Of a DNA stretch of 64,000 bases, positions 1-64,000 are shown piece by piece. Every line of letters starts with the position of its first letter. Within the stretch, counting starts at the first letter, position 1. The stretch lies in contig JAFSKR010000044.1 of assembly GCA_017448825.1 (NCBI GenBank), forward strand, positions 31,884 to 95,883, written 5' to 3'. Source of the stretch: Bacteroidaceae bacterium (lineage in GTDB: Bacteria > Bacteroidota > Bacteroidia > Bacteroidales > Bacteroidaceae). The position numbers and the translations under genes are program-made. The notes beneath the pieces are model-generated. The model saw only the letters and a list, made by a program, of their open reading frames with translations. It did no database searches and had not been told where the DNA came from.

Positions 1-17
1 TACTGACTATACTTTTT

Positions 18-274
18 TTATGCCTCAGGTTCGTCTGGCATGATTTGACGTTTGAAGACTTCTGCCATCTGTCCATACACGCTAAACAACGTCTTATAGT
101 CGCAATCTTCACTCAGCGTGTCTGCCTTTTTCACTGCATCGTAATAGCATTGGCTGAGTCGGGGTTGTTCTCCATGTTGGTCTCGGCATGGTCGAGCAAT
201 GACAAAATCCTCTTGTCATCCGCACAGGCGGACAACAAGAGGAGGATTGATAGCAGTGATAGGATTTTTCTCAT
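18..274 (-). pseudogene. Remnant of a TPR-type lipoprotein, internally deleted and frameshifted
   Basis: Reading leftward from an ATG at 274, the sequence encodes a lipoprotein signal (MRKILSLLSILLLLSAC, lipobox Cys17), then DHAETNMENNPDSAN, and stops at 131 after 47 residues. Moving to another frame just before that stop gives YYDAVKKADTLSEDCDYKTL and runs about 43 residues to a TAA at 18-20 (ending MPDEPEA). Both halves resemble, from memory, Bacteroidota lipoproteins whose N-terminus reads like 'AE..M..HPDSA' and which continue into tetratricopeptide-like helices. The normal protein has several hundred residues between these pieces, so I infer a large internal deletion plus a frameshift. 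It lies 16 bp downstream of the alpha-galactosidase on the same strand and may be transcribed by read-through. A genuine 47-residue lipoprotein is possible but less likely. Confidence 0.6.
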
Positions 275-290
275 CAGCAAGGCATTGGGG

Positions 291-2525
291 CTATTCGGCT
301 TCTAAGTAGAGGACGCGGCTTGCCCAGTCGTTTTTCTTGTGGTAATCGACATCGTGGGAATAGGGCACTTCGAGTCCGTTTGCCATGAGGTACTGACCTG
401 TGAAGGTCTTGCCTTCGTAGGGCAGCGGCTGGTTGTCGATGCGGTTGAGTTCATGCACCACGTAACGACGCTGTGGGTCGAGGCCTGCCATTTTGATGCG
501 GGGGAAGTGCTGGTTGACGAAGGTTTCGAGTTTATACCAGTAGAAGACTGCCTTGTCTTTCAGTTCGCTCACATACATGAGGCTGGCGAGGTTGTCGCCT
601 TCGTAGGGGGAGTGGAGGCGGTAGAGGTCGCCAAACTGCACGACGGGACGGATACGCTTGTAGTCGGCGATGGCTTGCTTGCCTATCATCTTCTCTTCGT
701 CGGTCATGTTCTTGGGTTGTATCTCCATGCCAAGACGACCACTCATGGCAACGTCGCATCGGAACTTGAAGGCGGTGGTGCGGAAGGTCTGGTGGTTGGG
801 GGTGGCGGAGATGTGGCTTGCCATGGCGATGGCAGGGAAGAAGTAGGAGGTGCCCCACTGCATGAAGACGCGCTGGAGGGCATCGGTGTCGTCGCTGACC
901 CAGAACTCGTCGAAGTAGGGTAGGAGGGCGTAGTTGGCGCGTCCCCCGCCCGAGGCACAGTCTTGGATGACGACATCGGGATATTTGTCGCGGATGCGCT
1001 GGCACACTTTGATGAGTCCCTCATGGTAGGCGATGTAGAGGTGGCTTTGGTCTTCCTTGGAGAGGTACTGGCTGCCGTGGTTCATCACGGGTGCGTTGGC
1101 ATCCCACTTGATGTAGGCGATGTTGGGGTATTTGGAGAGGAGGTTATCGACAATGCTGAACACGAAGTCTTGCACTTTGGGGTTGGCGAGGTCGAGCACC
1201 ACTTGTGTGCCGCCACGACCGAGGACGGGTTCACGACCAGGTGCCTTGAGAATCCAGTCGGGGTGCTGCTCGTAGAGTTCGGAGGTTGTGTTGGACATCT
1301 CGGGTTCTATCCAGATGCCGAACTTCACACCGTTTTTCTTGGCATCGCGCAGCAGGCCTTCGATGCCTTCGGGCAGTTTGCGTTTATCTACCACCCAGTC
1401 GCCAAGGGATGAGTTGTCGGTGTTGCGTGGATATTTGTCGCCAAACCAACCGTCGTCCATGACGAAGAGTTCACCACCCATCGAGGCGATGTCGGCCATC
1501 ATCTGGTCCATGCCTTGTTGGTTGATGTCGAAATAGACGCCTTCCCACGAGTTGAGCAGGATGTCGCGTGCCTGGTCTCCGTGGCGCAGTTGGTACTTGC
1601 GTGCCCAACGGTGGTAGTTGCGTGAGGCTCCCGAAAGGCCTTCGTGGGTGAAGGTATAGGCAACGTGTGGAGTAGTCAGTGTCTCGCCTTTCTTCAGATG
1701 GTACTCTGAGTTGTCGGGGTTGATGCCAGCAAAGTAGTAGTGGTATTCGGTGTCGTCGGTGTCGATGGTGATGCGGTAGTTCCCGGAATACATCAGGGCG
1801 GCACCTATCACGTCACCTTCGTTCTCGCGGCCGTAGCCGTCGAGCGAGAACATCACCTCTTGGCGGTCGGTGGTGGCGTTGCGCAGTCCGTCCTTGTTCT
1901 TGATTTCGAGGATGCCGTTGTTGAGCGGCTCGGCGGTGAGTTGTGCTTCGCTTGCCCATGAGCCGTGAAAGTGGTGTGCATAGACGTTGCCGCGACGGAT
2001 GGGGAGACAGGATGAGTAAAACTGGGTGAGGGTGACGGTGGCTTTTTCGCTGTTGGTCACGTCAGTCCAGCACTCTATCATATCGACATCGTTGTATGCC
2101 TGATAGTAGAGGTGGACAATGTTGGGATAGAGGGGGTCTTTGAGGGTGATGGTGAGGCGTTCGCCCGTGCGGTTGGCACCATTGGGTGCCTTGTCAGAGA
2201 TGGAGGTCTTTGTCCAGTTTTCCACCAGCAGTTGGGTGGAGAGGTTGCCATCGGCATGGCGCATGGCAAAGGCGGTCTCGCTCTGTGTGTGGGTGGCACC
2301 ATAGGCAGGATAGATTTCGAGGTGGCTCCAGTTGGCGTTAGTTGGTTCAGGCAGGGAAGCTAAGTCGCTGGTACTCAACTTTTCGCCATAATAAACGAAC
2401 TTGGGTTCACCACCTTTCCAGAGGTCAAGCACTAAGGTGTTGTGAGGGGTGGACAGTTCCACCTTCTCGGCATTTGCTGTCAAACACAGCAGCGCGGATA
2501 ACGATAAAAGCAATGTTTTCTTCAT
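291..2525 (-). CDS. Secreted alpha-galactosidase, GH36
   Basis: This 744-residue protein removes alpha-1,6-linked galactose, here most plausibly from galactomannan backbones or oligosaccharides. A signal peptide (residues 1-19, ending TANA) predicts periplasmic or surface location. The N-terminal beta-sandwich (about 20-300) is followed by the GH36 barrel with FVMDDGWFGDK (354-364), GIWIEPEMSN (403-412), YIKWDAN (471-477; D475 is the expected nucleophile) and WVSDDTDALQR (542-552; expected acid/base segment). Length and motif order fit full-length melibiase-type GH36. It is the last gene of the mannan operon, 51 bp after manA. The context argues for side-chain removal before mannobiose epimerisation and phosphorolysis. 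Family assignment is secure; the exact substrate is inferred from neighbours. Confidence 0.93.
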   Translation of the reverse strand: MKKTLLLSLSALLCLTANAEKVELSTPHNTLVLDLWKGGEPKFVYYGEKLSTSDLASLPEPTNANWSHLEIYPAYGATHTQSETAFAMRHADGNLSTQLLVENWTKTSISDKAPNGANRTGERLTITLKDPLYPNIVHLYYQAYNDVDMIECWTDVTNSEKATVTLTQFYSSCLPIRRGNVYAHHFHGSWASEAQLTAEPLNNGILEIKNKDGLRNATTDRQEVMFSLDGYGRENEGDVIGAALMYSGNYRITIDTDDTEYHYYFAGINPDNSEYHLKKGETLTTPHVAYTFTHEGLSGASRNYHRWARKYQLRHGDQARDILLNSWEGVYFDINQQGMDQMMADIASMGGELFVMDDGWFGDKYPRNTDNSSLGDWVVDKRKLPEGIEGLLRDAKKNGVKFGIWIEPEMSNTTSELYEQHPDWILKAPGREPVLGRGGTQVVLDLANPKVQDFVFSIVDNLLSKYPNIAYIKWDANAPVMNHGSQYLSKEDQSHLYIAYHEGLIKVCQRIRDKYPDVVIQDCASGGGRANYALLPYFDEFWVSDDTDALQRVFMQWGTSYFFPAIAMASHISATPNHQTFRTTAFKFRCDVAMSGRLGMEIQPKNMTDEEKMIGKQAIADYKRIRPVVQFGDLYRLHSPYEGDNLASLMYVSELKDKAVFYWYKLETFVNQHFPRIKMAGLDPQRRYVVHELNRIDNQPLPYEGKTFTGQYLMANGLEVPYSHDVDYHKKNDWASRVLYLEAE

Positions 2526-2576
2526 GGGTTCTAAGTTTTATGTGGATGAACAATATGCGCTCCTTTTTATCATTTA

Positions 2577-3542
2577 TCATTTATCATTTAGCGAAGCACA
2601 TAGGAAGGTGGCGTTGCCTGTGATGTGAAGGATGTTGTCACAGGCGGGTACGAGCAGGGTCTCGCCTTGGTGTGCCTTGATTCCATTGATGTGGGCTTCG
2701 CCCGTGAGACAGATGACGATGACAAAGGAATTGGTCTGATAGTCCACTTCGGCTGTGCCTTCCACCACCAGACGATGCACCTTGAAGTAGGGACATTCCA
2801 CCAGCTTTGTGTTAGGGTTGGTTGTTTCGTAGTGGGTTCGGTAGTCGGAGCTGACGGTGTAGTCGATGGCGTTTTTGGCCTGTTCGACATGAAGTTCACG
2901 AGGGTGCCCATTCGCATCGCGGCGGTCGAAGTCGTAGATACGATAGGTGATGTCGCTGGTCTGTTGGATTTCGACGAGGAAGTTGCCTGCACCGATGGAA
3001 TGCACACGTCCGGCTGGGAGAAAGAACACATCACCCTCATGGCTTTGGTGGGTTGCCACTACGTCCATGAAAGTGTTGTTGCGGACAAGTCGCTCGTAGT
3101 CCTGAGGGGTAATCGCTTGGTTCAGACCTGCATGGATTTTCGCATGGGGAGCGGCATGCATGACATACCACATCTCTGTCTTGCCTGCGCATCCATGACG
3201 CTGTTGCGCCAACTGGTCGTTGGGATGTACCTGTACGGAGAGGTCTTGGCGAGAGTCGATGAACTTGATGAGGAGGGGAAAGTTGGTGCCGTATTTCTCA
3301 TAGGCGGTGTTGCCCACCAAGGTTCCTTTGTAGTGGTCGATGAGTTGTGGAAGGGTCATGCCGAGGTCGTTGTCTTCGGACAATCCACGGGGGGCAGTTA
3401 CGCTCTCATGTCCTGGCACACCGCTGATTTCCCAACTTTCACCAATGTTGGTGAGGTCAGTTGCAATACCCTTGAAGGCTGCGATTTTCTCACCGCCCCA
3501 AATGGTTTCTTTCAGATATGGCTTGAATTTGTATGGCTTCAT
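2577..3542 (-). CDS. manA: Mannose-6-phosphate isomerase, class I (cupin type)
   Basis: The 321-residue cytoplasmic enzyme interconverts mannose-6-phosphate and fructose-6-phosphate. It carries the zinc-site segments of type I isomerases: VQVHPND (103-109, H106), KTEMWYV (121-127, E123) and PAGRVHSIGAG (176-186, H181). It has no signal peptide. It is shorter than enterobacterial ManA (about 390 residues), as is usual for the compact Gram-positive/Bacteroidota form. It sits 3 bp after the epimerase gene. In this operon it is the exit to glycolysis for mannose released as mannose-1-phosphate (via a phosphomannomutase not in the window) or as free mannose. Confidence 0.93.
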   Translation of the reverse strand: MKPYKFKPYLKETIWGGEKIAAFKGIATDLTNIGESWEISGVPGHESVTAPRGLSEDNDLGMTLPQLIDHYKGTLVGNTAYEKYGTNFPLLIKFIDSRQDLSVQVHPNDQLAQQRHGCAGKTEMWYVMHAAPHAKIHAGLNQAITPQDYERLVRNNTFMDVVATHQSHEGDVFFLPAGRVHSIGAGNFLVEIQQTSDITYRIYDFDRRDANGHPRELHVEQAKNAIDYTVSSDYRTHYETTNPNTKLVECPYFKVHRLVVEGTAEVDYQTNSFVIVICLTGEAHINGIKAHQGETLLVPACDNILHITGNATFLCASLNDK

Positions 3543-3545
3543 ATA

Positions 3546-4817
3546 TTAAAATCTTTCAATCACTTCAAGGCACATACGGCTGTTGTGATAGGGGCACTTC
3601 CAGAAGCCTGCCTTGTCGTCCTTGCGGTTGATGTTGCCTTCGGGGTCGCGGCTCCAGAACCATTCGCCACCTTCACGGTCGATGAGGTTCGTCTTGATGT
3701 AGTTCCAGCAACGGAGGGCTTTCTCTGCGGCATCGGTGTCGCCGAAGTATTGGTAGATATTGGCCCAACCCACTACATTCTCAGCCTGTACCCACCAGTG
3801 CCGGTCAGTGTCCACGTGACCTGTGTCCAAATTGGCTTCGTGAAGCATGGAACCATCGGGGTTCAGACCTTTCTCGGAAGCTTTCGCCACCAGTTGCACG
3901 ATGGGTTCCACTTTGGCGAGTACCTTGCTGTCGCCCAGCACGAGGGCGGCTTCATGCAGCAGCCAAGAACACTCGATGTCGTGACCGTAGCTTTCCAGAT
4001 GACCAGCACCGCGTGTCCAGTCCATGTCGAAGAAGAGGTCGAGGTGGTGGGTCTCGGGGTTGAGGATGCGGTCTGTGAAGATGTCGATGAGGTTGCGGAC
4101 AGCTGTTTCGACACGGTCGAGTGTCTCTTGTGGCACACTGATGCCCGTGGGGAGTATCGCCCCGATGGAGGGCACGTAGTCGCAAGACTCAGCACGATGC
4201 AGCTCTTTCAGGCAACGGAGCAGGTTGGTGTATGGTTCGATGATGTGCAGGTGTGTGTTCTGCGACTTGGGGTAGTTGGCATCAAGGTCGGAGAGGCGCA
4301 TATCGGCGATGGGCTGCCAGTCGCGGGTCATGGCCTCAATATAGCCGTTGTGCTCGTGGTCAAGGGCGTGTTCCTCGATGCAGTCGAAGAGGGCAAGGGC
4401 ATAGTCGAGTGCCTCTCGGTCGCCTGTGGCACGGACGTATTCGCTCAGGCCGTAGAGCATGAAGCCCAACGCGTAGAACTGTTTTTTCGTGTCTTGTGGA
4501 TGCCCTAGATAGTCCACGCTCCAGAAAGTGCCCCCATGCTTTTCGTCCCAAAAATGCTGCAAGATGTAGTCTTTGGCACGGGTGGCTGCGGTGAGGTATG
4601 CAGACTTGCCCAGCACACGGTAGGCTGCACTGAACGACCAGAGGATACGGGCATTGAGGATACCACCCTTGTCAGCTGTCGGCACCAGTGTCCCGTCACC
4701 TTTCATCTGTCCGTAGAATCCGCCGTTGTCACGGTCTTGCATTTTGTCAAGCCAGAAGGAGAGGATGTTGTCTTCCAGCACCTCCAGCATCTCTTGTTTC
4801 ATGGTTGCAAACGTCAT
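3546..4817 (-). CDS. Mannobiose/cellobiose 2-epimerase (AGE family)
   Basis: The 423-residue protein is an (alpha/alpha)6-barrel epimerase of the N-acylglucosamine 2-epimerase superfamily. Conserved features include a start rich in Trp/Asn/Gly (NGGFYGQMKGDG, 31-42), HLESYGHDIE (273-282), DTDRHWWVQAE (336-346), GEWFWSRD (384-391) and a terminal CPYHNSRM (408-415). The His residues at 279, 340 and 411 are at positions expected of the catalytic and binding His of cellobiose 2-epimerases. Its neighbours, GH130 and GH26, are the partners known in Bacteroides fragilis, where this enzyme turns beta-1,4-mannobiose into mannosyl-glucose for the phosphorylase. I infer the same role. There is no signal peptide, so it is cytoplasmic. 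Confidence 0.9.
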   Translation of the reverse strand: MTFATMKQEMLEVLEDNILSFWLDKMQDRDNGGFYGQMKGDGTLVPTADKGGILNARILWSFSAAYRVLGKSAYLTAATRAKDYILQHFWDEKHGGTFWSVDYLGHPQDTKKQFYALGFMLYGLSEYVRATGDREALDYALALFDCIEEHALDHEHNGYIEAMTRDWQPIADMRLSDLDANYPKSQNTHLHIIEPYTNLLRCLKELHRAESCDYVPSIGAILPTGISVPQETLDRVETAVRNLIDIFTDRILNPETHHLDLFFDMDWTRGAGHLESYGHDIECSWLLHEAALVLGDSKVLAKVEPIVQLVAKASEKGLNPDGSMLHEANLDTGHVDTDRHWWVQAENVVGWANIYQYFGDTDAAEKALRCWNYIKTNLIDREGGEWFWSRDPEGNINRKDDKAGFWKCPYHNSRMCLEVIERF

Positions 4818-4841
4818 AAGGATAATAGATAGGAAAGCAGT

Positions 4842-4864
4842 GCCCTCCCCCGAATGGAGGAGGG
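4842..4864. repeat. Short palindromic element between transporter and epimerase genes
   Basis: A GC-rich inverted repeat (CCCTCC... / ...GGAGGAGGG around a CGAAT centre) lies in the 62-bp gap between two co-transcribed genes. A similar TTCGGGGGAG-type palindrome is embedded in the GH130 coding sequence at 7155-7186. It has no T-run, so it is unlikely to be a terminator. It may be a dispersed REP/MITE-like element or an mRNA processing hairpin. Confidence 0.5.
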
Positions 4865-4879
4865 ACGCTGCGATGGTGG

Positions 4880-6253
4880 TTATTCAGTATCGGTACTTAA
4901 TTTCAGTTTGAAGGTGATTTCATCCATCTTCTTGCGAGTCAGTGGGTAGAAGATGAGCACTAACATCATGAAGAGGGCAATACCTGCCGGAATCCAGCTG
5001 ATGGTCAGCTTCATACCTAAGATGGCACTGTCGGCTTGCTCGACGGCATTGGGGACGAGGCCGAAGGCATCAAGAATCATCAGCACGGCCGAGCCAGCCA
5101 CGGCACCACCCAACTTCTGGGCAAACGAGCCTGAAGAGAAGATGAGGCCTGTGCAGTTGGCATTGTCCTTCCAACGGGCGTAGTCTGCCACATCCGCATA
5201 CATAGACCATACGAGTGGACTCATGATACCTGTGAAGATGCTGATGATGATTTGGAGCAGCAACATCAAGATGAAGCCAGTGTTGGAGAGTGGCATATAG
5301 AAGAAGATGATGCTGAACACGACCAGTGCGGCACAAGAGAGGATGAAAGTGGATTTCTTGCCCAGTTTCTTGGCAACGGGTACGGCGATGACAACACCTG
5401 CCATGTTGCACACTTCACCGACTGCAAGGAAGAGGCCGGCAAAGAAGATGAAACTGGTCAAACCCAAGTCGATGTTCACGTTCTCGCCGATGTAGTACTT
5501 GAAGTAGTAAGCTACCGTTGAACCACGTACGGTATTGAAGAGGTTGGTACAAACGGATGCCAGCGTGAGTGTCCACCAAGGCAGGTTGCTGAGCAATGAC
5601 TTGAAGTCGTTGCCGAGACCAGTCGGGGTGACTTTGATGTGCTCTTTGGTCAAGGCAAAACTGGTCAAGAAAAGCACCAAGCACATACAGGCGATGACAA
5701 TCATGGCGTGCTGCCAAGCTTCTGCCACGGAGCCTACTTGGTCTTGGAAGAAACTGCACAGCGGCTCCCAGGCGAAGAGTGCCACGAACGAACCGGCGTA
5801 TGCGAAGAACATACGGAAGGAGGAGAACACTGTCTTCTCGTCGGAGTCGTCCGTCACCACACCCAGCATGGAGGCGTAGGGTACGTTGATGCCTGTATAG
5901 ACTGTCATCATGAGGATGTAGGTGCAGTATGCCCAGATGAGTTTGCCATTTTCCTCAAGGTTGGGTGTAGTGAACAACAGCACACCCGCAATGGCAAACG
6001 GGGCGGCGAACCACAACAAGTATGGACGATATTTGCCCCATCGGGTCTGTGTTCGGTCGGCGATTACACCCATCATCGGGTCGCTTACGGTGTCCCAAAT
6101 ACGTGTGATGAACATGAGTGTGGCGGTCTGAGCGAGACTCAGTTCGAACACATCTGAATAGAAGATGGGAAGATAGTAACTGAAAATCTTCCAAAACATG
6201 GAACTTGACGTGTCGCCAAGACCGTAACCGATTTTTTCTTTCAGTGAAGCCAT
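4880..6253 (-). CDS. Sugar:cation symporter, GPH/MelB-type MFS, probably for mannobiose
   Basis: The protein (about 457 residues from the chosen start) has the GPH-family opening MASLKEKIGYGLGDTSSSMF, the TRIWDTVSDPMMG loop after the second helix, DRTQTRWGKYRPYLLW, and about 12 membrane segments. An in-frame start exists at 6334, but the 27 extra residues are polar, lie over an inverted repeat, and would be upstream of a good promoter (-7 TATCTTTG at 6284-6291). The ATG at 6253 is therefore preferred. It lies between the phosphorylase and epimerase genes, where the inner-membrane importer for mannobiose sits in characterised Bacteroidota mannan clusters. The substrate is inferred from context. 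Confidence 0.9.
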   Translation of the reverse strand: MASLKEKIGYGLGDTSSSMFWKIFSYYLPIFYSDVFELSLAQTATLMFITRIWDTVSDPMMGVIADRTQTRWGKYRPYLLWFAAPFAIAGVLLFTTPNLEENGKLIWAYCTYILMMTVYTGINVPYASMLGVVTDDSDEKTVFSSFRMFFAYAGSFVALFAWEPLCSFFQDQVGSVAEAWQHAMIVIACMCLVLFLTSFALTKEHIKVTPTGLGNDFKSLLSNLPWWTLTLASVCTNLFNTVRGSTVAYYFKYYIGENVNIDLGLTSFIFFAGLFLAVGEVCNMAGVVIAVPVAKKLGKKSTFILSCAALVVFSIIFFYMPLSNTGFILMLLLQIIISIFTGIMSPLVWSMYADVADYARWKDNANCTGLIFSSGSFAQKLGGAVAGSAVLMILDAFGLVPNAVEQADSAILGMKLTISWIPAGIALFMMLVLIFYPLTRKKMDEITFKLKLSTDTE

Positions 6254-6283
6254 TTTATAAAAGGGTTTTAGTAGAGTCAGCTG

Positions 6284-6332
6284 CAAAGATAAGGATTTTA
6301 TTTCAGATTCAAACGATTCTGAAATAAAATCC
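6284..6332 (-). promoter_or_regulatory. Internal promoter overlaid by a perfect 15-bp inverted repeat
   Basis: On the minus strand TATCTTTG (6284-6291) matches the Bacteroidota -7 consensus TAnnTTTG, with TTTG (6310-6313) 18 bp upstream as a -33 element. A perfect inverted repeat has arms at 6293-6307 and 6318-6332 and a 10-nt loop. It covers the spacer and the -33 element. No T-run follows in the direction of transcription, so an operator is more likely than a terminator. It would separate transcription of symporter-epimerase-manA-GH36 from GH26-GH130. Confidence 0.55.
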
Positions 6333-6337
6333 ATTGA

Positions 6338-7552
6338 TTATTTGCGATTCTTTGCCACTAATTTCTTGATTGTCTCCACAGAAACTGCTGTAGCATACCC
6401 ATCAGCAGGTGTATTCATGCAATAATCTATCAATCTTCCAACGGTGGAAGTGGCCACGTGCATGCGGGTGTCGCTTGATGCGTAGTAGATGAGCACACGC
6501 TCGTCGTCGGTGTGGAGACCGTCGGCAGGTTCACCGTCGGCAATCCAGCCATTGGCAAACGCCACGTTCATCACGTCGCCGATATATTCCCAACCTTCGG
6601 GCACGAGGAAGAAGCCTCCTGGCTGTGCGATGACACGGGTCGGGTCGTCAAGGGCGGTCATGTACATATATAAGACATAGCGAAGTCCGCTGGCACAGCC
6701 ACGAACGCCATGTGCCAAGTGCAACCAGCCCTTGGTGGTCTTGATGGGATGAGGCCCCTCGCCGTTCTTCACCTCCATGATGGTGTGGTAGTGGCGTGCG
6801 TTGATGATTTGTTCTTCTTTCACTTCGGCATGTTCGATATCGTCGATGAGTGCCCAGCCAATACCACCTCCAGAGCCTGTGTCGATGAAGCCATCCTGCG
6901 GACGGGTATAGAAAGCATACTTGCCATTCACGAACTCGGGATGCAACACCACATTGCGCTGTTGGCTTCGGGTCTTCAGGTCGGGCAGACGCTGCCACGT
7001 CTTGAAGTCCTTCGTACGGGCGATGGCAGCCGTGGCAGTGGCGGCACTGAGGTCGCCTGGCTGACTGTCGTCGTGACGTTCGGCACAGAACACGCCATAC
7101 ACCCACCCGTCTTCATGTGCCGTGAGACGCATATCATAGATGTTGATGGCGGGATTCTCTCCTCCTTCGGGGGAGTCGGAGGGAGCTTCTGGCATGGTGA
7201 TAGGCTCGTCCCAGAAGCGGAAATTGTCCACTCCGTTGGGCGATTCTGCCACCGCAAAGAAACTCTTGCGGTCGGCTCCTTCCACACGCACCACCAACAG
7301 ATACTTTCCCTGCCACTTGATGGCACCACTGTTCAGCGTGGCATTCATCATGATGCGCTGCATCAGATAGGGGTTGTCCTGCTCACAGAAGTCATATCGC
7401 CATTCCAATGGCGTATGCTCAGCGGTCAGGATTGGATGTTCATACTTATCATAAATGCCGTTGCCCCATGCCTTCTGTACGTTAGGGCGGGTGAGCAGTT
7501 CCTCGTGGTGAGCACGAAGAGCCTGCACTTTCTGTTCAAACTCTGCTGACAT
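6338..7552 (-). CDS. 4-O-beta-D-mannosyl-D-glucose phosphorylase, GH130
   Basis: The 404-residue cytoplasmic enzyme phosphorolyses mannosyl-1,4-glucose to mannose-1-phosphate and glucose. The sequence carries family-1 GH130 hallmarks: TPLEWRYD (47-54), NATLNSGAIKWQGKYLL (70-86), VRVEGADRKSFFAVAESPNG (88-107) and IYDMRLTAHEDG (138-149). D140 aligns with the catalytic Asp, reported as D131 in the B. fragilis enzyme. The offset is explained by an extra proline/glycine-rich stretch (about 122-134) encoded by a palindromic DNA element. The gene follows GH26 by 2 bp, and the epimerase that makes its substrate is in the same operon. Confidence 0.94.
   Translation of the reverse strand: MSAEFEQKVQALRAHHEELLTRPNVQKAWGNGIYDKYEHPILTAEHTPLEWRYDFCEQDNPYLMQRIMMNATLNSGAIKWQGKYLLVVRVEGADRKSFFAVAESPNGVDNFRFWDEPITMPEAPSDSPEGGENPAINIYDMRLTAHEDGWVYGVFCAERHDDSQPGDLSAATATAAIARTKDFKTWQRLPDLKTRSQQRNVVLHPEFVNGKYAFYTRPQDGFIDTGSGGGIGWALIDDIEHAEVKEEQIINARHYHTIMEVKNGEGPHPIKTTKGWLHLAHGVRGCASGLRYVLYMYMTALDDPTRVIAQPGGFFLVPEGWEYIGDVMNVAFANGWIADGEPADGLHTDDERVLIYYASSDTRMHVATSTVGRLIDYCMNTPADGYATAVSVETIKKLVAKNRK
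7155..7186. repeat. Palindromic element inside the GH130 coding sequence
   Basis: A hairpin-forming stretch (CTCCTCC, TTC, GGGGGAG, then a second GGAGGGAG arm) encodes the family-atypical residues APSDSPEGGENPA without breaking the frame. It resembles the intergenic palindrome at 4842-4864. This suggests insertion of a small mobile or repeated palindrome into a protein loop. Confidence 0.45.
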
Positions 7553-7554
7553 CT

Positions 7555-8703
7555 CTACTTGATTTTCTTTATATCGTTGTTAAACATGAAGTTCTTCTGT
7601 TGCGCCCATGCCTTGAAGTCGTCGGCGGTTGTGGTTTGCAGGGCAGCACCGAAGTGGTCTTTCTTATAGTTGCGCCAAGGCAGGAAGTAGCATACGGGAT
7701 ATTGCTCGATGACGGGCTTGAACACGCGCTGCCACCACGTGGCGTCGGGTGAGTTCTGATAGCCACATTCAGTCAAGGCGATGAGTTTGCCATGCTGCTG
7801 AGCGATGGAGGTGATGAGGGCAAGGTCGGCATTGAGCGATGTTACGAAGTCTGCTTCCGTGCCCCACTGGTAGGCATCCTCGCCGATGAGGTCGATGCGG
7901 TCGTCACCCGGATAGCGTTTCAACCATGCCTCTTCTGTCCAGTTGCCTTGCAGGTTGGGCGAGTACGACCACAGCAGGTTGGTGGGCAACACGTTGTTGA
8001 TGTAGTCTTGTGTCATGTTCCACAGCGCATGAAACTCTTCGTCGCTGCACAGGTTCTGTCCCCACCAGAACCACGAACCGTTATTCTCGTGGTAGGGACG
8101 GAAGATGACGGGAATGGGGTTGCCTTTCGCATCCTTCAGCGTCAGCAGAAAGTCTGCCACACGCTTCAACCATCCCATGTATTTGGCGTGATGGCTACCT
8201 CCAGGAAGGATGCTCTTGACGGTGGTCTTCGGGTCAATCACTTGTTTCGCAAGGGCATCCTGCCCAATCTTCTTTAAGGCAGCCACTGCCTCGTTGTAAG
8301 CGGTGGTGTCATTCTGTATCCATGCTGTTGTGCCCAACAACGGATTGCGTGGATGCCACGAGATAGTGATGATGCCGCCACGCTGATGGTGAGCGATGAT
8401 TTCTTCGTGAATGCGCTGGAAGGGTACGCTGTCAAGATTCTTCGCGTCACCCATCTCGATGCCGCCTAGGTCGAAGCCCATCACGGCAGGATAGTCGCCC
8501 ACGAGTTCCTTGGTGTCAGAACGTCCCAAGTCCCAATCCCATGTGAGTCCATAGAAAGGGTCGTCTTGGTGACCATACATATAGCCTTTTTTCTGCAATT
8601 TTTGCAGACGCTCCAGCAGTTGTTGAGCAGGGGTTTTCGTCGCTGCCTGCAAACTGCAAGTCATTGCCATTGCCACAGCCAGTATAACCATTTTCATTTT
8701 CAT
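7555..8703 (-). CDS. Beta-1,4-mannanase, GH26
   Basis: This 382-residue enzyme hydrolyses beta-1,4-mannan, probably to mannobiose. A signal peptide (about 1-21, ending LQAA) places it in the periplasm or outside. GH26 landmarks are GYMYGHQDDPFYG (40-52), ISWHPRNP (114-121), FRPYHENNGSWFWWG (201-215; acid/base E206), YSPNLQGNW (247-255) and LTECGYQNS (310-318; nucleophile E312). The length is that of a single catalytic domain with no added binding module. It is the first gene of the mannan operon, with a promoter-like TAACTTTG at 8750-8757. A Bacteroides fragilis homologue in the same gene order releases mannobiose, and I infer the same product here. Confidence 0.94.
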   Translation of the reverse strand: MKMKMVILAVAMAMTCSLQAATKTPAQQLLERLQKLQKKGYMYGHQDDPFYGLTWDWDLGRSDTKELVGDYPAVMGFDLGGIEMGDAKNLDSVPFQRIHEEIIAHHQRGGIITISWHPRNPLLGTTAWIQNDTTAYNEAVAALKKIGQDALAKQVIDPKTTVKSILPGGSHHAKYMGWLKRVADFLLTLKDAKGNPIPVIFRPYHENNGSWFWWGQNLCSDEEFHALWNMTQDYINNVLPTNLLWSYSPNLQGNWTEEAWLKRYPGDDRIDLIGEDAYQWGTEADFVTSLNADLALITSIAQQHGKLIALTECGYQNSPDATWWQRVFKPVIEQYPVCYFLPWRNYKKDHFGAALQTTTADDFKAWAQQKNFMFNNDIKKIK

Positions 8704-8749
8704 AATTGGTATTGATTTTGTTAGTTTACTTTTTGTACGATATCAAGTG

Positions 8750-8757
8750 CAAAGTTA
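8750..8757 (-). promoter_or_regulatory. -7 promoter element of the galactomannan operon
   Basis: TAACTTTG on the minus strand matches TAnnTTTG and is about 47 bp ahead of the GH26 start. No clear -33 TTTG is visible, so activation by a regulator is plausible. Confidence 0.5.
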
Positions 8758-9003
8758 CACCATTCCTGTTGACCATCCTTTGCCTTTATTATCCAATATT
8801 TGTATTTTTCAAGAAAAATGCTTCTTATGGAGCAAGTGACACTCCCTGCATCTTATTAGAATGACTTCCCGTATGTTATTTATTTCATATCGGGCAAATG
8901 AATGTTTTCACATCCCTGTAGCGTATAACATGACATTTTCGTGTTGTCAAACTCTTATTGGGGGGGATTTGTCGTTAGGAGCAAGAATAGTTTGGTGTAG
9001 AAA
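8758..9003. other. Non-coding interval between the mannan operon and the next gene's terminator
   Basis: About 250 bp of mixed composition, with a G7 run near 8963-8969. I see no convincing ORF, RNA gene or repeat. It probably holds upstream regulatory sequence for the divergently positioned mannan operon promoter. Confidence 0.4.
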
Positions 9004-9037
9004 CAAAAAAAGGGAGGCTCCGATGTCGGAGCCTCCC
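9004..9037 (-). terminator. Rho-independent terminator of the 9189-10505 gene
   Basis: A perfect 12-bp stem (arms 9012-9023 and 9026-9037, GGGAGGCTCCGA) is followed on the minus strand by a run of eight T (9004-9011 as A on the plus strand). Confidence 0.85.
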
Positions 9038-9061
9038 TGAGTCGATTGGAAATTAATTGTT

Positions 9062-9212
9062 TGTACGAAAGTCTTACTTAATAAAGACTTTCTTCACTTA
9101 TCCACCTTTGTGCTTAGCGTCTGCTGGTTCGGGCTTTCTTCGTTGCCCTCCCATCAGCCGAGCACTGCACCCCAGGTGTACGAAAGTCTTACTTAATAAA
9201 GACTTTCTTCAC
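9062..9212 (-). repeat. 36-bp direct repeat of the 3' coding end (9062-9097 and 9177-9212)
   Basis: The last codons of the upstream gene (VKKVFIK and its stop, 9177-9212) recur exactly at 9062-9097, about 80 bp further along the 3' untranslated region. The second copy is preceded in frame by a stop codon, so it is not translated as an extension. It may be a remnant of a duplicated C-terminal tail or of a deleted paralogue. Confidence 0.75.
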
Positions 9213-10505
9213 CTGTCCATTGCTCATCTTCACAACATTCACACCCTTCTGAGGAGCAGCGAGACGTGCGCCAGAGATGGAGTAGTAAGCAGCTGGAGCA
9301 GCAGAGATTGCTGGAGTGCTCGCAATGGCATTTTCAGATGCAGTTGTGATGATAATGGTCATCAAGAATGGGTTAATCGTTACGCTGTAGATGCCAGCAG
9401 GCAGCTTGAAGCTCTGGTCTTCACCTGTCACAAGTGTTGCAGTCTCGTTCAGAGTGCCATAGTCAGAAGTAACGGAGAGACGAGCAGCGTTGAATGTTGT
9501 CCAATCTTCGCTGTTTTCACCCAACTTACAGCTAAACGCAAACCATCCGTTGCCTTCCCAATTATCTTGTACAGAAATAGTGCCTTTGAAAACGCCTTCT
9601 TCTTCGTCATAGGCAAGTTGAAGAGAACCATCAGAAGGATCCCAGCCGTTGCAGCCATCAAGGTTGCCAATGGCATAAATATGGGTGTTGCTAATCACAT
9701 ATTCATCAACGGTTTCTGATGTGAGGAAAACCTGCTTTACGACAATCGTTGTCTCACCATCTGGCACATCGACTTCCTCGGAACTTACATTGATATTTTG
9801 ATAAGCATACTGATTCAGTGTCTGCCAGTCTTCAATGTCAACAACATAGGTCGTTGCCGTGCTAATTTCAATTTGGTGTGAAACCTCTTCGCCATTCTTG
9901 TCAATACCTTGCAATGTCACCTGACCAAGGCCTGTTACAGACGAAATCTCGAAGATGATGGCGTTGAATGCTGTTACGTCGCGGGCCAACCAAGAGCCGT
10001 CCCAACCCCAGTCGCCAGCGGGCAATGCATGGGTGCTGCCATTGTCAAGTACAGCTGTCTTCACAGCAGCCTCTTCCTCGCCTTCACCGTCAGACAGGTA
10101 AATGCGAGTAATCGTGATGGTCGTAGCTGCAGAAGCCTGAAGCGCAATCTGATCAATGGCACTCATGTCTTTGCCTTCGAATGAGCACTCCAAAGAAGTG
10201 ATGCCTACATCACCCCATGCACTCGCTTCACCCACGAGAATTTGTGTATTCACTGTAGTAGGTTCTGCAAACTCAAATACGACCTTCTTCCAGGCAGACC
10301 AGTCGCACTTGCCTTCATCTGTGGCTAACCATGCGGCAAGACCACCCCAAGATACGGCATTGAACGTGATGCTGCCATCCTCGTTATTTGTCAGACTCTC
10401 TGCTGAATTCCACGTATAAGTGAACTTTGCAGTGATGTCTTCTGTGGTAGCATTTGCTGCAAGAGCAACAACTACCATTGCCAAAGAAAGTAAAATTTTC
10501 TTCAT
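9189..10505 (-). CDS. Secreted multidomain beta-sandwich protein with SusE/F-like domain and sorting tail
   Basis: A 438-residue exported protein of unknown function. A signal peptide (1-19, ending ALAANA) is followed by two jelly-roll-like segments (about 20-135 and 140-275). These have carbohydrate-binding style text such as WKKVVFEFAEPTTVNTQILV and WGWDGSWLARDVTAFNAIIF. A third segment (about 276-385: THIYAIGNLDGCNGWDPSDG ... FKGTISV ... LPAGIYSVTINP) resembles the SusE/SusF starch-binding fold. The C-terminus (YYSISGARLAAPQKGVNVVK then VKKVFIK) looks like a type-A C-terminal sorting tail. The gene stands alone with its own terminator and a near-consensus -7 element (TTACTTTG, 10561-10568). 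A glycan-binding role is inferred from fold-like patterns only. Confidence 0.7.
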   Translation of the reverse strand: MKKILLSLAMVVVALAANATTEDITAKFTYTWNSAESLTNNEDGSITFNAVSWGGLAAWLATDEGKCDWSAWKKVVFEFAEPTTVNTQILVGEASAWGDVGITSLECSFEGKDMSAIDQIALQASAATTITITRIYLSDGEGEEEAAVKTAVLDNGSTHALPAGDWGWDGSWLARDVTAFNAIIFEISSVTGLGQVTLQGIDKNGEEVSHQIEISTATTYVVDIEDWQTLNQYAYQNINVSSEEVDVPDGETTIVVKQVFLTSETVDEYVISNTHIYAIGNLDGCNGWDPSDGSLQLAYDEEEGVFKGTISVQDNWEGNGWFAFSCKLGENSEDWTTFNAARLSVTSDYGTLNETATLVTGEDQSFKLPAGIYSVTINPFLMTIIITTASENAIASTPAISAAPAAYYSISGARLAAPQKGVNVVKMSNGQVKKVFIK

Positions 10506-10653
10506 AAGCTAAAAAAAATTAGTTGGTTAATAAATTTGTTAGAAAAGTTGTTCTTTTGTGCAAAGTAACGATTTTTATTTGATTCAAACAAGGTTTTGGG
10601 TAGCAAAAGGTCAAGATAGTACATGAAAAAGTTATAATTTGCATAGTGAATGC

Positions 10654-10683
10654 TTGTTTAATCTTTCTTTTTTTGTAATTTTG
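10654..10683 (+). promoter_or_regulatory. Promoter of the plus-strand membrane/CxxCH pair
   Basis: TTG (10654-10656), a 19-bp spacer and TAATTTTG (10676-10683) match the Bacteroidota -33/-7 pattern. The ATG at 10692 would be almost at the transcript 5' end. The message may thus be leaderless, or start at a later ATG (10740). Confidence 0.6.
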
Positions 10684-10691
10684 CCAGTGAT

Positions 10692-12173
10692 ATGCGATTT
10701 GACAATAAAACACATAGCGTGAGGAAACTGCTGAAACCAATGCTCATCCTCCTGTGGGGTGTGGGATGTTTCCTGTTCTTCCAGATGAAGTATCCATACC
10801 ACTTCTTCTATCAAGAACAGAACCAACTCTTCTTGTTGGATGAGAACTATGTGCTTTCCTATTTCGATAAACCGGCATGGGTTGCTTGTCTGGTGGGCGA
10901 TTTCCTCACTCAGTTCTACTATTATCTTTATGCAGGGCCTGCCATCTTGACGACTGTGCTGTTGTTGCTGGGCGACCTCGTCAGACGAAGTCTCGACCGT
11001 TGTTTCAGTTATAGTGTACATAAAACGTTGGTCAGTTGGGGCAGTTTTGTCCTTGCACTGGTACTGATGACGTTGGAGGCGCGGCTCTCGCTCTATGAGG
11101 CATACCGATTGAGTGGTATTGTGGCGTTGACGGGTGGTGTTGCGTTGTGGTTGTTGCACGATGGACTTTGTGACAAGATTCCGTATTGGTGGATGCGTAC
11201 ACTCACGCTCTTCCTTTCCTCGTCACTGGCATTCTGGATGTTTGGCTGTGGCTATTTGGCACTCTTCTTGTTGGAGATGCTGAGAATCCTGCTGCCCACC
11301 TTCCGATTAAGACGACGTTATTGGGCGATTATACCTTTATTGTTGGTGGCACTGTTGCCCAATTTGCTGCTTCCGAAAGTGTCGGAGCATTATTGTCTTG
11401 GCAAGAAGGTCACATTGCTCTATCCTGGCGAAAGGAAATGGGTGGATGAATCGGCTGCGATGATGTTGGAGCGTAATTTCGCCTACGATAACGAATACTA
11501 CTTCGGTCACTATGAGAAGGTGGTGCAGATGTATGAGTCGAACACCGAACCCGAGACGGAGGAGATGTGTTTCTTCTATTGCCTCTCGCTGGCACAGCTC
11601 AATCTGCTGCCCGACCGCCTGATGACGATGGAACGACCGATTTTGGGTACGTTCTACAAAATTGGGCCTGAGACCCCGCTCTACACCATCAAGATGATAA
11701 ATGAACTGTATTATCTGTTGGGTGATATGACCTATGCCGAGCGTGCAGCCCTGCTGGCCAACACGTTCTCTCCCAATGGACGGAACGTGCGCATGGTCAA
11801 GCGGTTGGTGGAGGTGAACTTGGTGAAGGACGACATCCCAGCTGCGATGAAGTATTTGCGACTGTTGAGCAAGACGTGGGTCTATCGGCAGTGGGCTTCC
11901 GACCACACACCTGGCACGATGTCCGAGAAGGTGAAGGCAGAGATAGCGTATAAGCAGAAATATCTCAATCAGAGTGACCACATCCGTGTGGGCGACGATT
12001 GTTATACGATTCTTACGCAGTTGCTTGACAGCAACCCTGATAACATCGTGGCACTTGACTTCCTGCTGTGCAGCGACATCGTGGCTCGGCAGAAAAAAGT
12101 GTTCCTTCGTGATTACCAGCAATATGGTCCACGAAACAAAGCACTCTATCAACAAGCATTGACTCTCGAATAA
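10692..12173 (+). CDS. Polytopic membrane protein, DUF6057-like, copy 1
   Basis: A 493-residue protein with a conserved opening helix followed by an aromatic amphipathic stretch (KYPYHFFYQEQNQLFLLDEN), then about seven hydrophobic segments up to residue about 240. A soluble, helix-rich C-terminal half follows, resembling TPR-like repeats. I recall this family as DUF6057 and do not know its function. Two paralogues lie at 15023-16576 and 18056-19672; all share the Y-x-E-Q-x-Q-L-F-L signature near residue 40. Its stop codon overlaps the ATG of the next gene (TAATG), implying translational coupling to the CxxCH lipoprotein. Copy 1 is the most divergent of the three. Confidence 0.7.
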   Translation: MRFDNKTHSVRKLLKPMLILLWGVGCFLFFQMKYPYHFFYQEQNQLFLLDENYVLSYFDKPAWVACLVGDFLTQFYYYLYAGPAILTTVLLLLGDLVRRSLDRCFSYSVHKTLVSWGSFVLALVLMTLEARLSLYEAYRLSGIVALTGGVALWLLHDGLCDKIPYWWMRTLTLFLSSSLAFWMFGCGYLALFLLEMLRILLPTFRLRRRYWAIIPLLLVALLPNLLLPKVSEHYCLGKKVTLLYPGERKWVDESAAMMLERNFAYDNEYYFGHYEKVVQMYESNTEPETEEMCFFYCLSLAQLNLLPDRLMTMERPILGTFYKIGPETPLYTIKMINELYYLLGDMTYAERAALLANTFSPNGRNVRMVKRLVEVNLVKDDIPAAMKYLRLLSKTWVYRQWASDHTPGTMSEKVKAEIAYKQKYLNQSDHIRVGDDCYTILTQLLDSNPDNIVALDFLLCSDIVARQKKVFLRDYQQYGPRNKALYQQALTLE

Positions 12174-13612
12174 TGAAATACTGGTTCTACATACTCATCA
12201 CCATTTGGGTTTGCGGCGCTTGTGTACCGTCGCCTGAGCACGTGCAGAAGGTGGACAAAGCGGCACCGATTTATCCAGACTATGCCGATGTGACCATTCC
12301 TGTCAATATCGCGCCCCTGAACTTTCTCTTGCGGGACGATGCCTTGAGTGTGTACGTTTATATAGATAATGTGGTGTTTTACGCTGGGAGAGGGAATGAG
12401 GTGACATTTGACATGGAGGATTGGAAAGCGATGTTGGCAAAGAACGTGGGCAAGTCTGTGGAGGTGAAGGTGGTGGCAAAATATGCTGACGGATGGAAGG
12501 AGTACCGTTCGTTCCGTTGGAAGGTCGTTGCCGATGAGGTGGATCCCTACTTGACTTACCGACTGATAGAGCCAGATTATGAGGTGTTCAACAACTTGGT
12601 GTTGCAAGAACGGTGTGTGGAAAACTTCGATGTGCGTAACTTCAGCGACTATGGTATGGTGGGCAACCGCTGCATGAACTGCCATACGTATGCCAGTCAA
12701 GACCCCTCCACGTCGATGTTTTATCTGCGAGGGGAAGATGGGGGTGCCATCCTTAATGTGGATGGAAAACTGAAGAAGTTGGAACTGAAACGTGAGGATA
12801 TGGTGAGTGGTAGCGTCTATTTTGGTTTCTCACCTTCGGCGCGTTATGTGGTCTTCTCCACCAATGTGATTATTCCGGCTTTCCATGCTCAGGGCAGCAA
12901 GCGCATGGAGGTCTTTGACACCAAGAGTGATGTGTATGTGGCAGACTTGACCGACAGCCGCTTTATCGATAGTCCGTTGCTGGCTGACAGCACCCAACTG
13001 GAGACTTTCCCGACGTTCTCGCCTGATGGCAAGCATATTTATTATTGTACGGCTCACGTGCTCGACTCGTTGGGCGGGTTGACATCGCTAAAGTACAGTC
13101 TGTGTCGGGTGGCTTTCGACGAAGAGAACGGCACGATAGGTACGGAGGTTGATACGGTGTACAATGCCAAGATGATGGGAAAGAGTGTGTGCCATCCTCG
13201 TGTGAGTCCTGATGGACAATATCTTGTCTATACAGTGGCAAATTATGGTACTTTCCCAATATGGCATCGGGAAGCTGACTTGCAACTGATGAACCTCCAG
13301 ACAGGGGAAATCAACCTGATGGAGGAAGTGAACTCTTCAATGTCTGACACCTACCACTCTTGGTCTTCCAACAGCCGATGGTTGGCTTTTGCCTCGAAGC
13401 GAGACGATGGACTTTACGGCAAAGTCTATTACACCTATATCAACAAAAAAGGCGTGTGCTCGAAGCCTTTTGCCTTGCCTCAAGCACACCCCAGTTTTTA
13501 TGATGATTGTTTGAAATCGTTTAATGCCCCCGAACAGGGGAAAGGTCGTCTGCCGTTTTCCATCACGGACGTACACCAAGTGCTATCCGCTTCTCCGACA
13601 AAATTTCAGTAG
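12173..13612 (+). CDS. CxxCH beta-propeller (TolB/PD40-like) lipoprotein, copy 1
   Basis: A 479-residue predicted lipoprotein (lipobox CGAC, Cys17). A shared N-terminal motif APIYPDYADVTIPVNIAP (31-48) precedes a beta-rich domain. A single haem-type motif CMNCH (167-171) follows, then TolB/PD40 propeller blades such as FSPSARYVVFSTN, TFSPDGKHIYYC, VSPDGQYLVYTVANYGTFPIW and WSSNSRWLAFASKRDDGLYG. Paralogues at 13563-15026 and 16573-18045 keep the CxxCH. The C-terminus after SFNAPE departs from the paralogues, because the last 16 codons are read antisense through the end of the convergent copy (50-bp overlap). A rearranged 3' end is likely. Function unknown; covalent haem attachment is possible but unproven. 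Confidence 0.75.
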   Translation: MKYWFYILITIWVCGACVPSPEHVQKVDKAAPIYPDYADVTIPVNIAPLNFLLRDDALSVYVYIDNVVFYAGRGNEVTFDMEDWKAMLAKNVGKSVEVKVVAKYADGWKEYRSFRWKVVADEVDPYLTYRLIEPDYEVFNNLVLQERCVENFDVRNFSDYGMVGNRCMNCHTYASQDPSTSMFYLRGEDGGAILNVDGKLKKLELKREDMVSGSVYFGFSPSARYVVFSTNVIIPAFHAQGSKRMEVFDTKSDVYVADLTDSRFIDSPLLADSTQLETFPTFSPDGKHIYYCTAHVLDSLGGLTSLKYSLCRVAFDEENGTIGTEVDTVYNAKMMGKSVCHPRVSPDGQYLVYTVANYGTFPIWHREADLQLMNLQTGEINLMEEVNSSMSDTYHSWSSNSRWLAFASKRDDGLYGKVYYTYINKKGVCSKPFALPQAHPSFYDDCLKSFNAPEQGKGRLPFSITDVHQVLSASPTKFQ

Positions 13613-15026
13613 CGGTTTGTCGCTGGTCGATGTCCACTTTTTCTTTCGTGAAGTCAGGTACATTATAACTGTACATCAGCCGCTCGTAGAAGTGGCGAGG
13701 GACTTTCTGTGGTAAGAGGAACGGCTTGGTCGCTTTCCCCGTTTCGTCAATGGACGAGAGGTAGAGTCGCGTGTAAAGTCCGTCGCCTCGGCGTGAAGAG
13801 AAGACGAACCAACGTGAGTTTTCGCTCCAGTTGTGGTAACTCTCTGTATTGTCGCTGTTCACTTCGTTCAAAGCCTTCGTTTCCCCTGTCTGCAAATTCA
13901 TGAGCCAAAGGTCAGCCTCTTGGTGCCAAATGGGGAAAGTTCCATAGTCGGCAAGGGTGTACATCAACCACTTGCCGTCGTAAGATGGCTTGGGAAAGGC
14001 GATGCTCATGCTGTCAGCCTCGGCGTTGAGCAGCGTATCTACCGTTTCGCCATAGCGACCAGTTTGGGCATCGAAAGCGATGGAGCAGAGGTTGTAGCGT
14101 ACCTGTTTCAACGCCTGCGGATAACTTCTCTTCAAAGTTGTACAGAAGTAGAGTGTCTTGCCGTCGGGTGAAAAGGCTGGGTAGGTCTCATTGCTCTCTT
14201 TCCGGGTCAATAGTGGTGAGAGCAGGAGTTCGTTGGTTTCTGTGTCAAGGATTTGTAGGTCGCTTTCATGGTCGAAGACCTCAATGCGCTTTTCCTTGGT
14301 CATGTGGAAACCTTGCCGTGTGGTGTTGGTGGAGAATGCCACATAACGTCCGTCAGGATGCCAATATGGATAAACACAAAGTCCCAGTGTTTTGTCGGTC
14401 TTGGTGTTCAGCAGTGCTCGTTTACCATCTTTCTGCACCACGGTGGCACTGTTGGCACCACGTACATGAAAAAGAAATGCTTCCGGGTTGGTGCGGTTGC
14501 TGGTATGGCAGTTCACGCATGCTCCAGGTGTACGTGTGTTCACCATTATCTCATACTCGTCGAAGGTACTAAGGTCACGCTGATACAGCCCCATCTGGCT
14601 ATATACTTCATAGCCAGGTGCCACACGTCGATAGGTTAAGCCCCACTCGTCCAGCGGATGCTTGCTCACATACATCTTGAAGTCTTGATATTGAATCCAT
14701 TGCCCCTCCTTTTCCACACAGAGGGTGAAAGTCAGTTCGCCGCCTTGGTTGTTTGCCACCAGTTCATGCCACAGGTCAAGGTCGAAGTCTATCGTGCTCC
14801 CTTGGCAGTGCAGGCTGCCGCCCTTGCTACCCTTTACGGTCACATCGAGCCGCTGATAGTCACCGCCCTCATAGTCGAAATTCATGGGGGCAATGCCTAC
14901 GGGAATCGTCACATCCACGTAGTCGGGATAGATGGGTGGCAGTTCTCCCGCCTGTTTCGGGTTCTTCACCTGATGGGTACACGCCACCAGCAGGAGCAAG
15001 AGCCAATAGTGTATCGTTCTTTTCAT
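13563..15026 (-). CDS. CxxCH beta-propeller (TolB/PD40-like) lipoprotein, copy 2
   Basis: A 487-residue lipoprotein (LLVAC, Cys16) with the family motif PIYPDYVDVTIPVGIAPMNF (31-50), CVNCH (170-174) and propeller blades (for example WHPDGRYVAFSTN, FSPDGKTLYFC, YDGKWLMYTLADYGTFPIWH, WSENSRWFVFSSRRGDGLY). It is the last gene of a five-gene minus-strand operon. Its ATG overlaps the stop of the membrane-protein partner (ATGA). It ends convergently with copy 1, overlapping by 50 bp. The strictly kept Cys-x-x-Cys-His in an otherwise variable region argues for a real cofactor or metal site. The biochemical role is unknown. Confidence 0.78.
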   Translation of the reverse strand: MKRTIHYWLLLLLVACTHQVKNPKQAGELPPIYPDYVDVTIPVGIAPMNFDYEGGDYQRLDVTVKGSKGGSLHCQGSTIDFDLDLWHELVANNQGGELTFTLCVEKEGQWIQYQDFKMYVSKHPLDEWGLTYRRVAPGYEVYSQMGLYQRDLSTFDEYEIMVNTRTPGACVNCHTSNRTNPEAFLFHVRGANSATVVQKDGKRALLNTKTDKTLGLCVYPYWHPDGRYVAFSTNTTRQGFHMTKEKRIEVFDHESDLQILDTETNELLLSPLLTRKESNETYPAFSPDGKTLYFCTTLKRSYPQALKQVRYNLCSIAFDAQTGRYGETVDTLLNAEADSMSIAFPKPSYDGKWLMYTLADYGTFPIWHQEADLWLMNLQTGETKALNEVNSDNTESYHNWSENSRWFVFSSRRGDGLYTRLYLSSIDETGKATKPFLLPQKVPRHFYERLMYSYNVPDFTKEKVDIDQRQTATEILSEKRIALGVRP

Positions 15027-16576
15027 GGTTTCTTTTCGTTGAGGGTTTTCTGTACAAAGTCTTTGTACATCAAGTATTTTTGCTGATTGCCTTCCAGTTG
15101 AGGCAGGAGCAGAAGATACTGCATGGCGAGGAAGTTTTGGGAGTTCTGTAGGACGAGTTGCCCCATCACTTTGTCTATCTCTTGTTCACTGAATAAGAAG
15201 TCTTTCTCTAATTGGAAACGGCGCATCTGCCCATAAACAGGATGGTTATTGATGGCATCTTCGTTGCCTAACAGACGCATCGTCTCGTCTGCCCACCTCT
15301 TGTAGAAGAGGGTCTTCTGCAAGAGTTTCAAGTACTTACCAGCCACGTCATACTGCCCATTGATGAGGTTGGTCTCTGCCAGTCGTTTGAGCAGACGCGC
15401 GCTCTTGGTGTTGTCAGGAATGGCTTCCATTGCCTCAAAGTCAAACTGTTGGGCAGTATTCACCAGTCCCAGATGATAGTATATTTCGGCTGTCATAAGT
15501 GACGATTCAAAGTTCATGTTGAACGAAGGGAATACCCCCTCTCTTCCGTTCTGATAGAACTGCATGGCACGGCTGTTCATCTCGCCCGTCATGCCCAGTG
15601 CCAAGTTGAGCGAGGCCACGGTGAGTGGGGTGGTGGGGTTCTTTTTCTGAGCCGTGGCGACAATTTTGTCCCACTGCTGTCTTCTGACCATGAAGTCATA
15701 GTGGAGCACTTCGTACTTATCTGTGTCGTAGGCCGTAGGAATGGCAAAGCCCCCCATTGCGGCAACAGCTACAGTAGCCACGACGCCAGCAGCCTGTGCC
15801 CGTTTCCCCTCCAGTTTCGGCAGATGCTGTATCAGTAAGGGCACCAGCACAAAAGCGAGCATGATGATGTAGTGGATGACGGCCACCTCGTAGAGGTTGA
15901 TGTTGTAGTTGATACCGACAAACAGGCGGAACAGAGGGTAGGGCACCCATGGTGCTGTGGCGATGATGCAAGCCACCGAATAGAGGGCGGCACCACTTGC
16001 CAGTGCATAGTTCTTATGGTCAAGCACCTCCTTCAGTGCCACATACAGTCCCAACATCATCACGACGGGACCTGCCAACCAGTGCAGCATTGGCATGGCG
16101 ACCGCTGCATAGAGGATTTTACTCCATGCAGATTGCTTGGCAGGATAAGCTATCATGCTCAACTGTGCCATCAGCAATGCCACCACATACGTGAATTTCA
16201 TGTTCTCATCGCCCATATAGAACCATACCAGCAGCACGGGTACAAACGATAGTGCATACCACACGCTACGACTCTCATCACGCTCACGCTGCCCTAATCT
16301 CCAGACCCCTATTTGCATCAGCACATACACCATAGCAATGATGGCTGCTCCCAACTTTAGGTTGTTGTAGAATTGCACCAAGAATTCTGCCCCATAACGT
16401 GCGATGCCCGCTGGTGTGGTAAGCCGTTCCATGAAGAAATCGTAGTCGAACAGGAAGAGTTGTATCTGTTCATGATAAGCCAATGCTTGTGGATAACGCA
16501 ATGCCCAAAAGCACCACGCCGCTACTGCTAACGCGATAGTCAGCAAGACCTTTCCGTATTTTTTGAGGATATTCAT
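15023..16576 (-). CDS. Polytopic membrane protein, DUF6057-like, copy 2
   Basis: A 517-residue protein from the ATG at 16576; an upstream in-frame start at 16612 would overlap the preceding gene by 40 bp and is less likely. The N-terminal helix is followed by RYPQALAYHEQIQLFLFDYD, then eight or nine membrane segments to about residue 270. A cytoplasmic or periplasmic helical region then ends with KDFLFSEQEIDKVMGQLVLQ. The start codon overlaps the stop of copy 3 of the CxxCH lipoprotein, and its own stop overlaps the start of copy 2 (both ATGA). Such tight coupling suggests a fixed ratio or complex between membrane protein and lipoprotein. No enzymatic motif is recognised. Confidence 0.72.
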   Translation of the reverse strand: MNILKKYGKVLLTIALAVAAWCFWALRYPQALAYHEQIQLFLFDYDFFMERLTTPAGIARYGAEFLVQFYNNLKLGAAIIAMVYVLMQIGVWRLGQRERDESRSVWYALSFVPVLLVWFYMGDENMKFTYVVALLMAQLSMIAYPAKQSAWSKILYAAVAMPMLHWLAGPVVMMLGLYVALKEVLDHKNYALASGAALYSVACIIATAPWVPYPLFRLFVGINYNINLYEVAVIHYIIMLAFVLVPLLIQHLPKLEGKRAQAAGVVATVAVAAMGGFAIPTAYDTDKYEVLHYDFMVRRQQWDKIVATAQKKNPTTPLTVASLNLALGMTGEMNSRAMQFYQNGREGVFPSFNMNFESSLMTAEIYYHLGLVNTAQQFDFEAMEAIPDNTKSARLLKRLAETNLINGQYDVAGKYLKLLQKTLFYKRWADETMRLLGNEDAINNHPVYGQMRRFQLEKDFLFSEQEIDKVMGQLVLQNSQNFLAMQYLLLLPQLEGNQQKYLMYKDFVQKTLNEKKP

Positions 16577-18045
16577 TTGAGGGTCACTTGTATGCGTTGG
16601 TTGTCTAAACAATTCCTTCCTGCTGTGCGAGCATCAAACCGCACCTTCTCAGTCGTGAAGTCAGGGCAATTATAGGAATCAAGCATCTCATGATAGAATT
16701 TCTTGGGATTTCGTTGTGGCAGCAAGAAGGGTTTAGTGGCGTTTCCCTTGTCGTCAATGCTGGCAATGAACGCTTGGTTATACATACCGTCGCCCCGTCG
16801 TGAAGAGAACACAAACCAATGGCTGTCAGTGCTCCAGTTGTGGAAACTATCCACATCGGGGCTGTTCACTTCGGAGAGGGAACGTGTCTTGCCTGTCTGC
16901 AAGTCCATCAGCCAAAGGTCTGCTTCGGTGTGGTTAACCGGGAAGTTTCCGAAGTTGGTCACACTATACATCAGCCATCGTCCATCGTAGGAGGGACGTG
17001 GATAGGTGAAGCTTTGGCCAAGGGTGGCAGCGGAGAGCAGCGTATCGACCTCCGTTCCGAATGTGCCCGTCTGTGCATCGAAGGCAATCCGGCAGAGGCT
17101 GTACTTCGCCTTTTCATATTCTGCGGGCATACGGCAGGGCTTCGATGTGCAGAAGTAAAGTGTTTTGCCGTCGGCTGAGAAAACGGGGTAAGTCTCCCAA
17201 TCAACCGTTTGCAGCAGCGGACAAAGCAGGAGTTCGTGGGTGCGCACGTCCATCACCAGCACGTCGCTCATGGTGTCATACACTTCGATGCGCTTGTCTT
17301 TCCCCACGAAGAAGCTTTGGTGGATGCTGTTCACCGACGAGGTGAGATAGTGTCCTGACGGATGCCAATAACTGTAGCCGAAGTTGGCCTTGGTGCTGTC
17401 GGTCTTAGTGTTCAGCCATGTCTGCTTGCCGTCCGTTTGGATGACCGTCCCCCCCCTCTCCCCACGCAGGTGGATAAGAAACTGCTCACTGCTGCCTCGA
17501 TTGGCGGTGTGGCAGTTCATGCACTGTCCAGGCACTGCCGACTCCTGCAAGATGGGGAACTCATCAAAACTGTGCAAGTCGCGTTGATAGATGCCGATAT
17601 TGCCACCCACCTCATATCCAGGTGCTATGCGTCGATAAGTGATGCCGAAATCGGTGAGCGGACAAGGGCTGACGTGCATCGTAAAGTCCTGATACTGTAT
17701 CCACTCGTCCTTTTTGAGTGCCGACACCGTGAAGCGGATGTCAGTGCCTTGGTTCTGTGCTGTCAGTGCATGCCATTCGTCGATGTCGAAATCTGCATAC
17801 GCACCTTGTGCGTGCAGTTCGCCCCCTTTGCCGCCTCGTGCCACCACATCTATCAGTTCCACCTCGTCATCCGTCATGTTGAAGTCCATTGGCGCGATGC
17901 CTACGGGGATGGTCACATCGATGTAGTCAGGATAGATGTCGGGCAGCTCCTGCACGACGGTCGGATTCTCCACCTGCTTCATGCAAGAGGAGAGCAACAG
18001 TGCCGTCAGGCAGCCTATATATATATAATATGTGTATCGCTTCAT
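16573..18045 (-). CDS. CxxCH beta-propeller (TolB/PD40-like) lipoprotein, copy 3
   Basis: A 490-residue lipoprotein (LLSSC, Cys21) with PDIYPDYIDVTIPVGIAPMD (35-54), CMNCH (175-179) followed by TANRGSSEQFLIHLRG, and propeller blades (WHPSGHYLTSSVN, FSADGKTLYFC, YDGRWLMYSVTNFGNFPVNH, WSTDSHWFVFSSRRGDG). It is closer to copy 2 than to copy 1 over its whole length, consistent with a recent tandem duplication of the membrane/lipoprotein pair. It lies 10 bp after the third membrane-protein copy. A structural, signalling or redox role at the outer membrane or periplasm is conceivable; nothing in the sequence decides between them. Confidence 0.78.
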   Translation of the reverse strand: MKRYTYYIYIGCLTALLLSSCMKQVENPTVVQELPDIYPDYIDVTIPVGIAPMDFNMTDDEVELIDVVARGGKGGELHAQGAYADFDIDEWHALTAQNQGTDIRFTVSALKKDEWIQYQDFTMHVSPCPLTDFGITYRRIAPGYEVGGNIGIYQRDLHSFDEFPILQESAVPGQCMNCHTANRGSSEQFLIHLRGERGGTVIQTDGKQTWLNTKTDSTKANFGYSYWHPSGHYLTSSVNSIHQSFFVGKDKRIEVYDTMSDVLVMDVRTHELLLCPLLQTVDWETYPVFSADGKTLYFCTSKPCRMPAEYEKAKYSLCRIAFDAQTGTFGTEVDTLLSAATLGQSFTYPRPSYDGRWLMYSVTNFGNFPVNHTEADLWLMDLQTGKTRSLSEVNSPDVDSFHNWSTDSHWFVFSSRRGDGMYNQAFIASIDDKGNATKPFLLPQRNPKKFYHEMLDSYNCPDFTTEKVRFDARTAGRNCLDNQRIQVTLK

Positions 18046-18055
18046 CTGTTACTGG

Positions 18056-19672
18056 TCAATGTGCGGAGTGATTACTTTCTGTAGCGGCCGATGGGTGGTG
18101 CTGTGTCATCTGTCTCACGTAAGCTGCGTAGGCAGAGCCAGGCACATCGCCTTGCGCTTGGATGCACTTCATGGCATCCTGATAGGTGTAAGGCATCATC
18201 GTGTAGCCTCCGTATCGTTGTGCCCATCCCAGATACTGCTGGAAACTGGCCATGTCGCCCTTCAGCAGCAGTTGGGCAAGGAAGTATTCGAGTGCCATCT
18301 TGTTTTCGGGATTGTTGATGAACAGGCGTCCCAGCATCTTGTCCAACTCACCGTAGTTATACAGGAAGTCCTCTTGATAGCGCAACTTCCGTAGTTTGCC
18401 CCACTGCGGATGGGCATCAATCCATGCTTCGTTGCCGAGGTAAGACCGCGCATCCTTCGCCCAGTTGCGGTAGAAGAGCGACTGCTGCAAGATGTCCAGA
18501 TACTTCTCTGCCACGGCATATTTGCCATTGATGATGCAGCACTCAGCGATCCGTTTCATCAAGCGTCCACTTTTCTTGCCGTTGAGAATGCTTTCTTGCA
18601 GGTCGAAGGCATAGCGCATCGACTCGTTCACCATGCCAAGGCGGTAGAACGCCTCCATCGTGGGCAGATTGGATGTGAGGTCACGCACCATCGGCATGAT
18701 GAGGGCATCCTCGCCACTTTGGTAGAAAGCGAACTGCCGTTCTGCCAGTCGTCCCGTCATGGCAAGGGACAGGTTCACACATTCGGAAGAGAAGTTGACA
18801 GGCACTTGATACTTCTCTGCTCGTGTCACCACCTCCTGCCAACGCTCATGGCGGATGAGGTAATCCTGCCGAATCAGTTCGTATTTATCGCTGTCGAAGC
18901 GGAAGAAAGTGCACATCACGGCGATGATGGCGAGAGCCGCCAAACGCCAGAGCCTGTATCGCTTGAACGACTTCCCCCATGCAGCCAACACCACAATGAT
19001 AACAGGAATCAACACTTGAAAGGGAGGCAGTTTCATCGGAATGCGGTAATAGTTAGTGCCCATTATGGCGGATGTGAGCGGCCATTGACGAAGCAGTGTA
19101 CTGACCACCACCCATTGGATGATGAGCAGATACAAGAGCAATCCCACTGTTTGCCAATTCTTTCGCTGAATCAATCGAAGGAACACATACAGCCATGCCA
19201 CAGGTCCTATCAGCCCATACAGCACGGGCACGGTCAGCAGGTCGAAGAGCGGATGCACCTTCTGCATCATGAGCCGGGTCCCCATTGCCAGTATCAGTGC
19301 CACCACATAGCTCATCAGCACGCTCTCATCGCCCAAATATGCCAACAGGAGAAAGGTGGGCACGAAGGCATACCACCTGTTGTCCACCACTTTCGTCGTC
19401 AACCACCAGAAAACGGTCAGTAATAAGGCCAACACCAATGCGCCCAACCATTCTACATAGTAAAACTGCACGAAGAACTCGCCTAACCAGTCTGCCAAGC
19501 CACCCACCTGTAGGACATCCGTCCAAAAGTAATCGCCTGTCCAAAGAAACAGCTGATACTGTTCTTGGTACGATAAGGCGTGGGGATAGCCGAGATACCA
19601 AAACAGGAATGCAGACACGACCAGCAGCAGTGACAGAAAGTAAAGAGAGTATTGGGACACGAACGCTTTCAT
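18056..19672 (-). CDS. Polytopic membrane protein, DUF6057-like, copy 3
   Basis: A 538-residue membrane protein opening with a hydrophobic helix and GYPHALSYQEQYQLFLWTGD, the same signature as copies 1 and 2. About nine membrane segments reach residue about 270. The soluble C-terminal part holds repeated helix pairs (for example EKYLDILQQSLFYRNWAKDA, close to copy 2's GKYLKLLQKTLFYKRWADET). It starts 2 bp after the stop of the DUF4369 lipoprotein and precedes copy 3 of the CxxCH lipoprotein by 10 bp, so the five genes 20307 to 13563 form one operon. Function unknown. Confidence 0.72.
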   Translation of the reverse strand: MKAFVSQYSLYFLSLLLVVSAFLFWYLGYPHALSYQEQYQLFLWTGDYFWTDVLQVGGLADWLGEFFVQFYYVEWLGALVLALLLTVFWWLTTKVVDNRWYAFVPTFLLLAYLGDESVLMSYVVALILAMGTRLMMQKVHPLFDLLTVPVLYGLIGPVAWLYVFLRLIQRKNWQTVGLLLYLLIIQWVVVSTLLRQWPLTSAIMGTNYYRIPMKLPPFQVLIPVIIVVLAAWGKSFKRYRLWRLAALAIIAVMCTFFRFDSDKYELIRQDYLIRHERWQEVVTRAEKYQVPVNFSSECVNLSLAMTGRLAERQFAFYQSGEDALIMPMVRDLTSNLPTMEAFYRLGMVNESMRYAFDLQESILNGKKSGRLMKRIAECCIINGKYAVAEKYLDILQQSLFYRNWAKDARSYLGNEAWIDAHPQWGKLRKLRYQEDFLYNYGELDKMLGRLFINNPENKMALEYFLAQLLLKGDMASFQQYLGWAQRYGGYTMMPYTYQDAMKCIQAQGDVPGSAYAAYVRQMTQHHPSAATESNHSAH

Positions 19673-19674
19673 TC

Positions 19675-20307
19675 TCAGTCAAGCGGAATTTCTTGGATGG
19701 TGCCATCAGGCATCTGACGTTTGTAGCTGGTGGGGAACATTCCACCGAGGAAGTCTTTCAGCGGACCTTCAGGAAGACCTGCCGCCATCTTTCGGGTCTG
19801 TTCCTTATAGGCATGATGCACACTGTCAGCGTACGCCTTGATGGTGTTGGCACGAAGAGAATCGCCTCCGAAATGCGCATCCTGATAGAACGAGATGAGC
19901 TGCCTATACTGCTTGTTGTGCACCTCTGTCAGTTGCTTCCACTGTTGCAACACCTCATTGTTTGGCGTGCCGTGGGCGGAACTGACCGAGTCGATGGTCA
20001 CATACACATCGCCTGGTTCCTCCACCACCAACAAGTCTTGCAGCCCGAAGCGGAAATGGTAGTCCATACGCAGGATGCCCATCATGTGCTTGGTGGTCGT
20101 GATTTCAAACTTCCTGTCCTTCACAAAGCACGAGTCGATGCCCACGCTGTCGCGTATCGTCTTGTCCATCGCAATCAAGTAGATGCATTTGTCGTTATAC
20201 TTGTCGTCGGGCAGGGTGCCGTGAATGCGACACACCTTGTCATCGTGTTCACAACTTGCCAATGCCAAGATAAGCAAGGCAAGGCACATCATAAAATGAC
20301 TTTTCAT
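19675..20307 (-). CDS. DUF4369-type lipoprotein without thioredoxin domain
   Basis: A 210-residue lipoprotein (LALASC, Cys19) with the N-terminal pattern CRIHGTLPDDKYNDKCIYLI and FEITTTKHMMGILRMDYHF seen in DUF4369 domains. Those usually precede a TlpA/thioredoxin domain in Bacteroidota periplasmic oxidoreductases. Here the protein ends after a helical linker (about 120-210) with no CxxC thioredoxin motif, so it is a domain-only version. It leads the operon of paired membrane and CxxCH proteins. Its family link to thiol-disulfide and cytochrome maturation proteins, together with downstream CxxCH genes, is suggestive but not proof of a redox role. Confidence 0.7.
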   Translation of the reverse strand: MKSHFMMCLALLILALASCEHDDKVCRIHGTLPDDKYNDKCIYLIAMDKTIRDSVGIDSCFVKDRKFEITTTKHMMGILRMDYHFRFGLQDLLVVEEPGDVYVTIDSVSSAHGTPNNEVLQQWKQLTEVHNKQYRQLISFYQDAHFGGDSLRANTIKAYADSVHHAYKEQTRKMAAGLPEGPLKDFLGGMFPTSYKRQMPDGTIQEIPLD

Positions 20308-20328
20308 ATTGGTTTCTATATTTGGCTA

Positions 20329-20361
20329 CAAAGGTACGATTATTTTTTCATACAAACCAAA
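20329..20361 (-). promoter_or_regulatory. Promoter of the DUF4369/membrane/CxxCH operon
   Basis: TACCTTTG (20329-20336) with TTTG (20358-20361) 21 bp upstream on the minus strand fits the Bacteroidota consensus and lies just ahead of the start at 20307. Confidence 0.65.
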
Positions 20362-20381
20362 TTTTTTGTACAGCGATGGAG

Positions 20382-20432
20382 AAAAAAGGAGAACGCCGTG
20401 CGGTCGGGGAGACCTGCACGGCGTTCTCCTTT
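20382..20432 (-). terminator. Rho-independent terminator after the SusCD operon
   Basis: A 17-bp perfect stem (arms 20385-20401 and 20416-20432, core GGAGAACGCCGTGC) ends in a T-rich stretch on the minus strand, 40 bp after the stop of the glycan-binding lipoprotein gene. Confidence 0.88.
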
Positions 20433-20470
20433 ATATAGTAAAGATGTGTATCTTTACGTGGGGAAAAGGG

Positions 20471-21943
20471 TTACTTTGCCATGAATCGCCAGAAGGTTGC
20501 CTCGCCCCATGCACCCAGTCCATCAAAGGCACCACCGTCGGGATAGACAAGCACGAAGTGGGATCCGTCAGAGTAAACCATTTCGAAGGTGGTAGGCATA
20601 TTGCCGCCAGAGTTGATTTCGTAAGGCCAGAGGATAGATCCTGCAGTGGTCTCCAGATTGGCCACCTTCCATTCTGTAGCTACTGATTGGTCAATCGTGT
20701 AGTAACCGCTGCGGATTTGCTTGCCGCTGGCATCGTAAGACTTGATTTCGTCGGCCGTAATAATCATGTAAGCGTTGGTGTCATCATCACCAGTCACAGT
20801 GTCGCTGCCACGGTGATTCTGCTGGTCGGCAAAACCTTCAGTGGAGGTGACGCCCCACCACTGGCCATTGTGCGATGTATAGACATCTATGCCTGCACCA
20901 CCGCAGTAGCCCATGTTGCCCCAGAACTCCTTGCCATCAGAGGTGTCCCAAGTCCAAACCTTGCCCGCATCAGCATAGTTAGTGAGGTTGCCCTCCACAT
21001 CGGATGAAGAGGCGAAGTGCCAGAATGTGGCTTCCCCCCATGCGCCCAGTCCATCGAAGGCACCGCCGTCGGGATAGACGAGGCACATCTTGTCGGCTGA
21101 CAAGTAGCAGAGGTCGAACTCTGTTGGCATATTGCCATTGGAGTTAATTTCGTAGGGCCAAAGGATAGCACCCGCTGAAGTGTGGAGGGTACCTACTTTC
21201 CAAGCCGAAGCGTCACTGGCATCGTAGTCCTGGATTTCGAAAGTACCCGTGCGGATGAGTTGGCCGTTAGCGTCGTAAGATTTGATGGTACCGTCTTCCG
21301 ACCAAATCATGAAGGCATTGGTATCGTCATCGCCTGTCACAGTGTCGCTGCCACGGTGATTCTGTTGGTCTGCAAAACCCTCTGTGGAGCTGACACCCCA
21401 CCACTGCCCGTTGTGATTAAGTGCCACATCAGAACCAGCACCACCGCAGTAGCCCATATTGCCCCAAAACTCTTTGCCGTCGGTGGTGTCCCATTTCCAA
21501 ACCTTCGAACCTGAGTTTGAAACAACAAGCTTTAGGTCGAGAGCCATCTCTGAGGGCACATATACATTGACGGTCTTGCTCAGTTCGGTCATTGTGCCAT
21601 TGGGGTTGGGAATGCGCACGTAAAATGTCTGCTCGTTGCTTGATCCACGGCTTGGAATAATGCTGAAATAGCCCGATGTGCCAGAAGCGAGCACACGCTC
21701 TGTGCCTTCGTCGTTGATAGTGAAGATGGAAATGATGGTGGCGGGGGAAGTCGTATAGGTGAAGTAGTTGCCGTCTGCTGCCAATTCACCATCAATATCC
21801 GTCTGAACGATGTTGACAATCTCATTCGCTTGTTCCTCTGTCAGCACTTGGGAACTGGGCGAACCCTCATCAGCCACATGTGGGTCGCAGGCTGCCACAG
21901 CCACACCTGCTGCCACCATTATTGCATAATATATTTTTTTCAT
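20471..21943 (-). CDS. Surface glycan-binding lipoprotein with two tandem repeats
   Basis: A 490-residue lipoprotein (VAAC, Cys19) in the third position after susC and susD, where surface glycan-binding proteins are found. After an Ig-like region (about 30-140) come two repeats of about 165 residues (147-311 and 328-488). They share KEFWGNMGYCGGAG, HNGQWWGV, STEGFADQQNHRGSDTVTGD, ILWPYEINS and YPDGGAFDGLGAWGEATFW nearly word for word. Exposed Trp/Tyr within each repeat suit sugar stacking. The repeat identity points to a recent internal duplication giving two binding sites. The ligand is unknown; beta-mannan or glucomannan would fit the surroundings. Confidence 0.8.
   Translation of the reverse strand: MKKIYYAIMVAAGVAVAACDPHVADEGSPSSQVLTEEQANEIVNIVQTDIDGELAADGNYFTYTTSPATIISIFTINDEGTERVLASGTSGYFSIIPSRGSSNEQTFYVRIPNPNGTMTELSKTVNVYVPSEMALDLKLVVSNSGSKVWKWDTTDGKEFWGNMGYCGGAGSDVALNHNGQWWGVSSTEGFADQQNHRGSDTVTGDDDTNAFMIWSEDGTIKSYDANGQLIRTGTFEIQDYDASDASAWKVGTLHTSAGAILWPYEINSNGNMPTEFDLCYLSADKMCLVYPDGGAFDGLGAWGEATFWHFASSSDVEGNLTNYADAGKVWTWDTSDGKEFWGNMGYCGGAGIDVYTSHNGQWWGVTSTEGFADQQNHRGSDTVTGDDDTNAYMIITADEIKSYDASGKQIRSGYYTIDQSVATEWKVANLETTAGSILWPYEINSGGNMPTTFEMVYSDGSHFVLVYPDGGAFDGLGAWGEATFWRFMAK
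20480..20962 (-). repeat. Internal duplication, second unit
   Basis: This codes residues 328-488 of the binding lipoprotein and is strongly similar at DNA and protein level to 21011-21505. Confidence 0.85.
21011..21505 (-). repeat. Internal duplication, first unit
   Basis: This codes residues 147-311. Its partner is 20480-20962. Blocks such as the QQNHRGSDTVTGDDDTNA coding stretch are almost unchanged between the units. Confidence 0.85.
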
Positions 21944-21964
21944 GTCTTTTTAGTTTTAATAGGA

Positions 21965-23752
21965 TTAGTTTTCCCTCCAGCCAGAGTACTGACCAGCATT
22001 ATTCTCATAACCAGGGTTCTGCTTCAGAACATTGGAGATGTCGATTTCACTTTCAGGGATTTTGAAGAAACCTGCCGTTGCGTTGTAGCGAGCCGTGTAT
22101 CCGCCAATTTGTTGCGAAGCCTTGTTGGTAGAGGCGGCACCCGAGTAGATGACGGGCTGACCCTCCTGCTTTTCGAGGGCGGCAGCGGCGATGTGCCAGC
22201 GGCGGATGTCGTTCCAGCGGAGACCTTCGCAAGCCAGCTCCCAGCGGCGCTCGTTCTGCAGGGCGGTCAGTGAGTAGCTCACAGCTGATAGCCCAGCGCG
22301 CGCACGAACCTTGTTCATTCCTGTGGCATCTTCCTTCAGCTCCGACTGCATGAGTAGTACGTCGGCAAAGCGGAGCAGCACGAGGTCGTGCAGGTCGTCA
22401 AGCTGGAAGTTCCACTGTGTGGCTGATGGCCAAGAGTCTGCGTCATACATATACTCGTTGAAGTTATAGTAGCCGTTGCTGCCGTTGGCATAGACAGGAG
22501 CCCACTTTTTGTTGAAGTAGTCCGTACCCTGCACCCAGTCAGACGATGGCGTGTAGGCGGGCAGTTCCGACAGCTTCTGGATAGTGGCATCACGACGTGG
22601 GTCGCTTGGCTCTGCGCTGCTCCAGTCTGAATAGAGGTTGGGAGTGACAGGTCCTGCGCCCCAACCCTGGCCGAACGGATAGGTGTTGGCTGCATCCTGG
22701 CCACCACGGATGCCGAAGTGCAGCGCATAGCCGTTGGCATAACCGATGGTGGTTTGCCAAGAAGCGTAAGAGTTGTACTTGATCATGAACATCGATTCGG
22801 GGTTGACAGCGTTGTCGTCTTCCACCCACTTGTAGCCCTTACCGTCAGTGTAGGGGTCGCTGATGCCGTCGGCCAAGGTCACACGGTTTGTGTAGGCCCA
22901 GAGGTTCTGGAAGGTTGGCACGAGTGAGTAGCCAGAGTTATCCACACAGTCGTCGATGTAGGTAATCACATCTTTCTTGGTCAGTGTTGTACCATCGGGC
23001 AAATCTACCGAGGTCAGTGGCGAATAGCTGGTGCTCACGAGGTCAGACAATTCTGTTCCGTTGCCGTACATACCTGTGTAGAACAACCATGCACGTGCCA
23101 GCAGACCCTCTGCTACGTACTTGTCCACATGGCCATCGACAAGTTTGCCGTTCACAGCCGTCTGTCCTGCTGGCATGATGTCGGCAGCCGTCTTGAAGTC
23201 AAGCAGAATCTGTCCCCAGAGTTCAGCTGGGGTAGCTTGAGGAACATCCTCTGTGGTGGCTGAAGTGATAAGTGGAATGTTACCATAGAAGGAGCCCAGT
23301 TCATAATAGAAGAAGCCACGCAGGATGAGTGCCTCGCCCAGTGCCTGGTTTTTGGCTGCCTCTGATGGGTAGTTGGATGGCTTGTCAATATTACCGATGA
23401 TGTTGTTGGCACGGGCAATGCCAGCATAACGGTCAGCGTAGAACTGCTGTGTCATGTTGTTCTGATAGTTGCCTATCAGGTCGTAGGCCTGCATGGTCTG
23501 GTCAGTCTCACCGCCACCGCCAAACATGTCGTCGGACGCATTCTGTGCCGCATAGATGAACGAGCACTGTGGGCTGGCGTTTACCACACTGAGATTCTGG
23601 TAAACACCCGTCACCAACTGCTGCAGATCGCTGTAGGTCTCAGGGAAGGTTGCGGTGGTCTTCTCTGTGTAGTTGGTGCTGTCCAGCGAGTCGTCACACG
23701 ATGTCGCCAGCACCATTGCAGCAGCAGCAAAAAGATATACTAATTTCTTCAT
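21965..23752 (-). CDS. susD: SusD/RagB-family outer-membrane glycan-binding lipoprotein
   Basis: A 595-residue lipoprotein (LATSC, Cys19) that works as the lid and glycan receptor of a SusCD importer. SusD features are the N-terminal helical region (DLQQLVTGVYQNLSV), IARANNIIGNID, ALGEALILRGFFYYELGSFY-GNIPL and the C-terminal RADVLLMQSEL-like segment (here LRFADVLLMQSELKED) followed by LACEGLRWNDIRRW. It lies 17 bp after susC and 21 bp before the binding lipoprotein, a standard order. The glycan specificity cannot be read from the sequence. Confidence 0.95.
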   Translation of the reverse strand: MKKLVYLFAAAAMVLATSCDDSLDSTNYTEKTTATFPETYSDLQQLVTGVYQNLSVVNASPQCSFIYAAQNASDDMFGGGGETDQTMQAYDLIGNYQNNMTQQFYADRYAGIARANNIIGNIDKPSNYPSEAAKNQALGEALILRGFFYYELGSFYGNIPLITSATTEDVPQATPAELWGQILLDFKTAADIMPAGQTAVNGKLVDGHVDKYVAEGLLARAWLFYTGMYGNGTELSDLVSTSYSPLTSVDLPDGTTLTKKDVITYIDDCVDNSGYSLVPTFQNLWAYTNRVTLADGISDPYTDGKGYKWVEDDNAVNPESMFMIKYNSYASWQTTIGYANGYALHFGIRGGQDAANTYPFGQGWGAGPVTPNLYSDWSSAEPSDPRRDATIQKLSELPAYTPSSDWVQGTDYFNKKWAPVYANGSNGYYNFNEYMYDADSWPSATQWNFQLDDLHDLVLLRFADVLLMQSELKEDATGMNKVRARAGLSAVSYSLTALQNERRWELACEGLRWNDIRRWHIAAAALEKQEGQPVIYSGAASTNKASQQIGGYTARYNATAGFFKIPESEIDISNVLKQNPGYENNAGQYSGWREN

Positions 23753-23769
23753 TGTGATTTTACTTTTTT

Positions 23770-26700
23770 TTAGAATTTGAGATTTACGCCAACCATAAAG
23801 GTACGAGGTGCAGGATAGTAGCCAAGGTCAAGACCTGACGCCCATGAGTCGGCTGCACCAGCGTTGTTACCATTTTCTGGATCCATACCATTGTAACCTG
23901 TGATGGTGAAGAGGTTCTGGATGGTGAAGTAGAGACGTGCCGACTGGATGGGCAGTTTCTTGAAGCCAGTCTTGAAGTTATAGCCCAATGTGATGTTCTG
24001 AAGACGAACGTAGTCAGCATTGTGGCAGAAGATGTCAGAGTTTTCTGTCCAGTTTACACTCTGGCTCGACTTCTCCAAGCGTGGAAGGGTGTTGGATGTG
24101 CCCTCACCGTGCCAGTACTTGTACACCTCTGTGGTGTAGTTCTCGTACCAAGCAGAGCCTTCATTGCGCCAATACTTGTAAATCTGGTTGCCAAATGAAC
24201 CATAAAACGTCAGGCCAAGGTCGAAGCCCTTATAGTCGACCTGCAAGCCGAGACCACCTGTCCATGTGGGGTGTGGGCTACCAATTTCCACCTTGTCGTC
24301 GTCGTTCACCTGGCCGTCGCCGTTCGTATCGACAAACTTCAGGTCGCCAGGCTTGATGCCTGTGCCCTGCTTTGAGTTGGCAGCGTCGCCAAGACAGTTG
24401 GCATCCAGATAAGCCTGAAGGTCTGTCTCGTTCTGAATCACGCCGGCAGTCTTGTAGCCGATGAAGTAACCGATAGGATGGCCTACCTCCATACGGTAAA
24501 CGTAAGTTCCCTGGGTCTGGAGAGCCGTCTCGCTACCATTGATGTAGCCGTTTTCGTTAGCCACCTTGGTCACCTTGTTTTTGTTGTGAGCCAAGTTGAA
24601 GTTGATGCTGTAGCCCAGGTCGCCGATGTGGTCTTTCCAGTTCACAGCGAACTCGATACCTGTGTTGCGCACGTTGCCGCCGTTCACGTATGGTGCATCC
24701 AGACCGTACTCAAGGAGCACAGGAGCCTGAATCAGCAAGTCTTTCGTGTTCTTGATGTACCAGTCGAAAGAGAAAGAGAGGCGGTTGTTCAGGAAACGGG
24801 TATCAAGACCGATGTCCCACTGCTCTGAGGTTTCCCATGTGGTGTTCTCGTTCACCAGACTGCCCACGTAACCGCCCTGTGAATAGCCGTTCTTCTGGTT
24901 GAAAGGATACTGGCCTTTCTCGTCGAAGATGACAGTGGCGAGATAGTTGAAATTGGCGATGTTGCAATTACCGTTCTGACCGAAAGAAGCACGAATCTTG
25001 GCAAAATCGAGCCAAGACTGGGTGGACTCCATAAACTTCTCGTTGGAGAGCACCCAACCGGCAGAAACTGATGGGAACCAACCCCAGCGGTGACCCTTGG
25101 CGAAGTTGGAAGAACCATCGGCACGGAGCACGACGCTGGCCATATAGGTCTCCTTGTAGTCGTAGTTGATACGGCCGAAATAGGAAGCAATCGCGCTGTC
25201 ACCCCAAGGATAACCACCCACGGTGACACCAGTAGAAGCTTGGGCGTTGGTCAGGTATGCGCGCTGGAAGTCAGAGAAAAGAAGGTCGGAAGAATTTCCT
25301 TCCATGTATTCGCCCATGTTGTAGCCGCTGCGCTCCAGCGAACCACCAGCGAGTATGTCGAAGTGGTGGGCATCGGCGAGGTCGAACTTATAGTTCAGCG
25401 TGTGCTCCATCGACCAACTCCAGCCTGTGCTCATGTTCTGGTTCACGCTGTTCACGTTGCGTGTCTTGTTCACGTTGGCGTTGTCATCATATATGGGCAG
25501 GTAGCCTCGCCATGAGCTGGAACTGTGCTTGTAGCCAAACTGTGACTTCCATGTGAGGCCCTTCAGAGGCTGAATCTTCACGTAGGCAGTCATGCTGAGC
25601 GAGTAGTTCTTGCTTTTGTTGTTAGCGTCCTGGCTGTTTGCCAAATCATAAATGGGGTTACTGAAATACATACCAGCACCTGGATATGCCTTCAGACCGC
25701 TGGTCTCTGACCCGTAATCGTCGCCGCCGAAGTATTCACCATTCTCATTATATAGAGGAATGATTGGCACTGCGCGGAGAGCGTCGGAAATGGGGTTGGC
25801 ATACTGGCTTCCGATGGAGATACCGCTCTTCTCGTTATGGTTATAGTAGAGGTTCTCACCAAAGGTGACGATGTCGAGGTCGCCCTTTCTCCACAGCACA
25901 TGCTCAGAGTTGAAGCGTGCGGTGAAGCGGCTGTAGTCAGAGGCTGCGGGACCACCGAAGATACCGTTTTGCTTCATGTAGGAGAAACCAGAGGCGTAAA
26001 CGCTGCGGTCACTTCCGCCCGTGATGTTGATGGCGTGTGAAGTGGTGAGGGCGTTCTTCTTGCGGATTTCCTCCAGCCAGTTGGTGCCGTTGTCAGCTCC
26101 GCTCATGTAGGCATCGTACTTGTCCTGCCCAACGATGTTCACCCAGTCGAACGGGGTGCCACCCGAGTTGACGTTGATTTGGTCCATCACGCCCATGTAT
26201 TGCTTGGCCGTGAGGAGCTGAGGCATCTTGTAGGCGTTCTGCCAACCGAAATAGCCGTCGTAGCTCACTTGCATTTTGCCAGCTTTACCTTGCTTGGTGG
26301 TGATGAGGATGACACCATTGGCAGCACGGGCACCATAGATGGCTGCAGATGCAGCATCCTTCAGCACGTCGATGCGTTCGATGTCGCCCGGAGCCAGCGA
26401 GTTGATGTCGCCAGCCACACCGTCGATGATGTAGAGCGGAGTGGTTGAACCGTTAGTACCAGCACCACGGATGTTGATGTTGAAGCCTTCACCTGGCTGA
26501 CCAGACTTGCTCTGGATGTTCACACCAGGGGTCTGGCTTTGGAGGGCACCCAATACGGCCGTGGTGTTGAGCTTGGCGATATCGTCACCTTTTACTTCCA
26601 CGGTAGCACCTGTGACTAACTTCTTCTTCATCGTACCATAACCGACTACGACCACGTCTTCGAGGAGTTCGTCATCGGTTTTGAGTGTAATGGTCAGGTT

Positions 26701-26982
26701 TTTGCGACCTGCGAGAGGAACCTCCAGTGTCTCATAACCTACGAAAGAAACAACGATGGTCGCCTTGGGGTCTGACACCTTGAAGGAGAAGTTACCGTCC
26801 AAGTCGGTAGCGGCACCATTGGTGGTACCTTTCTCACGTACAGAGGCGCCAGGAACTGGCTCACCACTCGTTTCACGAACTACACCAGTAATGGTGGTTT
26901 GAGCAATTGCAGCGATTGGCAACAGCATCATGCAGGCTGTCATCACTAATGCTCGCAAGTTCATAAAATTACTTTGAAACAT
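23770..26982 (-). CDS. susC: SusC/RagA-family TonB-dependent glycan transporter
   Basis: A 1070-residue outer-membrane transporter that imports oligosaccharides with SusD. It has a signal peptide (to about residue 28), a carboxypeptidase-like regulatory domain (about 30-105, GVVRETSGEPVPGASVREKG), then the TonB-box-like region with LLEDVVVVGYGTMKKK. The plug domain follows (SQTPGVNIQSKSGQPGEGFN, LYIIDGVAGDINSL, IERIDVLKDAASAAIYGARA, ANGVILITTKQGK). A long beta-barrel ends in MVGVNLKF with a terminal Phe. An alternative start is the ATG at 26964. No sigma/anti-sigma extension is present, so control is probably by a two-component or other regulator. No CAZyme shares the operon. Confidence 0.96.
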   Translation of the reverse strand: MFQSNFMNLRALVMTACMMLLPIAAIAQTTITGVVRETSGEPVPGASVREKGTTNGAATDLDGNFSFKVSDPKATIVVSFVGYETLEVPLAGRKNLTITLKTDDELLEDVVVVGYGTMKKKLVTGATVEVKGDDIAKLNTTAVLGALQSQTPGVNIQSKSGQPGEGFNINIRGAGTNGSTTPLYIIDGVAGDINSLAPGDIERIDVLKDAASAAIYGARAANGVILITTKQGKAGKMQVSYDGYFGWQNAYKMPQLLTAKQYMGVMDQINVNSGGTPFDWVNIVGQDKYDAYMSGADNGTNWLEEIRKKNALTTSHAINITGGSDRSVYASGFSYMKQNGIFGGPAASDYSRFTARFNSEHVLWRKGDLDIVTFGENLYYNHNEKSGISIGSQYANPISDALRAVPIIPLYNENGEYFGGDDYGSETSGLKAYPGAGMYFSNPIYDLANSQDANNKSKNYSLSMTAYVKIQPLKGLTWKSQFGYKHSSSSWRGYLPIYDDNANVNKTRNVNSVNQNMSTGWSWSMEHTLNYKFDLADAHHFDILAGGSLERSGYNMGEYMEGNSSDLLFSDFQRAYLTNAQASTGVTVGGYPWGDSAIASYFGRINYDYKETYMASVVLRADGSSNFAKGHRWGWFPSVSAGWVLSNEKFMESTQSWLDFAKIRASFGQNGNCNIANFNYLATVIFDEKGQYPFNQKNGYSQGGYVGSLVNENTTWETSEQWDIGLDTRFLNNRLSFSFDWYIKNTKDLLIQAPVLLEYGLDAPYVNGGNVRNTGIEFAVNWKDHIGDLGYSINFNLAHNKNKVTKVANENGYINGSETALQTQGTYVYRMEVGHPIGYFIGYKTAGVIQNETDLQAYLDANCLGDAANSKQGTGIKPGDLKFVDTNGDGQVNDDDKVEIGSPHPTWTGGLGLQVDYKGFDLGLTFYGSFGNQIYKYWRNEGSAWYENYTTEVYKYWHGEGTSNTLPRLEKSSQSVNWTENSDIFCHNADYVRLQNITLGYNFKTGFKKLPIQSARLYFTIQNLFTITGYNGMDPENGNNAGAADSWASGLDLGYYPAPRTFMVGVNLKF

Positions 26983-27113
26983 GAGTTGAAAATTTTGGTT
27001 AAAGATATTGTTAGTAAATAATTGTTTTATTTTTTGCCCACATTATTTAACATAACGGGGGGGGCTGTGATGATGTTTTTTGCCCTTTTTTCACATCTTT
27101 TTATACCACGTTG

Positions 27114-27121
27114 CAAAATTA
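27114..27121 (-). promoter_or_regulatory. -7 promoter element of the susCD operon
   Basis: TAATTTTG on the minus strand lies about 130 bp upstream of susC, leaving a long leader. The leader holds a G8 run (27057-27064 on the plus strand) and T-rich DNA but no clear hairpin. Confidence 0.45.
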
Positions 27122-27274
27122 TAACATTTTTAACAAATGGAATGACATTATTTTATCATAAAATGATACTTTTTTGATAACGACGTAAAAAAGTGTATTT
27201 GGGTTAACTTCTGTTGTCCCTTTTTCTTGAGAACTTGTTCTTTTATTCCGTTTCTGTGGAACTCTAAAACGGGA
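27122..27274. other. AT-rich interval upstream of the susC promoter
   Basis: Nothing coding is convincing here. It probably contains regulator-binding sequence for susC and the 3' flank of the GH67 transcript. Confidence 0.35.
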
Positions 27275-27308
27275 AATGCCCTCCCTTGTAGCATGGCAGG
27301 GAGGGCAT
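27275..27308 (-). terminator. Hairpin after the GH67 gene, probable terminator
   Basis: A perfect 11-bp stem (arms 27276-27286 and 27298-27308, ATGCCCTCCCT) lies 46 bp after the GH67 stop. The following T-content is modest (TTTCCCGTTTT), so termination strength is uncertain. The arms resemble the other CCCTCC palindromes in the window. Confidence 0.55.
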
Positions 27309-27354
27309 AGATGGGTCTATTACATGAATTGTCGAACAAGTTATATGGAATGGA

Positions 27355-29100
27355 CTATGGTAATCGGGCTGGGTCGGCGGCGGTGTAGTTGTCCATGTTG
27401 AGTCGATAGTCCATCAGTTCCTTTAACGTGTAGTGGGGGGCTGGACTATCGGGAGGAAGGGGACGATGCGAGAACTGCTGAAAGTAGAGCAGACAGGCAT
27501 CGCGCCACCACTGCGCATCCTTGGCTTGACGTTGGAAACGCTGTAACTGACGCTCATACTGCTCATGTTCTACGTAGGGCTTGACAGATTTCCATGTCTC
27601 CACAAATTCTTCTGCTTGGTGCACCCCACGGTCGTAAGTATAGCAGAGGTTGTCCCAGAGGGAAAGGCCGTTGTTCATGGTGTAATCCCATGACACATGG
27701 TGAAACCAAAGGAGGAGATTTTCGGGGCAAGTGTTCACATTATTATATAATATGTGTAGCGGTTCTGGATATTGGCTGACATTGTTGGAACCTTGTTCAC
27801 CTGCCAAGCATGGCTCATTGTGGTCTGAGCGGTTGAACCCGATGCCGATGGAGTCGGCACGGTGGTAGAAACGGGGTAGCCAGTCTTCACGCCAACCGGC
27901 AGGGGCACACCAGGGTTCAGGACCGTAGTGATGGCCTCCAGCAAAAATATGGTGAAGACCAAGGGGCATCATGTAATCGACGATGGCTTCACGGCTTTTA
28001 AGCAGGAGTTGAGTGATAGGGCGGACAAAACGGGGGTCATCGGTATAGTAGGTACGCAGGAAGTCTTCGGCGATGGTGCGGGAAGATACCCAGGGGTCGT
28101 TGGCAAGACGGCCGAAGGCATACCAGTTTGCCATCGCGAGGTCGTTGGCAGTCCAGTTGGGGGAGTCGCCGATGTTGGCAACGCCAGCGATGCCGACAAG
28201 ATTGCAGACCTCCCCGGGGGTCTGTATCTGTTGGAAAAACTCATGCCACATGGGAGCCAAGAAACAGGTATGGATGCTCTCACCTGTGTATTCTTGGGTG
28301 ATTTGAAATTCCACCATCATCTTGGTCTTCTTTAGCCCGAAAAACAGCGGTGAAACAGCCTCGCGTGGTTGGAAATCGATGGGGCCATTCTTGATTTGGA
28401 TGATGACATTGTCAGCAAACTGTCCATCGAAGGGCATGAACTCTTCGTAAGCCTGATTGGCGCGGTCTCCTCCCTTGGCTGAATAGACGAAAGCACGCCA
28501 CATGACGATGCCTCCGTGGGGCTGGAGGGCTGCTGCCAGCATATTGGCACCATCCACATGAGTGCGGCCATAATCCATCGGACCCGGTTCCCCCTCACTG
28601 TTGGCTTTGACGAGAAATCCCCCGAAGTCGGGAATGTAGCGGTAGATTTCTTTCACTTTCTTTTCCCACCATTGTTGTACTTTCTTGTCCAGCGGGTCGG
28701 CTGTGTCCAAATCGCCCAATGCCTTTGGCGATGCGAAGTTGACGGAGAGATAAACTTTGATGCCGTAAGGACGTAGCACATCGGCTATTTTTGCCGTTTT
28801 TTTCAGCATATCGGTAGAGAGTGCCAAAGGCTTGGCATTCACGTTATTGAGCACCGTTCCATTGATGCCGTAAGTCTGGTTAATGCGTCCGTATTCCTCA
28901 TAACGTGCTTTGAGTTGGGCTGGCATTGGACTCTTGTTGGTGGGTATTTCTTCCCACTTCCAAATGGAACGTCCAGCATAGCCGCGTTCCACGGTTCCGT
29001 CGGGGTTGTCCCAATGGTTGAGCAAGCGAAGTTCGAAGCCTTGTGCCATGGCAAGATGGCAGGTGAGCAGCAATACGATAACAGCAAATTTTTTTTTCAT
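27355..29100 (-). CDS. Alpha-glucuronidase GH67 lacking the N-terminal domain
   Basis: A 581-residue protein from the ATG at 29100 (an in-frame upstream start at 29259 would precede the promoter-like TAACTTTG at 29130-29137). It removes 4-O-methyl-glucuronic acid from the non-reducing end of xylo-oligosaccharides. A signal peptide (1-20, ending MAQ) is followed at once by the catalytic region: LLNHWDN (26-32), VKANSEGEPGP (164-174, E169), KNGPIDFQPRE (237-247, D242) and EFQITQEY (264-271, E270). These three match the catalytic E292, D365 and E393 of the Cellvibrio enzyme with a constant offset of 123. The roughly 140-residue N-terminal domain of canonical GH67 is therefore absent. Confidence 0.9.
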   Translation of the reverse strand: MKKKFAVIVLLLTCHLAMAQGFELRLLNHWDNPDGTVERGYAGRSIWKWEEIPTNKSPMPAQLKARYEEYGRINQTYGINGTVLNNVNAKPLALSTDMLKKTAKIADVLRPYGIKVYLSVNFASPKALGDLDTADPLDKKVQQWWEKKVKEIYRYIPDFGGFLVKANSEGEPGPMDYGRTHVDGANMLAAALQPHGGIVMWRAFVYSAKGGDRANQAYEEFMPFDGQFADNVIIQIKNGPIDFQPREAVSPLFFGLKKTKMMVEFQITQEYTGESIHTCFLAPMWHEFFQQIQTPGEVCNLVGIAGVANIGDSPNWTANDLAMANWYAFGRLANDPWVSSRTIAEDFLRTYYTDDPRFVRPITQLLLKSREAIVDYMMPLGLHHIFAGGHHYGPEPWCAPAGWREDWLPRFYHRADSIGIGFNRSDHNEPCLAGEQGSNNVSQYPEPLHILYNNVNTCPENLLLWFHHVSWDYTMNNGLSLWDNLCYTYDRGVHQAEEFVETWKSVKPYVEHEQYERQLQRFQRQAKDAQWWRDACLLYFQQFSHRPLPPDSPAPHYTLKELMDYRLNMDNYTAADPARLP

Positions 29101-29129
29101 GAAGAATTGTAGTTTTAGGTTTATGATTG

Positions 29130-29137
29130 CAAAGTTA
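29130..29137 (-). promoter_or_regulatory. -7 promoter element of the GH67 gene
   Basis: TAACTTTG on the minus strand, 30 bp ahead of the chosen start at 29100. No clear -33 element. Confidence 0.5.
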
Positions 29138-29263
29138 CGATTTTTACTCGACTTAACCGCATGAAGTAAAAAGTAATTTCCCTTAAATTTGTAAACTCCA
29201 CGTTCCAAACTGCAACTTTGTGTGTCATTTTGCAAGGATGAGACGATTTTTCCACCCAAAGAC

Positions 29264-29294
29264 TTGCCATGAAAGTGGAAAACTTGTAAATTTG
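29264..29294 (+). promoter_or_regulatory. Promoter of gdhA
   Basis: TTG (29264-29266), 20-bp spacer and TAAATTTG (29287-29294) match the Bacteroidota consensus, with a leader of about 50 nt before the ATG at 29351. Confidence 0.65.
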
Positions 29295-29350
29295 GAGAGT
29301 GAAACCTTACATTTTGTCAAATTTTCCACTAACCTAAAAATACGAAGACT

Positions 29351-30688
29351 ATGAACATTGACAAACTGATGGCTCAGTTGGAGCAGAAGCATCCAGGTGA
29401 GCGTGAGTACTTACAAGCTGTCAAGGAGGTGCTTGTTTCAATTGAAGAGGTTTATAACCAGCACCCGGAGTTTGAACGGGCGAAAATCATCGAACGGCTG
29501 GTGGAGCCGGAACGCATCATCACGTTCCGTGTGCCTTGGGTGGATGATAAAGGAGAGGTGCAAGTGAATTTGGGCTATCGGGTACAGTTCAATAGTGCCA
29601 TTGGTCCTTATAAAGGTGGTTTGCGCTTCCACGCCTCGGTGAATCTTAGCATCTTGAAATTCCTTGGTTTTGAACAGACGTTCAAGAACGCATTGACCAC
29701 TTTGCCTATGGGCGGTGGTAAGGGTGGCAGCGATTTCAGCATCCGTGGCAAGAGCGATGCGGAGGTGATGCGTTTCTGCCAAGCCTTCATGAATGAACTC
29801 TACCGCTACATTGGTCCCGAAATCGACATCCCGGCTGGCGACATCGGTGTGGGAGCACGAGAAATCGGTTACCTCTTTGGGCAATACAAGAAATTGACCC
29901 GTGACTGGAGTGGTGTGCTGACGGGTAAGGGATTGGAATATGGTGGTAGCCTTGTTCGTCCTGAAGCCACTGGTTTCGGTGGGTTGTATTTCGTGCATGA
30001 GATGTTGAAAACACATGGGCGCGACATCCAAGGAAAGACTATCGCCATCAGCGGTTTTGGGAATGTGGCTTGGGGTGCTGCTACGAAGGCGACACAACTG
30101 GGGGCTAAAGTCATCACAATCAGTGGACCTGATGGCTATATCTATGACCCTGAAGGTCTGAACGAAGAGAAAATCCGCTATATGCTTGACCTCCGTGCAT
30201 CGGGCAATGACATCTGCCAGCCGTATGCGGACGAGTTCCCGAGTGGCACTTTTGTGGAGGGTAAGCGTCCGTGGGAAGTGAAGTGTGACATCGCTTTGCC
30301 CTGTGCGACACAGAACGAATTGAATGGCGATGATGCCCGTCAATTGATTGATAACGGTTGCATCTGTGTGGGCGAAATCAGTAATATGGGTTGCACGCCT
30401 GAAGCCATCGATGCTTTCATCGACGCAAAGATGCTCTATGCACCTGGAAAGGCGGTGAACGCTGGCGGTGTGGCGACATCGGGATTGGAGATGAGTCAGA
30501 ACGCCATGCACCTCAGTTGGTCAGCAGAGGAAGTCGATCAACGTCTGCATGGCATCATGCACGGCATCCATGAGCAGTGTGTCCGCTATGGCCGTCAACC
30601 TGATGGTTATGTGAACTATGTGAAAGGTGCCAACATCGCTGGCTTCATGAAAGTGGCGAAGGCTATGATGGCGCAAGGCATCGTTTAG
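29351..30688 (+). CDS. gdhA: NADP-specific glutamate dehydrogenase
   Basis: The 445-residue cytoplasmic enzyme aminates 2-oxoglutarate to glutamate, the main ammonia assimilation step in many gut Bacteroidota. Recognisable segments are YRVQFNSAIGPYKGGLRFH (substrate-binding Lys), the catalytic-lysine loop PMGGGKGGSDFS, PAGDIGVGAREIGYLFGQYK, the Rossmann fingerprint ISGFGNVAWGAATKATQLGA, and NAGGVATSGLEMSQN. The length is typical of hexameric NADP-GDH. It is a monocistronic housekeeping gene with its own promoter and terminator, set among glycan-degradation genes. No irregularities are seen. Confidence 0.97.
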   Translation: MNIDKLMAQLEQKHPGEREYLQAVKEVLVSIEEVYNQHPEFERAKIIERLVEPERIITFRVPWVDDKGEVQVNLGYRVQFNSAIGPYKGGLRFHASVNLSILKFLGFEQTFKNALTTLPMGGGKGGSDFSIRGKSDAEVMRFCQAFMNELYRYIGPEIDIPAGDIGVGAREIGYLFGQYKKLTRDWSGVLTGKGLEYGGSLVRPEATGFGGLYFVHEMLKTHGRDIQGKTIAISGFGNVAWGAATKATQLGAKVITISGPDGYIYDPEGLNEEKIRYMLDLRASGNDICQPYADEFPSGTFVEGKRPWEVKCDIALPCATQNELNGDDARQLIDNGCICVGEISNMGCTPEAIDAFIDAKMLYAPGKAVNAGGVATSGLEMSQNAMHLSWSAEEVDQRLHGIMHGIHEQCVRYGRQPDGYVNYVKGANIAGFMKVAKAMMAQGIV

Positions 30689-30699
30689 CAGTAAAAAAC

Positions 30700-30737
30700 A
30701 AAAAAACGGCAAACCAACTCGGTTTGCCGCTTTTTTT
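30700..30737. terminator. Bidirectional terminator between gdhA and ugd
   Basis: A 9-bp stem (30707-30715 / 30721-30729, CGGCAAACC) with loop AACTC is flanked by A7 on the left and T7 on the right. It serves both convergent genes, and the ugd stop codon lies at its edge. Confidence 0.92.
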
Positions 30738-32010
30738 AGTCTCTACGGAAAATATCGCGTGTGTAAACCTTCTGTTGCACGTCGTCCAAACACGTGTCGT
30801 AGCGATTGGCGATAATGGCTTGGGAAAGTTCCTTGAATTTGGCAAGGTCATTGACCACTTTCGAGCCAAAGAAGGTGGTACCGTCAGTGAGGGTGGGTTC
30901 GTAGATGATGACGGTGGCACCCTTCGCCTTGATACGCTTCATGATGCCTTGGATAGATGACTGCCGGAAATTATCGGAGTTGCTCTTCATCGTCAGTCGG
31001 AACACGCCGATGACCACTTCTTTCTCCGTGTCGGCATTCCAGCGGATGCGGTTAGTGTAACTATAATAGCCCGCCATTTGGAGGACACGGTCAGCGATGA
31101 AGTCCTTGCGGGTGCGGTTGCTCTCCACAATAGCAGTCATCATCTGCTGAGGCACATCCTGATAGTTGGCGAGCAATTGTTTTGTGTCTTTGGGTAGGCA
31201 GTAACCACCATATCCGAACGAGGGGTTGTTGTAGTGGTTCCCGATGCGTGGGTCAAGACCTACACCTTGGATGATTGCTTGAGAGTCAAGTCCTTTTACT
31301 TCAGCGTATGTGTCTAATTCGTTAAAGTAACTGACGCGGAGTGCTAAGTAGGTGTTGGCAAACAACTTCACCGCTTCGGCTTCCGTGAGTCCCATCTGGA
31401 GCACTTCGATATTCTCCTTGATGGCACCTTCTTGTAAAAGTTGCGCAAACATTGTGGCTGCTTGATGCAGTTCTTCGCCATACTTCACTTCTATACGTTT
31501 CGGGGCTCCCACGATGATGCGCGAAGGGTATAAGTTGTCGTATAGTGCCTTGCTCTCGCGTAAGAATTCGGGCGAGAACAGGAGCTTCAACGTATAGCCA
31601 TACTTGTGGTAGAGGTTTTCTGTGTAACCGACAGGAATGGTTGATTTGATGACCATCACAGCATTGGGATTCACCTCTAATACAAGGTCGATGACCTCCT
31701 CCACATGGGAGGTGTCGAAGTAGTTCTTCACAGGGTCATAGTTGGTTGGAGCGGCAATGACCACGAAGTCGGCATCAGCGTATGCCGTGCGACCATCGAG
31801 GGTGGCTGTGAGGTTCAAGTCTTTCTCTGTCAGATACTTCTCGATATATTCGTCCTGAATGGGCGATTTTTTATTGTTGATGAGATTTACCTTTTCGGGG
31901 ATGACATCAACAGCCGTCACTTGATGGTGTTGTGCCAAGAGGGTGGCGATACTCAGTCCCACATAACCAGTACCTGCCACAGCAACCTTAATGTCCTTAA
32001 ATTCTCTCAT
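30736..32010 (-). CDS. ugd: UDP-glucose 6-dehydrogenase
   Basis: The 424-residue enzyme oxidises UDP-glucose to UDP-glucuronate for surface polysaccharide synthesis. It shows the N-terminal NAD fold ([17 protein letters not shown], 9-25), the conserved STIPVGYTE (123-131), SPEFLRE (146-152), the active-site [18 protein letters not shown] (262-279, Cys271) and a C-terminal UDP-binding domain. It lies 13 bp after a DUF2752 gene and downstream of GH3, sharing their direction. Whether the three are truly one operon is uncertain. The link to glucuronoxylan genes is probably coincidental, since this is a biosynthetic enzyme. Confidence 0.95.
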
Positions 32011-32023
32011 TATAACTCGGTTT

Positions 32024-32407
32024 TTAGATGATATTTCGGATGATTCCCCATACGAGGAGCAACACGATGAATGTCAGAATCACTTTGTTGTTGTAGCACC
32101 ATTCTCCGATTTTGCTGGCTCTGAAACGTGGGCTGAGTTGTCCTAATAACAACAGCCCCCAATAAGGGTAAGTGAAGAATAACCCTGCATTGAGACACCA
32201 TGCCTCGCTGAAGCGAAAGTGCATGAGGGCATGGAGTTGTCGCTGCATCCCACAGAGGGGACATTGCCATCCCGTCAGCTGATAAAGTGGGCATTTGATC
32301 CACCACGTTGGGCTGTATGGATTGCCCCAGAACAATACCAGCAGTACCATCGTCAGCGTGAGCAGAACGATGACGTTACTTGCTGATACCCAACTTCTTT
32401 GTTTCAT
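32024..32407 (-). CDS. DUF2752 small membrane protein
   Basis: A 127-residue protein with three or four membrane helices and the DUF2752 cysteine signature [18 protein letters not shown] followed by HALMH (two CxxC-like pairs, residues about 39-62). The gene starts inside the end of the GH3 gene (32-bp overlap in another frame). This implies coupling to GH3 translation, or simply compact packing. Function unknown; the Cys pattern could bind metal or iron-sulfur, which is speculation. Confidence 0.8.
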
Positions 32408-34745
32408 CGCATCGGAACGCTACAGACTGGTTGCCACAGGTGGCACGGAAGTCTCCTTTTTCCAAGACCCATTCGTTGTCGATACCCACAAAAGCGAGGT
32501 CGGTGGAGGGTAGGGTGAAGGTAACTGTTTGTGTTTCTCCTGGTTGCAAGGCAATTTTCTCGAAGGCACGTAATCGCTTGTTGTCTGGAGTGATGCTTGC
32601 CACAAGGTCGCTGACATAGAGGAGTACGGCCTCTTTGCCTGCACGCTCACCCGTATTGGTCACATCTACGGTGAACGTCAGTTCGTCGCCTGCTTTGAAG
32701 GTGGTTCTGTTGACCGTGAGATTGCTGTATTTGAAGGTCGTATAACTCATACCGTAACCGAAGGGGAACATTTCATCCACTTTGGCATCGTAGTTGTAGT
32801 TACCTGACATAGTGCCCACTTGTTGGCAAGGTTTGTAGTCGTAGGTGGCAAATGAACCTGTGTATTTCGGATAGGTGAACGGCAGTTTTGCTGAGAAGTT
32901 TGCTTCGCCAGCCATTAGGTTTGCCAATGCTTCGCCACCGTAGTTGGATGGCAACATGACGTCGATGATGGCTGTTGCTTGTTCTACCAGCGATGTGATG
33001 ATGCGTGGACGGCCCTCGTTGAGCACAAGGATGACGGGTTTGCCCGTTTCTTCCATCTTCTTCACCAATGCCGTTTGCTTTTCACTCAGCGTGAGGTCGT
33101 TGATGTTGCCTGGGGTTTCGCAGTAAGAGTTCTCACCGATGAAGGCGATGATGGCATCGCATGCTTTCACCTGTTCGGCCAGCAACTTTGTTTGTTCTAT
33201 GTCCACCTGTTCGTCTTGCCAGCCCTTCCCTTGATAGGTCAATGTGCTGTTATACAATACGTTGTTTGTACCAAACTTCTTAGCCAAAGCACTGTAGAAC
33301 GTGTGGTACTTACCAATGGTGCGGCATACAGAATCTGCCAGATGCCCCTGCCATGAATAAGACCATCCTCCGTTTTGAGGACGGAAATTGTCGGCATTCG
33401 GTCCCACGCAGAGCAGCTTCATGCCTTGTTTCAATGGGAGAATTGGTGCAGAAGTTCCCTTTCCCTGTTCATTTTTCAGCAGTACGATGCACTCTTCCGC
33501 CATCTTTGTTGCTTCGGCGGCAAACTCGTCGCTGCCAAACTTGGGATATTGTTTGGCGAGTTTTTTCGTGTCGATATCCCATGTTTTCGTGTCAAACAGC
33601 CCGATTCTGTATTTCAGTCGGAGAATGCGACGGACGGCATCGTCGATACGTTCTTGTGGCACCAACCCCTCATGGACGCATTCTTTCAGTAAGTCACAGA
33701 AACTCAAGTCGTAGGGATCCATGCTCATATCGATACCTGCATTGATGGCCAATGCGATGGCTTCTTTCTTGGTGGCAGCCACATGGTCGCGTTTCCACAG
33801 GTTGTCGATGTCCGCCCAGTCTGTCACAATCAAGCCATCCCAATTCAACTCCTCCTTCAGCCATTCGGTCAGCAATTTCTTGTTGGCATGAGTTGAGATG
33901 CCATTGATGACACCAGAATTGACCATTACTGTCAGTGCCCCTGCCTCGATACAACGGCGGTAAGGCTCGAAGTAGCGTTCGCGCAGTTCGCGTTCGGGAA
34001 TGAATGCGGGTGTCCTGTCCTTGCCAGAGAACGGGACTCCATAACCCATATAGTGTTTGAGCGAAACAGCAACGTGCTGGTTGTCAATATGATTGGGGTC
34101 TTCGCCTTGATACCCTTTGGTGAAAGCCACGCCCATTTCAGCATTCACATACGTGTCCTCGCCGAAACTTTCCCACATACGTGACCACAATGGTTGTCTG
34201 CCCAAATCCATCACAGGGTTATACACCCACGGAATGAGACAAGCACGTGACTCGTATGCCGTAATTTCACCCACTCGCCGTGGAATGTCGCGATTAAAAC
34301 TCGCTGCCATATTGATTTCCTGTGGGAAGAGGGTGCCGCCCCATGTATAGGTGGTGCCGTGATTCTGATCAACACCCATGATTTGTGGGATGCCGTTGCA
34401 CTGTTCCATTGAGCGTCGGTTCATCTGACGAATAGCCTGTGCCCACACGGCTGGTGGTTGTGCCAACGAGAAAGGCACATTCAGGATAGACCCTACTTTG
34501 TAGTGGTCAAAAGCTTTCTGCAAGGCTTCTTCTGAGAGCGTGAAGGTTTGGCGGTTTCCGAAATCGGTAACGACATCCACAGTCAACTCCATCATCTGTC
34601 CGATTTTCTCGTCCAGCGTCAGTTGTGCGAGTTTGGACTCCACTTGGGCTTCTATTTGTTCATCACGGGGAATGGCGGGCTTGATTTGTGCCATGCTCTG
34701 TATGCACAGAACACTTGCAGCCATTACAGCACAAAGATTCTTCAT
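32376..34745 (-). CDS. Exported beta-glucosidase, GH3
   Basis: A 789-residue protein from the ATG at 34745 (the longer frame begins with TTG at 34754). A signal peptide (to about residue 19, QSMAQ) is followed by the GH3 N-domain with EKIGQMMELTVD, GVDQNHGTTYTWGG, SFGEDTYVNAEMG and KHYMGYG, and the nucleophile motif GLIVTDWADI (Asp about 309). The C-domain contains AFIGENSYCETPGN and a fibronectin-III-like end (about 680-789). Full length and order match BglX/BoGH3B-type enzymes that release glucose from xyloglucan or glucomannan oligosaccharides. In this window it is a good candidate for trimming terminal glucose from glucomanno-oligosaccharides; that assignment is inferred. Confidence 0.92.
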   Translation of the reverse strand: MKNLCAVMAASVLCIQSMAQIKPAIPRDEQIEAQVESKLAQLTLDEKIGQMMELTVDVVTDFGNRQTFTLSEEALQKAFDHYKVGSILNVPFSLAQPPAVWAQAIRQMNRRSMEQCNGIPQIMGVDQNHGTTYTWGGTLFPQEINMAASFNRDIPRRVGEITAYESRACLIPWVYNPVMDLGRQPLWSRMWESFGEDTYVNAEMGVAFTKGYQGEDPNHIDNQHVAVSLKHYMGYGVPFSGKDRTPAFIPERELRERYFEPYRRCIEAGALTVMVNSGVINGISTHANKKLLTEWLKEELNWDGLIVTDWADIDNLWKRDHVAATKKEAIALAINAGIDMSMDPYDLSFCDLLKECVHEGLVPQERIDDAVRRILRLKYRIGLFDTKTWDIDTKKLAKQYPKFGSDEFAAEATKMAEECIVLLKNEQGKGTSAPILPLKQGMKLLCVGPNADNFRPQNGGWSYSWQGHLADSVCRTIGKYHTFYSALAKKFGTNNVLYNSTLTYQGKGWQDEQVDIEQTKLLAEQVKACDAIIAFIGENSYCETPGNINDLTLSEKQTALVKKMEETGKPVILVLNEGRPRIITSLVEQATAIIDVMLPSNYGGEALANLMAGEANFSAKLPFTYPKYTGSFATYDYKPCQQVGTMSGNYNYDAKVDEMFPFGYGMSYTTFKYSNLTVNRTTFKAGDELTFTVDVTNTGERAGKEAVLLYVSDLVASITPDNKRLRAFEKIALQPGETQTVTFTLPSTDLAFVGIDNEWVLEKGDFRATCGNQSVAFRCDETKKLGISK

Positions 34746-34802
34746 ATTGGTCAATTCGTCAATGTTTGTTTCAAAGGTTAATGGGTTGGTTGTGGGCGTG
34801 TG

Positions 34803-36212
34803 TCAGCGTGTTTTTTCCTTGAGTCTTCTGATGTATTCAGATGGTGCCATGCCGTATTCTGCCTTGAAGTTCTCGGAAAAGCGTTTGGACGAGTTGTAGC
34901 CCAGTTCGGTGGCTATTTCTGCAATCTGCTTCACACCTTGTTCCAGCAGTTGCTTTCCTTTCTTCATGCGGATGGTACGGATAAATTCCGCTGGGCCTCG
35001 TCCTGTGATGTTCATGAGTTTCTTGTACAGATAGGTACGGCTCATTGACAGTTCATGCCCCAATGCTTCCACCGAGAATTCTGTGTCAGCCATGTGGTCT
35101 TCGCAGATTTTGGTTGCTTTTTGGATGAACATTTCATCTACGGTGGTGATGGTGATTTCGTTAGCAGCCACGTCATCTTTCTCGCGGAAGAGGCGTTGAC
35201 GGTTTTTCTGTTTCTCTATCAGATTTTTCACGCGCAGACGCAGCATTTCGACGTTGAAAGGTTTAGTGATATAGTCGTCGGCGCCCAGTTTCAGTCCCAT
35301 CATTTCCATGTCATCGCTCCGTCTGCCTGTCAGCAGAATGACAGGGATGTGTGACGAGTGGAGGTCGCTTTTGATACGTCGGCACAGTTCCATGCCATCC
35401 ATTCGTGGCATGGTTACGTCACTCACGACAAGGTCGATGTCTTCATTCTCTTCAAGGAATTTCAGTGCCTGCTCGCCGTCATGGGCGGTAAGCACATTAT
35501 AGACACCCCGGAAATAGTCGCGTACGAAGCGGCACATATCCGTACTGTCGTCCACCATCAACATTGTGAAGCGGCGGTGGCTTGTTGTCTCATCGTTATG
35601 CGCTTCCTCTGTCAAGTCAGCTACCTCAGCAGCATTGGTATCATCCACCACTGCATTCTCGCTTGTCATGGTACGCTTGATGGTATTGGTCTTGTCAGTT
35701 GGTTGTTCACGTCTGTCGGTATCCGTCAGATTCCGTTGAGTGGACAGCGGTTCATAAATTACTTGTGCCGTTGTTGTTTCTGGTGCGGATGGGAAGAATG
35801 ACGTTCCATCGCCCAATGGGCGGAGATTCAGCATCATATTGACTTGGTGCAGGAAAGCCTGTGCATCTTTCAACACCGCCTGGAGCCGTAACCGTGTATC
35901 TACAGGCAATGGTTCATTGACCAGCCCCTGCAATGGCATGATGATATTGGAAATGGGTACACGAAGCTCGTTGCTCAAGTTCATGAAGAACTGCTGCTTC
36001 ATTTCTGTCATCTTATTGAACTGTTCGTTCTCGATGCGTGTTTTTTGGGCATCCAGTTTTCGGTGCATATACCATCGCATATACAGAAACGCGGCTCCTG
36101 CACCAAGGCTGAGTAACATAATAACAGCCAATACATACCCGAAGAGTAGGGTGGGGGTCATCGTGGCTATACCCAAAGCCCCAAGGGGCTGTATCAGTAA
36201 AACATGATTCAT
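34803..36212 (-). CDS. Membrane-anchored degenerate hybrid sensor/AraC regulator
   Basis: A 469-residue protein built like the C-terminal part of a hybrid two-component regulator. It has a membrane helix (about 22-46) and a coiled coil (48-70), then a HisKA-like helix QQFFMNLSNELRVPIS (73-88), where the phospho-accepting His of the usual SHELRTP is Asn81. No ATPase domain follows. Instead there is a linker of about 80 residues rich in Thr/Asp/Glu (135-212). A receiver domain comes next (MLMVDDS 217-223, SDVTMPRMDG 264-273 with Asp265 kept, TKPF 316-319), then an AraC-type DNA-binding domain (about 365-465). The large periplasmic sensor of normal hybrid regulators is missing. Targets are not known; the neighbouring GH3 and GH115 genes are candidates. 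Confidence 0.82.
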   Translation of the reverse strand: MNHVLLIQPLGALGIATMTPTLLFGYVLAVIMLLSLGAGAAFLYMRWYMHRKLDAQKTRIENEQFNKMTEMKQQFFMNLSNELRVPISNIIMPLQGLVNEPLPVDTRLRLQAVLKDAQAFLHQVNMMLNLRPLGDGTSFFPSAPETTTAQVIYEPLSTQRNLTDTDRREQPTDKTNTIKRTMTSENAVVDDTNAAEVADLTEEAHNDETTSHRRFTMLMVDDSTDMCRFVRDYFRGVYNVLTAHDGEQALKFLEENEDIDLVVSDVTMPRMDGMELCRRIKSDLHSSHIPVILLTGRRSDDMEMMGLKLGADDYITKPFNVEMLRLRVKNLIEKQKNRQRLFREKDDVAANEITITTVDEMFIQKATKICEDHMADTEFSVEALGHELSMSRTYLYKKLMNITGRGPAEFIRTIRMKKGKQLLEQGVKQIAEIATELGYNSSKRFSENFKAEYGMAPSEYIRRLKEKTR

Positions 36213-36241
36213 TACGCGTATATAAAATAGGTTTTATGTTG

Positions 36242-36249
36242 CAAAGGTA
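36242..36249 (-). promoter_or_regulatory. -7 promoter element of the degenerate regulator
   Basis: TACCTTTG on the minus strand, 30 bp before the start codon at 36212. Confidence 0.5.
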
Positions 36250-36726
36250 CGAAAAAACCATCATGTGAACATCATTTTAATACGGAAACTTTCCTTTTTT
36301 GTCGTAGAAATTCCCTTTTTGTCGTCATTCCCTCTTTTTCTGAGCATCCTTTTTTGAATTTCTTGTTGTTGGTTTTTGTGTTTAGGGGAATCTGTCGGCG
36401 ATGTTTCCTCTAATGCTCTATAGGTGGTAGCACGTAGTGATTTCAATGCTATGCTCGTTCTTGTTATAATAACATCGTCTTAGCGAATGTCATAACATCC
36501 TCGTGTCATTGATGTGGACATTGGGCAAGTATGTACGATTGCGTGTGGTTGGTCAAAGCTGAATATAGAATGGGATGAGCCATTGGGATGGAAGTGTCTG
36601 TTGGAAACAAAATGATAATAGAGCGGAAACATTTTAATATATAGTCAAATTTTCCTTTGTTTTGTGCGATTTTGTACGTTTTGTATCATTTTCTAAAGAT
36701 TATCATGATTTTTTTTGAAATATGTT
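36250..36726. other. AT-rich intergenic region without recognisable genes
   Basis: About 480 bp. Short open frames on both strands have no recognisable similarity, start context or composition of a gene. I looked for remnants of the regulator's missing sensor domain on the minus strand and found none. Confidence 0.45.
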
Positions 36727-36756
36727 TTTGTTTTTTGGGAAAAAGACTTACCTTTG
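36727..36756 (+). promoter_or_regulatory. Orphan promoter facing rightward
   Basis: TTTG (36727-36730), an 18-bp spacer and TACCTTTG (36749-36756) form a good Bacteroidota promoter with no gene downstream, only a terminator at 36809-36845. Confidence 0.6.
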
Positions 36757-36759
36757 TGG

Positions 36760-36845
36760 CGAAAAATTCATTGAAATCATTTCTTAACTTCATTTCATAT
36801 TCGTTAGGACCTTCTTCCGTCGTGGTGACGCAAGGAGGTTTTTTT
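36760..36845 (+). ncRNA. Candidate small RNA of about 85 nt
   Basis: The segment lies between the orphan promoter (36727-36756) and a strong terminator (36809-36845). The next gene on the right is on the other strand. It contains no ATG-started reading frame of useful length. The predicted 5' part is unstructured and A/T-rich (a possible pairing region) and the 3' end is the terminator hairpin. That is the usual layout of a trans-acting sRNA. Its ends are inferred from promoter and terminator positions. Confidence 0.5.
36809..36845 (+). terminator. Terminator of the candidate small RNA
   Basis: The stem ACCTTCTT / AAGGAGGT (one G-U pair) continues as CGTC / GACG around loop GTGGT after a C-C mismatch, followed by T7 (36839-36845). 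Confidence 0.75.
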
Positions 36846-36909
36846 GTTGGTTCCTATTTGAGATGTAGGGATTGTTCTGCCCCTGCATCCTTTCCGATGA
36901 GCGTGTGAT

Positions 36910-39375
36910 TTATTGAATCACGATTCGCTCAATCACGATGCCTGGGTCGAGGGGACAAAGCGTAAGACGGTGCTTCCCCTCTGCTAACGTTGGCAGTGAG
37001 AGTTTTTGACGGTTCATACGGGTGGTCTCCCATTCAAAGTTCTGATCGTGCGCCATCTGCACAACGTAACGACTCGCTTCGTTCACGTTGAGGGTTTGCA
37101 ACTCCTTTCCGTCCAGCATGATGGTGAGCCGTTGGCCGCGACCGTCGTTGAAGGGGAAGTTGGTGGCAAGGATAAGGGTGAGTGTCCCCTCAATGCCTTC
37201 CGTGTTTTTGGTGGTGGCAGAGATGCTATCTATGGCGAATTCGTAGGTGATGGAGGCTCCTTCTGTGCTCTTTGTGTAGGGGAAAAGTGCTGTGGCACAT
37301 TTCCAAATGCCAAGGTCGGGCACCACTTGCCATGTGGCTTCTTGAGCATCTGTTTTGCTGACGAACTCATCGGCTTCGAATACCGCAATCATTTTCTTCG
37401 GTACCGTTACTAATTCCTCGCCATCCTTGGCATCGGCATCTTCTATACGTTTCACCGTGGGCATGGTGTTTTGCCTGGGGTTGTTCCAAGAACGATAGCC
37501 AATGTAAATCTCATCCATCATGTGGTTCCACTTGCCTTTGGCTATTTGGTGGTTATACTGGTCGCATAGTTCGGCTGCACGCTGGAAACAGTGTTCCACT
37601 TGGTCGGCCCACTCGTTGGCACGGGTGCTGTTCTGCTGGGCATAATAACCGTTCATGGCCACTGCATAGTACATATTGTAGAGGTTGCAGAACACACGTA
37701 CGGGCGTGTAAATCAGCTCGTCGTAAGTCGTTCGGTAAGCAATGGGCAGCAATTCTCGAAGCACATTTGCGTCGTACTCCAATTGTTTGTATTCGTCCAC
37801 TCGCTCCTTCCATTCGCCCGAGATGAGGTCGAAAGTTCGGGCATCCAGCTGTTCAGGTGTGCGACGATGGGCATATTTGCACTGTAGGTTGAGGATGCGA
37901 GCTGCTTCCTTGGCGCACTTCTCACCCAACTGCTCACGGCAGAAGTCCTCGGTGTACTGCTGCAAGTTCCCAGCGTTGAACTGGGAGGGATTCCATGCCA
38001 TCTTGAACCAAAAATCGATGGGAAACTCCATGGGCTTCAGGTCGCCCACGTTCAGAATCCAGAGCTTGTCCACTCCGTAGGTGTAGGTGAGCTGCAACTG
38101 CTCCCACATACGCTGAATCTGGCTGACGTTTTGGAACTTAGAGTTTCGGGGCGCCCCTACATCGTCCACGTGGTAGTACATACCATAGCCGCCAGGGTGT
38201 CTTTTAGAGAAAGCTCCTGTGCCCTTGCTCCACTCCTGTTCGGGCAGCACACGCACGTTGCCCCAGTTGTCGTCGCACAGTAGCAGAATCACGTCGTCGG
38301 GCACGTTCATTCCCTTCTCATAGTATTCCTGCACTTCCTTGTAGAGTGCCCACACCTGTGGCGTCTCTTTGGCGGGCTTGCCCGTCGCTTCTTCGATGAG
38401 TTTCCGCTGGTTGGTCACGATACGCTCTAATAGTGCCACGTCAGCGTGGTCACCCATTGCTTCATCGCCATCACCACGCATACCGATGGTCACCACGTCA
38501 TCTGTTGCCTTCATGCGCTCCACGCCACCTTTCCAGAACTGGTCGAGTGTTTCTTGGTTGGTGTCGTAGTTCCATGCCCCATATTCCTTGCGGTTTCGTG
38601 TCCATTCCTTGTGGGCACGTGCCATTGGCTCATGGTGCGAGGTGCCCATGCAGATGCCCATGTCATCAGCTGTCTGCATATTCAGTGGGTCATCGGCATA
38701 GAAGGCGGCGTTCCACATGGCAGGCCACAGGTAGTTGCCCTTCAGACGCAGCACAAGTTCAAACACACGGGCATAGAACTCATGGTTATAGACACCACCA
38801 TAGTTCTCACCCACCCAACCCGAAAGACAGGGAGCTTCGTCGTTAAGGAAGATGCCACGGTAGCGCACAGCAGGTTCACCGTCAGTATAAATACCTCTTT
38901 TAATATAAATATGTTCATGTTTCTCTACGGGTACATCCGCCCAGTCGTACCAAGGGCTAACCCCTATCTGCTGACTCAACTCGTAGATGCCATAGATGGT
39001 GCCGCGCTTGTCACTACCAGCGATGACCAACTGTCCCTTTACCCACGTGATGATGAACTTCTCATGCTTACCCTTCAACTGGGCGGTGTCGATGAGTTTC
39101 TTCTTTGCCAGTTTGTTGATGATGGCACTCTTGCCCAATGTACCTACCACAAGGGGGTAGTCACTGCGACCCGTCACTTTTTGTAAATCCTGTTTCAAGT
39201 TCTCAATGGCAAGCAGCACCCCTTTCCAATCCTTGGAATCATACACCACTTCACCTTTCTGGTCTGTCAGACATACGGCATCTGCCTCCCAGCCAAACGA
39301 GACGAATGAATCAGCCGCCATGAGCGACTGAACCATGCTGCACATCACAGCGGCAATAGCAAACAACTTTTTCAT
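36910..39375 (-). CDS. Xylan alpha-1,2-glucuronidase, GH115 (copy 1)
   Basis: About 821 residues from the ATG at 39375. The longer frame starts with GTG inside the -7 element at 39396-39403, so it is rejected. The enzyme releases (4-O-methyl-)glucuronic acid from internal residues of glucuronoxylan. After a signal peptide (ending LMAA) come GSDKRGTIYGIYELSQQIGVSPW, RYRGIFLNDEAP, LRLKGNYLWPAMWN, CMGTSHHEPMARA, IGMRGDGDEAMGD, LLCDDNWGNVR and YHVDDVGAPR, all typical of GH115. The C-terminal beta-domain ends with a FEWETTRMN-type segment. It is monocistronic. A second GH115 at 61107-63581 is clearly related but not a recent copy. Confidence 0.93.
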   Translation of the reverse strand: MKKLFAIAAVMCSMVQSLMAADSFVSFGWEADAVCLTDQKGEVVYDSKDWKGVLLAIENLKQDLQKVTGRSDYPLVVGTLGKSAIINKLAKKKLIDTAQLKGKHEKFIITWVKGQLVIAGSDKRGTIYGIYELSQQIGVSPWYDWADVPVEKHEHIYIKRGIYTDGEPAVRYRGIFLNDEAPCLSGWVGENYGGVYNHEFYARVFELVLRLKGNYLWPAMWNAAFYADDPLNMQTADDMGICMGTSHHEPMARAHKEWTRNRKEYGAWNYDTNQETLDQFWKGGVERMKATDDVVTIGMRGDGDEAMGDHADVALLERIVTNQRKLIEEATGKPAKETPQVWALYKEVQEYYEKGMNVPDDVILLLCDDNWGNVRVLPEQEWSKGTGAFSKRHPGGYGMYYHVDDVGAPRNSKFQNVSQIQRMWEQLQLTYTYGVDKLWILNVGDLKPMEFPIDFWFKMAWNPSQFNAGNLQQYTEDFCREQLGEKCAKEAARILNLQCKYAHRRTPEQLDARTFDLISGEWKERVDEYKQLEYDANVLRELLPIAYRTTYDELIYTPVRVFCNLYNMYYAVAMNGYYAQQNSTRANEWADQVEHCFQRAAELCDQYNHQIAKGKWNHMMDEIYIGYRSWNNPRQNTMPTVKRIEDADAKDGEELVTVPKKMIAVFEADEFVSKTDAQEATWQVVPDLGIWKCATALFPYTKSTEGASITYEFAIDSISATTKNTEGIEGTLTLILATNFPFNDGRGQRLTIMLDGKELQTLNVNEASRYVVQMAHDQNFEWETTRMNRQKLSLPTLAEGKHRLTLCPLDPGIVIERIVIQ

Positions 39376-39395
39376 GTGATATTTTTTTGATGCCA

Positions 39396-39403
39396 CAAAG
39401 GTA
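39396..39403 (-). promoter_or_regulatory. -7 promoter element of GH115 copy 1
   Basis: TACCTTTG on the minus strand, 20 bp before the ATG at 39375. It supports that start over the upstream GTG. Confidence 0.55.
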
Positions 39404-39496
39404 CAGTCTTTTCCCTACACGTCCCTTTGGGGAGGTTACACCTTTTTTCCCCTATGTAACATCTTGGCCATTACAAACGTCTTTGTGCCATAGGGA

Positions 39497-39526
39497 CAAA
39501 AAAACTGGAAGCTTTCGCCTCCAGTT
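39497..39526 (-). terminator. Rho-independent terminator after GH9
   Basis: A 10-bp stem with one mismatch (39503-39512 / 39517-39526, loop TTTC) is followed by T7 on the minus strand. It closes the operon that starts at 46598. Confidence 0.85.
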
Positions 39527-39551
39527 CTTCTACTCTGTATGGATTTACTAT

Positions 39552-41261
39552 TTACTTGTCCAATAGTGCCGTCAATGCCACCAGTGTGGCGTTCCAATTG
39601 ATGGCAATCTCGTTGCTGGCATAACTGTTTTGGTCGTCCATATAGGACTCGTCAGCGTAGTTGCTGGTGTAGTGCAGTTGGTCGGTCTTATCCTGTTGGC
39701 CAGGATTGGGACCGCCTACGAGGAAGCCAGGCAGGGCACCACATGAGGTGGCAGCCAACCGGTGGTGGGGATGGATGGCTGGCTTCTGACCGAAGCCTGT
39801 CACGTAGCAGTAGCCTGTGGCGTTCTGTCCCAAGAGGTAGTTCAGGCACTCTTGGGCTGCCATCTCATACTGTTTGTCGCCTGTCAGTTTTGTGGCATAC
39901 ATGAGTTCGATGCCTCGCCATGCACAACCTTCAGAATTGCAGCCCCAGAAGAAATCTTTGGCTTCATTGCCGTAGGGGGACTGGAAGCACGATGTACTTA
40001 CTTGGGTGAGGTAGGGTTGGAGATGGTTGAGGAGGAGGGACTTCATGTTAGACGAAATTTTGTTGTCACTTACAGAATTTGTCTGTAGTAATGCCCACGT
40101 AAGGACGCCAAGTTCGCCTACATTGCCCCATGTGGCAGGGGTTAGATGCTGCGGCATTGTCGCCAACGCATCAATTCGATACTTGTCTTGACCCGTTGTC
40201 ACATACAACTCCGTGGCAGCCCAGAAGAACTCATCCTCAAAATGCGTGTCGTCATAGGCACCCGTATTCACGTCGGGGTCGAACGTTGCGTTCATCTTCC
40301 CTTGGTTGTAGGGGGTATTGGGGTTTTCCTTTGCCCATGCGTATGCCTTCTCAGCCTGTTCGAGAGCCTTGGCAGGGAAGCCGGGGAAGTTCTTTTCATA
40401 GTCCTTGTAGAGACGTGCAGCCATTGCCATGCTGGCAGCAAAGTCGAGGGATGCTGCTGTGGTCTTCATCACCACGTAGCGAGGCTGATGACATTCTGTA
40501 GGTGCCACAAACCCCTCGAAGTTTGGGGTGGTGAGCTTGTGGTATAGTCCACCATCCGTGTCCTGCATGGTCTGCATCCACTGGAGGTTATAATAGACCT
40601 CATCCAGCAGGTCGGGCACGTCGTTGTCACTCTCGGGAATGCCTACGTTCAGCTGTTTGAAGTAGTCCTTGTGCTGCTCATACGCTTCCAGCATCACACC
40701 CACCGAGAACCCCGAATTGACGATATATTTGTTATAGTCACCTGCATCATACCAGCCTTTACTGCTGCTGATGACGGTACCAGCAGGACGCTCTGCCGTG
40801 GCAGCACTGGGATGTATCAGCACCTCTGTGTCCATGTGACCGGCAGGACGTGTCCAACAACCAGCATACTTCTCTTCGATAGGCATGGCGGTACGTTGCA
40901 GATAGAATGCTTTCAGTGCGGCCTTCGACAGTTCCTTCAGTGGCGATGCCGCCACCAGAAAGTCTATCTTCTGGTCACCTGCCACCAACTGATACTTCCC
41001 TTCTTTCTGTACCTTCGAGAAGTCCACCACTTGTCGTACCTTGCCTGAAATAGAAGAGGTTGCAACTCGCTGTGCCTTCCCTTTCCACACTTTCTTGCCT
41101 GACAGTTTGTCCGTTACCTGCACTTTCACGGGTTGAGCAGTCTCCACGCTTTCAATCGTGGCAGTTTTCTCCCCTTCAGGGGTGAAGCCCACTTGGTTGA
41201 TTCTGATTTGTGCCGATGCCATCGAGCTGACGGCAAAAGCAATGACTGCTAATTTCTTCAT
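39552..41261 (-). CDS. Secreted endoglucanase, GH9 with N-terminal Ig-like domain
   Basis: A 569-residue protein that cleaves beta-1,4-glucan (cellulose, glucomannan or xyloglucan backbone). A signal peptide (1-17, SMASA) leads into an Ig-like CelD_N domain (about 18-105, IRINQVGFTPEGEKTA). The (alpha/alpha)6 barrel follows, with SSKGWYDAGDYNKY (167-180; Asp172/Asp175), IPESDNDVPDLLDEVYYNLQ, PHHR and the catalytic Glu551 in SNEIAINWNA near the C-terminus. It lies 5 bp after the porin gene as the last member of a five-gene operon whose other genes are not glycosidases, an unusual setting. No dockerin or binding module is present. Confidence 0.94.
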   Translation of the reverse strand: MKKLAVIAFAVSSMASAQIRINQVGFTPEGEKTATIESVETAQPVKVQVTDKLSGKKVWKGKAQRVATSSISGKVRQVVDFSKVQKEGKYQLVAGDQKIDFLVAASPLKELSKAALKAFYLQRTAMPIEEKYAGCWTRPAGHMDTEVLIHPSAATAERPAGTVISSSKGWYDAGDYNKYIVNSGFSVGVMLEAYEQHKDYFKQLNVGIPESDNDVPDLLDEVYYNLQWMQTMQDTDGGLYHKLTTPNFEGFVAPTECHQPRYVVMKTTAASLDFAASMAMAARLYKDYEKNFPGFPAKALEQAEKAYAWAKENPNTPYNQGKMNATFDPDVNTGAYDDTHFEDEFFWAATELYVTTGQDKYRIDALATMPQHLTPATWGNVGELGVLTWALLQTNSVSDNKISSNMKSLLLNHLQPYLTQVSTSCFQSPYGNEAKDFFWGCNSEGCAWRGIELMYATKLTGDKQYEMAAQECLNYLLGQNATGYCYVTGFGQKPAIHPHHRLAATSCGALPGFLVGGPNPGQQDKTDQLHYTSNYADESYMDDQNSYASNEIAINWNATLVALTALLDK

Positions 41262-41266
41262 GTGTC

Positions 41267-42421
41267 TTAGAATCTGACGTACACCTCACCCCACAGTTCG
41301 TTGTAGTCCTTATGGATGAGGTCGCGGTTGTGGACATGGTTATACTGCACTTGCAACAGGAGGTTCTTGTGAATTTGGAAGTTGGGGGCAATGCTGTAGA
41401 TGGTCTTGGTCGAATCCCAGGTCTTGCGGCTGCGGTACGCATCGTACTTTCCATATACCTTGAGCCATGAGGTGCAGGGCACACCCACGGTGGCATACCA
41501 GCCATCTGCCTTTCCTTCGCTGGCATAGTTGGCAAGGATGCCTTGTGCATGGGCGTATTCGGCACGCACGGTCCAGTCGTTGTGCTCGTATTTCACAGAT
41601 ACCGCCCAGCGGTTGCGGTCGATGGCCGCGCCCGATGCGTTCACGTAGTCGCCTGTCCAACCGAAGATGCCGATAAAGAGATCCTTGACGGGCTGCACCT
41701 GCAAAGAGCCGATGAAGTCCTTATGTCCGTTCTTGTCGCTAGTGTTGATGCCCTGGCCGTTCATCACCTGCAGCTGGTAGTGGAGGAAGCGATGACCATC
41801 TTTCTTTGAAGGGAAGAGGTCGCCCTGCACTTGGAGACCTTGGTCGCGTCCACCGTTTGCCACGCCATTGTCAGAGTCGCCGATGCCTGCGAGGTTGCGG
41901 GTAATCTGCGCATAGTCGCCAACACCCAAATCCCACGGGTTGTAAGGGTTCTCGGCGAGGAAGGCGCGCTTGTATTGGCCCACCTTCACGGTCAACTCTT
42001 TCCAGTGCGCCCACTCAACGAAGTAGTCCTTCATGTGGAAGGAGGAGTTGCTGACTTGTACCTGAATGCGGTACTTGAAGTCCTTCAGGATGGTGCCATC
42101 CACATACATACGGATGAACCGCTGGCTGAAGCCGTCGCCGCCATGCGAACCATCTTGGTCGCTGTAGGAATACTTGCCGATGAAGTAGCCACCGAACTTG
42201 GGGGCACTGGCATAGTCTGTCAACTTCCTGCCCAACTGTGGTTTTCCATCGGGAGCAGGTGTGCTGGCCATCGCGCTCTCTAAACTGTTGTTCACTAAAC
42301 TGGTCACGAATCCTGCACCCGGTGTTTCATTGGGAGTGAACTCGCTGGTCTCTTCGTTCTCTGCCATCGTTGGAAGAACGAATGCTCCTGTTACAAGGGC
42401 TATTGCAAAAATTTTCTTCAT
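41267..42421 (-). CDS. Outer-membrane porin, OprO/OprP-like
   Basis: A 384-residue beta-barrel protein with a signal peptide (ending TMA), an N-terminal low-complexity part, then FGGYFIGKYSYSDQDG, FSQRFIRMYVDGTILKDFKY, KVGQYKRAFLAENPYNPWDL and a terminal Phe. This pattern is typical of phosphate-selective-porin-type proteins in Bacteroidota. It follows the DcuB-type carrier gene by 4 bp. I recall that DcuB genes in this phylum are often paired with such a porin, so it probably admits dicarboxylates or amino acids to the periplasm. Substrate not determinable from sequence. Confidence 0.82.
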   Translation of the reverse strand: MKKIFAIALVTGAFVLPTMAENEETSEFTPNETPGAGFVTSLVNNSLESAMASTPAPDGKPQLGRKLTDYASAPKFGGYFIGKYSYSDQDGSHGGDGFSQRFIRMYVDGTILKDFKYRIQVQVSNSSFHMKDYFVEWAHWKELTVKVGQYKRAFLAENPYNPWDLGVGDYAQITRNLAGIGDSDNGVANGGRDQGLQVQGDLFPSKKDGHRFLHYQLQVMNGQGINTSDKNGHKDFIGSLQVQPVKDLFIGIFGWTGDYVNASGAAIDRNRWAVSVKYEHNDWTVRAEYAHAQGILANYASEGKADGWYATVGVPCTSWLKVYGKYDAYRSRKTWDSTKTIYSIAPNFQIHKNLLLQVQYNHVHNRDLIHKDYNELWGEVYVRF

Positions 42422-42425
42422 GGGT

Positions 42426-43802
42426 TTAATAGATGAATTGTGTGATAATTAAGCCAACGATAGTGCTGACCACGACACTCACCAAGCCTGGCATCATGAA
42501 CGAGTGGTTCAGCAGATACTTACCAATAACGGTGGTGCCAGAACGGTCGAAGTTCACCGTGGCAATGTCGGAAGGATAGTTCGGGATGAAGAAGTAGCCA
42601 TATACAGAGGGAAGGACACCCAACAGCACAGGGCCAGGAATGCCCAACGAGTAGGCCAATGGCAACATCGCCACCACCACTGCACCTTGGCTGTTGATCA
42701 GCACGGACACAGCGAAGAAGGCGAAGGCAATCGCCCAAGGATACTGGCTGACAATGCCTGTGAGACCACCTTCCATCTCTTCCATATAGTTGCTGAAATA
42801 GGTGTCGGCCAGCCAGGCGATGCCGTAGATGGCCACCACAGCTACCATGCCTGACTGCCACACGGGACCAGCCACCGCCTTCTTGGGGTTAGCCTTGGCG
42901 AAAATAATCATGATGGCTGCCGCTGTAATCATCACAATCTGGATGATGATGTTCATGCCAATGGGCTTCATCACAGGATTGCCATCGTCGCCCACCTTGC
43001 CAGAATCAACGACCGGACGGATGTCCATGCCAAGAATCTGGAAGAGCGAATAGAGGACGATGACGGCGAGGGCGCCGAGGAAGATGAATACCGAGAGTTT
43101 CGCGTGTTTGTCCACCTGCTTGTCGAGCAACGAGGCCGTGTCGCCATACATATACTGCTTCATCTGAGGGTCGGCCAGACGTGCCTGAAACTGAGGGTCC
43201 TTGTCGAGGTCCTTGCCACGTTTGTAGGAACACAGGGCTGCTGCCAGCAGTCCGCACAGACAGGCTGGGATGGTGACCGCGATGACTTGCAGATTGTTCA
43301 CATCGAAACCTGCCTCATTGCTGATGACCACGAACGATGCCACCGCCGCCGCGATGGGCGAGCAGGTGATGCCCACCTGTGAGGCGACGGATGCCACGCC
43401 ACAGGGGCGTTCGGGTCGGATGCCTTTCTTCAGGGCAATGTCGCAGATGATGGGCATGAGCGTGTAAACGACATGACCCGTACCCACCAGCACCGTGAGG
43501 AAGAACGTACACAACGGTGCCAGGAAGGTGACATGGGCGGGATGTTTTCGCAGGAGTTTCTCTGCCAGCTGAATCATCCAGTCCATGCCACCCGATGCCT
43601 GCATAATGCCCGCACAGGTCACAGCGGCAATGATAATGTAAATCACGTCGGTGGGAGGATTGCCTGGCTTCATGCCGAATCCCAGCACAAGGATGGCAAG
43701 TCCGATGCCAGAAATGGCACCCAATGCCAAACTGCCGTAGCGAGAACCCACATAGAGGGCTCCCAGCACAATCAGCAGCTGCAAAATCATGACAAAATCC
43801 AT
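42426..43802 (-). CDS. dcuB: Anaerobic C4-dicarboxylate transporter, DcuA/DcuB family
   Basis: A 458-residue inner-membrane carrier with about 11 segments and Dcu hallmarks: AGIMQASGGMDWMIQLAEKL, FLAPLCTFFLTVLVGTGHVVY, IRPERPCGVASVASQVGITC and SPIAAAVASFVV. Members exchange fumarate, malate or aspartate for succinate in anaerobic fumarate respiration. Here it could export succinate, the main fermentation product of this group, or import aspartate. It lies between a patatin and a porin, without the asparaginase gene I recall next to dcuB elsewhere. The gene symbol follows family naming; DcuA versus DcuB specificity is not resolved. Confidence 0.9.
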   Translation of the reverse strand: MDFVMILQLLIVLGALYVGSRYGSLALGAISGIGLAILVLGFGMKPGNPPTDVIYIIIAAVTCAGIMQASGGMDWMIQLAEKLLRKHPAHVTFLAPLCTFFLTVLVGTGHVVYTLMPIICDIALKKGIRPERPCGVASVASQVGITCSPIAAAVASFVVISNEAGFDVNNLQVIAVTIPACLCGLLAAALCSYKRGKDLDKDPQFQARLADPQMKQYMYGDTASLLDKQVDKHAKLSVFIFLGALAVIVLYSLFQILGMDIRPVVDSGKVGDDGNPVMKPIGMNIIIQIVMITAAAIMIIFAKANPKKAVAGPVWQSGMVAVVAIYGIAWLADTYFSNYMEEMEGGLTGIVSQYPWAIAFAFFAVSVLINSQGAVVVAMLPLAYSLGIPGPVLLGVLPSVYGYFFIPNYPSDIATVNFDRSGTTVIGKYLLNHSFMMPGLVSVVVSTIVGLIITQFIY

Positions 43803-43827
43803 GCTTTTTAAGGTTTTAGGTTAGTAA

Positions 43828-44649
43828 TTATTGTTTTTGATTGAGTTTCTTTTTCAACTTCTTCAAATCCTTCAGTGCCTTTTTCCCAGCCTTCTCACCT
43901 AATGCAATCATCTCGGCGATTTTGCTGGGCATGAAACTCTGAGCACCATAGCCTTTTAGGTCGGGGTTGATGTAGATGTCAGCCGCTTGGCTGTTCTGAC
44001 GATACTTCTTGAGGTCAGGTCGGAAGAATGGAGTCTTGCCGTTCTCATGCTTATTGACCGTTAAATCGATGGCTATCACGATGTCAGCACCCATATCTTT
44101 TGCCACATCGACAGGCAGGTTGTTCAGCACACCACCGTCTATCAGCCTCCTGCCATCTATTTTCACGGGCTTGAACACAACAGGAATCGCCATGCTGGCA
44201 CGCATCGCCTGAGCGAGGTCACCCTCCCTAAGCACCACCTCCTTCATGCTCTTCATATCCACTGCGACACAGCGGAAGGGTTTGGGGAGGCTGTCGAAAT
44301 TCACGTTTCCATATTCCTCTGCCATCCCTCTCAAAACTCTCACGATGCTATCGCCCATCAGAGATCCCATGCCCATCTTCAGCCAGTCTTGATGGCGAAA
44401 CATCGAGTCCAGTTCCTCACTACGGTAGCCAACCGCGTAGAGACCTCCCACGATGGAGCCAATGCTTGTGCCTACCACCATATCAATAGGAACCTCTGAG
44501 ACCTCTATGTATTTCAGCACACCCACCGAGGCTGCCCCCTTCGCACCACCACCGCCTAAGACGAGAGCCACCTTGGGACGACCATTGCCTTGCGCCGAGA
44601 GAGGCAGAAAGGCAAACAGCAGAACGATGGTAGTCATGAACCTGTTCAT
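43828..44649 (-). CDS. Exported patatin-like phospholipase
   Basis: A 273-residue protein with a signal peptide (1-20) and patatin motifs: oxyanion loop LVLGGGGAKGAA (29-40), nucleophile elbow GTSIGS (60-65, Ser62) and catalytic DGG (Asp171 in LIDGGVLNNLP). It ends in a very basic tail (KKALKDLKKLKKKLNQK). The start overlaps the stop of the upstream acetylesterase (ATGA), giving co-translation. Patatins hydrolyse phospholipids or lipid esters; its purpose in this operon is unclear. It is distinct from the cytosolic-looking patatin at 57547-58395. Confidence 0.9.
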   Translation of the reverse strand: MNRFMTTIVLLFAFLPLSAQGNGRPKVALVLGGGGAKGAASVGVLKYIEVSEVPIDMVVGTSIGSIVGGLYAVGYRSEELDSMFRHQDWLKMGMGSLMGDSIVRVLRGMAEEYGNVNFDSLPKPFRCVAVDMKSMKEVVLREGDLAQAMRASMAIPVVFKPVKIDGRRLIDGGVLNNLPVDVAKDMGADIVIAIDLTVNKHENGKTPFFRPDLKKYRQNSQAADIYINPDLKGYGAQSFMPSKIAEMIALGEKAGKKALKDLKKLKKKLNQKQ

Positions 44650-46598
44650 CTTGTTTCTATTTCAAATTGAGGTGCAGGAATGCCCTCCATGTTGAAAAGT
44701 GTGGGGGTAGGGTAGTCATCCCATCCGTATCTTACCGTCGTGGTTGCTACACTCTCAGGCAGGGTCAAGGTCACCGTGTAATCGCCAGTCACCTTCGCCG
44801 TCACCCATTGATACCTGTCACCCATCTTCACAGCGAAGTCGTGTAACTCGTCCCCGTGTACAGCCAATTTCCCCCCAATCTTCGAAAACGTGACAACCAC
44901 TGAGTTACCCTCCACCCGTGCCAGCACAGGCATGGGACCATCACTCACCAATGCGTTTTCTCCGTATGCTAATTTCCTCATCTGCAGGGCGGCACGGTGA
45001 CCCGCTGTCTTCTTGTCCTGTGGATGAATGTCATTGAACTCACCCGTGTCCAGTGTGGGAACAAGTGCTGCCTTATCAAGGTGTTGGGCAGCGAGATATT
45101 GCTGATGGCGAATCTGAGTCCATCCCGTCTCAACAGGTTCCTTGTGCTGGCTCATGTAGCCAGGCAGTTGCATGATGACCACAGGGAAGCGATTTCCCCA
45201 CTGTGTGCGCCATGCGCCCACCATTGCCTCCAACATGGCAGCGTAGGTGCCCGTGTCAGACATATTCGATTCGCCTTGATACCACAGCATCCCACGCACG
45301 GGGAAATCCTGTAATGGGGCTATCATGGCGTTGTACAACCCCGTGTAACCGCTTACAAAGTAAGTGCTGCCAGGTTTCGGAGGCATCGTACAGCCCACAG
45401 CCATCTGCAACTGCTCGTCAATGGGATAAACCTGGTCATTCACCTCCAGTTGGTAGAGCTTGCCCTTCGTGAAGTTGGGACGGCCGTTCTGCGACATCAG
45501 ATGCACCACAATCTCGTTCTCACCCTCTCGGAGGATGCCCCCCTTGATAGCATAGATACGGGGAGGGTATTCATACGTTGTGTTACCTACATACTGCCCG
45601 TTCACAAAAATCGTATCAGCATCCTTCATGGCACCGAACCTTAGCACCGCTTCTTGACCTGCAAGGTCTTTCGGCAGCGTGACCGTCGTTCGGAACCAGT
45701 ATGAGCCGTTCTTCCCTTTGCTCCAGTCCGAGAACATCCCCACCTGCTGCCATGTGGCGTAATCAGCTGTTTGCCAATGGGAGAGAACCGTGTCCTTCGC
45801 TATCATCTCTCTTTCCCATCGGGTGGAAGCTTTGTTCTCCAAGTTGCGGATGGAATCAGGCCAATTCTCCTGATGGTATTTCTGTTTCTGCAACTCGTCA
45901 GCATAACCTTCAAATTGCGCCAAGGTCGCATGAGGCATCCATGCCTGCACAGGCGTACCGCCCACAGCAGAGTTGATGATGCCAATAGGCACTCGATACC
46001 TTTCCTGCAACTCGCGCGCCATGAAATAGCAGATGCCGCTCACCTCAGCGCAGTTCTTAGGTGTGATATCCTGCCACGGCAATGTCCTCACGTCTTCGTT
46101 GGGACGCACATAGTTATATTGATGGGGCAGCTTCAAGTAGCGGATGTTAGGGTTCGAGTAGTCCTTCACATCCTCCTTTACTACGTCCATGCAGCGGCGA
46201 ATGGGTAGCTCCATGTTCGATTGACCCGAACACAAGAAAACATCACCCACCAAAACGTTCTCGATGCGCACAGCGTAGGATATGGTGGGTTCCGACTTCG
46301 ACGTGCGTACCTTGGTGGCATTTACCTCCAGCGTGTAAGGACCGCCAGCCTTCATCTTAGGCAGATAGACTTTCCAAGAACCATCACTTGCCACCACCGT
46401 CTTTGCCGTTTTTCCGTTTAGGCTCACCTTCACAGTCTCGCCAGCCTTGCCCCAACCCCACACTGGGATACGGGCATCGCGTTGGACAACCATGCCATCC
46501 GAAAAGAAGCGCGGCAAACGGACACCGCTGTCGGGTGCTTGTGCCATGAGCATGAGGCAAGGCACCATCATAGCAAAAAACAACAGGATTTTCTTCAT
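44646..46598 (-). CDS. SGNH carbohydrate acetylesterase with jelly-roll insertion (CE20/SASA type)
   Basis: A 650-residue exported esterase from the ATG at 46598 (a GTG two codons earlier is in frame). After a signal peptide comes the SASA-type N-domain (LPRFFSDGMVVQRDARIPVW). The nucleophile block is LCSGQSNMELP (Ser127), then IGIINSAVGGTPVQAWMP. A beta-sandwich insertion (about 260-395, including WFRTTVTLPKDLAGQEAVLR) precedes the return to GMLWYQGESN and the catalytic pair in NDIHPQDK. This two-part SGNH with an inserted jelly roll resembles CE20 xyloglucan acetylesterases. A role removing acetyl groups from glucomannan or xyloglucan is inferred. It is the first gene of a five-gene operon. 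Confidence 0.85.
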   Translation of the reverse strand: MKKILLFFAMMVPCLMLMAQAPDSGVRLPRFFSDGMVVQRDARIPVWGWGKAGETVKVSLNGKTAKTVVASDGSWKVYLPKMKAGGPYTLEVNATKVRTSKSEPTISYAVRIENVLVGDVFLCSGQSNMELPIRRCMDVVKEDVKDYSNPNIRYLKLPHQYNYVRPNEDVRTLPWQDITPKNCAEVSGICYFMARELQERYRVPIGIINSAVGGTPVQAWMPHATLAQFEGYADELQKQKYHQENWPDSIRNLENKASTRWEREMIAKDTVLSHWQTADYATWQQVGMFSDWSKGKNGSYWFRTTVTLPKDLAGQEAVLRFGAMKDADTIFVNGQYVGNTTYEYPPRIYAIKGGILREGENEIVVHLMSQNGRPNFTKGKLYQLEVNDQVYPIDEQLQMAVGCTMPPKPGSTYFVSGYTGLYNAMIAPLQDFPVRGMLWYQGESNMSDTGTYAAMLEAMVGAWRTQWGNRFPVVIMQLPGYMSQHKEPVETGWTQIRHQQYLAAQHLDKAALVPTLDTGEFNDIHPQDKKTAGHRAALQMRKLAYGENALVSDGPMPVLARVEGNSVVVTFSKIGGKLAVHGDELHDFAVKMGDRYQWVTAKVTGDYTVTLTLPESVATTTVRYGWDDYPTPTLFNMEGIPAPQFEIETR

Positions 46599-46614
46599 AG
46601 TCACAAAATTTTTG

Positions 46615-46646
46615 CAAATATAAAGAAAATCCTGTTTATTCCCAAA
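46615..46646 (-). promoter_or_regulatory. Promoter of the esterase-patatin-dcuB-porin-GH9 operon
   Basis: TTTG (46643-46646), 20-bp spacer and TATATTTG (46615-46622) on the minus strand match the Bacteroidota consensus exactly, just ahead of the ATG at 46598. Confidence 0.7.
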
Positions 46647-46666
46647 CGGAGGGAGAGAATTTTTTG

Positions 46667-46694
46667 ATTAGGAGTTAGGAATTAGGATTTAGGA
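46667..46694. repeat. Four tandem heptamers NTTAGGA
   Basis: ATTAGGA, GTTAGGA, ATTAGGA and TTTAGGA follow one another without spacers between the GH94 gene's 3' end and the esterase promoter. The role is unknown; slippage-prone DNA of this kind is common in this phylum. Confidence 0.8.
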
Positions 46695-46781
46695 ATAGCC
46701 ATGCGGCTTGTATGCACCGCGTTAGCCTTTTCTAAACCTGAAACTGTAAACTCTCAACTTGATGGCAGTGATAGGAAGCCT

Positions 46782-49271
46782 TTATCCCATCACCACTTCA
46801 ACGGTATGGACTCCTGGAGTGTGGGGGATGATGTTGCCTTGAAGGAGTTGTCCGTCAAGGGTGATGGACTTCACTCCTTTCTGTACGCCGTCGGGGTTCT
46901 TGACTGTGATGTTGAAAGTGGCTCCACGGAGGATGCGGTGGATGGTGTACTCCTTCATGGTCGATGGAATGCAAGGATCAATTTCGATGCCTTCGTAGGT
47001 GGGCTTGATGCCGAGAATGTACTGGGTGATGGTGAGCCAGTTCCATGCAGCGGTGCCTGTGAGCCATGAGTTCTTGCCTTCGCCTGGCTTGGCGGCATCC
47101 TTACCAGCCACCATCTGGGAATAGACGTATGGCTCTACCTTGTGGAGGGTCTGGTCCTGAATCCATGCTGGGCAAATCTTAGTGTAGTGCTCCCAAGCGT
47201 CGTTACCACGTCCGGCTACAGTCTCACCGATGATGACCCATGGGTTGTTGTGGCAGAAGATGCCTGCGTTCTCTTTGTAACCTGCTGGATAAGAAGAGAT
47301 TTCGCCCATCTCTACATGGTAGGTGGTGTAGGCTGGCCAGTTGAGCACCATGCCGTGCTCGCAGTCGAGGTACTTCTTGCAGGAGTCGAGTGCCTTGTCC
47401 ACCATGCCTTCTTCAAGTCCAATACCAGCCATAGTGCAGAAGCCTTGGCTCTCGATGAAGATTTTGCCTTCTTGGTTTTCGGATGAACCTATTTTGTTGC
47501 CGTAGAAGTCGTAGGCACGGAGGTACCACTCACCGTCCCAACCGTCCTTCTTGACGGCATCCACCATGTTCACGATGTGTTGCTGAGCACGCGCAGCTTC
47601 CTCCTTTTTGCCGATATGCTCGCACAACTCCACATACTGCTTGCCCACCATGACGAAGAGTCCAGCTATCATCAAACTCTCAGCCTTGCTCCCTTCGGTC
47701 TTGTTTTCCGTGGTCTGGAAAGACTCGTTGGGATCCCACGAGAAGCAGTTGAGGTTCAGACAGTCGTTCCAGTCAGCGCGACCGATGAGCGGTAGGGCAT
47801 GAGGACCGAGATTCTCCACCACGTGATTGAACGAGATTTTGAGGTGTTCAAAGAGCGTGACCTCCGTGCCAGGCTGATTGTCCCATGGCACCATCTCGTC
47901 GAGGATGGAAAAGTCACCAGTCTCCTTGATGTAGGCTACGGTGCCGAAGATGAGCCAGCAGGGGTCGTCGTTGAATCCGCCGCCGATGTCGTTGTTGCCG
48001 CGCTTGGTGAGGGGTTGGTACTGGTGGTAGCAGCCACCGTCGGGGAACTGGGTGGAGGCGATGTCGATGATGCGCTGACGAGCACGGCTGGGTACTTGAT
48101 GGACGAAGCCAACGAGGTCTTGGTTGCTGTCGCGGAAGCCCATGCCACGGCCGATGCCACTCTCGAAGAAGGAGGCGGAACGCGAGAAGTTGAAGGTAAT
48201 CATGCACTGGTATTGGTTCCAAATGTTGACCATGCGGTTGAGGCGGTCGTCGTCGCTCTTGACGGAGTATTTGTCGAGCAGCTCGTCCCATAGCTGGTGC
48301 AGTTCGTTGAAGGCTGCATCGACGGCTTGGACAGTGGAGAATCGCTGTATGGTTTCCTGTGCTTTCTTTTTGTTGACAAGGGTCACGTCACTGGCTTGCG
48401 ACGAAATCAACTCACCTGAATGTTTGCGGGCGATGTCTTCTTGCGAGAATTTCTCGTCTTGTTCGTTTTCCACATATCCCAGCAGGAAGATGTAGTCTTT
48501 CGACTCACCGGGCTGCAGTTCCACCTCGATGTAGTGGGAGGCGATGGGCGACCAGCCGTGAGCCAGACTGTTGCCAGGCTTGCCAGCCATGACGCACTGG
48601 GGGTCGGCAAACTCATTGTAGAGGCCGATGAAGGATTCACGGTCGGTGTCGTAACCTTGGATGGGCACGTTCACGGAGTAGTAAGCATAGTGGTTACGAC
48701 GTTCCTTGTATTCGGTCTTGTGGTAGATGACGGATCCGTCTATTTCGACTTCACCCGTGGACCAGTTGCGCTGGAAGTTTTCCATGTCGGTGGCAGCATT
48801 CCAGAGGCACCACTCGGCGAAAGAGAAAAGCTTGATGCGCTTCACTTGGTTGGTAGTGTTTTTCAGCGTCACTTTCTGCACCTCCGCCCATGTCTTGAGC
48901 GGCACGAAGAAGAGGACGGAGGCCTCGATGCCATTCTTCGAACCGATGATGCGAGTGTAGTTCATGCCGTGGCGGCACTCATAGCTGTCGAGTGGTGTCT
49001 TGCAGGGTTTCCAGCCGGGATTCCAAACGGTGCCATTGTCGTTGATGTAGAAGTAGCGCCCACCGTTGTCCATCGGAACACCATTGTAGCGGTAGCGTGT
49101 GATGCGGCGGAACTTGGCATCTTTGTAGAAGTTGTAGCCACCTGCTGTGTTGGAGATAAGTCCAAAAAAGTCCTCGTTACCGAGATAATTAATCCAGGGG
49201 AACGGTGTCGCTGGATTGGTGATGACGTACTCACGATGGAGGTCATCAAAATGTCCAAAAGTTTGTTTCAT
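46782..49271 (-). CDS. Cellobiose phosphorylase, GH94
   Basis: The 829-residue cytoplasmic enzyme phosphorolyses cellobiose to glucose-1-phosphate and glucose. There is no signal peptide. Hallmarks are [20 protein letters not shown] (19-38), [20 protein letters not shown] (360-379), [32 protein letters not shown] and the catalytic [10 protein letters not shown] (497-506; Asp503). The length and the WND form fit cellobiose phosphorylases rather than cyclic-glucan or chitobiose members. It is last in the operon led by GH2, together with GH5 mannanase and acetylesterases. It would complement GH130 by handling the glucose-glucose units of glucomannan. Confidence 0.95.
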
Positions 49272-49300
49272 ATATTTATAGTTTTGTTGCTTTTATAGCT

Positions 49301-50620
49301 TTATTGTTTTATACCCAAGTGAGAAAGGAGGAAAGCGTTCCACTCGTCCCATTGTTCCTGATACCAGAAATGGGCGGTCTTCTGGTAGGGGGATAGAGTT
49401 TTCTCACCACCTGCTACGTTGAAGGTGCCGTATGCTGTGGTAGGTGGCACGACGTTGTCGTTGAAACCAAAAGAGAAGTAACCTGGAACGGTGATGCGAC
49501 GGGCGAAATTGACTCCGTCGTAATAGCGGGTCTGTTCCACCACGGTCATGTCCACCTTCTCTTTGGGTTGCCCTTTCCCTTCGTCGTAGAAGTAGTGAGG
49601 CCATCCACAAGCGACTTTCTTGAGTGATGCTTCGTGATCGCATAGGGCGGCATGGACGGCTCCATAGCAAGAGACGCGCTTGTCGAGTGCTGTGGTGGCA
49701 AGCGTGAGGAATCCGCCTTGTGAAGAGCCTGTTACGGCAAGGTTTTTGCCATCCCATGCCACTTCCTTGATGGTTGGCTGATTGCCCAATGACTCGATGA
49801 GGTCGATGGCACGAATACATCCCGTCACCACGTGCTTGTAGTAATTGCGGTCTCGGTCGTTCACGCCATGATGCCAATAGTCGGCCAGGGCTGCCGTGAA
49901 AAGTTGGTCGTAGTAAGCTTGCTCCTTGATGACGGGGATGCCATGAATGCCGATTTCGAGCACGATGGCTCCTTGTTTGCAGAACCATTCATCGCCCGTA
50001 TAAGGACGAACACCGGCACCTGGTACCCGCAGCAATGCAGGATACTTGCCAGGTTTGGTGGGCACGTTGAGAATGGCATACACACGTCTGCCCCAGCGGT
50101 CGTTCTGGAAGGATACATGGTAGGTGTTCACATCGGCTGTGCTTCGTTCGGGCAGGTATTCGATGTGGGGTTCCAAAGCAGTCCACCGCGCTTCCTCGAT
50201 GGCTTTTGCCCAAAACTCATCAAAGTCTTTGGGGCATAGGGTGGTTGGCGTAATCAGTTCGGGGGAGACGGCCACGGAACACCATCCTTCATAATTCTTG
50301 CCCGACACATGGGCGGTGACCTTCAGTTTGTAGAACCCAGGCTTTGACATCTTGCCCTTGATGACAGCAGAACCGTCCTTCAGTGTCATGTCTTTCTTCA
50401 CTTCAGGATACATTTCTGGCCCCATTTCATAACTGATGTTTGCATCGTCAAGTAAGGTGCCCGATTTCAACACGTTCACGGTAAAAGTAATCTGTTCACC
50501 TGTCTTGTACATCCAATCTTTATGGTCGGGGGTGACAGTTACTGTGATGTTGGTTCCGATAATCTGTGCTTGTGTTGCCAAGGCGGCGAACATCAGCAAA
50601 CTTGTCAATATTTTCTTCAT
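49301..50620 (-). CDS. Acetyl xylan esterase-like deacetylase, CE7
   Basis: A 439-residue exported esterase. The signal peptide (1-19) leads to an added N-terminal beta-domain (about 20-120). The CE7 alpha/beta-hydrolase follows, with LCPKDFDEFWAKAIEEA, LRVPGAGVRPYTGD, the nucleophile VTGSSQGGFL (296-305, Ser300), FGFNDNVVPPTTAY (384-397, Asp388) and His417 near the end. CE7 enzymes remove acetyl groups from small sugar esters and xylo-oligosaccharides. The operon context (mannanase, second esterase, GH94) suggests acetylated glucomannan fragments as an alternative. It is 1 bp from the mannanase gene and 29 bp before GH94. Confidence 0.9.
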   Translation of the reverse strand: MKKILTSLLMFAALATQAQIIGTNITVTVTPDHKDWMYKTGEQITFTVNVLKSGTLLDDANISYEMGPEMYPEVKKDMTLKDGSAVIKGKMSKPGFYKLKVTAHVSGKNYEGWCSVAVSPELITPTTLCPKDFDEFWAKAIEEARWTALEPHIEYLPERSTADVNTYHVSFQNDRWGRRVYAILNVPTKPGKYPALLRVPGAGVRPYTGDEWFCKQGAIVLEIGIHGIPVIKEQAYYDQLFTAALADYWHHGVNDRDRNYYKHVVTGCIRAIDLIESLGNQPTIKEVAWDGKNLAVTGSSQGGFLTLATTALDKRVSCYGAVHAALCDHEASLKKVACGWPHYFYDEGKGQPKEKVDMTVVEQTRYYDGVNFARRITVPGYFSFGFNDNVVPPTTAYGTFNVAGGEKTLSPYQKTAHFWYQEQWDEWNAFLLSHLGIKQ

Positions 50621-50621
50621 G

Positions 50622-52001
50622 TTACTTCTTCATTTGTTTTGTCATGTCCTTGATAATTTTCATGGTGCTCTCATCGACGATGAAGACCGAGTTGAGACCT
50701 TGTTCCTCTTGAGCTGGGTCGCACACATAGTCATCGTAAGGCTGCCAGATGGTATGCTTCACGTTGGCAGAACCTCCCCATCCCCAGAAGTTGCAACCTG
50801 CAATCTTGCCAGAGTCGCGGATGATGGAAAACACATACTGATAATAGGTGTCACGGCCTACCGTGGAAGAGCCTGGCGTGAAGACAAAACCATCACGAGG
50901 ATAGCCAAATTCTTCTAATACCATTGGCTTGCCTGCTTTGTACATCAGCTCGTATGCCTCGTCGATGTAGGCCAACGTACTATCACAAGCAGCATCGACT
51001 TTCGTCACGATGGGGTCATCACCTTCCACCGTCTTGTCGGCATCGTAGTTCTGATTGTACTGCCCCAGCCAGCCCCAGTTGTAGGGCCAGATGTGGATGC
51101 AGGCATAATCGATGTTAGGCAGCGTGTGGATGGCGTTGAATAAATCCATGTCCTCCTCGCAGCCATGCTTGCCCTCGCTGCCCGTGGTGACGAGGTGGTT
51201 GGGGTCAAGCTGCTTGATGAGGGTGGATTGTTCATCAATCCATTCGACAAACTTTGTACGGTGCAGCGAATCGTTGACGAAGCAGCGCGGTTCGTTGGCT
51301 ATTTCCCATGCCATCAGGGCAGGAGTGTCGGTGTAGGGCTGTCCCGTCACGGTGTTCACTCGGGTGACGATGTTGCAGACGTGCTGCGCCGCTAATGCCT
51401 TAGCCGAGTCGTTCAGGACAAAGTTGCCCACATACTGCATATACTCCCACCAACCGTCGAGGGTCGGCACAGGAGTCTGGTCGAAATGCTTCATTTGGCC
51501 GCTGCCGTCGCTGCTCATCACGTCGCCCGTGAAGCCCACCCAATCGAGGTAGGCACCGTAACCGCCACTCCACTCCCATGCGTTGTTGAAGTAGAGCACA
51601 GCCTTCATGTTGCGCTTCTCCAACTCTGCCATCAGATAGTCGAGACCGAGCAGAATGGTGTCATTATATACTCCTGGCTCCAGTTGCAGTTTGGGGGCAA
51701 TATGGCTGGGTATGCCCTCACGACCATCACCACCCACCAGAACACGCACATTGTCAATGCCTACCGATTGCATATCGTCCAACTCCTTCAAGAGGCGTTC
51801 GCGATTTCCTCCTCTTCCCTCGCTGCCGAGGATGGCACCATACCAGAAATTGGTTCCAACATAGCGGTATTCTTGGTCTCCGATGTAGAACTTTCCGTCC
51901 TTCACCGTGACGAACTGACCATCACTTTCCTTGGCTGACTGACACCCCGCAGTGAGAAGTGCTATCAGCATACATATTATATATATAGGAGTCTTCATCA
52001 T
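50622..52001 (-). CDS. Beta-mannanase lipoprotein, GH5 (subfamily 7-like)
   Basis: A 459-residue lipoprotein (LTAGC, Cys20) expected at the cell surface or periplasm. The catalytic barrel shows YRYVGTNFWYGAILGS (45-60), VRVLVGGDG (86-94), FNNAWEWSGGYGAYL (138-152), MAWEIANEPR (230-239; acid/base Glu237), CIHIWPYNWGW (301-311) and VLEEFGYPRDG (361-371; nucleophile Glu364), the pattern of GH5_7 endo-beta-mannanases. It lies between an SGNH esterase and a CE7 esterase with 1-3 bp gaps. With the GH26 at 7555-8703, the window thus carries two unrelated mannanase families, this one tied to glucomannan and acetyl-group genes. Confidence 0.92.
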   Translation of the reverse strand: MMKTPIYIICMLIALLTAGCQSAKESDGQFVTVKDGKFYIGDQEYRYVGTNFWYGAILGSEGRGGNRERLLKELDDMQSVGIDNVRVLVGGDGREGIPSHIAPKLQLEPGVYNDTILLGLDYLMAELEKRNMKAVLYFNNAWEWSGGYGAYLDWVGFTGDVMSSDGSGQMKHFDQTPVPTLDGWWEYMQYVGNFVLNDSAKALAAQHVCNIVTRVNTVTGQPYTDTPALMAWEIANEPRCFVNDSLHRTKFVEWIDEQSTLIKQLDPNHLVTTGSEGKHGCEEDMDLFNAIHTLPNIDYACIHIWPYNWGWLGQYNQNYDADKTVEGDDPIVTKVDAACDSTLAYIDEAYELMYKAGKPMVLEEFGYPRDGFVFTPGSSTVGRDTYYQYVFSIIRDSGKIAGCNFWGWGGSANVKHTIWQPYDDYVCDPAQEEQGLNSVFIVDESTMKIIKDMTKQMKK

Positions 52002-52004
52002 TTA

Positions 52005-53498
52005 TTATTTATCCGTTCTAAAGGGTACGATAGGCAGACCACGCATATTGTGCAACTTGCCTGGTGCCCAATTTCTAAAATTATATCTTACACTGACCAC
52101 TTCGGGCACTTCTGGACACACCAGTTTCAGGAAACATCCCTGTGGCTGTGTGCGCCATTCTGATGATGACCATACGATGGCAGGATGGAACACCCCATCA
52201 GCACCAGCGGCCTCAAAACCCTCAATGTCCATCATACGGTCGAAACCATCTGTGCAGTTCTTGAAGTAGAGACAAGTCACTTTCCCATGGGACGCAGGGG
52301 TCTCCTTTACGGCAGTTCCTGCGATGACTACCTGGTCGTCCGCTGTTACCTCTACGTTCTTCATGAAATCAAATTCGGGCGCATCAGCCACCAACCCCTT
52401 CATACCATAGTCGCGTACAGCAGCCATATAGGCCAGACGTTGTCCAATCTCCTGTTTTTTCTTGCCATGTATCTGCTTGGGCTCATAGTCGTAGATGAGG
52501 TCGTTGGTACACACACATCCACTGTTCTCCAACTGGTGAGCAATAATGTGTTGTGCCTCACGGAACTTGGCACCCCAGTCGCCATCGTTGTTGTCATACC
52601 AATAGGGAGGTAGCTCCACAGTGTAGATGGGGAGCTTGTCGTTTGGCTGGTTCCACAGCTTTCGCCACAGCTGCACCATCGTGATGAAGCGGTCGATGTA
52701 CTCCCCTTCGCGCCCCACGTTGCTTTCGCCCTGGTTCCAGAGGAAGCCCTTCACGGTGTAGCCTGCCAGCGGATAGAGCATTCCATTGTACATGACCATC
52801 TTCTGGTGGTAGTCGGCATCGGAGCAGGGAGTCAGCCCGTCAGGATAGGTGAGCAGGATGTCCTTGGGCATCCAGCCTTCCACACAGCTGCCGCCCCACG
52901 AGCAGTTGATGATGCCTACGGGCACGTCGAGCAGGTCGGTCAGGGTGCGGGCGAAGAAATAGCCACAAGCCGAAAAGCCTGGGGCATTCTCTGGCACACA
53001 CTCCTGCCACTCGCCCCCCACGCGTTGCTGAGGTTCCTGCGCTGCTACACGGGGGATGGTGGCCACACGGATGCTCCGCCGATACTTGCCCGACATGGCT
53101 ATTGCTTCATTCGCTCCCTCCACGGGACAGTTCCAGAAGCCCCCCAACGGCATCTCCATGTTTGACTGACCCGAACAGAACCAGACCTCGCCAATCAGCA
53201 CATTTTCGATAGTAATAATTTCTCCATCACCCTTCACCGTGACGGTCTGTACATCATAGCTGGCAGCAGGAGTGTTGAGTTTCACCACCCACTTACCGTC
53301 CTGCCCAGTCGTAGCGGTCTGTTTCTCTGTCGTCCAACTGGCAGTCACTTCTACTTTGCTGTCAGCCTTTGCCCATCCCCAGAGTTTCGCTTGGGTCTGT
53401 TGCTGCAGCATCATATTGTTGCCAAAAATGTCTGGCAACTCAAGAGCGTTAGTGCTTAGCGCCACCAACGCCATACACAGGAAAAAAAGTCTTCTCAT
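52005..53498 (-). CDS. SGNH carbohydrate acetylesterase (sialate O-acetylesterase-like)
   Basis: A 497-residue exported protein (signal peptide to about residue 18). It has the SASA arrangement: LPDIFGNNMMLQQQTQAKLW (21-40), small beta-domain, nucleophile block WFCSGQSNMEMPLGG (106-120, Ser112), VGIINCSWGGSCVEGWMP, GFLWNQGESN and a late His in KQIHGKKKQEIGQRLAYMA. It lacks the jelly-roll insertion of the paralogue at 44646-46598 and is about 150 residues shorter. By position it is likely an acetyl-mannan or acetyl-glucomannan esterase; sialic acid as substrate seems unlikely here. A 90-bp gap separates it from the upstream regulator gene. Confidence 0.85.
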   Translation of the reverse strand: MRRLFFLCMALVALSTNALELPDIFGNNMMLQQQTQAKLWGWAKADSKVEVTASWTTEKQTATTGQDGKWVVKLNTPAASYDVQTVTVKGDGEIITIENVLIGEVWFCSGQSNMEMPLGGFWNCPVEGANEAIAMSGKYRRSIRVATIPRVAAQEPQQRVGGEWQECVPENAPGFSACGYFFARTLTDLLDVPVGIINCSWGGSCVEGWMPKDILLTYPDGLTPCSDADYHQKMVMYNGMLYPLAGYTVKGFLWNQGESNVGREGEYIDRFITMVQLWRKLWNQPNDKLPIYTVELPPYWYDNNDGDWGAKFREAQHIIAHQLENSGCVCTNDLIYDYEPKQIHGKKKQEIGQRLAYMAAVRDYGMKGLVADAPEFDFMKNVEVTADDQVVIAGTAVKETPASHGKVTCLYFKNCTDGFDRMMDIEGFEAAGADGVFHPAIVWSSSEWRTQPQGCFLKLVCPEVPEVVSVRYNFRNWAPGKLHNMRGLPIVPFRTDK

Positions 53499-53588
53499 AA
53501 GTTATAGGGGTTTTTAAGTTTTTGGGTTTTCTCTGCTGAGGTGGCAAATTTTTCACTTTCCATTTTTATACTTTTCCTTAAACGTTAT

Positions 53589-54464
53589 TCAAACGATGAC
53601 CTTCGTCTTTCGATAATTCTCCCTAAAAGCACTGGGAGTGCATCCCTTCTTCTTCTTAAAGATACGATTGAAGTTGCTCACGTTATTGAAGCCACAGTCG
53701 TAACAGATTTCCACAATCGAGTTGGTGCTGTCTGCCAACATTCGGGCAGCGTGCCCCAACCGTACATCGATGATGTAGTCGCTGATGCTCTTGCCTGTGC
53801 GCAGTTTGAAGAAACGGCTGAATGCCGTGGGAGTCATGCTGGCAATGTCGGCCAACATCTGTAGACGTATCTCGTCACGGTAATGCGTGTCGATATACTC
53901 CTCAACCTTCTTCACACGGCGACTTTCGGGTGAGTTTTGTACATGGGCAAACGCTGAACTGGTGAGCAGATGGTAGCCGTCTTGTAGCGACAACTCATAT
54001 AGAATCTCGAAAAGTTTTAGGACACGATAGAATCCTGGCTGTGTACGGGTAATCTCGTGGATGCGGTCATATAGACGCATAATGGAGGACAGTTCGAAGG
54101 CGATGCCATTCTGCGCGTTTTGAAACAACTTCCTCAAACTGCTCATTTGGTTTTTCTCCAACAGGGTCTTTCCCAGCAGGTCGGTGGAGAACTGGATGGT
54201 GATTTCATGCACCCCTTCCATCTTACAATCATTCTGTTCCCATGCGTGTTCCAAGCCGCTCCCCAACAGCACCAAGTCATAATTCTGCAGCACCTCTATT
54301 GAGTCACCCACAATACGCTTAGCTCCCTCGCAATTTTCGATAAAGTTCAGTTCCATCTCGTCGTGCTTGTGCAACGGATAGGTAAAGCTATCCTTCTGCC
54401 TGTCCACCAGATAGAAGCAGTCCTTCTCCGACAATGGGGTGATTTCTGTAATGACGTTATTCAT
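53589..54464 (-). CDS. AraC-family transcriptional regulator with cupin sensor
   Basis: About 291 residues from the ATG at 54464 (a longer frame starts at 54479). An N-terminal cupin-like ligand domain (about 20-130, with YPLHKHDEMELNFIENCEG) is joined to a C-terminal double helix-turn-helix (about 190-285, VKKVEEYIDTHYRDEIRLQM, MTPTAFSRFFKLRTGKSISD, CYDCGFNNVSNFNRIFKKKK). It lies within the operon, 22 bp after GH2 and 90 bp before the esterase genes, and probably controls this glucomannan cluster in response to a small sugar. The long downstream gap may hold a second promoter, but I could not identify one. Confidence 0.9.
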   Translation of the reverse strand: MNNVITEITPLSEKDCFYLVDRQKDSFTYPLHKHDEMELNFIENCEGAKRIVGDSIEVLQNYDLVLLGSGLEHAWEQNDCKMEGVHEITIQFSTDLLGKTLLEKNQMSSLRKLFQNAQNGIAFELSSIMRLYDRIHEITRTQPGFYRVLKLFEILYELSLQDGYHLLTSSAFAHVQNSPESRRVKKVEEYIDTHYRDEIRLQMLADIASMTPTAFSRFFKLRTGKSISDYIIDVRLGHAARMLADSTNSIVEICYDCGFNNVSNFNRIFKKKKGCTPSAFRENYRKTKVIV

Positions 54465-54486
54465 ATTTTTTAATCCCAACTTTCAA

Positions 54487-57372
54487 CTATTCTTCCTTGT
54501 AGTCAGTGATGTTCTTCACTCCTTGAATGTTTCTCGTTTTCGTTTCGCTGTAGAGCAAAGCGCGTAGTTCCTCCACCGTGATATCCAACTCAGGTTGGAA
54601 ATCAAGGCTTATCACATACTGATGAACCGCATCAGCGTATGCTTTCCCCTCCACATAGTCAGCAATGGCTTCAAAGTTGGTCGTTGCGAGAAGTAACTTT
54701 CCCTTTCCCACTCTAAATTCCATCAGGATGCCTAATTTATGATTTCGTTCCACATTGTCCACCGTCTGAATGATAGGACGATAGTTCTTATTGAGCGAGT
54801 TCAAGATGAGCGGACGCGAGTTCAAGGCGATGCTCCACCACTGCCAGTCGCTTCGTCCCTCGGTGGGGAAGTTCTTAAAGAGCGGATGGTCAGGATTCAT
54901 CAGCATTCCAAGTGTACCTGGCGATATCGGTTTGTTGTTGTTCTCGCTGATGGTTTTGAACATGGCATAGTTCCAATAGTCAGGAGTGAACAAACCTCCC
55001 ACACTTTGTTTCTCAATGCTCGATAGCTTTGGTGCCAGCACCACCGACTTCCCTTGCTGCAACGCACGGAGCACCCGAGTGTCCAGCGTGTCTGCCCAAA
55101 GGAAACTACCCTCCCCCTTTAAGGGGAGTGAGGAGTGGGTCTCAGAGGTCAGTGAGGAGGTGGTCTTATACACCCACATCTTATAATAGTTGTGATACTC
55201 CCCCGTTTGGAGTTCCAGTCGCAATTGAGTAGATTTGGTAATGTCATTCAACGGAACCTCCATCTCACCCACCTTCACCACATCTCCTTGCCACACATCC
55301 ACATAATCTATTTCACCCTCACGCCAGAACCCATCTGTACGATTCCCTTCATTATCCACGCTATAAAGCCTCCATGTCAGCGGCTTGTGGTAGTCCTCCT
55401 CCGTATAGTTGCTGAGGACAACGTCAGCCCTCAATGTGTCGAGCGCATCCCAACAGAACGACTCCATCTCAGCCATTGGCACCACGGGAGCGTTCCAACC
55501 TCGAAAGTCCTTTGCACTCACCAACCCCTTACTGTCCATGAACGCATCCAGAATGCCACATAGCGCACTGCCCTGACCAGGATAGTCCTTGATGTCCAAC
55601 AGCTGAAAGCCCCCAAAGCCAGGAGTCCTCATACAGTACTCCATGTCCGCCTTGTAGCAATCCACCGACCACTTGCCCGTCGCCTCATGGAAAGGCTCCA
55701 CCAGCCCCGTCAGACCATTCTCCTTCAGTCGGTCACGGAAAATCTCAAGGTTGTACGGATAAAGCACACCCGTATATTTAGGAATCTCCTTATAGTCAGG
55801 ATAAATTTGGAACTGGCACGTCTCATGGCTCACGATGGGCACCTGACAAAGCGACACCACATGACTGAAATTCCCCCTCGTCGTGGGACGGTTCCAGTTC
55901 AAGATACCCCCATGCTCCGCATCGGCAAAAGAAAAACTCGTTCTCGCATGCGTAGAGAATCCCTCACCACCTCCTACACGGCAAGTGATGTAGAAATCCT
56001 CAGCGGGAGCCGCAGACCCTCCTCCTCTTCTTTTCGGTCCTCGCCATCCCAAGTCATTATTACTACCCTGACAATACAGATGACGCGGATCCTTCTCCCT
56101 GAACTCGTCCAGCCACCGTGCCATCATCTCGTTATCCCCCCACAGCTCATTGCCCAAGCCAAGCCCCATGAACGAAGGGTGATTACCCAGAAAATCAAGC
56201 ACACCGAACGCCTCCGCCCTCAAGAAATTGTTCAACTCCACCGTCGTGCTGTCTATCGTACCCCACATCGGCAATTCCGTATGCAGATACACCCCCAACT
56301 CATCCGCAGCCGTAAAAGCTGCCTCTGTCGGTGTGTAAGAGTGGAAACGGAAGTGATTGATGCCATACTGCTTCGCTACCACAAACAGCCGTCGCCACAC
56401 ATCCACATCCGTAGGACAATATCCCGTCAGCGGAAAGACACACCCATCATGAGTGCCCCGCAAGAACGTCCTGTAACCATTAATAGCAAATTGAGTGCCC
56501 TCCGTCGAAAACTTCCTCATGCCAAACCTCCTTGCCACGCTATCCGTCGAAGCCTTGCCTTTCAAGGTCACACACATCGTGTAGAGGTTAGGGTGAAACT
56601 CGCTCCACAGGTGCGGGTTCTCCCCCATGTCCATCGTCAATTCCACATCGGGATGGGAACCTGCATCCAGCTTCATCCTCTTTCTCACCACAGCATCCAC
56701 GCCCCCCTCATCCTCATACACGCTTCGTGACAAGCAGACCTCATACCACCCCGTCTTCTCCACCTGCACATCCATCCTCACCTTCACCTCATTCATCTCC
56801 ACATCAGGATAAAGCTGTACACGACGAATAAAAGAAGGAGGCAACGCCACAATCTCCAGCCTACCCAAGATACCATTCCAATTCGTTTGCGTGGCATCCG
56901 TCCATGCGTGAGAACCATGCACACCACTGGGCACCGCCTCATCACGATTATCAATCTCGATTTTCAGGTGATGCCTCCCCGCCGTCATCCGTGGCAACCA
57001 ATAGACATGAGGAGAGAACAAGCTATTGCAACCACCCAGAGCCTCTTCGTCCACCCACACTTTGCTCGGTTTCGTGCGTTCCATCACCAACATCAGCCTC
57101 CTGCCTTCCATCTCCTTCGGGATATCCACATCACGCTCGTAGGTCACCACCCCTACGTATGGGTAGAGCCTCGTCAACTGTGTCGTCACATCAGTGGGGT
57201 GCTTACCATCACCCAAATGGTTTTCGTCCGTCGTACCTGGCAGACGACATTCTCCCAACGACGACTTCCATACACCCGAAAGGTCAACCGTTTGGCGTTG
57301 TGCGACGGCACTTGCCAACGCCAGCAGCCACACACAAGATAATATCAGCGTCCTCTGTCTCATAAGCATCAT
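54487..57372 (-). CDS. Exported GH2-family glycosidase of uncertain specificity
   Basis: A 961-residue protein with signal peptide (to about residue 24). The GH2 layout is a sugar-binding jelly roll (about 28-180, GVVTYERDVDIP), an Ig-like domain (180-285) and the barrel with FRFHSYTPTEAAFTAADELG (341-360), LHTELPMWG and the acid/base GLGLGNELWG (403-412, Glu409). The expected nucleophile region may be VSHETCQF, since the usual TEYG/SEFG is not present. Beyond the barrel is a long C-terminal extension. Residues about 735-760 (LTSETHSSLPLKGEG) are encoded by a palindromic repeat element. A beta-mannosidase or beta-galactosidase role is possible; neither is shown. It is first in the GH94 operon, with a promoter element at 57404-57411. 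Confidence 0.82.
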   Translation of the reverse strand: MMLMRQRTLILSCVWLLALASAVAQRQTVDLSGVWKSSLGECRLPGTTDENHLGDGKHPTDVTTQLTRLYPYVGVVTYERDVDIPKEMEGRRLMLVMERTKPSKVWVDEEALGGCNSLFSPHVYWLPRMTAGRHHLKIEIDNRDEAVPSGVHGSHAWTDATQTNWNGILGRLEIVALPPSFIRRVQLYPDVEMNEVKVRMDVQVEKTGWYEVCLSRSVYEDEGGVDAVVRKRMKLDAGSHPDVELTMDMGENPHLWSEFHPNLYTMCVTLKGKASTDSVARRFGMRKFSTEGTQFAINGYRTFLRGTHDGCVFPLTGYCPTDVDVWRRLFVVAKQYGINHFRFHSYTPTEAAFTAADELGVYLHTELPMWGTIDSTTVELNNFLRAEAFGVLDFLGNHPSFMGLGLGNELWGDNEMMARWLDEFREKDPRHLYCQGSNNDLGWRGPKRRGGGSAAPAEDFYITCRVGGGEGFSTHARTSFSFADAEHGGILNWNRPTTRGNFSHVVSLCQVPIVSHETCQFQIYPDYKEIPKYTGVLYPYNLEIFRDRLKENGLTGLVEPFHEATGKWSVDCYKADMEYCMRTPGFGGFQLLDIKDYPGQGSALCGILDAFMDSKGLVSAKDFRGWNAPVVPMAEMESFCWDALDTLRADVVLSNYTEEDYHKPLTWRLYSVDNEGNRTDGFWREGEIDYVDVWQGDVVKVGEMEVPLNDITKSTQLRLELQTGEYHNYYKMWVYKTTSSLTSETHSSLPLKGEGSFLWADTLDTRVLRALQQGKSVVLAPKLSSIEKQSVGGLFTPDYWNYAMFKTISENNNKPISPGTLGMLMNPDHPLFKNFPTEGRSDWQWWSIALNSRPLILNSLNKNYRPIIQTVDNVERNHKLGILMEFRVGKGKLLLATTNFEAIADYVEGKAYADAVHQYVISLDFQPELDITVEELRALLYSETKTRNIQGVKNITDYKEE
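55105..55175. repeat. Palindromic element inside the GH2 coding sequence
   Basis: CTCCCC, loop CTTTAA, GGGGAG (55111-55128), followed by GTGAGGAG-type direct repeats, lies in frame inside the gene and encodes a Ser/Thr/Gly-rich loop. It is similar in kind to the element within GH130 at 7155-7186. Confidence 0.45.
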
Positions 57373-57403
57373 TCTGTGAAATGTAAAATGTGAAATTGCA
57401 AGC

Positions 57404-57411
57404 CAAAGTTA
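57404..57411 (-). promoter_or_regulatory. -7 promoter element of the GH2-to-GH94 operon
   Basis: TAACTTTG on the minus strand, 32 bp ahead of the GH2 start. It is arranged divergently with the promoter at 57519-57526, sharing a 107-bp regulatory space. Confidence 0.55.
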
Positions 57412-57518
57412 CGCATTATTTATCAATAAAAAGAAAAAGTTGACAATGATTTATAGGAAAAATAACAGAAATAGGGTAAAAAAGTATCATTTATGCCCTA
57501 TTGAACCTTCTTTTTCAC

Positions 57519-57526
57519 TACCTTTG
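57519..57526 (+). promoter_or_regulatory. -7 promoter element of the patatin gene
   Basis: TACCTTTG, 20 bp before the ATG at 57547. Confidence 0.6.
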
Positions 57527-57546
57527 TGACTTAAACGACAGAAAAG

Positions 57547-58395
57547 ATGAAAACAGGATTGGTACTCGAAGGCGGCGGAATGCGGTCGCTCTTCTCGGAA
57601 GGTTTTTTTGATGTGATGCAGGCAGAAGGCATTAAGGTCGATGGCATCATCGGGGTGTCTGCCGGAGCGTTGTTTGGCTGCAACTTCAAGTCTCATCAGC
57701 CAGGGCGCGGACTGCGTTACAACATCCGCTTCAAGGACGACGCACGCTACATGGGGTGGCGGTCAATGCTGACGACGGGCAACTACGTCAATCCCCAGTT
57801 TGCCTACCACACCATGCCGTTGGAGCTGGACGTGTTCGACATCCCCACCTTCGAGGCTGACCCGACGGAGTTCCATGTCGTCTGCACCGATGTGGAGACG
57901 GGGCAAACCGTCTATCACCGCATCGACCATGTGGACGACCACACGCTGGAGTGGTTCCGCGCCACAGGCTCCATGCCCGTCGTTTCCCGCCCCGTCTCCA
58001 TCGACGGCCAGCTGCTGCTCGACGGGGGCATGACCGACTGCATCCCCCTCCGGCACTTCCAAGAGATTGGCTACGAAAAGAATATCGTCATCCTGACCCG
58101 TCCGAAAGGGTACAAAAAAAAGCCGACTCACATCGGCTTTCTCTTCCGCCTTTTCCACCCCAGGCACCCACGGGTAACGGAGTGTATGAAAAGGCGACAC
58201 GAAATGTATAACGCTGAACTCCAATATCTTGAAGCCGAGGTCAAGAAGGGCAACACCCTCCTCATCTACCCCGACCATCCCCTCGACATTGGCCGCACCG
58301 AACTGAACGAAGCGAAGCTCCGTGCCATCTACGAGCATGGTCAGGAGAAAGCCCTGACCATGTTACCTATTTTACGTTCGTTTCTTGAAGCGTGA
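57547..58395 (+). CDS. Patatin-like phospholipase, YjjU-type
   Basis: A 282-residue protein without signal peptide, so probably cytoplasmic. It has the oxyanion loop LVLEGGGMRSLFSEG (5-19), nucleophile IGVSAGALFG (35-44, Ser38), and catalytic Asp159 in LLLDGGMTDCIPL. A basic C-terminal region contains NIVILTRPKGYKKKPTH. The LEGGGMR/SAGAL form is that of the YjjU/RssA-like group rather than plant patatin. It is a single gene between divergent promoter and shared terminator. Lipid hydrolase activity is expected; the physiological role is unknown. No apparent link to glycan use. Confidence 0.92.
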   Translation: MKTGLVLEGGGMRSLFSEGFFDVMQAEGIKVDGIIGVSAGALFGCNFKSHQPGRGLRYNIRFKDDARYMGWRSMLTTGNYVNPQFAYHTMPLELDVFDIPTFEADPTEFHVVCTDVETGQTVYHRIDHVDDHTLEWFRATGSMPVVSRPVSIDGQLLLDGGMTDCIPLRHFQEIGYEKNIVILTRPKGYKKKPTHIGFLFRLFHPRHPRVTECMKRRHEMYNAELQYLEAEVKKGNTLLIYPDHPLDIGRTELNEAKLRAIYEHGQEKALTMLPILRSFLEA

Positions 58396-58409
58396 GTAAG
58401 TTAAAAGTT

Positions 58410-58488
58410 AAAAACTAAAAGCTAAAAGTGAAAGGATGTCCTGTTAACAAGAGGCATAGGTAACTTTCACTTTTAGTTTTTAGTTTTT
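58410..58488. terminator. Bidirectional terminator hairpin spanning the end of GH30
   Basis: Inverted repeat of 25 bp (58410-58434 / 58464-58488) with a single mismatch and a 29-nt loop, built of AACTAAAA units. It gives T-rich ends in both directions, closing the patatin gene and the GH30 gene, whose last codons and stop (58473) lie within the right arm. Confidence 0.65.
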
Positions 58489-61052
58489 AGTTTCTTCACC
58501 TTGCCATCTGCGGTACGGACGATGACCAAATGTCCCTTCGACAGGTTCGCGGGGTTCACAATGGGTCGGCCCTCCAGGTCGTAATAGCGCGTGGCGGTGT
58601 GCGAGTCGGTCGCAAGGTCGGCGATGGCTAAAACGGTGCTGCTGAACGGGATGAACGCCTCCTGCGAGTCAATCTGCGCATAGACACCGAAAGGCGACAG
58701 CGTGGAGACAGCCGTCAGACGTTTCCATCCCCATTGTCCGTCTTCCTGCCCGAGCACGTAATCCCCGACGAAAAGCGGCAACTCCACGTAGGTGCCTCGA
58801 TACAGGGCATCCATCGGACTCCTGACAAACGACACATCGCCACTACCCGTGAAAGTCACGTCGCCTTCTGCCATCACCAGCACGGGCTGATGCGCCTCGA
58901 TGGCGGTCAACTCCTGCAAGGCGAAATCGTCGGCAAGGGCGTATGCCTGCACGTCCGCTGGAACGCTGGCCGCAAACGGCAACACCAGCATTCGGGCACC
59001 CTCCACATGCGCCGTCAGCGTGGCGGCATCTGCCGTGAAGGCATTGGCAGGACGGAAATCGCCGCCATCAGCCCACAGCTGTAGGTCAGGACAAACGGTT
59101 CCCTTCACCGCATTCGCCGTGGTGACGGCACTTTCCGCCAGAAGATAGAGGATGCGGTTGGAACCCTCCTGCCCCCACGACACATCGGTGGGCAGGTCAG
59201 TCACTCCCGTCATATCGAGGCTGGTGCAAGCGGCATCCGACGTGTACTCCTGCACATAGCTGTCGTCGGCCACGTAGGCACCTGTCAGCGTCGCCGCATA
59301 GTCGCCTCCGTTGGAGAGGTAAACATCGCCAAACGAGATGGTGAGGTGAGAGACCGCATTGTCGCAGGTCAGCGAGATGAGTCCGATGCAACCATCGGTC
59401 AGGGTGGTCGGCGAGAGGTCGAACACCAAATCGAAGTTTTCCCCACGGCTCAAATCCATCCGTCCATAGTCGTGCTGAGCCAGCTGGTTCTGGCTGTTCA
59501 CGTAAATCAGCGTGGTGGCACCAGCCGTGAGCGAACTGGTGGTGGTCACTTTCTTGACGTGCATCACCAGCTGCGAGAAGCGTTCGCTGAGTGCCACATA
59601 CCCGTAGTTGGCGGTGGTGCGCGACGAGATGAGGGGGTTGGACGAGTCGAAGGTCTTGGTCTTGCCACTCATCTTGTAGGTGGTGCCAAACATCGTCTTG
59701 GTGGCCTTCATGTCGTCAAGACGGTCAAAGCGGGTCGTGGTGCCCTTCATGTTGGAGGACTGACGGTCACGCGAACGCACGAAGAGCACCGTGCAGACAC
59801 TCTGGGCGGCAATCTCCACCACTGGGCGGCACGTCTCCGTCTCTTCCGTCAAGGCGGTCTTCATGCAGTTTCGTGTCTTATTGGTCGTGTACAGCTCGCC
59901 CTTCTCGGTGTAGAAAGGCAAATCCACCGTCAGCGTCACCGCCTCGTTGGGGTTGGCGACGACCACCGCCACCGTGTCGCCCGTCTGTGAAAGGTAGGCA
60001 GAGCTTTCCAAGCTGCTGCCGCTCCACGTGGCGTCGATGCGTGTCATGCCTGTGACGAACCTCGCAAAATGCGCCATCAGATAGCCGCGCTTCGTGACGG
60101 TGCCGTTGGACGTGCCGCGCTGGCCGTCGCCCAACATGCCGTAGTAACGCTTGGCCGCATAGTGAATCCAGGCGTTGAAGTCGCCCAGCATACAGGTGTT
60201 GATGGCTGTAAAGAAATTAAAAAAATCCTTCGAAAAATCGAAGCTGCGCGTGTTGTTCTCCAGCTCGTTCCAATTGATTAGGTATTCCGTCATCCAGATT
60301 TCCTTGCCCTTCTTGGCGAGGTTCTTGTAGGCCGACTGGATGCCGCCGTACTGATGTCCGCCGTAGATGTCGAAACAGTCGAGCACATCGGTCTTGTTCA
60401 GCGCATTGGCATAGGTGTCGCTCACCGCCAGCGTCTCGGGAGCCATCACCTTGCAGCTGATGGTCTTGCCGTAGGTCTTCACAAATTCTGCTATCTCCGA
60501 AGCATCCCACAGGCAACCGGCATACTGTGCTGGCCAGTCAGGCTCATTCTGGATGGAGATGGCATCGAGTTCCACGCCGTTCTTACGCAGATACTGCACG
60601 TACTCCTCCAGATACTGGGCATAGTCTGGCCAGTTCGCCCGTTTCAGCTTGCCCGTCGTGCCGTCCTCGTTCTTCGCGTTGATGGTTCCGTTCGTCTTCC
60701 ACTCGGCAGGTTGTCCCCACGGCGAGGCGAACACGATGAGTCCCATCTGCTTGGCCTTCTTCGCCGTGGCCAACGACTGACTCCAGCTGGATTTCCCGAT
60801 GGGGATGTAGAGGCGCATGATGTTGCACCCCACTGTGCTTCCCTTGCCCCACACCTTCTCGATCTCGGCGTTCGACATGTGGTTATAGCCAAACTGAGGA
60901 CTGCACACGAAGCCGCCAAAGCCCGTGATGCGCTGGTGAGCACTCTGTGCGTCAAGGCGCACCGTCGCTTTCGTCTGCGCCAAAGCTGCCTGTGCTCCGC
61001 TCATGCAGAGCAACGCTGCCACTAATATAGGTTTCAATAAAGTATGCTTCAT
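58473..61052 (-). CDS. Glucuronoxylanase-type GH30 (subfamily 8-like) with C-terminal extension
   Basis: An 859-residue secreted enzyme cutting xylan near glucuronic-acid side groups. It has a signal peptide (to about residue 25) and a GH30 barrel with ITGFGGFVCS (42-51), VGCNIMRLYIPIG, FASPWGQPAEWKTNG, AISIQNEPDWPAQY (164-177; acid/base Glu170), EIWMTEYLINW (251-261; nucleophile Glu256) and a beta-side domain to about 430. A long C-terminal part (about 440-820) is beta-rich and of unknown fold. The end RYYDLEGRPIVNPANLSKGH and VKKLKTKN looks like a secretion tail. It is co-directional with GH115 54 bp upstream. The two activities act on the same polymer. Confidence 0.88.
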   Translation of the reverse strand: MKHTLLKPILVAALLCMSGAQAALAQTKATVRLDAQSAHQRITGFGGFVCSPQFGYNHMSNAEIEKVWGKGSTVGCNIMRLYIPIGKSSWSQSLATAKKAKQMGLIVFASPWGQPAEWKTNGTINAKNEDGTTGKLKRANWPDYAQYLEEYVQYLRKNGVELDAISIQNEPDWPAQYAGCLWDASEIAEFVKTYGKTISCKVMAPETLAVSDTYANALNKTDVLDCFDIYGGHQYGGIQSAYKNLAKKGKEIWMTEYLINWNELENNTRSFDFSKDFFNFFTAINTCMLGDFNAWIHYAAKRYYGMLGDGQRGTSNGTVTKRGYLMAHFARFVTGMTRIDATWSGSSLESSAYLSQTGDTVAVVVANPNEAVTLTVDLPFYTEKGELYTTNKTRNCMKTALTEETETCRPVVEIAAQSVCTVLFVRSRDRQSSNMKGTTTRFDRLDDMKATKTMFGTTYKMSGKTKTFDSSNPLISSRTTANYGYVALSERFSQLVMHVKKVTTTSSLTAGATTLIYVNSQNQLAQHDYGRMDLSRGENFDLVFDLSPTTLTDGCIGLISLTCDNAVSHLTISFGDVYLSNGGDYAATLTGAYVADDSYVQEYTSDAACTSLDMTGVTDLPTDVSWGQEGSNRILYLLAESAVTTANAVKGTVCPDLQLWADGGDFRPANAFTADAATLTAHVEGARMLVLPFAASVPADVQAYALADDFALQELTAIEAHQPVLVMAEGDVTFTGSGDVSFVRSPMDALYRGTYVELPLFVGDYVLGQEDGQWGWKRLTAVSTLSPFGVYAQIDSQEAFIPFSSTVLAIADLATDSHTATRYYDLEGRPIVNPANLSKGHLVIVRTADGKVKKLKTKN

Positions 61053-61106
61053 GTGATTGTTTGTTGTTTTAGGTTGATTATTCTATGTTGTTGGTCGCTT
61101 GAAAGG

Positions 61107-63581
61107 TCACTTCCCAAAATAGCTGTAACGTGCATTGTCAGGGTTGACGACGATTCGCTCCACCACCACCTCTGGGTCTATCATCACGACCTTCAAGGTG
61201 TGTTGACCGGGCGTCGTCTGGAAGGCAACCTCGATCCAACGGAGGTTGTCGAACACTTCGTCACGACGGGGAAGTTTCTTGCCTTTCCAGTAGCCACTTA
61301 AAGTGAGATGGCCGTGAGCAGGCAGGGGTTTTAGCACTTTCGAGCGAGCAATGTTCGTTGGTGTGTACTCCTGGAACTCATCATGCAGTCCCTGACGGGC
61401 ATCGACGGTCTGCATGGGCTGGTCGTCCAGTTGGATGCCGATACGAAGACCGCGAGCTGGATAGATGTCTTGGGTAGGCAGGATGCCAATGGCCACCTTC
61501 CCCTCATCCGTCAGGCGAATTTCGTATTCCAAGGTGGCACCGCTATTTTGTGCGAGCACATTGCTGCTGCCCATACAGCCCTCCTCTCGTCCGAGGTCGG
61601 GCAGGAACATCCACGCGGCATCCTTCCCATCGGTTTTACGGGAATATTGGCAAGCAGGGATGGAGTATTCATGTGTGTCGGTGGGAGAATAGCCAATCGT
61701 ATGGCTCACATCGAAACCCAACGTTGTGGGGTCTATTTGAGCGTCTGGCATCGACCACTTGGTATAGCCGATGTGCTTGTCCTGCATCATCTTGCTCCAT
61801 TTACCGCCAGCTATCTGATGGTAATAGTCGCTGAGTTGTTGGTCGCGCGCCATCAACTGCTGCACCAACGGGGCATTGCCACGGGTGGCAGCATTGTAGA
61901 GCATTGCCACACCGGCACTGGCCACCACGGGATAATACACCAGCTGATAAAAAGCATCCTGTGCTTCGGCTGGTATCTTCATCCTCAATGCCTCGGCACG
62001 GGCAGACAGCGAGAGCCAGAGACTATCGGTATAGGCCATTTCCTCACGGTTGAAGATGCCTGGCACCTGCACTTCTGCCTTGCGCCAAAGGTTATACTTG
62101 GAGTATTTGGCAATGAGGTCAGCGGCCTCCTTGGCTTGTTCAGCACCAAAGACGGAACCCGCAAACCCTTCGAGCCATACCTGTTCGTCGCCAGCTTGGA
62201 CGGCATTTGGATTCCAGGCATAATGCATGATGAAGTCGATGGGCACTTCCTTCGGTTTTAGGTCACCCACGTTGATAATCCAGATGCGGTCGATGCCCGT
62301 CTGGTAGGCGAGGTTGAGCTGTTCACGCAGTTTGGGAATGGTGGTCGTGTTCACCCAGCGGTCGTTCCATGGGCCACCGTTCATGTCGATATGGTAATAG
62401 AGGCCGAGTCCCCCCTTGCGCTTACGTTCGAAGTCACGCCCAATACGACGGATGTAGCCCCAATTGTTGTCACAGAACAGCAAGGTCACGTCGTCAGGCA
62501 CCATGAAGCCAGCATCGTAGTAACGCTGTACCTCCGTGAAGATGGCCCAAAGCTGGGGCACGGCATCCTCGCGCCCATATACCTTTTTAATAATTTGTCG
62601 CTGACCCTTGACGACCTCGCGCAACGTCTTCATGTTGTCCTCGTCGTCGCCCTTGCCCATCGCCACGTCGCCGTCGCCACGCATTCCGATGGTCACAAGG
62701 TTGTCGTATGCCTTGTTGCGCTCCATACCTTCGAGGAAGAACTGGTCTATGCGCTGCTTGTTCACACTGTAGTCCCACGGGCCGACCGCTTCCTTACGGT
62801 GCAGATATTCCTGATGAGACCGCATCATCGGTTCGTGGTGCGAGGTGCCCATCACGATGCCATACTCATCGGCCACTTGCGGAGTCAGTAGGTCGTCTTC
62901 GTTGAAGGCAGTCGCCCACATGGCTGGCCATAGGTAGTTGGCCTTCAGACGCAGCAATAACTCGAATATGTGAGCGTACATCTTCGAGTTCACACCACCG
63001 AAGTGCTCGGTGGCCCAACCGCCAAAGGACGGCCATTCGTCGTTGATGAAGATGCCTCGATATTTGACCTTCGGCGAGGGTTGTACGAAGCGTCCTGCCT
63101 CCCAAAACACTTCGTCTTGATGCTGCACGGGCACATCTGCCCACCAGTACCACGGCGATACGCCGATGCGCTGGCTCACCTCGTAGATACCGTAGATGGT
63201 GCCACGTTTGTCGCTGCCAGCCACAACAAGACTGCCGTCCACCACATCGATGACGAACGATTCCCACTGTCCTTTCACCTTGCTTACGTCGAGCTTCTTC
63301 TGCTTCACAAGCCCATCGATGAGACGGCTCTTTCCGATGGTGCCCACCACGATGCTGCCCTGCACGGGTTGCTTGCCTATCACCACTTCCGAGGCTGTTC
63401 CAAACACTTTGCGCACATCGTCGCCCAAATCTTTCGCTGCCCGAATCACACCCTTCCAGTCCTGTTCATCCACAACGATGGCCGCAGCCTTTCCGTTTTC
63501 TGCAATACAAAATTTTCCCTGTGCCATCACGTTCGTCACCATGATGGCCAGCATCATACCTACTATCCAAATCTTTTTCAT
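61107..63581 (-). CDS. Xylan alpha-1,2-glucuronidase, GH115 (copy 2)
   Basis: An 824-residue exported protein (signal peptide ending VMAQ) with the same landmarks as the copy at 36910-39375: GSDKRGTIYGIYEVSQRIGV, KYRGIFINDEWPSFGGW, LRLKANYLWPAMW, VMGTSHHEPMMRS, IGMRGDGDVAMGKGDDED, LFCDNNWGYIRR and YHIDMNGGPWNDRW. The C-terminal domain closes with VAFQTTPGQHTLKVVMIDPE. It leads a two-gene unit with GH30, which produces glucuronoxylan fragments, so action on xylan is well supported by context. The promoter element is at 63610-63617. Confidence 0.93.
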   Translation of the reverse strand: MKKIWIVGMMLAIMVTNVMAQGKFCIAENGKAAAIVVDEQDWKGVIRAAKDLGDDVRKVFGTASEVVIGKQPVQGSIVVGTIGKSRLIDGLVKQKKLDVSKVKGQWESFVIDVVDGSLVVAGSDKRGTIYGIYEVSQRIGVSPWYWWADVPVQHQDEVFWEAGRFVQPSPKVKYRGIFINDEWPSFGGWATEHFGGVNSKMYAHIFELLLRLKANYLWPAMWATAFNEDDLLTPQVADEYGIVMGTSHHEPMMRSHQEYLHRKEAVGPWDYSVNKQRIDQFFLEGMERNKAYDNLVTIGMRGDGDVAMGKGDDEDNMKTLREVVKGQRQIIKKVYGREDAVPQLWAIFTEVQRYYDAGFMVPDDVTLLFCDNNWGYIRRIGRDFERKRKGGLGLYYHIDMNGGPWNDRWVNTTTIPKLREQLNLAYQTGIDRIWIINVGDLKPKEVPIDFIMHYAWNPNAVQAGDEQVWLEGFAGSVFGAEQAKEAADLIAKYSKYNLWRKAEVQVPGIFNREEMAYTDSLWLSLSARAEALRMKIPAEAQDAFYQLVYYPVVASAGVAMLYNAATRGNAPLVQQLMARDQQLSDYYHQIAGGKWSKMMQDKHIGYTKWSMPDAQIDPTTLGFDVSHTIGYSPTDTHEYSIPACQYSRKTDGKDAAWMFLPDLGREEGCMGSSNVLAQNSGATLEYEIRLTDEGKVAIGILPTQDIYPARGLRIGIQLDDQPMQTVDARQGLHDEFQEYTPTNIARSKVLKPLPAHGHLTLSGYWKGKKLPRRDEVFDNLRWIEVAFQTTPGQHTLKVVMIDPEVVVERIVVNPDNARYSYFGK

Positions 63582-63609
63582 ATCTTGATGCCTTTTAGTT
63601 TCTCGGTTG

Positions 63610-63617
63610 CAAAGTTA
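63610..63617 (-). promoter_or_regulatory. -7 promoter element of the GH115-GH30 operon
   Basis: TAACTTTG on the minus strand, 29 bp upstream of the GH115 start. Confidence 0.55.
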
Positions 63618-63718
63618 CCGAAAATTCGGCAGTCATCCTTCCTGCAATGTTACCTTTTTTTATTGAATCGTTTCAAAAACAGGTGGAAAAGCCGAAAACA
63701 TTAGGCAGCATCAAGCAT

Positions 63719-63766
63719 TCAGCTTCATAATCTGGAGGTCCCAGGTTCAAGCCCTGGCTGGTCCAC
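63719..63766 (+). other. 3' half of a tRNA with CAT anticodon; likely attachment site
   Basis: The segment holds an anticodon loop TTCATAA (63724-63730), the 3' anticodon stem TCTGG, variable GAGGTC, a perfect T-arm (CCAGG, TTCAAGC, CCTGG; 63741-63757) and the acceptor strand CTGGTCC with discriminator A (63758-63765). The matching 5' half (acceptor GGACCAG and D-arm) is not found upstream, and pairing already fails at the inner anticodon-stem position (C63723-T63731). It is therefore a fragment of an elongator Met-type or Ile-type (CAT) tRNA, as left at one end of an element integrated into the tRNA. Confidence 0.78.
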
Positions 63767-63779
63767 TTCTGATTATCAG

Positions 63780-63810
63780 GCGGTTACGAGATTGGTAGCC
63801 GCTTTTTGTT
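63780..63810 (+). terminator. Terminator following the tRNA fragment
   Basis: An 8-bp stem with one G-U pair (63780-63787 / 63795-63802) is followed by TTTTTGTTTT. It looks like the native tRNA terminator, or that of an element end. Confidence 0.65.
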
Positions 63811-63818
63811 TTGCCGTG

Positions 63819-63866
63819 GTGAAATTCAGGTGAAATTCATAACAAAAAAGTCGGTTTGTGAAATTC
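63819..63866. repeat. Three direct repeats GTGAAATTC
   Basis: Copies at 63819-63827, 63830-63838 and 63858-63866; the first two are 11 bp apart, one helical turn. Short repeats beside a tRNA fragment resemble integrase arm-binding sites. The rest of the window end (63867-64000) is AT-rich and shows no gene. Confidence 0.55.
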
Positions 63867-64000
63867 GGTGCAAAATAATGATATTATGGCATTTCTTGCA
63901 TTTTTAACCTCTAAATCGACCTTTTAGAATATATAAATAGGTAAAAAGGGTAACCAGATGATTCCCCCAAACAACCCCCAAAGTGGTCTGAGTCACACCG

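Follow-up and report, generated by a model that had tools for sequence, protein, structure and literature searches.

Three adjacent gene pairs, each coupling a DUF6057 polytopic membrane protein to a CxxCH-bearing lipoprotein with a TolB-like PD40 propeller, were identified by ORF calling and Pfam searches at 10692-20307 of the window (the whole 64,000-nucleotide stretch of Bacteroidaceae DNA analysed), and they sit in a galactomannan (plant mannan) utilisation locus. Our main reading, to which a probability of roughly 0.6 is given as a whole, is that the two proteins form a paired envelope complex in which the propeller lipoprotein carries a c-type haem and acts in a redox relay within this locus. 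The three pairs had been recognised in an earlier note on this DNA, which omitted the galactomannan locus, a second conserved histidine, a link to a chorismatase and distant relatives fused to TPRs, all described below.

The first pair is composed of memA (10692..12173, + strand; 493 aa) and lipA (12173..13612, +), a lipoprotein with an N-terminal beta domain, a TolB-like PD40 propeller and the motif CMNCH at residues 167-171. Pairs B and C run antiparallel to pair A and comprise the paralogous lipB (13563..15026, -; CVNCH 170-174) with memB (15023..16576, -; 517 aa from the ATG at 16576, the open frame extending from a TTG at 16612), and lipC (16573..18045, -; CMNCH 175-179) with memC (18056..19672, -; 538 aa). 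The products of memA, memB and memC matched PF19529 with E-values of 4.4e-100, 2.7e-139 and 5.2e-129 (337, 466 and 432 bits; gathering cut-off 29.8), and PD40 was the one Pfam family matched above its cut-off by the three lipoproteins. The lipA and lipB genes are convergent and overlap by 50 bp. Stop and start codons overlap at three junctions, as had been noticed before, through one TAATG (12171-12175) and two ATGA (15023-15026 and 16573-16576), and gaps of 10 nt and 2 nt lie between memC and lipC and between the DUF4369 gene and memC, respectively. The 210-aa DUF4369 lipoprotein (19675..20307, -; PF14289, 33.1 bits) is the sole one found in the window, and the earlier statement that such a protein leads two of the pairs has to be corrected. 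Among named relatives a DUF4369 gene often precedes pair B (e.g., L012, L016), and 16 of 33 named loci have one at most 4 kb from the lipoprotein; these related loci are biased towards the motif because the search pattern contained the CxxCH peptide, unlike the genome searches for the lipoprotein, which were profile-based. A fourth lipoprotein of the lipA/lipB/lipC kind is encoded on a different contig of the same genome.

The genes on both sides of the pairs define the locus. Mannan catabolic genes assigned by Pfam occupy 3546..8703 on the minus strand and encode GH26 (7555-8703), GH130 (6338-7552), an MFS_2 transporter (4880-6334) and a GlcNAc-2-epimerase type epimerase (3546-4817); phosphomannose isomerase (2577-3542) and GH36 (291-2525) were assigned in the same way. 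On the other side lie a SusC-type TonB-dependent transporter (23770..26982, -; PF07715 Plug, PF13715) and a SusD-family protein (21965..23752, -; PF07980). A 490-aa lipoprotein whose sequence is internally duplicated (20471..21943, -), which matched no family above its cut-off, is encoded between SusD and DUF4369 in the same strand run and is a putative surface glycan-binding protein. The order DUF4369-(DUF6057-PD40)x2-GH26-GH130-MFS-epimerase is repeated in Parabacteroides distasonis. Of 40 lipoprotein regions, 11 had SusC/D genes at most 4 kb away, compared with 1 of the 34 chorismatase regions that served as control (p 0.004); at 8 kb the counts were 15 of 40 and 2 of 34 (p 0.002). This contrast is favoured by the partly shorter control regions, which include two with a near lipoprotein (L170, L171). 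Literature searches yielded no DUF4369 among the matches listed for mannan with DUF4369, and nothing related for PUL with c-type cytochrome.

The co-occurrence of the two families extends beyond this genome, and DUF6057 plus PD40 lipoprotein is a conserved two-gene unit. A DUF6057 gene adjoins 57 of 63 full-length lipoproteins (29 of 247 Bacteroidales genomes; lipoprotein matches weaker than E 1e-80 were dropped beforehand), on the opposite strand in one of the 57 pairs, and no DUF6057 match lies beside the other six. The genome samples were evenly drawn, and the statistics ignore phylogeny. The trees of the two proteins match (Mantel r 0.932, reached in 0 of 1000 permutations), and all 24 tests against a swap of partners within the locus came out in favour of the true pairing. 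Because the pairing is near-constant and the trees are matched, an envelope complex of lipoprotein and DUF6057 is supported, rather than shown.

In the predicted model of memC, the only DUF6057 protein modelled (pLDDT 86.1), membrane helices are followed by a TPR-like helical C-terminal part, and the solved-fold matches listed by Foldseek and VIA-align cover this part. Seven or eight transmembrane segments were predicted ambiguously, and counting positive charges (positive-inside rule) gave an equivocal answer on which side of the membrane the TPR part lies. The three matches from a sequence search of solved structures with DUF6057 were at chance level, and no literature was found under the name DUF6057, whose function is undescribed in what was searched. 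A b-type haem protein was considered for DUF6057 and rejected, no histidine being conserved at 85% in an alignment of 44. A GT-C glycosyltransferase was also considered from the order of helices in the model; again, it is the TPR part to which the listed matches align.

Each lipoprotein contains a single CxxCH, starting at residue 167, 170 or 175 after the shared upstream segment reported earlier (PIYPDYADVTIPVNIAPL, PIYPDYVDVTIPVGIAPM and DIYPDYIDVTIPVGIAPM in the three paralogues), and the composition-based chance expectation of the motif is about 0.005 per protein. Its absence from most homologues, which the earlier note had allowed for, was not observed: it is present in 119 of 121 homologues in a first set and in 133 of 136 near homologues in a larger set, from which one of 137 was removed for a gap at the key column and in which duplicate sequences were collapsed. 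In the alignment of 121 rows, the motif histidine is as conserved as the motif cysteines, and the nearly invariant cysteines are these two and the lipobox cysteine, with no others. At the lipobox position, all 116 rows that are not gapped there carry the cysteine, and therefore the protein is exported from the cytoplasm, as expected of a c-type haem protein. Acidic residues at +2 to +6 constitute the surface-export (LES) signal rule; at least two were present in 3 of 99 lipoproteins vs 14 of 18 SusD controls, counting those with a recognised lipobox (99 of 121 and 18 of 20). Since this signal is rare relative to the SusD controls, the lipoprotein probably faces the periplasm.

A second histidine, H395 in lipA, is the candidate second ligand. 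It is kept in 130 of 133 CxxCH-bearing near homologues, and all three near homologues without CxxCH, which belong to two lineages, have alanine at this position. Of the 64 positions with at least 90% conservation, just E246 and H395 are changed in all three; a hand estimate for such coinciding losses is 20/410,040 = 5e-5, with only two of the losses independent. H395 is not always needed, because proline occurs there despite CxxCH in three lipoproteins, including the fourth copy of this genome. Distant PD40 relatives of 563-950 aa, which are TPR-fused and adjoin no DUF6057 in the regions read, carry C[GA]NCH and a second site, WH[SA][WF]SPN, in 11 of 11 cases, with a histidine at the column of H395. 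In these proteins the two histidines occupy matching places of the PD40 blade motifs of two different blades, each three residues ahead of the 'SPDGK'-like turn as read from the sequences. A c-type haem is thus the best reading of the lipoprotein, supported although not proven, and a bis-His site at the propeller channel formed by the motif histidine and the H395 position is probable.

In class I cytochromes the CxxCH sits in a helix, unlike in the predicted model of the lipoprotein, where it lies on a beta strand, and PF00034 and PF13442 (class I cytochrome c fold) were absent among the matches of lipA, lipB and lipC up to E 1. A sequence search of solved structures with the lipoprotein returned weak TolB-type and other propeller matches only. 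TolB of the Tol-Pal system is a six-bladed PD40 propeller which, to our knowledge, has no CxxCH; lipA, lipB and lipC score 24.5-35.6 bits on TIGR02800, whose cut-off is 343.15. The cytochrome cd1 nitrite reductase NirS also combines a propeller with a tetrapyrrole and gave a Foldseek match to the lipoprotein (E 3e-7), whereas its family PF02239 found no match in the lipoproteins; NirS has eight blades, a non-covalent haem d1 and a separate cytochrome c domain. The alpha subunit of hydrazine synthase (5c2v_D) differs in its middle domain, PF18582, which was not matched in the lipoproteins and was detected by the same search in L134 and L143; its haems are located in domains behind the propeller (PMC12758564). 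Among the literature matches listed, none fitted for PD40 with c-type cytochrome, and none by title or start of abstract for propeller with CxxCH in Bacteroidetes.

A cytochrome c maturation gene, the absence of which had been considered as evidence against haem, is present in this genome, where a CcsB-like gene scores 128 bits, under the equivalog cut-off of 188. A CcsA-type gene (PF01578, a family that also takes in CcmC-type proteins) was found in 29 of 29 lipoprotein genomes vs 207 of 247 overall (84%; p 0.004), a weak co-occurrence because the gene is common in Bacteroidales. A chorismatase-like gene is present in 26 of 29 lipoprotein genomes vs 15 of 218 others (p 2e-21, kinship ignored; counted after exclusion of 11 of 52 genomes in which all matches were short or weak), a good match being missing from the remaining three. 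Its product matches PF21168 and PF01042 and is neighbour to the FkbO/Hyg5/XanB2 chorismatases, with up to 111 bits on TIGR04444, below the cut-off of 325. This gene is often found in c-type cytochrome/CcsA operons: CcsBA-type genes occur in 10 of 21 regions around it, a count that rises to 13 of 21 when c-type cytochromes are taken in as well. These regions comprise the own locus and mostly upper-list matches, leaving out those already read beside the lipoprotein; four are lower-list (G389:C2, G527, G516, G451), three of them picked for a nearby CcsA match, without which CcsBA is found in 7 of 18. No c-type cytochrome, CcsBA or CxNCH propeller was near the gene in 8 of the 21 and in 7 of 13 further regions. 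Literature searches yielded nothing relevant on chorismatase with cytochrome c in Bacteroid- and nothing on chorismatase in Parabacteroides.

We propose that each pair builds one envelope complex. The first blade of a six-bladed TolB-like PD40 propeller would bear the CxNCH on its innermost strand, where a haem would be attached by CcsA-type (system II) maturation and held at the mouth of the central channel by the motif histidine (H171 in lipA) and H395 on another blade. The lipoprotein would face the periplasm and bind its own DUF6057 protein, a polytopic partner in the membrane whose TPR-like C-terminal part may be periplasmic; the two are passed on and duplicated together as a unit. The three pairs would most likely transfer electrons as a redox relay that serves the uptake or processing of sugars in the periplasm of an anaerobe. 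The earlier suggestion of an envelope complex with haem is therefore supported by the pairing, the matched trees, the CxxCH conservation and the CcsA-type gene, short of proof.

A possible, less favoured explanation is that the covalent haem is structural or sensing, stabilising the propeller or switching the complex instead of transferring electrons. It would be in keeping with a six-coordinate bis-His haem that lacks an obvious redox partner, and with the two lineages that lost the motif and the second histidine together while keeping the rest of the protein; a redox role agrees at least equally well with the occurrence of copies in sugar-uptake loci and with the linkage to cytochrome operons. 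The precedent is TfcP of Myxococcus xanthus, a cytochrome c that is reported to be unusually ligated and, probably, to have no role in electron transfer (PMC8833165). The partner of TfcP is PilY1, unlike the DUF6057 of the lipoprotein.

That DUF6057 is a dedicated assembly factor, an apoprotein chaperone or haem ligase and not a working partner, is rather unlikely. System I/Nrf maturation uses TPR proteins, to which a polytopic TPR-bearing protein beside each lipoprotein, with solved folds matching its TPR part, may be likened; however, DUF6057 has no conserved histidine, and the pairing exceeds the needs of such a factor because there is one partner per lipoprotein, co-duplicated and unswapped in all 24 tests. 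Least probable is a structural or thiol-active cysteine pair, an option left open by the earlier note, or a haem-free metal site: the model places the motif on a beta strand and DUF4369 is elsewhere fused to TlpA-type thioredoxins, but this is improbable because the motif histidine is as conserved as the cysteines and H395 is lost together with CxxCH, and the CcsA-type genes in all 29 genomes and the chorismatase linked to cytochrome operons also speak against it.

The paired c-haem complex may be extended, quite tentatively, to a new c-haem class in which two histidines, at equivalent positions of two blades, clamp one haem at the mouth of the six-bladed propeller, in an obligate complex with DUF6057, as a redox module of anaerobic Bacteroidales sugar-uptake loci whose making or use depends on the chorismatase. 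Under this extension the chorismatase is kept beside several unrelated c-type cytochrome systems, and therefore chorismate would be the source of an aromatic cofactor, or of an electron carrier, serving haem proteins of the periplasm. The chorismatase link offers a directly testable way into cytochrome c biology in anaerobes.

In gut and rumen Bacteroidales, glycan utilisation loci are seen as systems of binding, transport and hydrolysis. If the paired c-haem complex is real, a haem protein inside such loci would add a redox step outside the usual model, DUF6057 and a PD40 subfamily would gain a function, and a CxxCH on a propeller blade would add to the ways in which proteins are known to hold haem c. 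The paired genes are carried by some gut and rumen bacteria.

The lipoprotein encoded beside DUF6057 is best read as a c-type haem protein whose unusual site is borne by the propeller, with a probability of about 0.85. The three DUF6057/PD40-lipoprotein pairs (memA+lipA, memB+lipB and memC+lipC) reported in the earlier note indeed span 10692-20307, three of their junctions are overlaps of 1 or 4 nt, and each lipoprotein carries one CxxCH besides its lipobox cysteine. The second DUF4369 gene claimed there was not found in the window, which holds a single DUF4369 lipoprotein. Pair A lies on the + strand within this interval, and on the - strand the DUF4369 lipoprotein is followed by pairs C and B; the convergent genes lipA and lipB share 50 bp. 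The genome is a 2.95-Mb draft, 86% complete, with the window on contig C33, and the closest named relatives of lipA (77-78% identity) are from MAGs labelled Bacteroidales and Bacteroidaceae, one of them from roe deer rumen. A fourth lipoprotein of this genome, on contig C48, is flanked on both sides by DUF6057 genes on the same strand (L007:2520-7639), and it has Pro in the column of H395, the candidate second haem histidine in lipA numbering.

DUF6057 and the lipoprotein constitute a conserved envelope unit of two proteins, and no description of it was found. The lipoprotein occurs in 29 of 247 Bacteroidales genomes, with 63 full-length copies counted at E below 1e-80; DUF6057 adjoins 57 of these and is upstream on the same strand in 48, as counted by a scripted rule that misfiles the window's own pair A. 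In a wider phylum sample, matches were detected in 5 of 296 genomes, with near homologues in three, including this one. The DUF6057 and lipoprotein trees were correlated (r 0.932; 94 pairs, 71 loci), a value reached in 0 of 1000 permutations (maximum 0.097), and in multi-pair loci the true partners fitted each other better than swapped ones did in all 24 comparisons. Duplicate pairs were not re-shuffled in any tested case, and linked inheritance alone would explain part of this match.

An acidic surface-export signal behind the lipobox was present in only 3 of 99 lipoproteins vs 14 of 18 SusD controls, and therefore the lipoprotein, judged from its sequence, probably faces the periplasm. DUF6057 contains 7-8 membrane helices and a TPR-like part, the latter being covered by its solved relatives among the matches listed. 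It has no conserved histidine; conservation among charged or polar residues falls on E37, Q38, Q40 and Q69 (memC numbering) and, within the TPR part, on an R/E/K/W set. By analogy with distant relatives, which fuse a TPR tail to a CxNCH propeller, it is plausible that this part and the propeller come together on the same side.

The three pairs sit in a galactomannan locus. The - strand order is SusC, SusD, a duplicated-domain lipoprotein, DUF4369, memC, lipC, memB and lipB, and past pair A and a 438-aa protein come GH26, GH130, an MFS_2 sugar transporter, epimerase, phosphomannose isomerase and GH36. In Parabacteroides distasonis, DUF4369-DUF6057-PD40-DUF6057-PD40 runs directly into GH26, GH130, MFS_2 and a same-family epimerase, in the window's order; the record in question is labelled a plasmid, yet its biosynthesis and repair genes mark it as probably a piece of chromosome. 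Two further copies lie elsewhere in P. distasonis, one behind SusC/SusD, and all four lipoproteins read have CxNCH. SusC-SusD-lipoprotein-DUF4369-(DUF6057-PD40)x2 is likewise present in Carboxylicivirga linearis (L037) and, with one extra gene between the pairs, in another genome (L081). In the order sample, 15 of 40 lipoprotein regions had SusC/D no more than 8 kb away, vs 2 of 34 chorismatase regions; since 25 of the 40 are without it at that distance, the association with sugar loci is a tendency. Judged on its own, a redox function serving sugar uptake is our best guess at the role and a tentative one. The 438-aa protein (9189-10505), which adjoins GH26 and is also present in a relative (L010), matched no family above its cut-off, with only a weak CIA30 match. 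The 490-aa lipoprotein at 20471-21943, with two similar halves (DGKEFWGNMGYCGGAG...) and without a family, is perhaps a surface glycan-binding protein. A GH67 alpha-glucuronidase gene (27355-29259) lies directly upstream of SusC, where a xylan locus perhaps abuts the mannan locus.

Assignments of the lipoprotein to hydrazine synthase relatives, TolB or class I cytochrome c were rejected, as the defining features of each were tested and not found. In the paralogues L113:9156-10667, L114:9062-10459 and L178:1480-2649, CxxCH and the second histidine were lost together; the first keeps its DUF6057 neighbour, and around the second no DUF6057 gene was seen in the stretch that was read. C[GA]NCH PD40 propellers also form a distant family (L079:775-3036, L152-L156 and L158-L160) that has no DUF6057 alongside in the regions read; several members carry a TPR tail, and a chorismatase gene adjoins three.

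A CcsA-type gene (PF01578) is present in 29 of 29 lipoprotein genomes vs 207 of 247 overall (p 0.004). The association with a chorismatase-like protein (about 300-410 aa, two domains as in FkbO/Hyg5 chorismatases) is stronger: its gene was detected at high score in 41 of 247 genomes, among them 26 of the 29 that carry the lipoprotein (Fisher 2e-21, uncorrected for descent). Of the regions around the lipoprotein, 8 of 33 named and 6 of 40 sampled ones hold this gene at a distance of at most 8 kb, and in the phylum sample both other genomes with a near homologue carry it beside the pair. Elsewhere it is often within c-type cytochrome operons. Among 21 chorismatase regions, with families named from scanned members, a CcsBA-type gene was found in 10, a di-haem oxidoreductase in 8 and a small CxxCH protein in 8; counting HZS_alpha-type proteins as well, 13 regions had one or more of these features and 8 had none. 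Thirteen further regions had a distant CxNCH propeller beside the gene (3), the near lipoprotein (2), a cytochrome/MauG-type protein (1) or none of these (7). Where these regions have a common denominator, it is c-type haem.

In the same genome, the chorismatase-like gene (L008:8956-10095, contig C21) ends the order porin-like, imelysin, di-haem oxidoreductase, porin-like, CxxCH lipoprotein, CcsBA-type gene, chorismatase, "porin-like" meaning likeness to P. distasonis genes so annotated. A porin-imelysin-di-haem-porin-chorismatase run also occurs in P. distasonis, which carries another chorismatase-like gene near ccsA. A chorismatase-like gene accompanies several different c-type cytochrome systems in Bacteroidales (this genome, L103, L037, L115, L116 and others), namely imelysin/di-haem/CcsBA, YncE/HZS-alpha/CcsA and PD40 lipoproteins. 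In Acidiphilium it is adjoined by SCP2 and U32 genes, which we take to resemble the UbiT/U/V set, and this likeness suggests hydroxybenzoate as the chorismatase product. HZS_alpha-domain proteins with two CxxCH motifs were also observed near chorismatase and CcsBA-type genes (L134:4499-8494 and L143:2151-4655), the former with additional NPCBM and sulfatase-modifying-factor domains.
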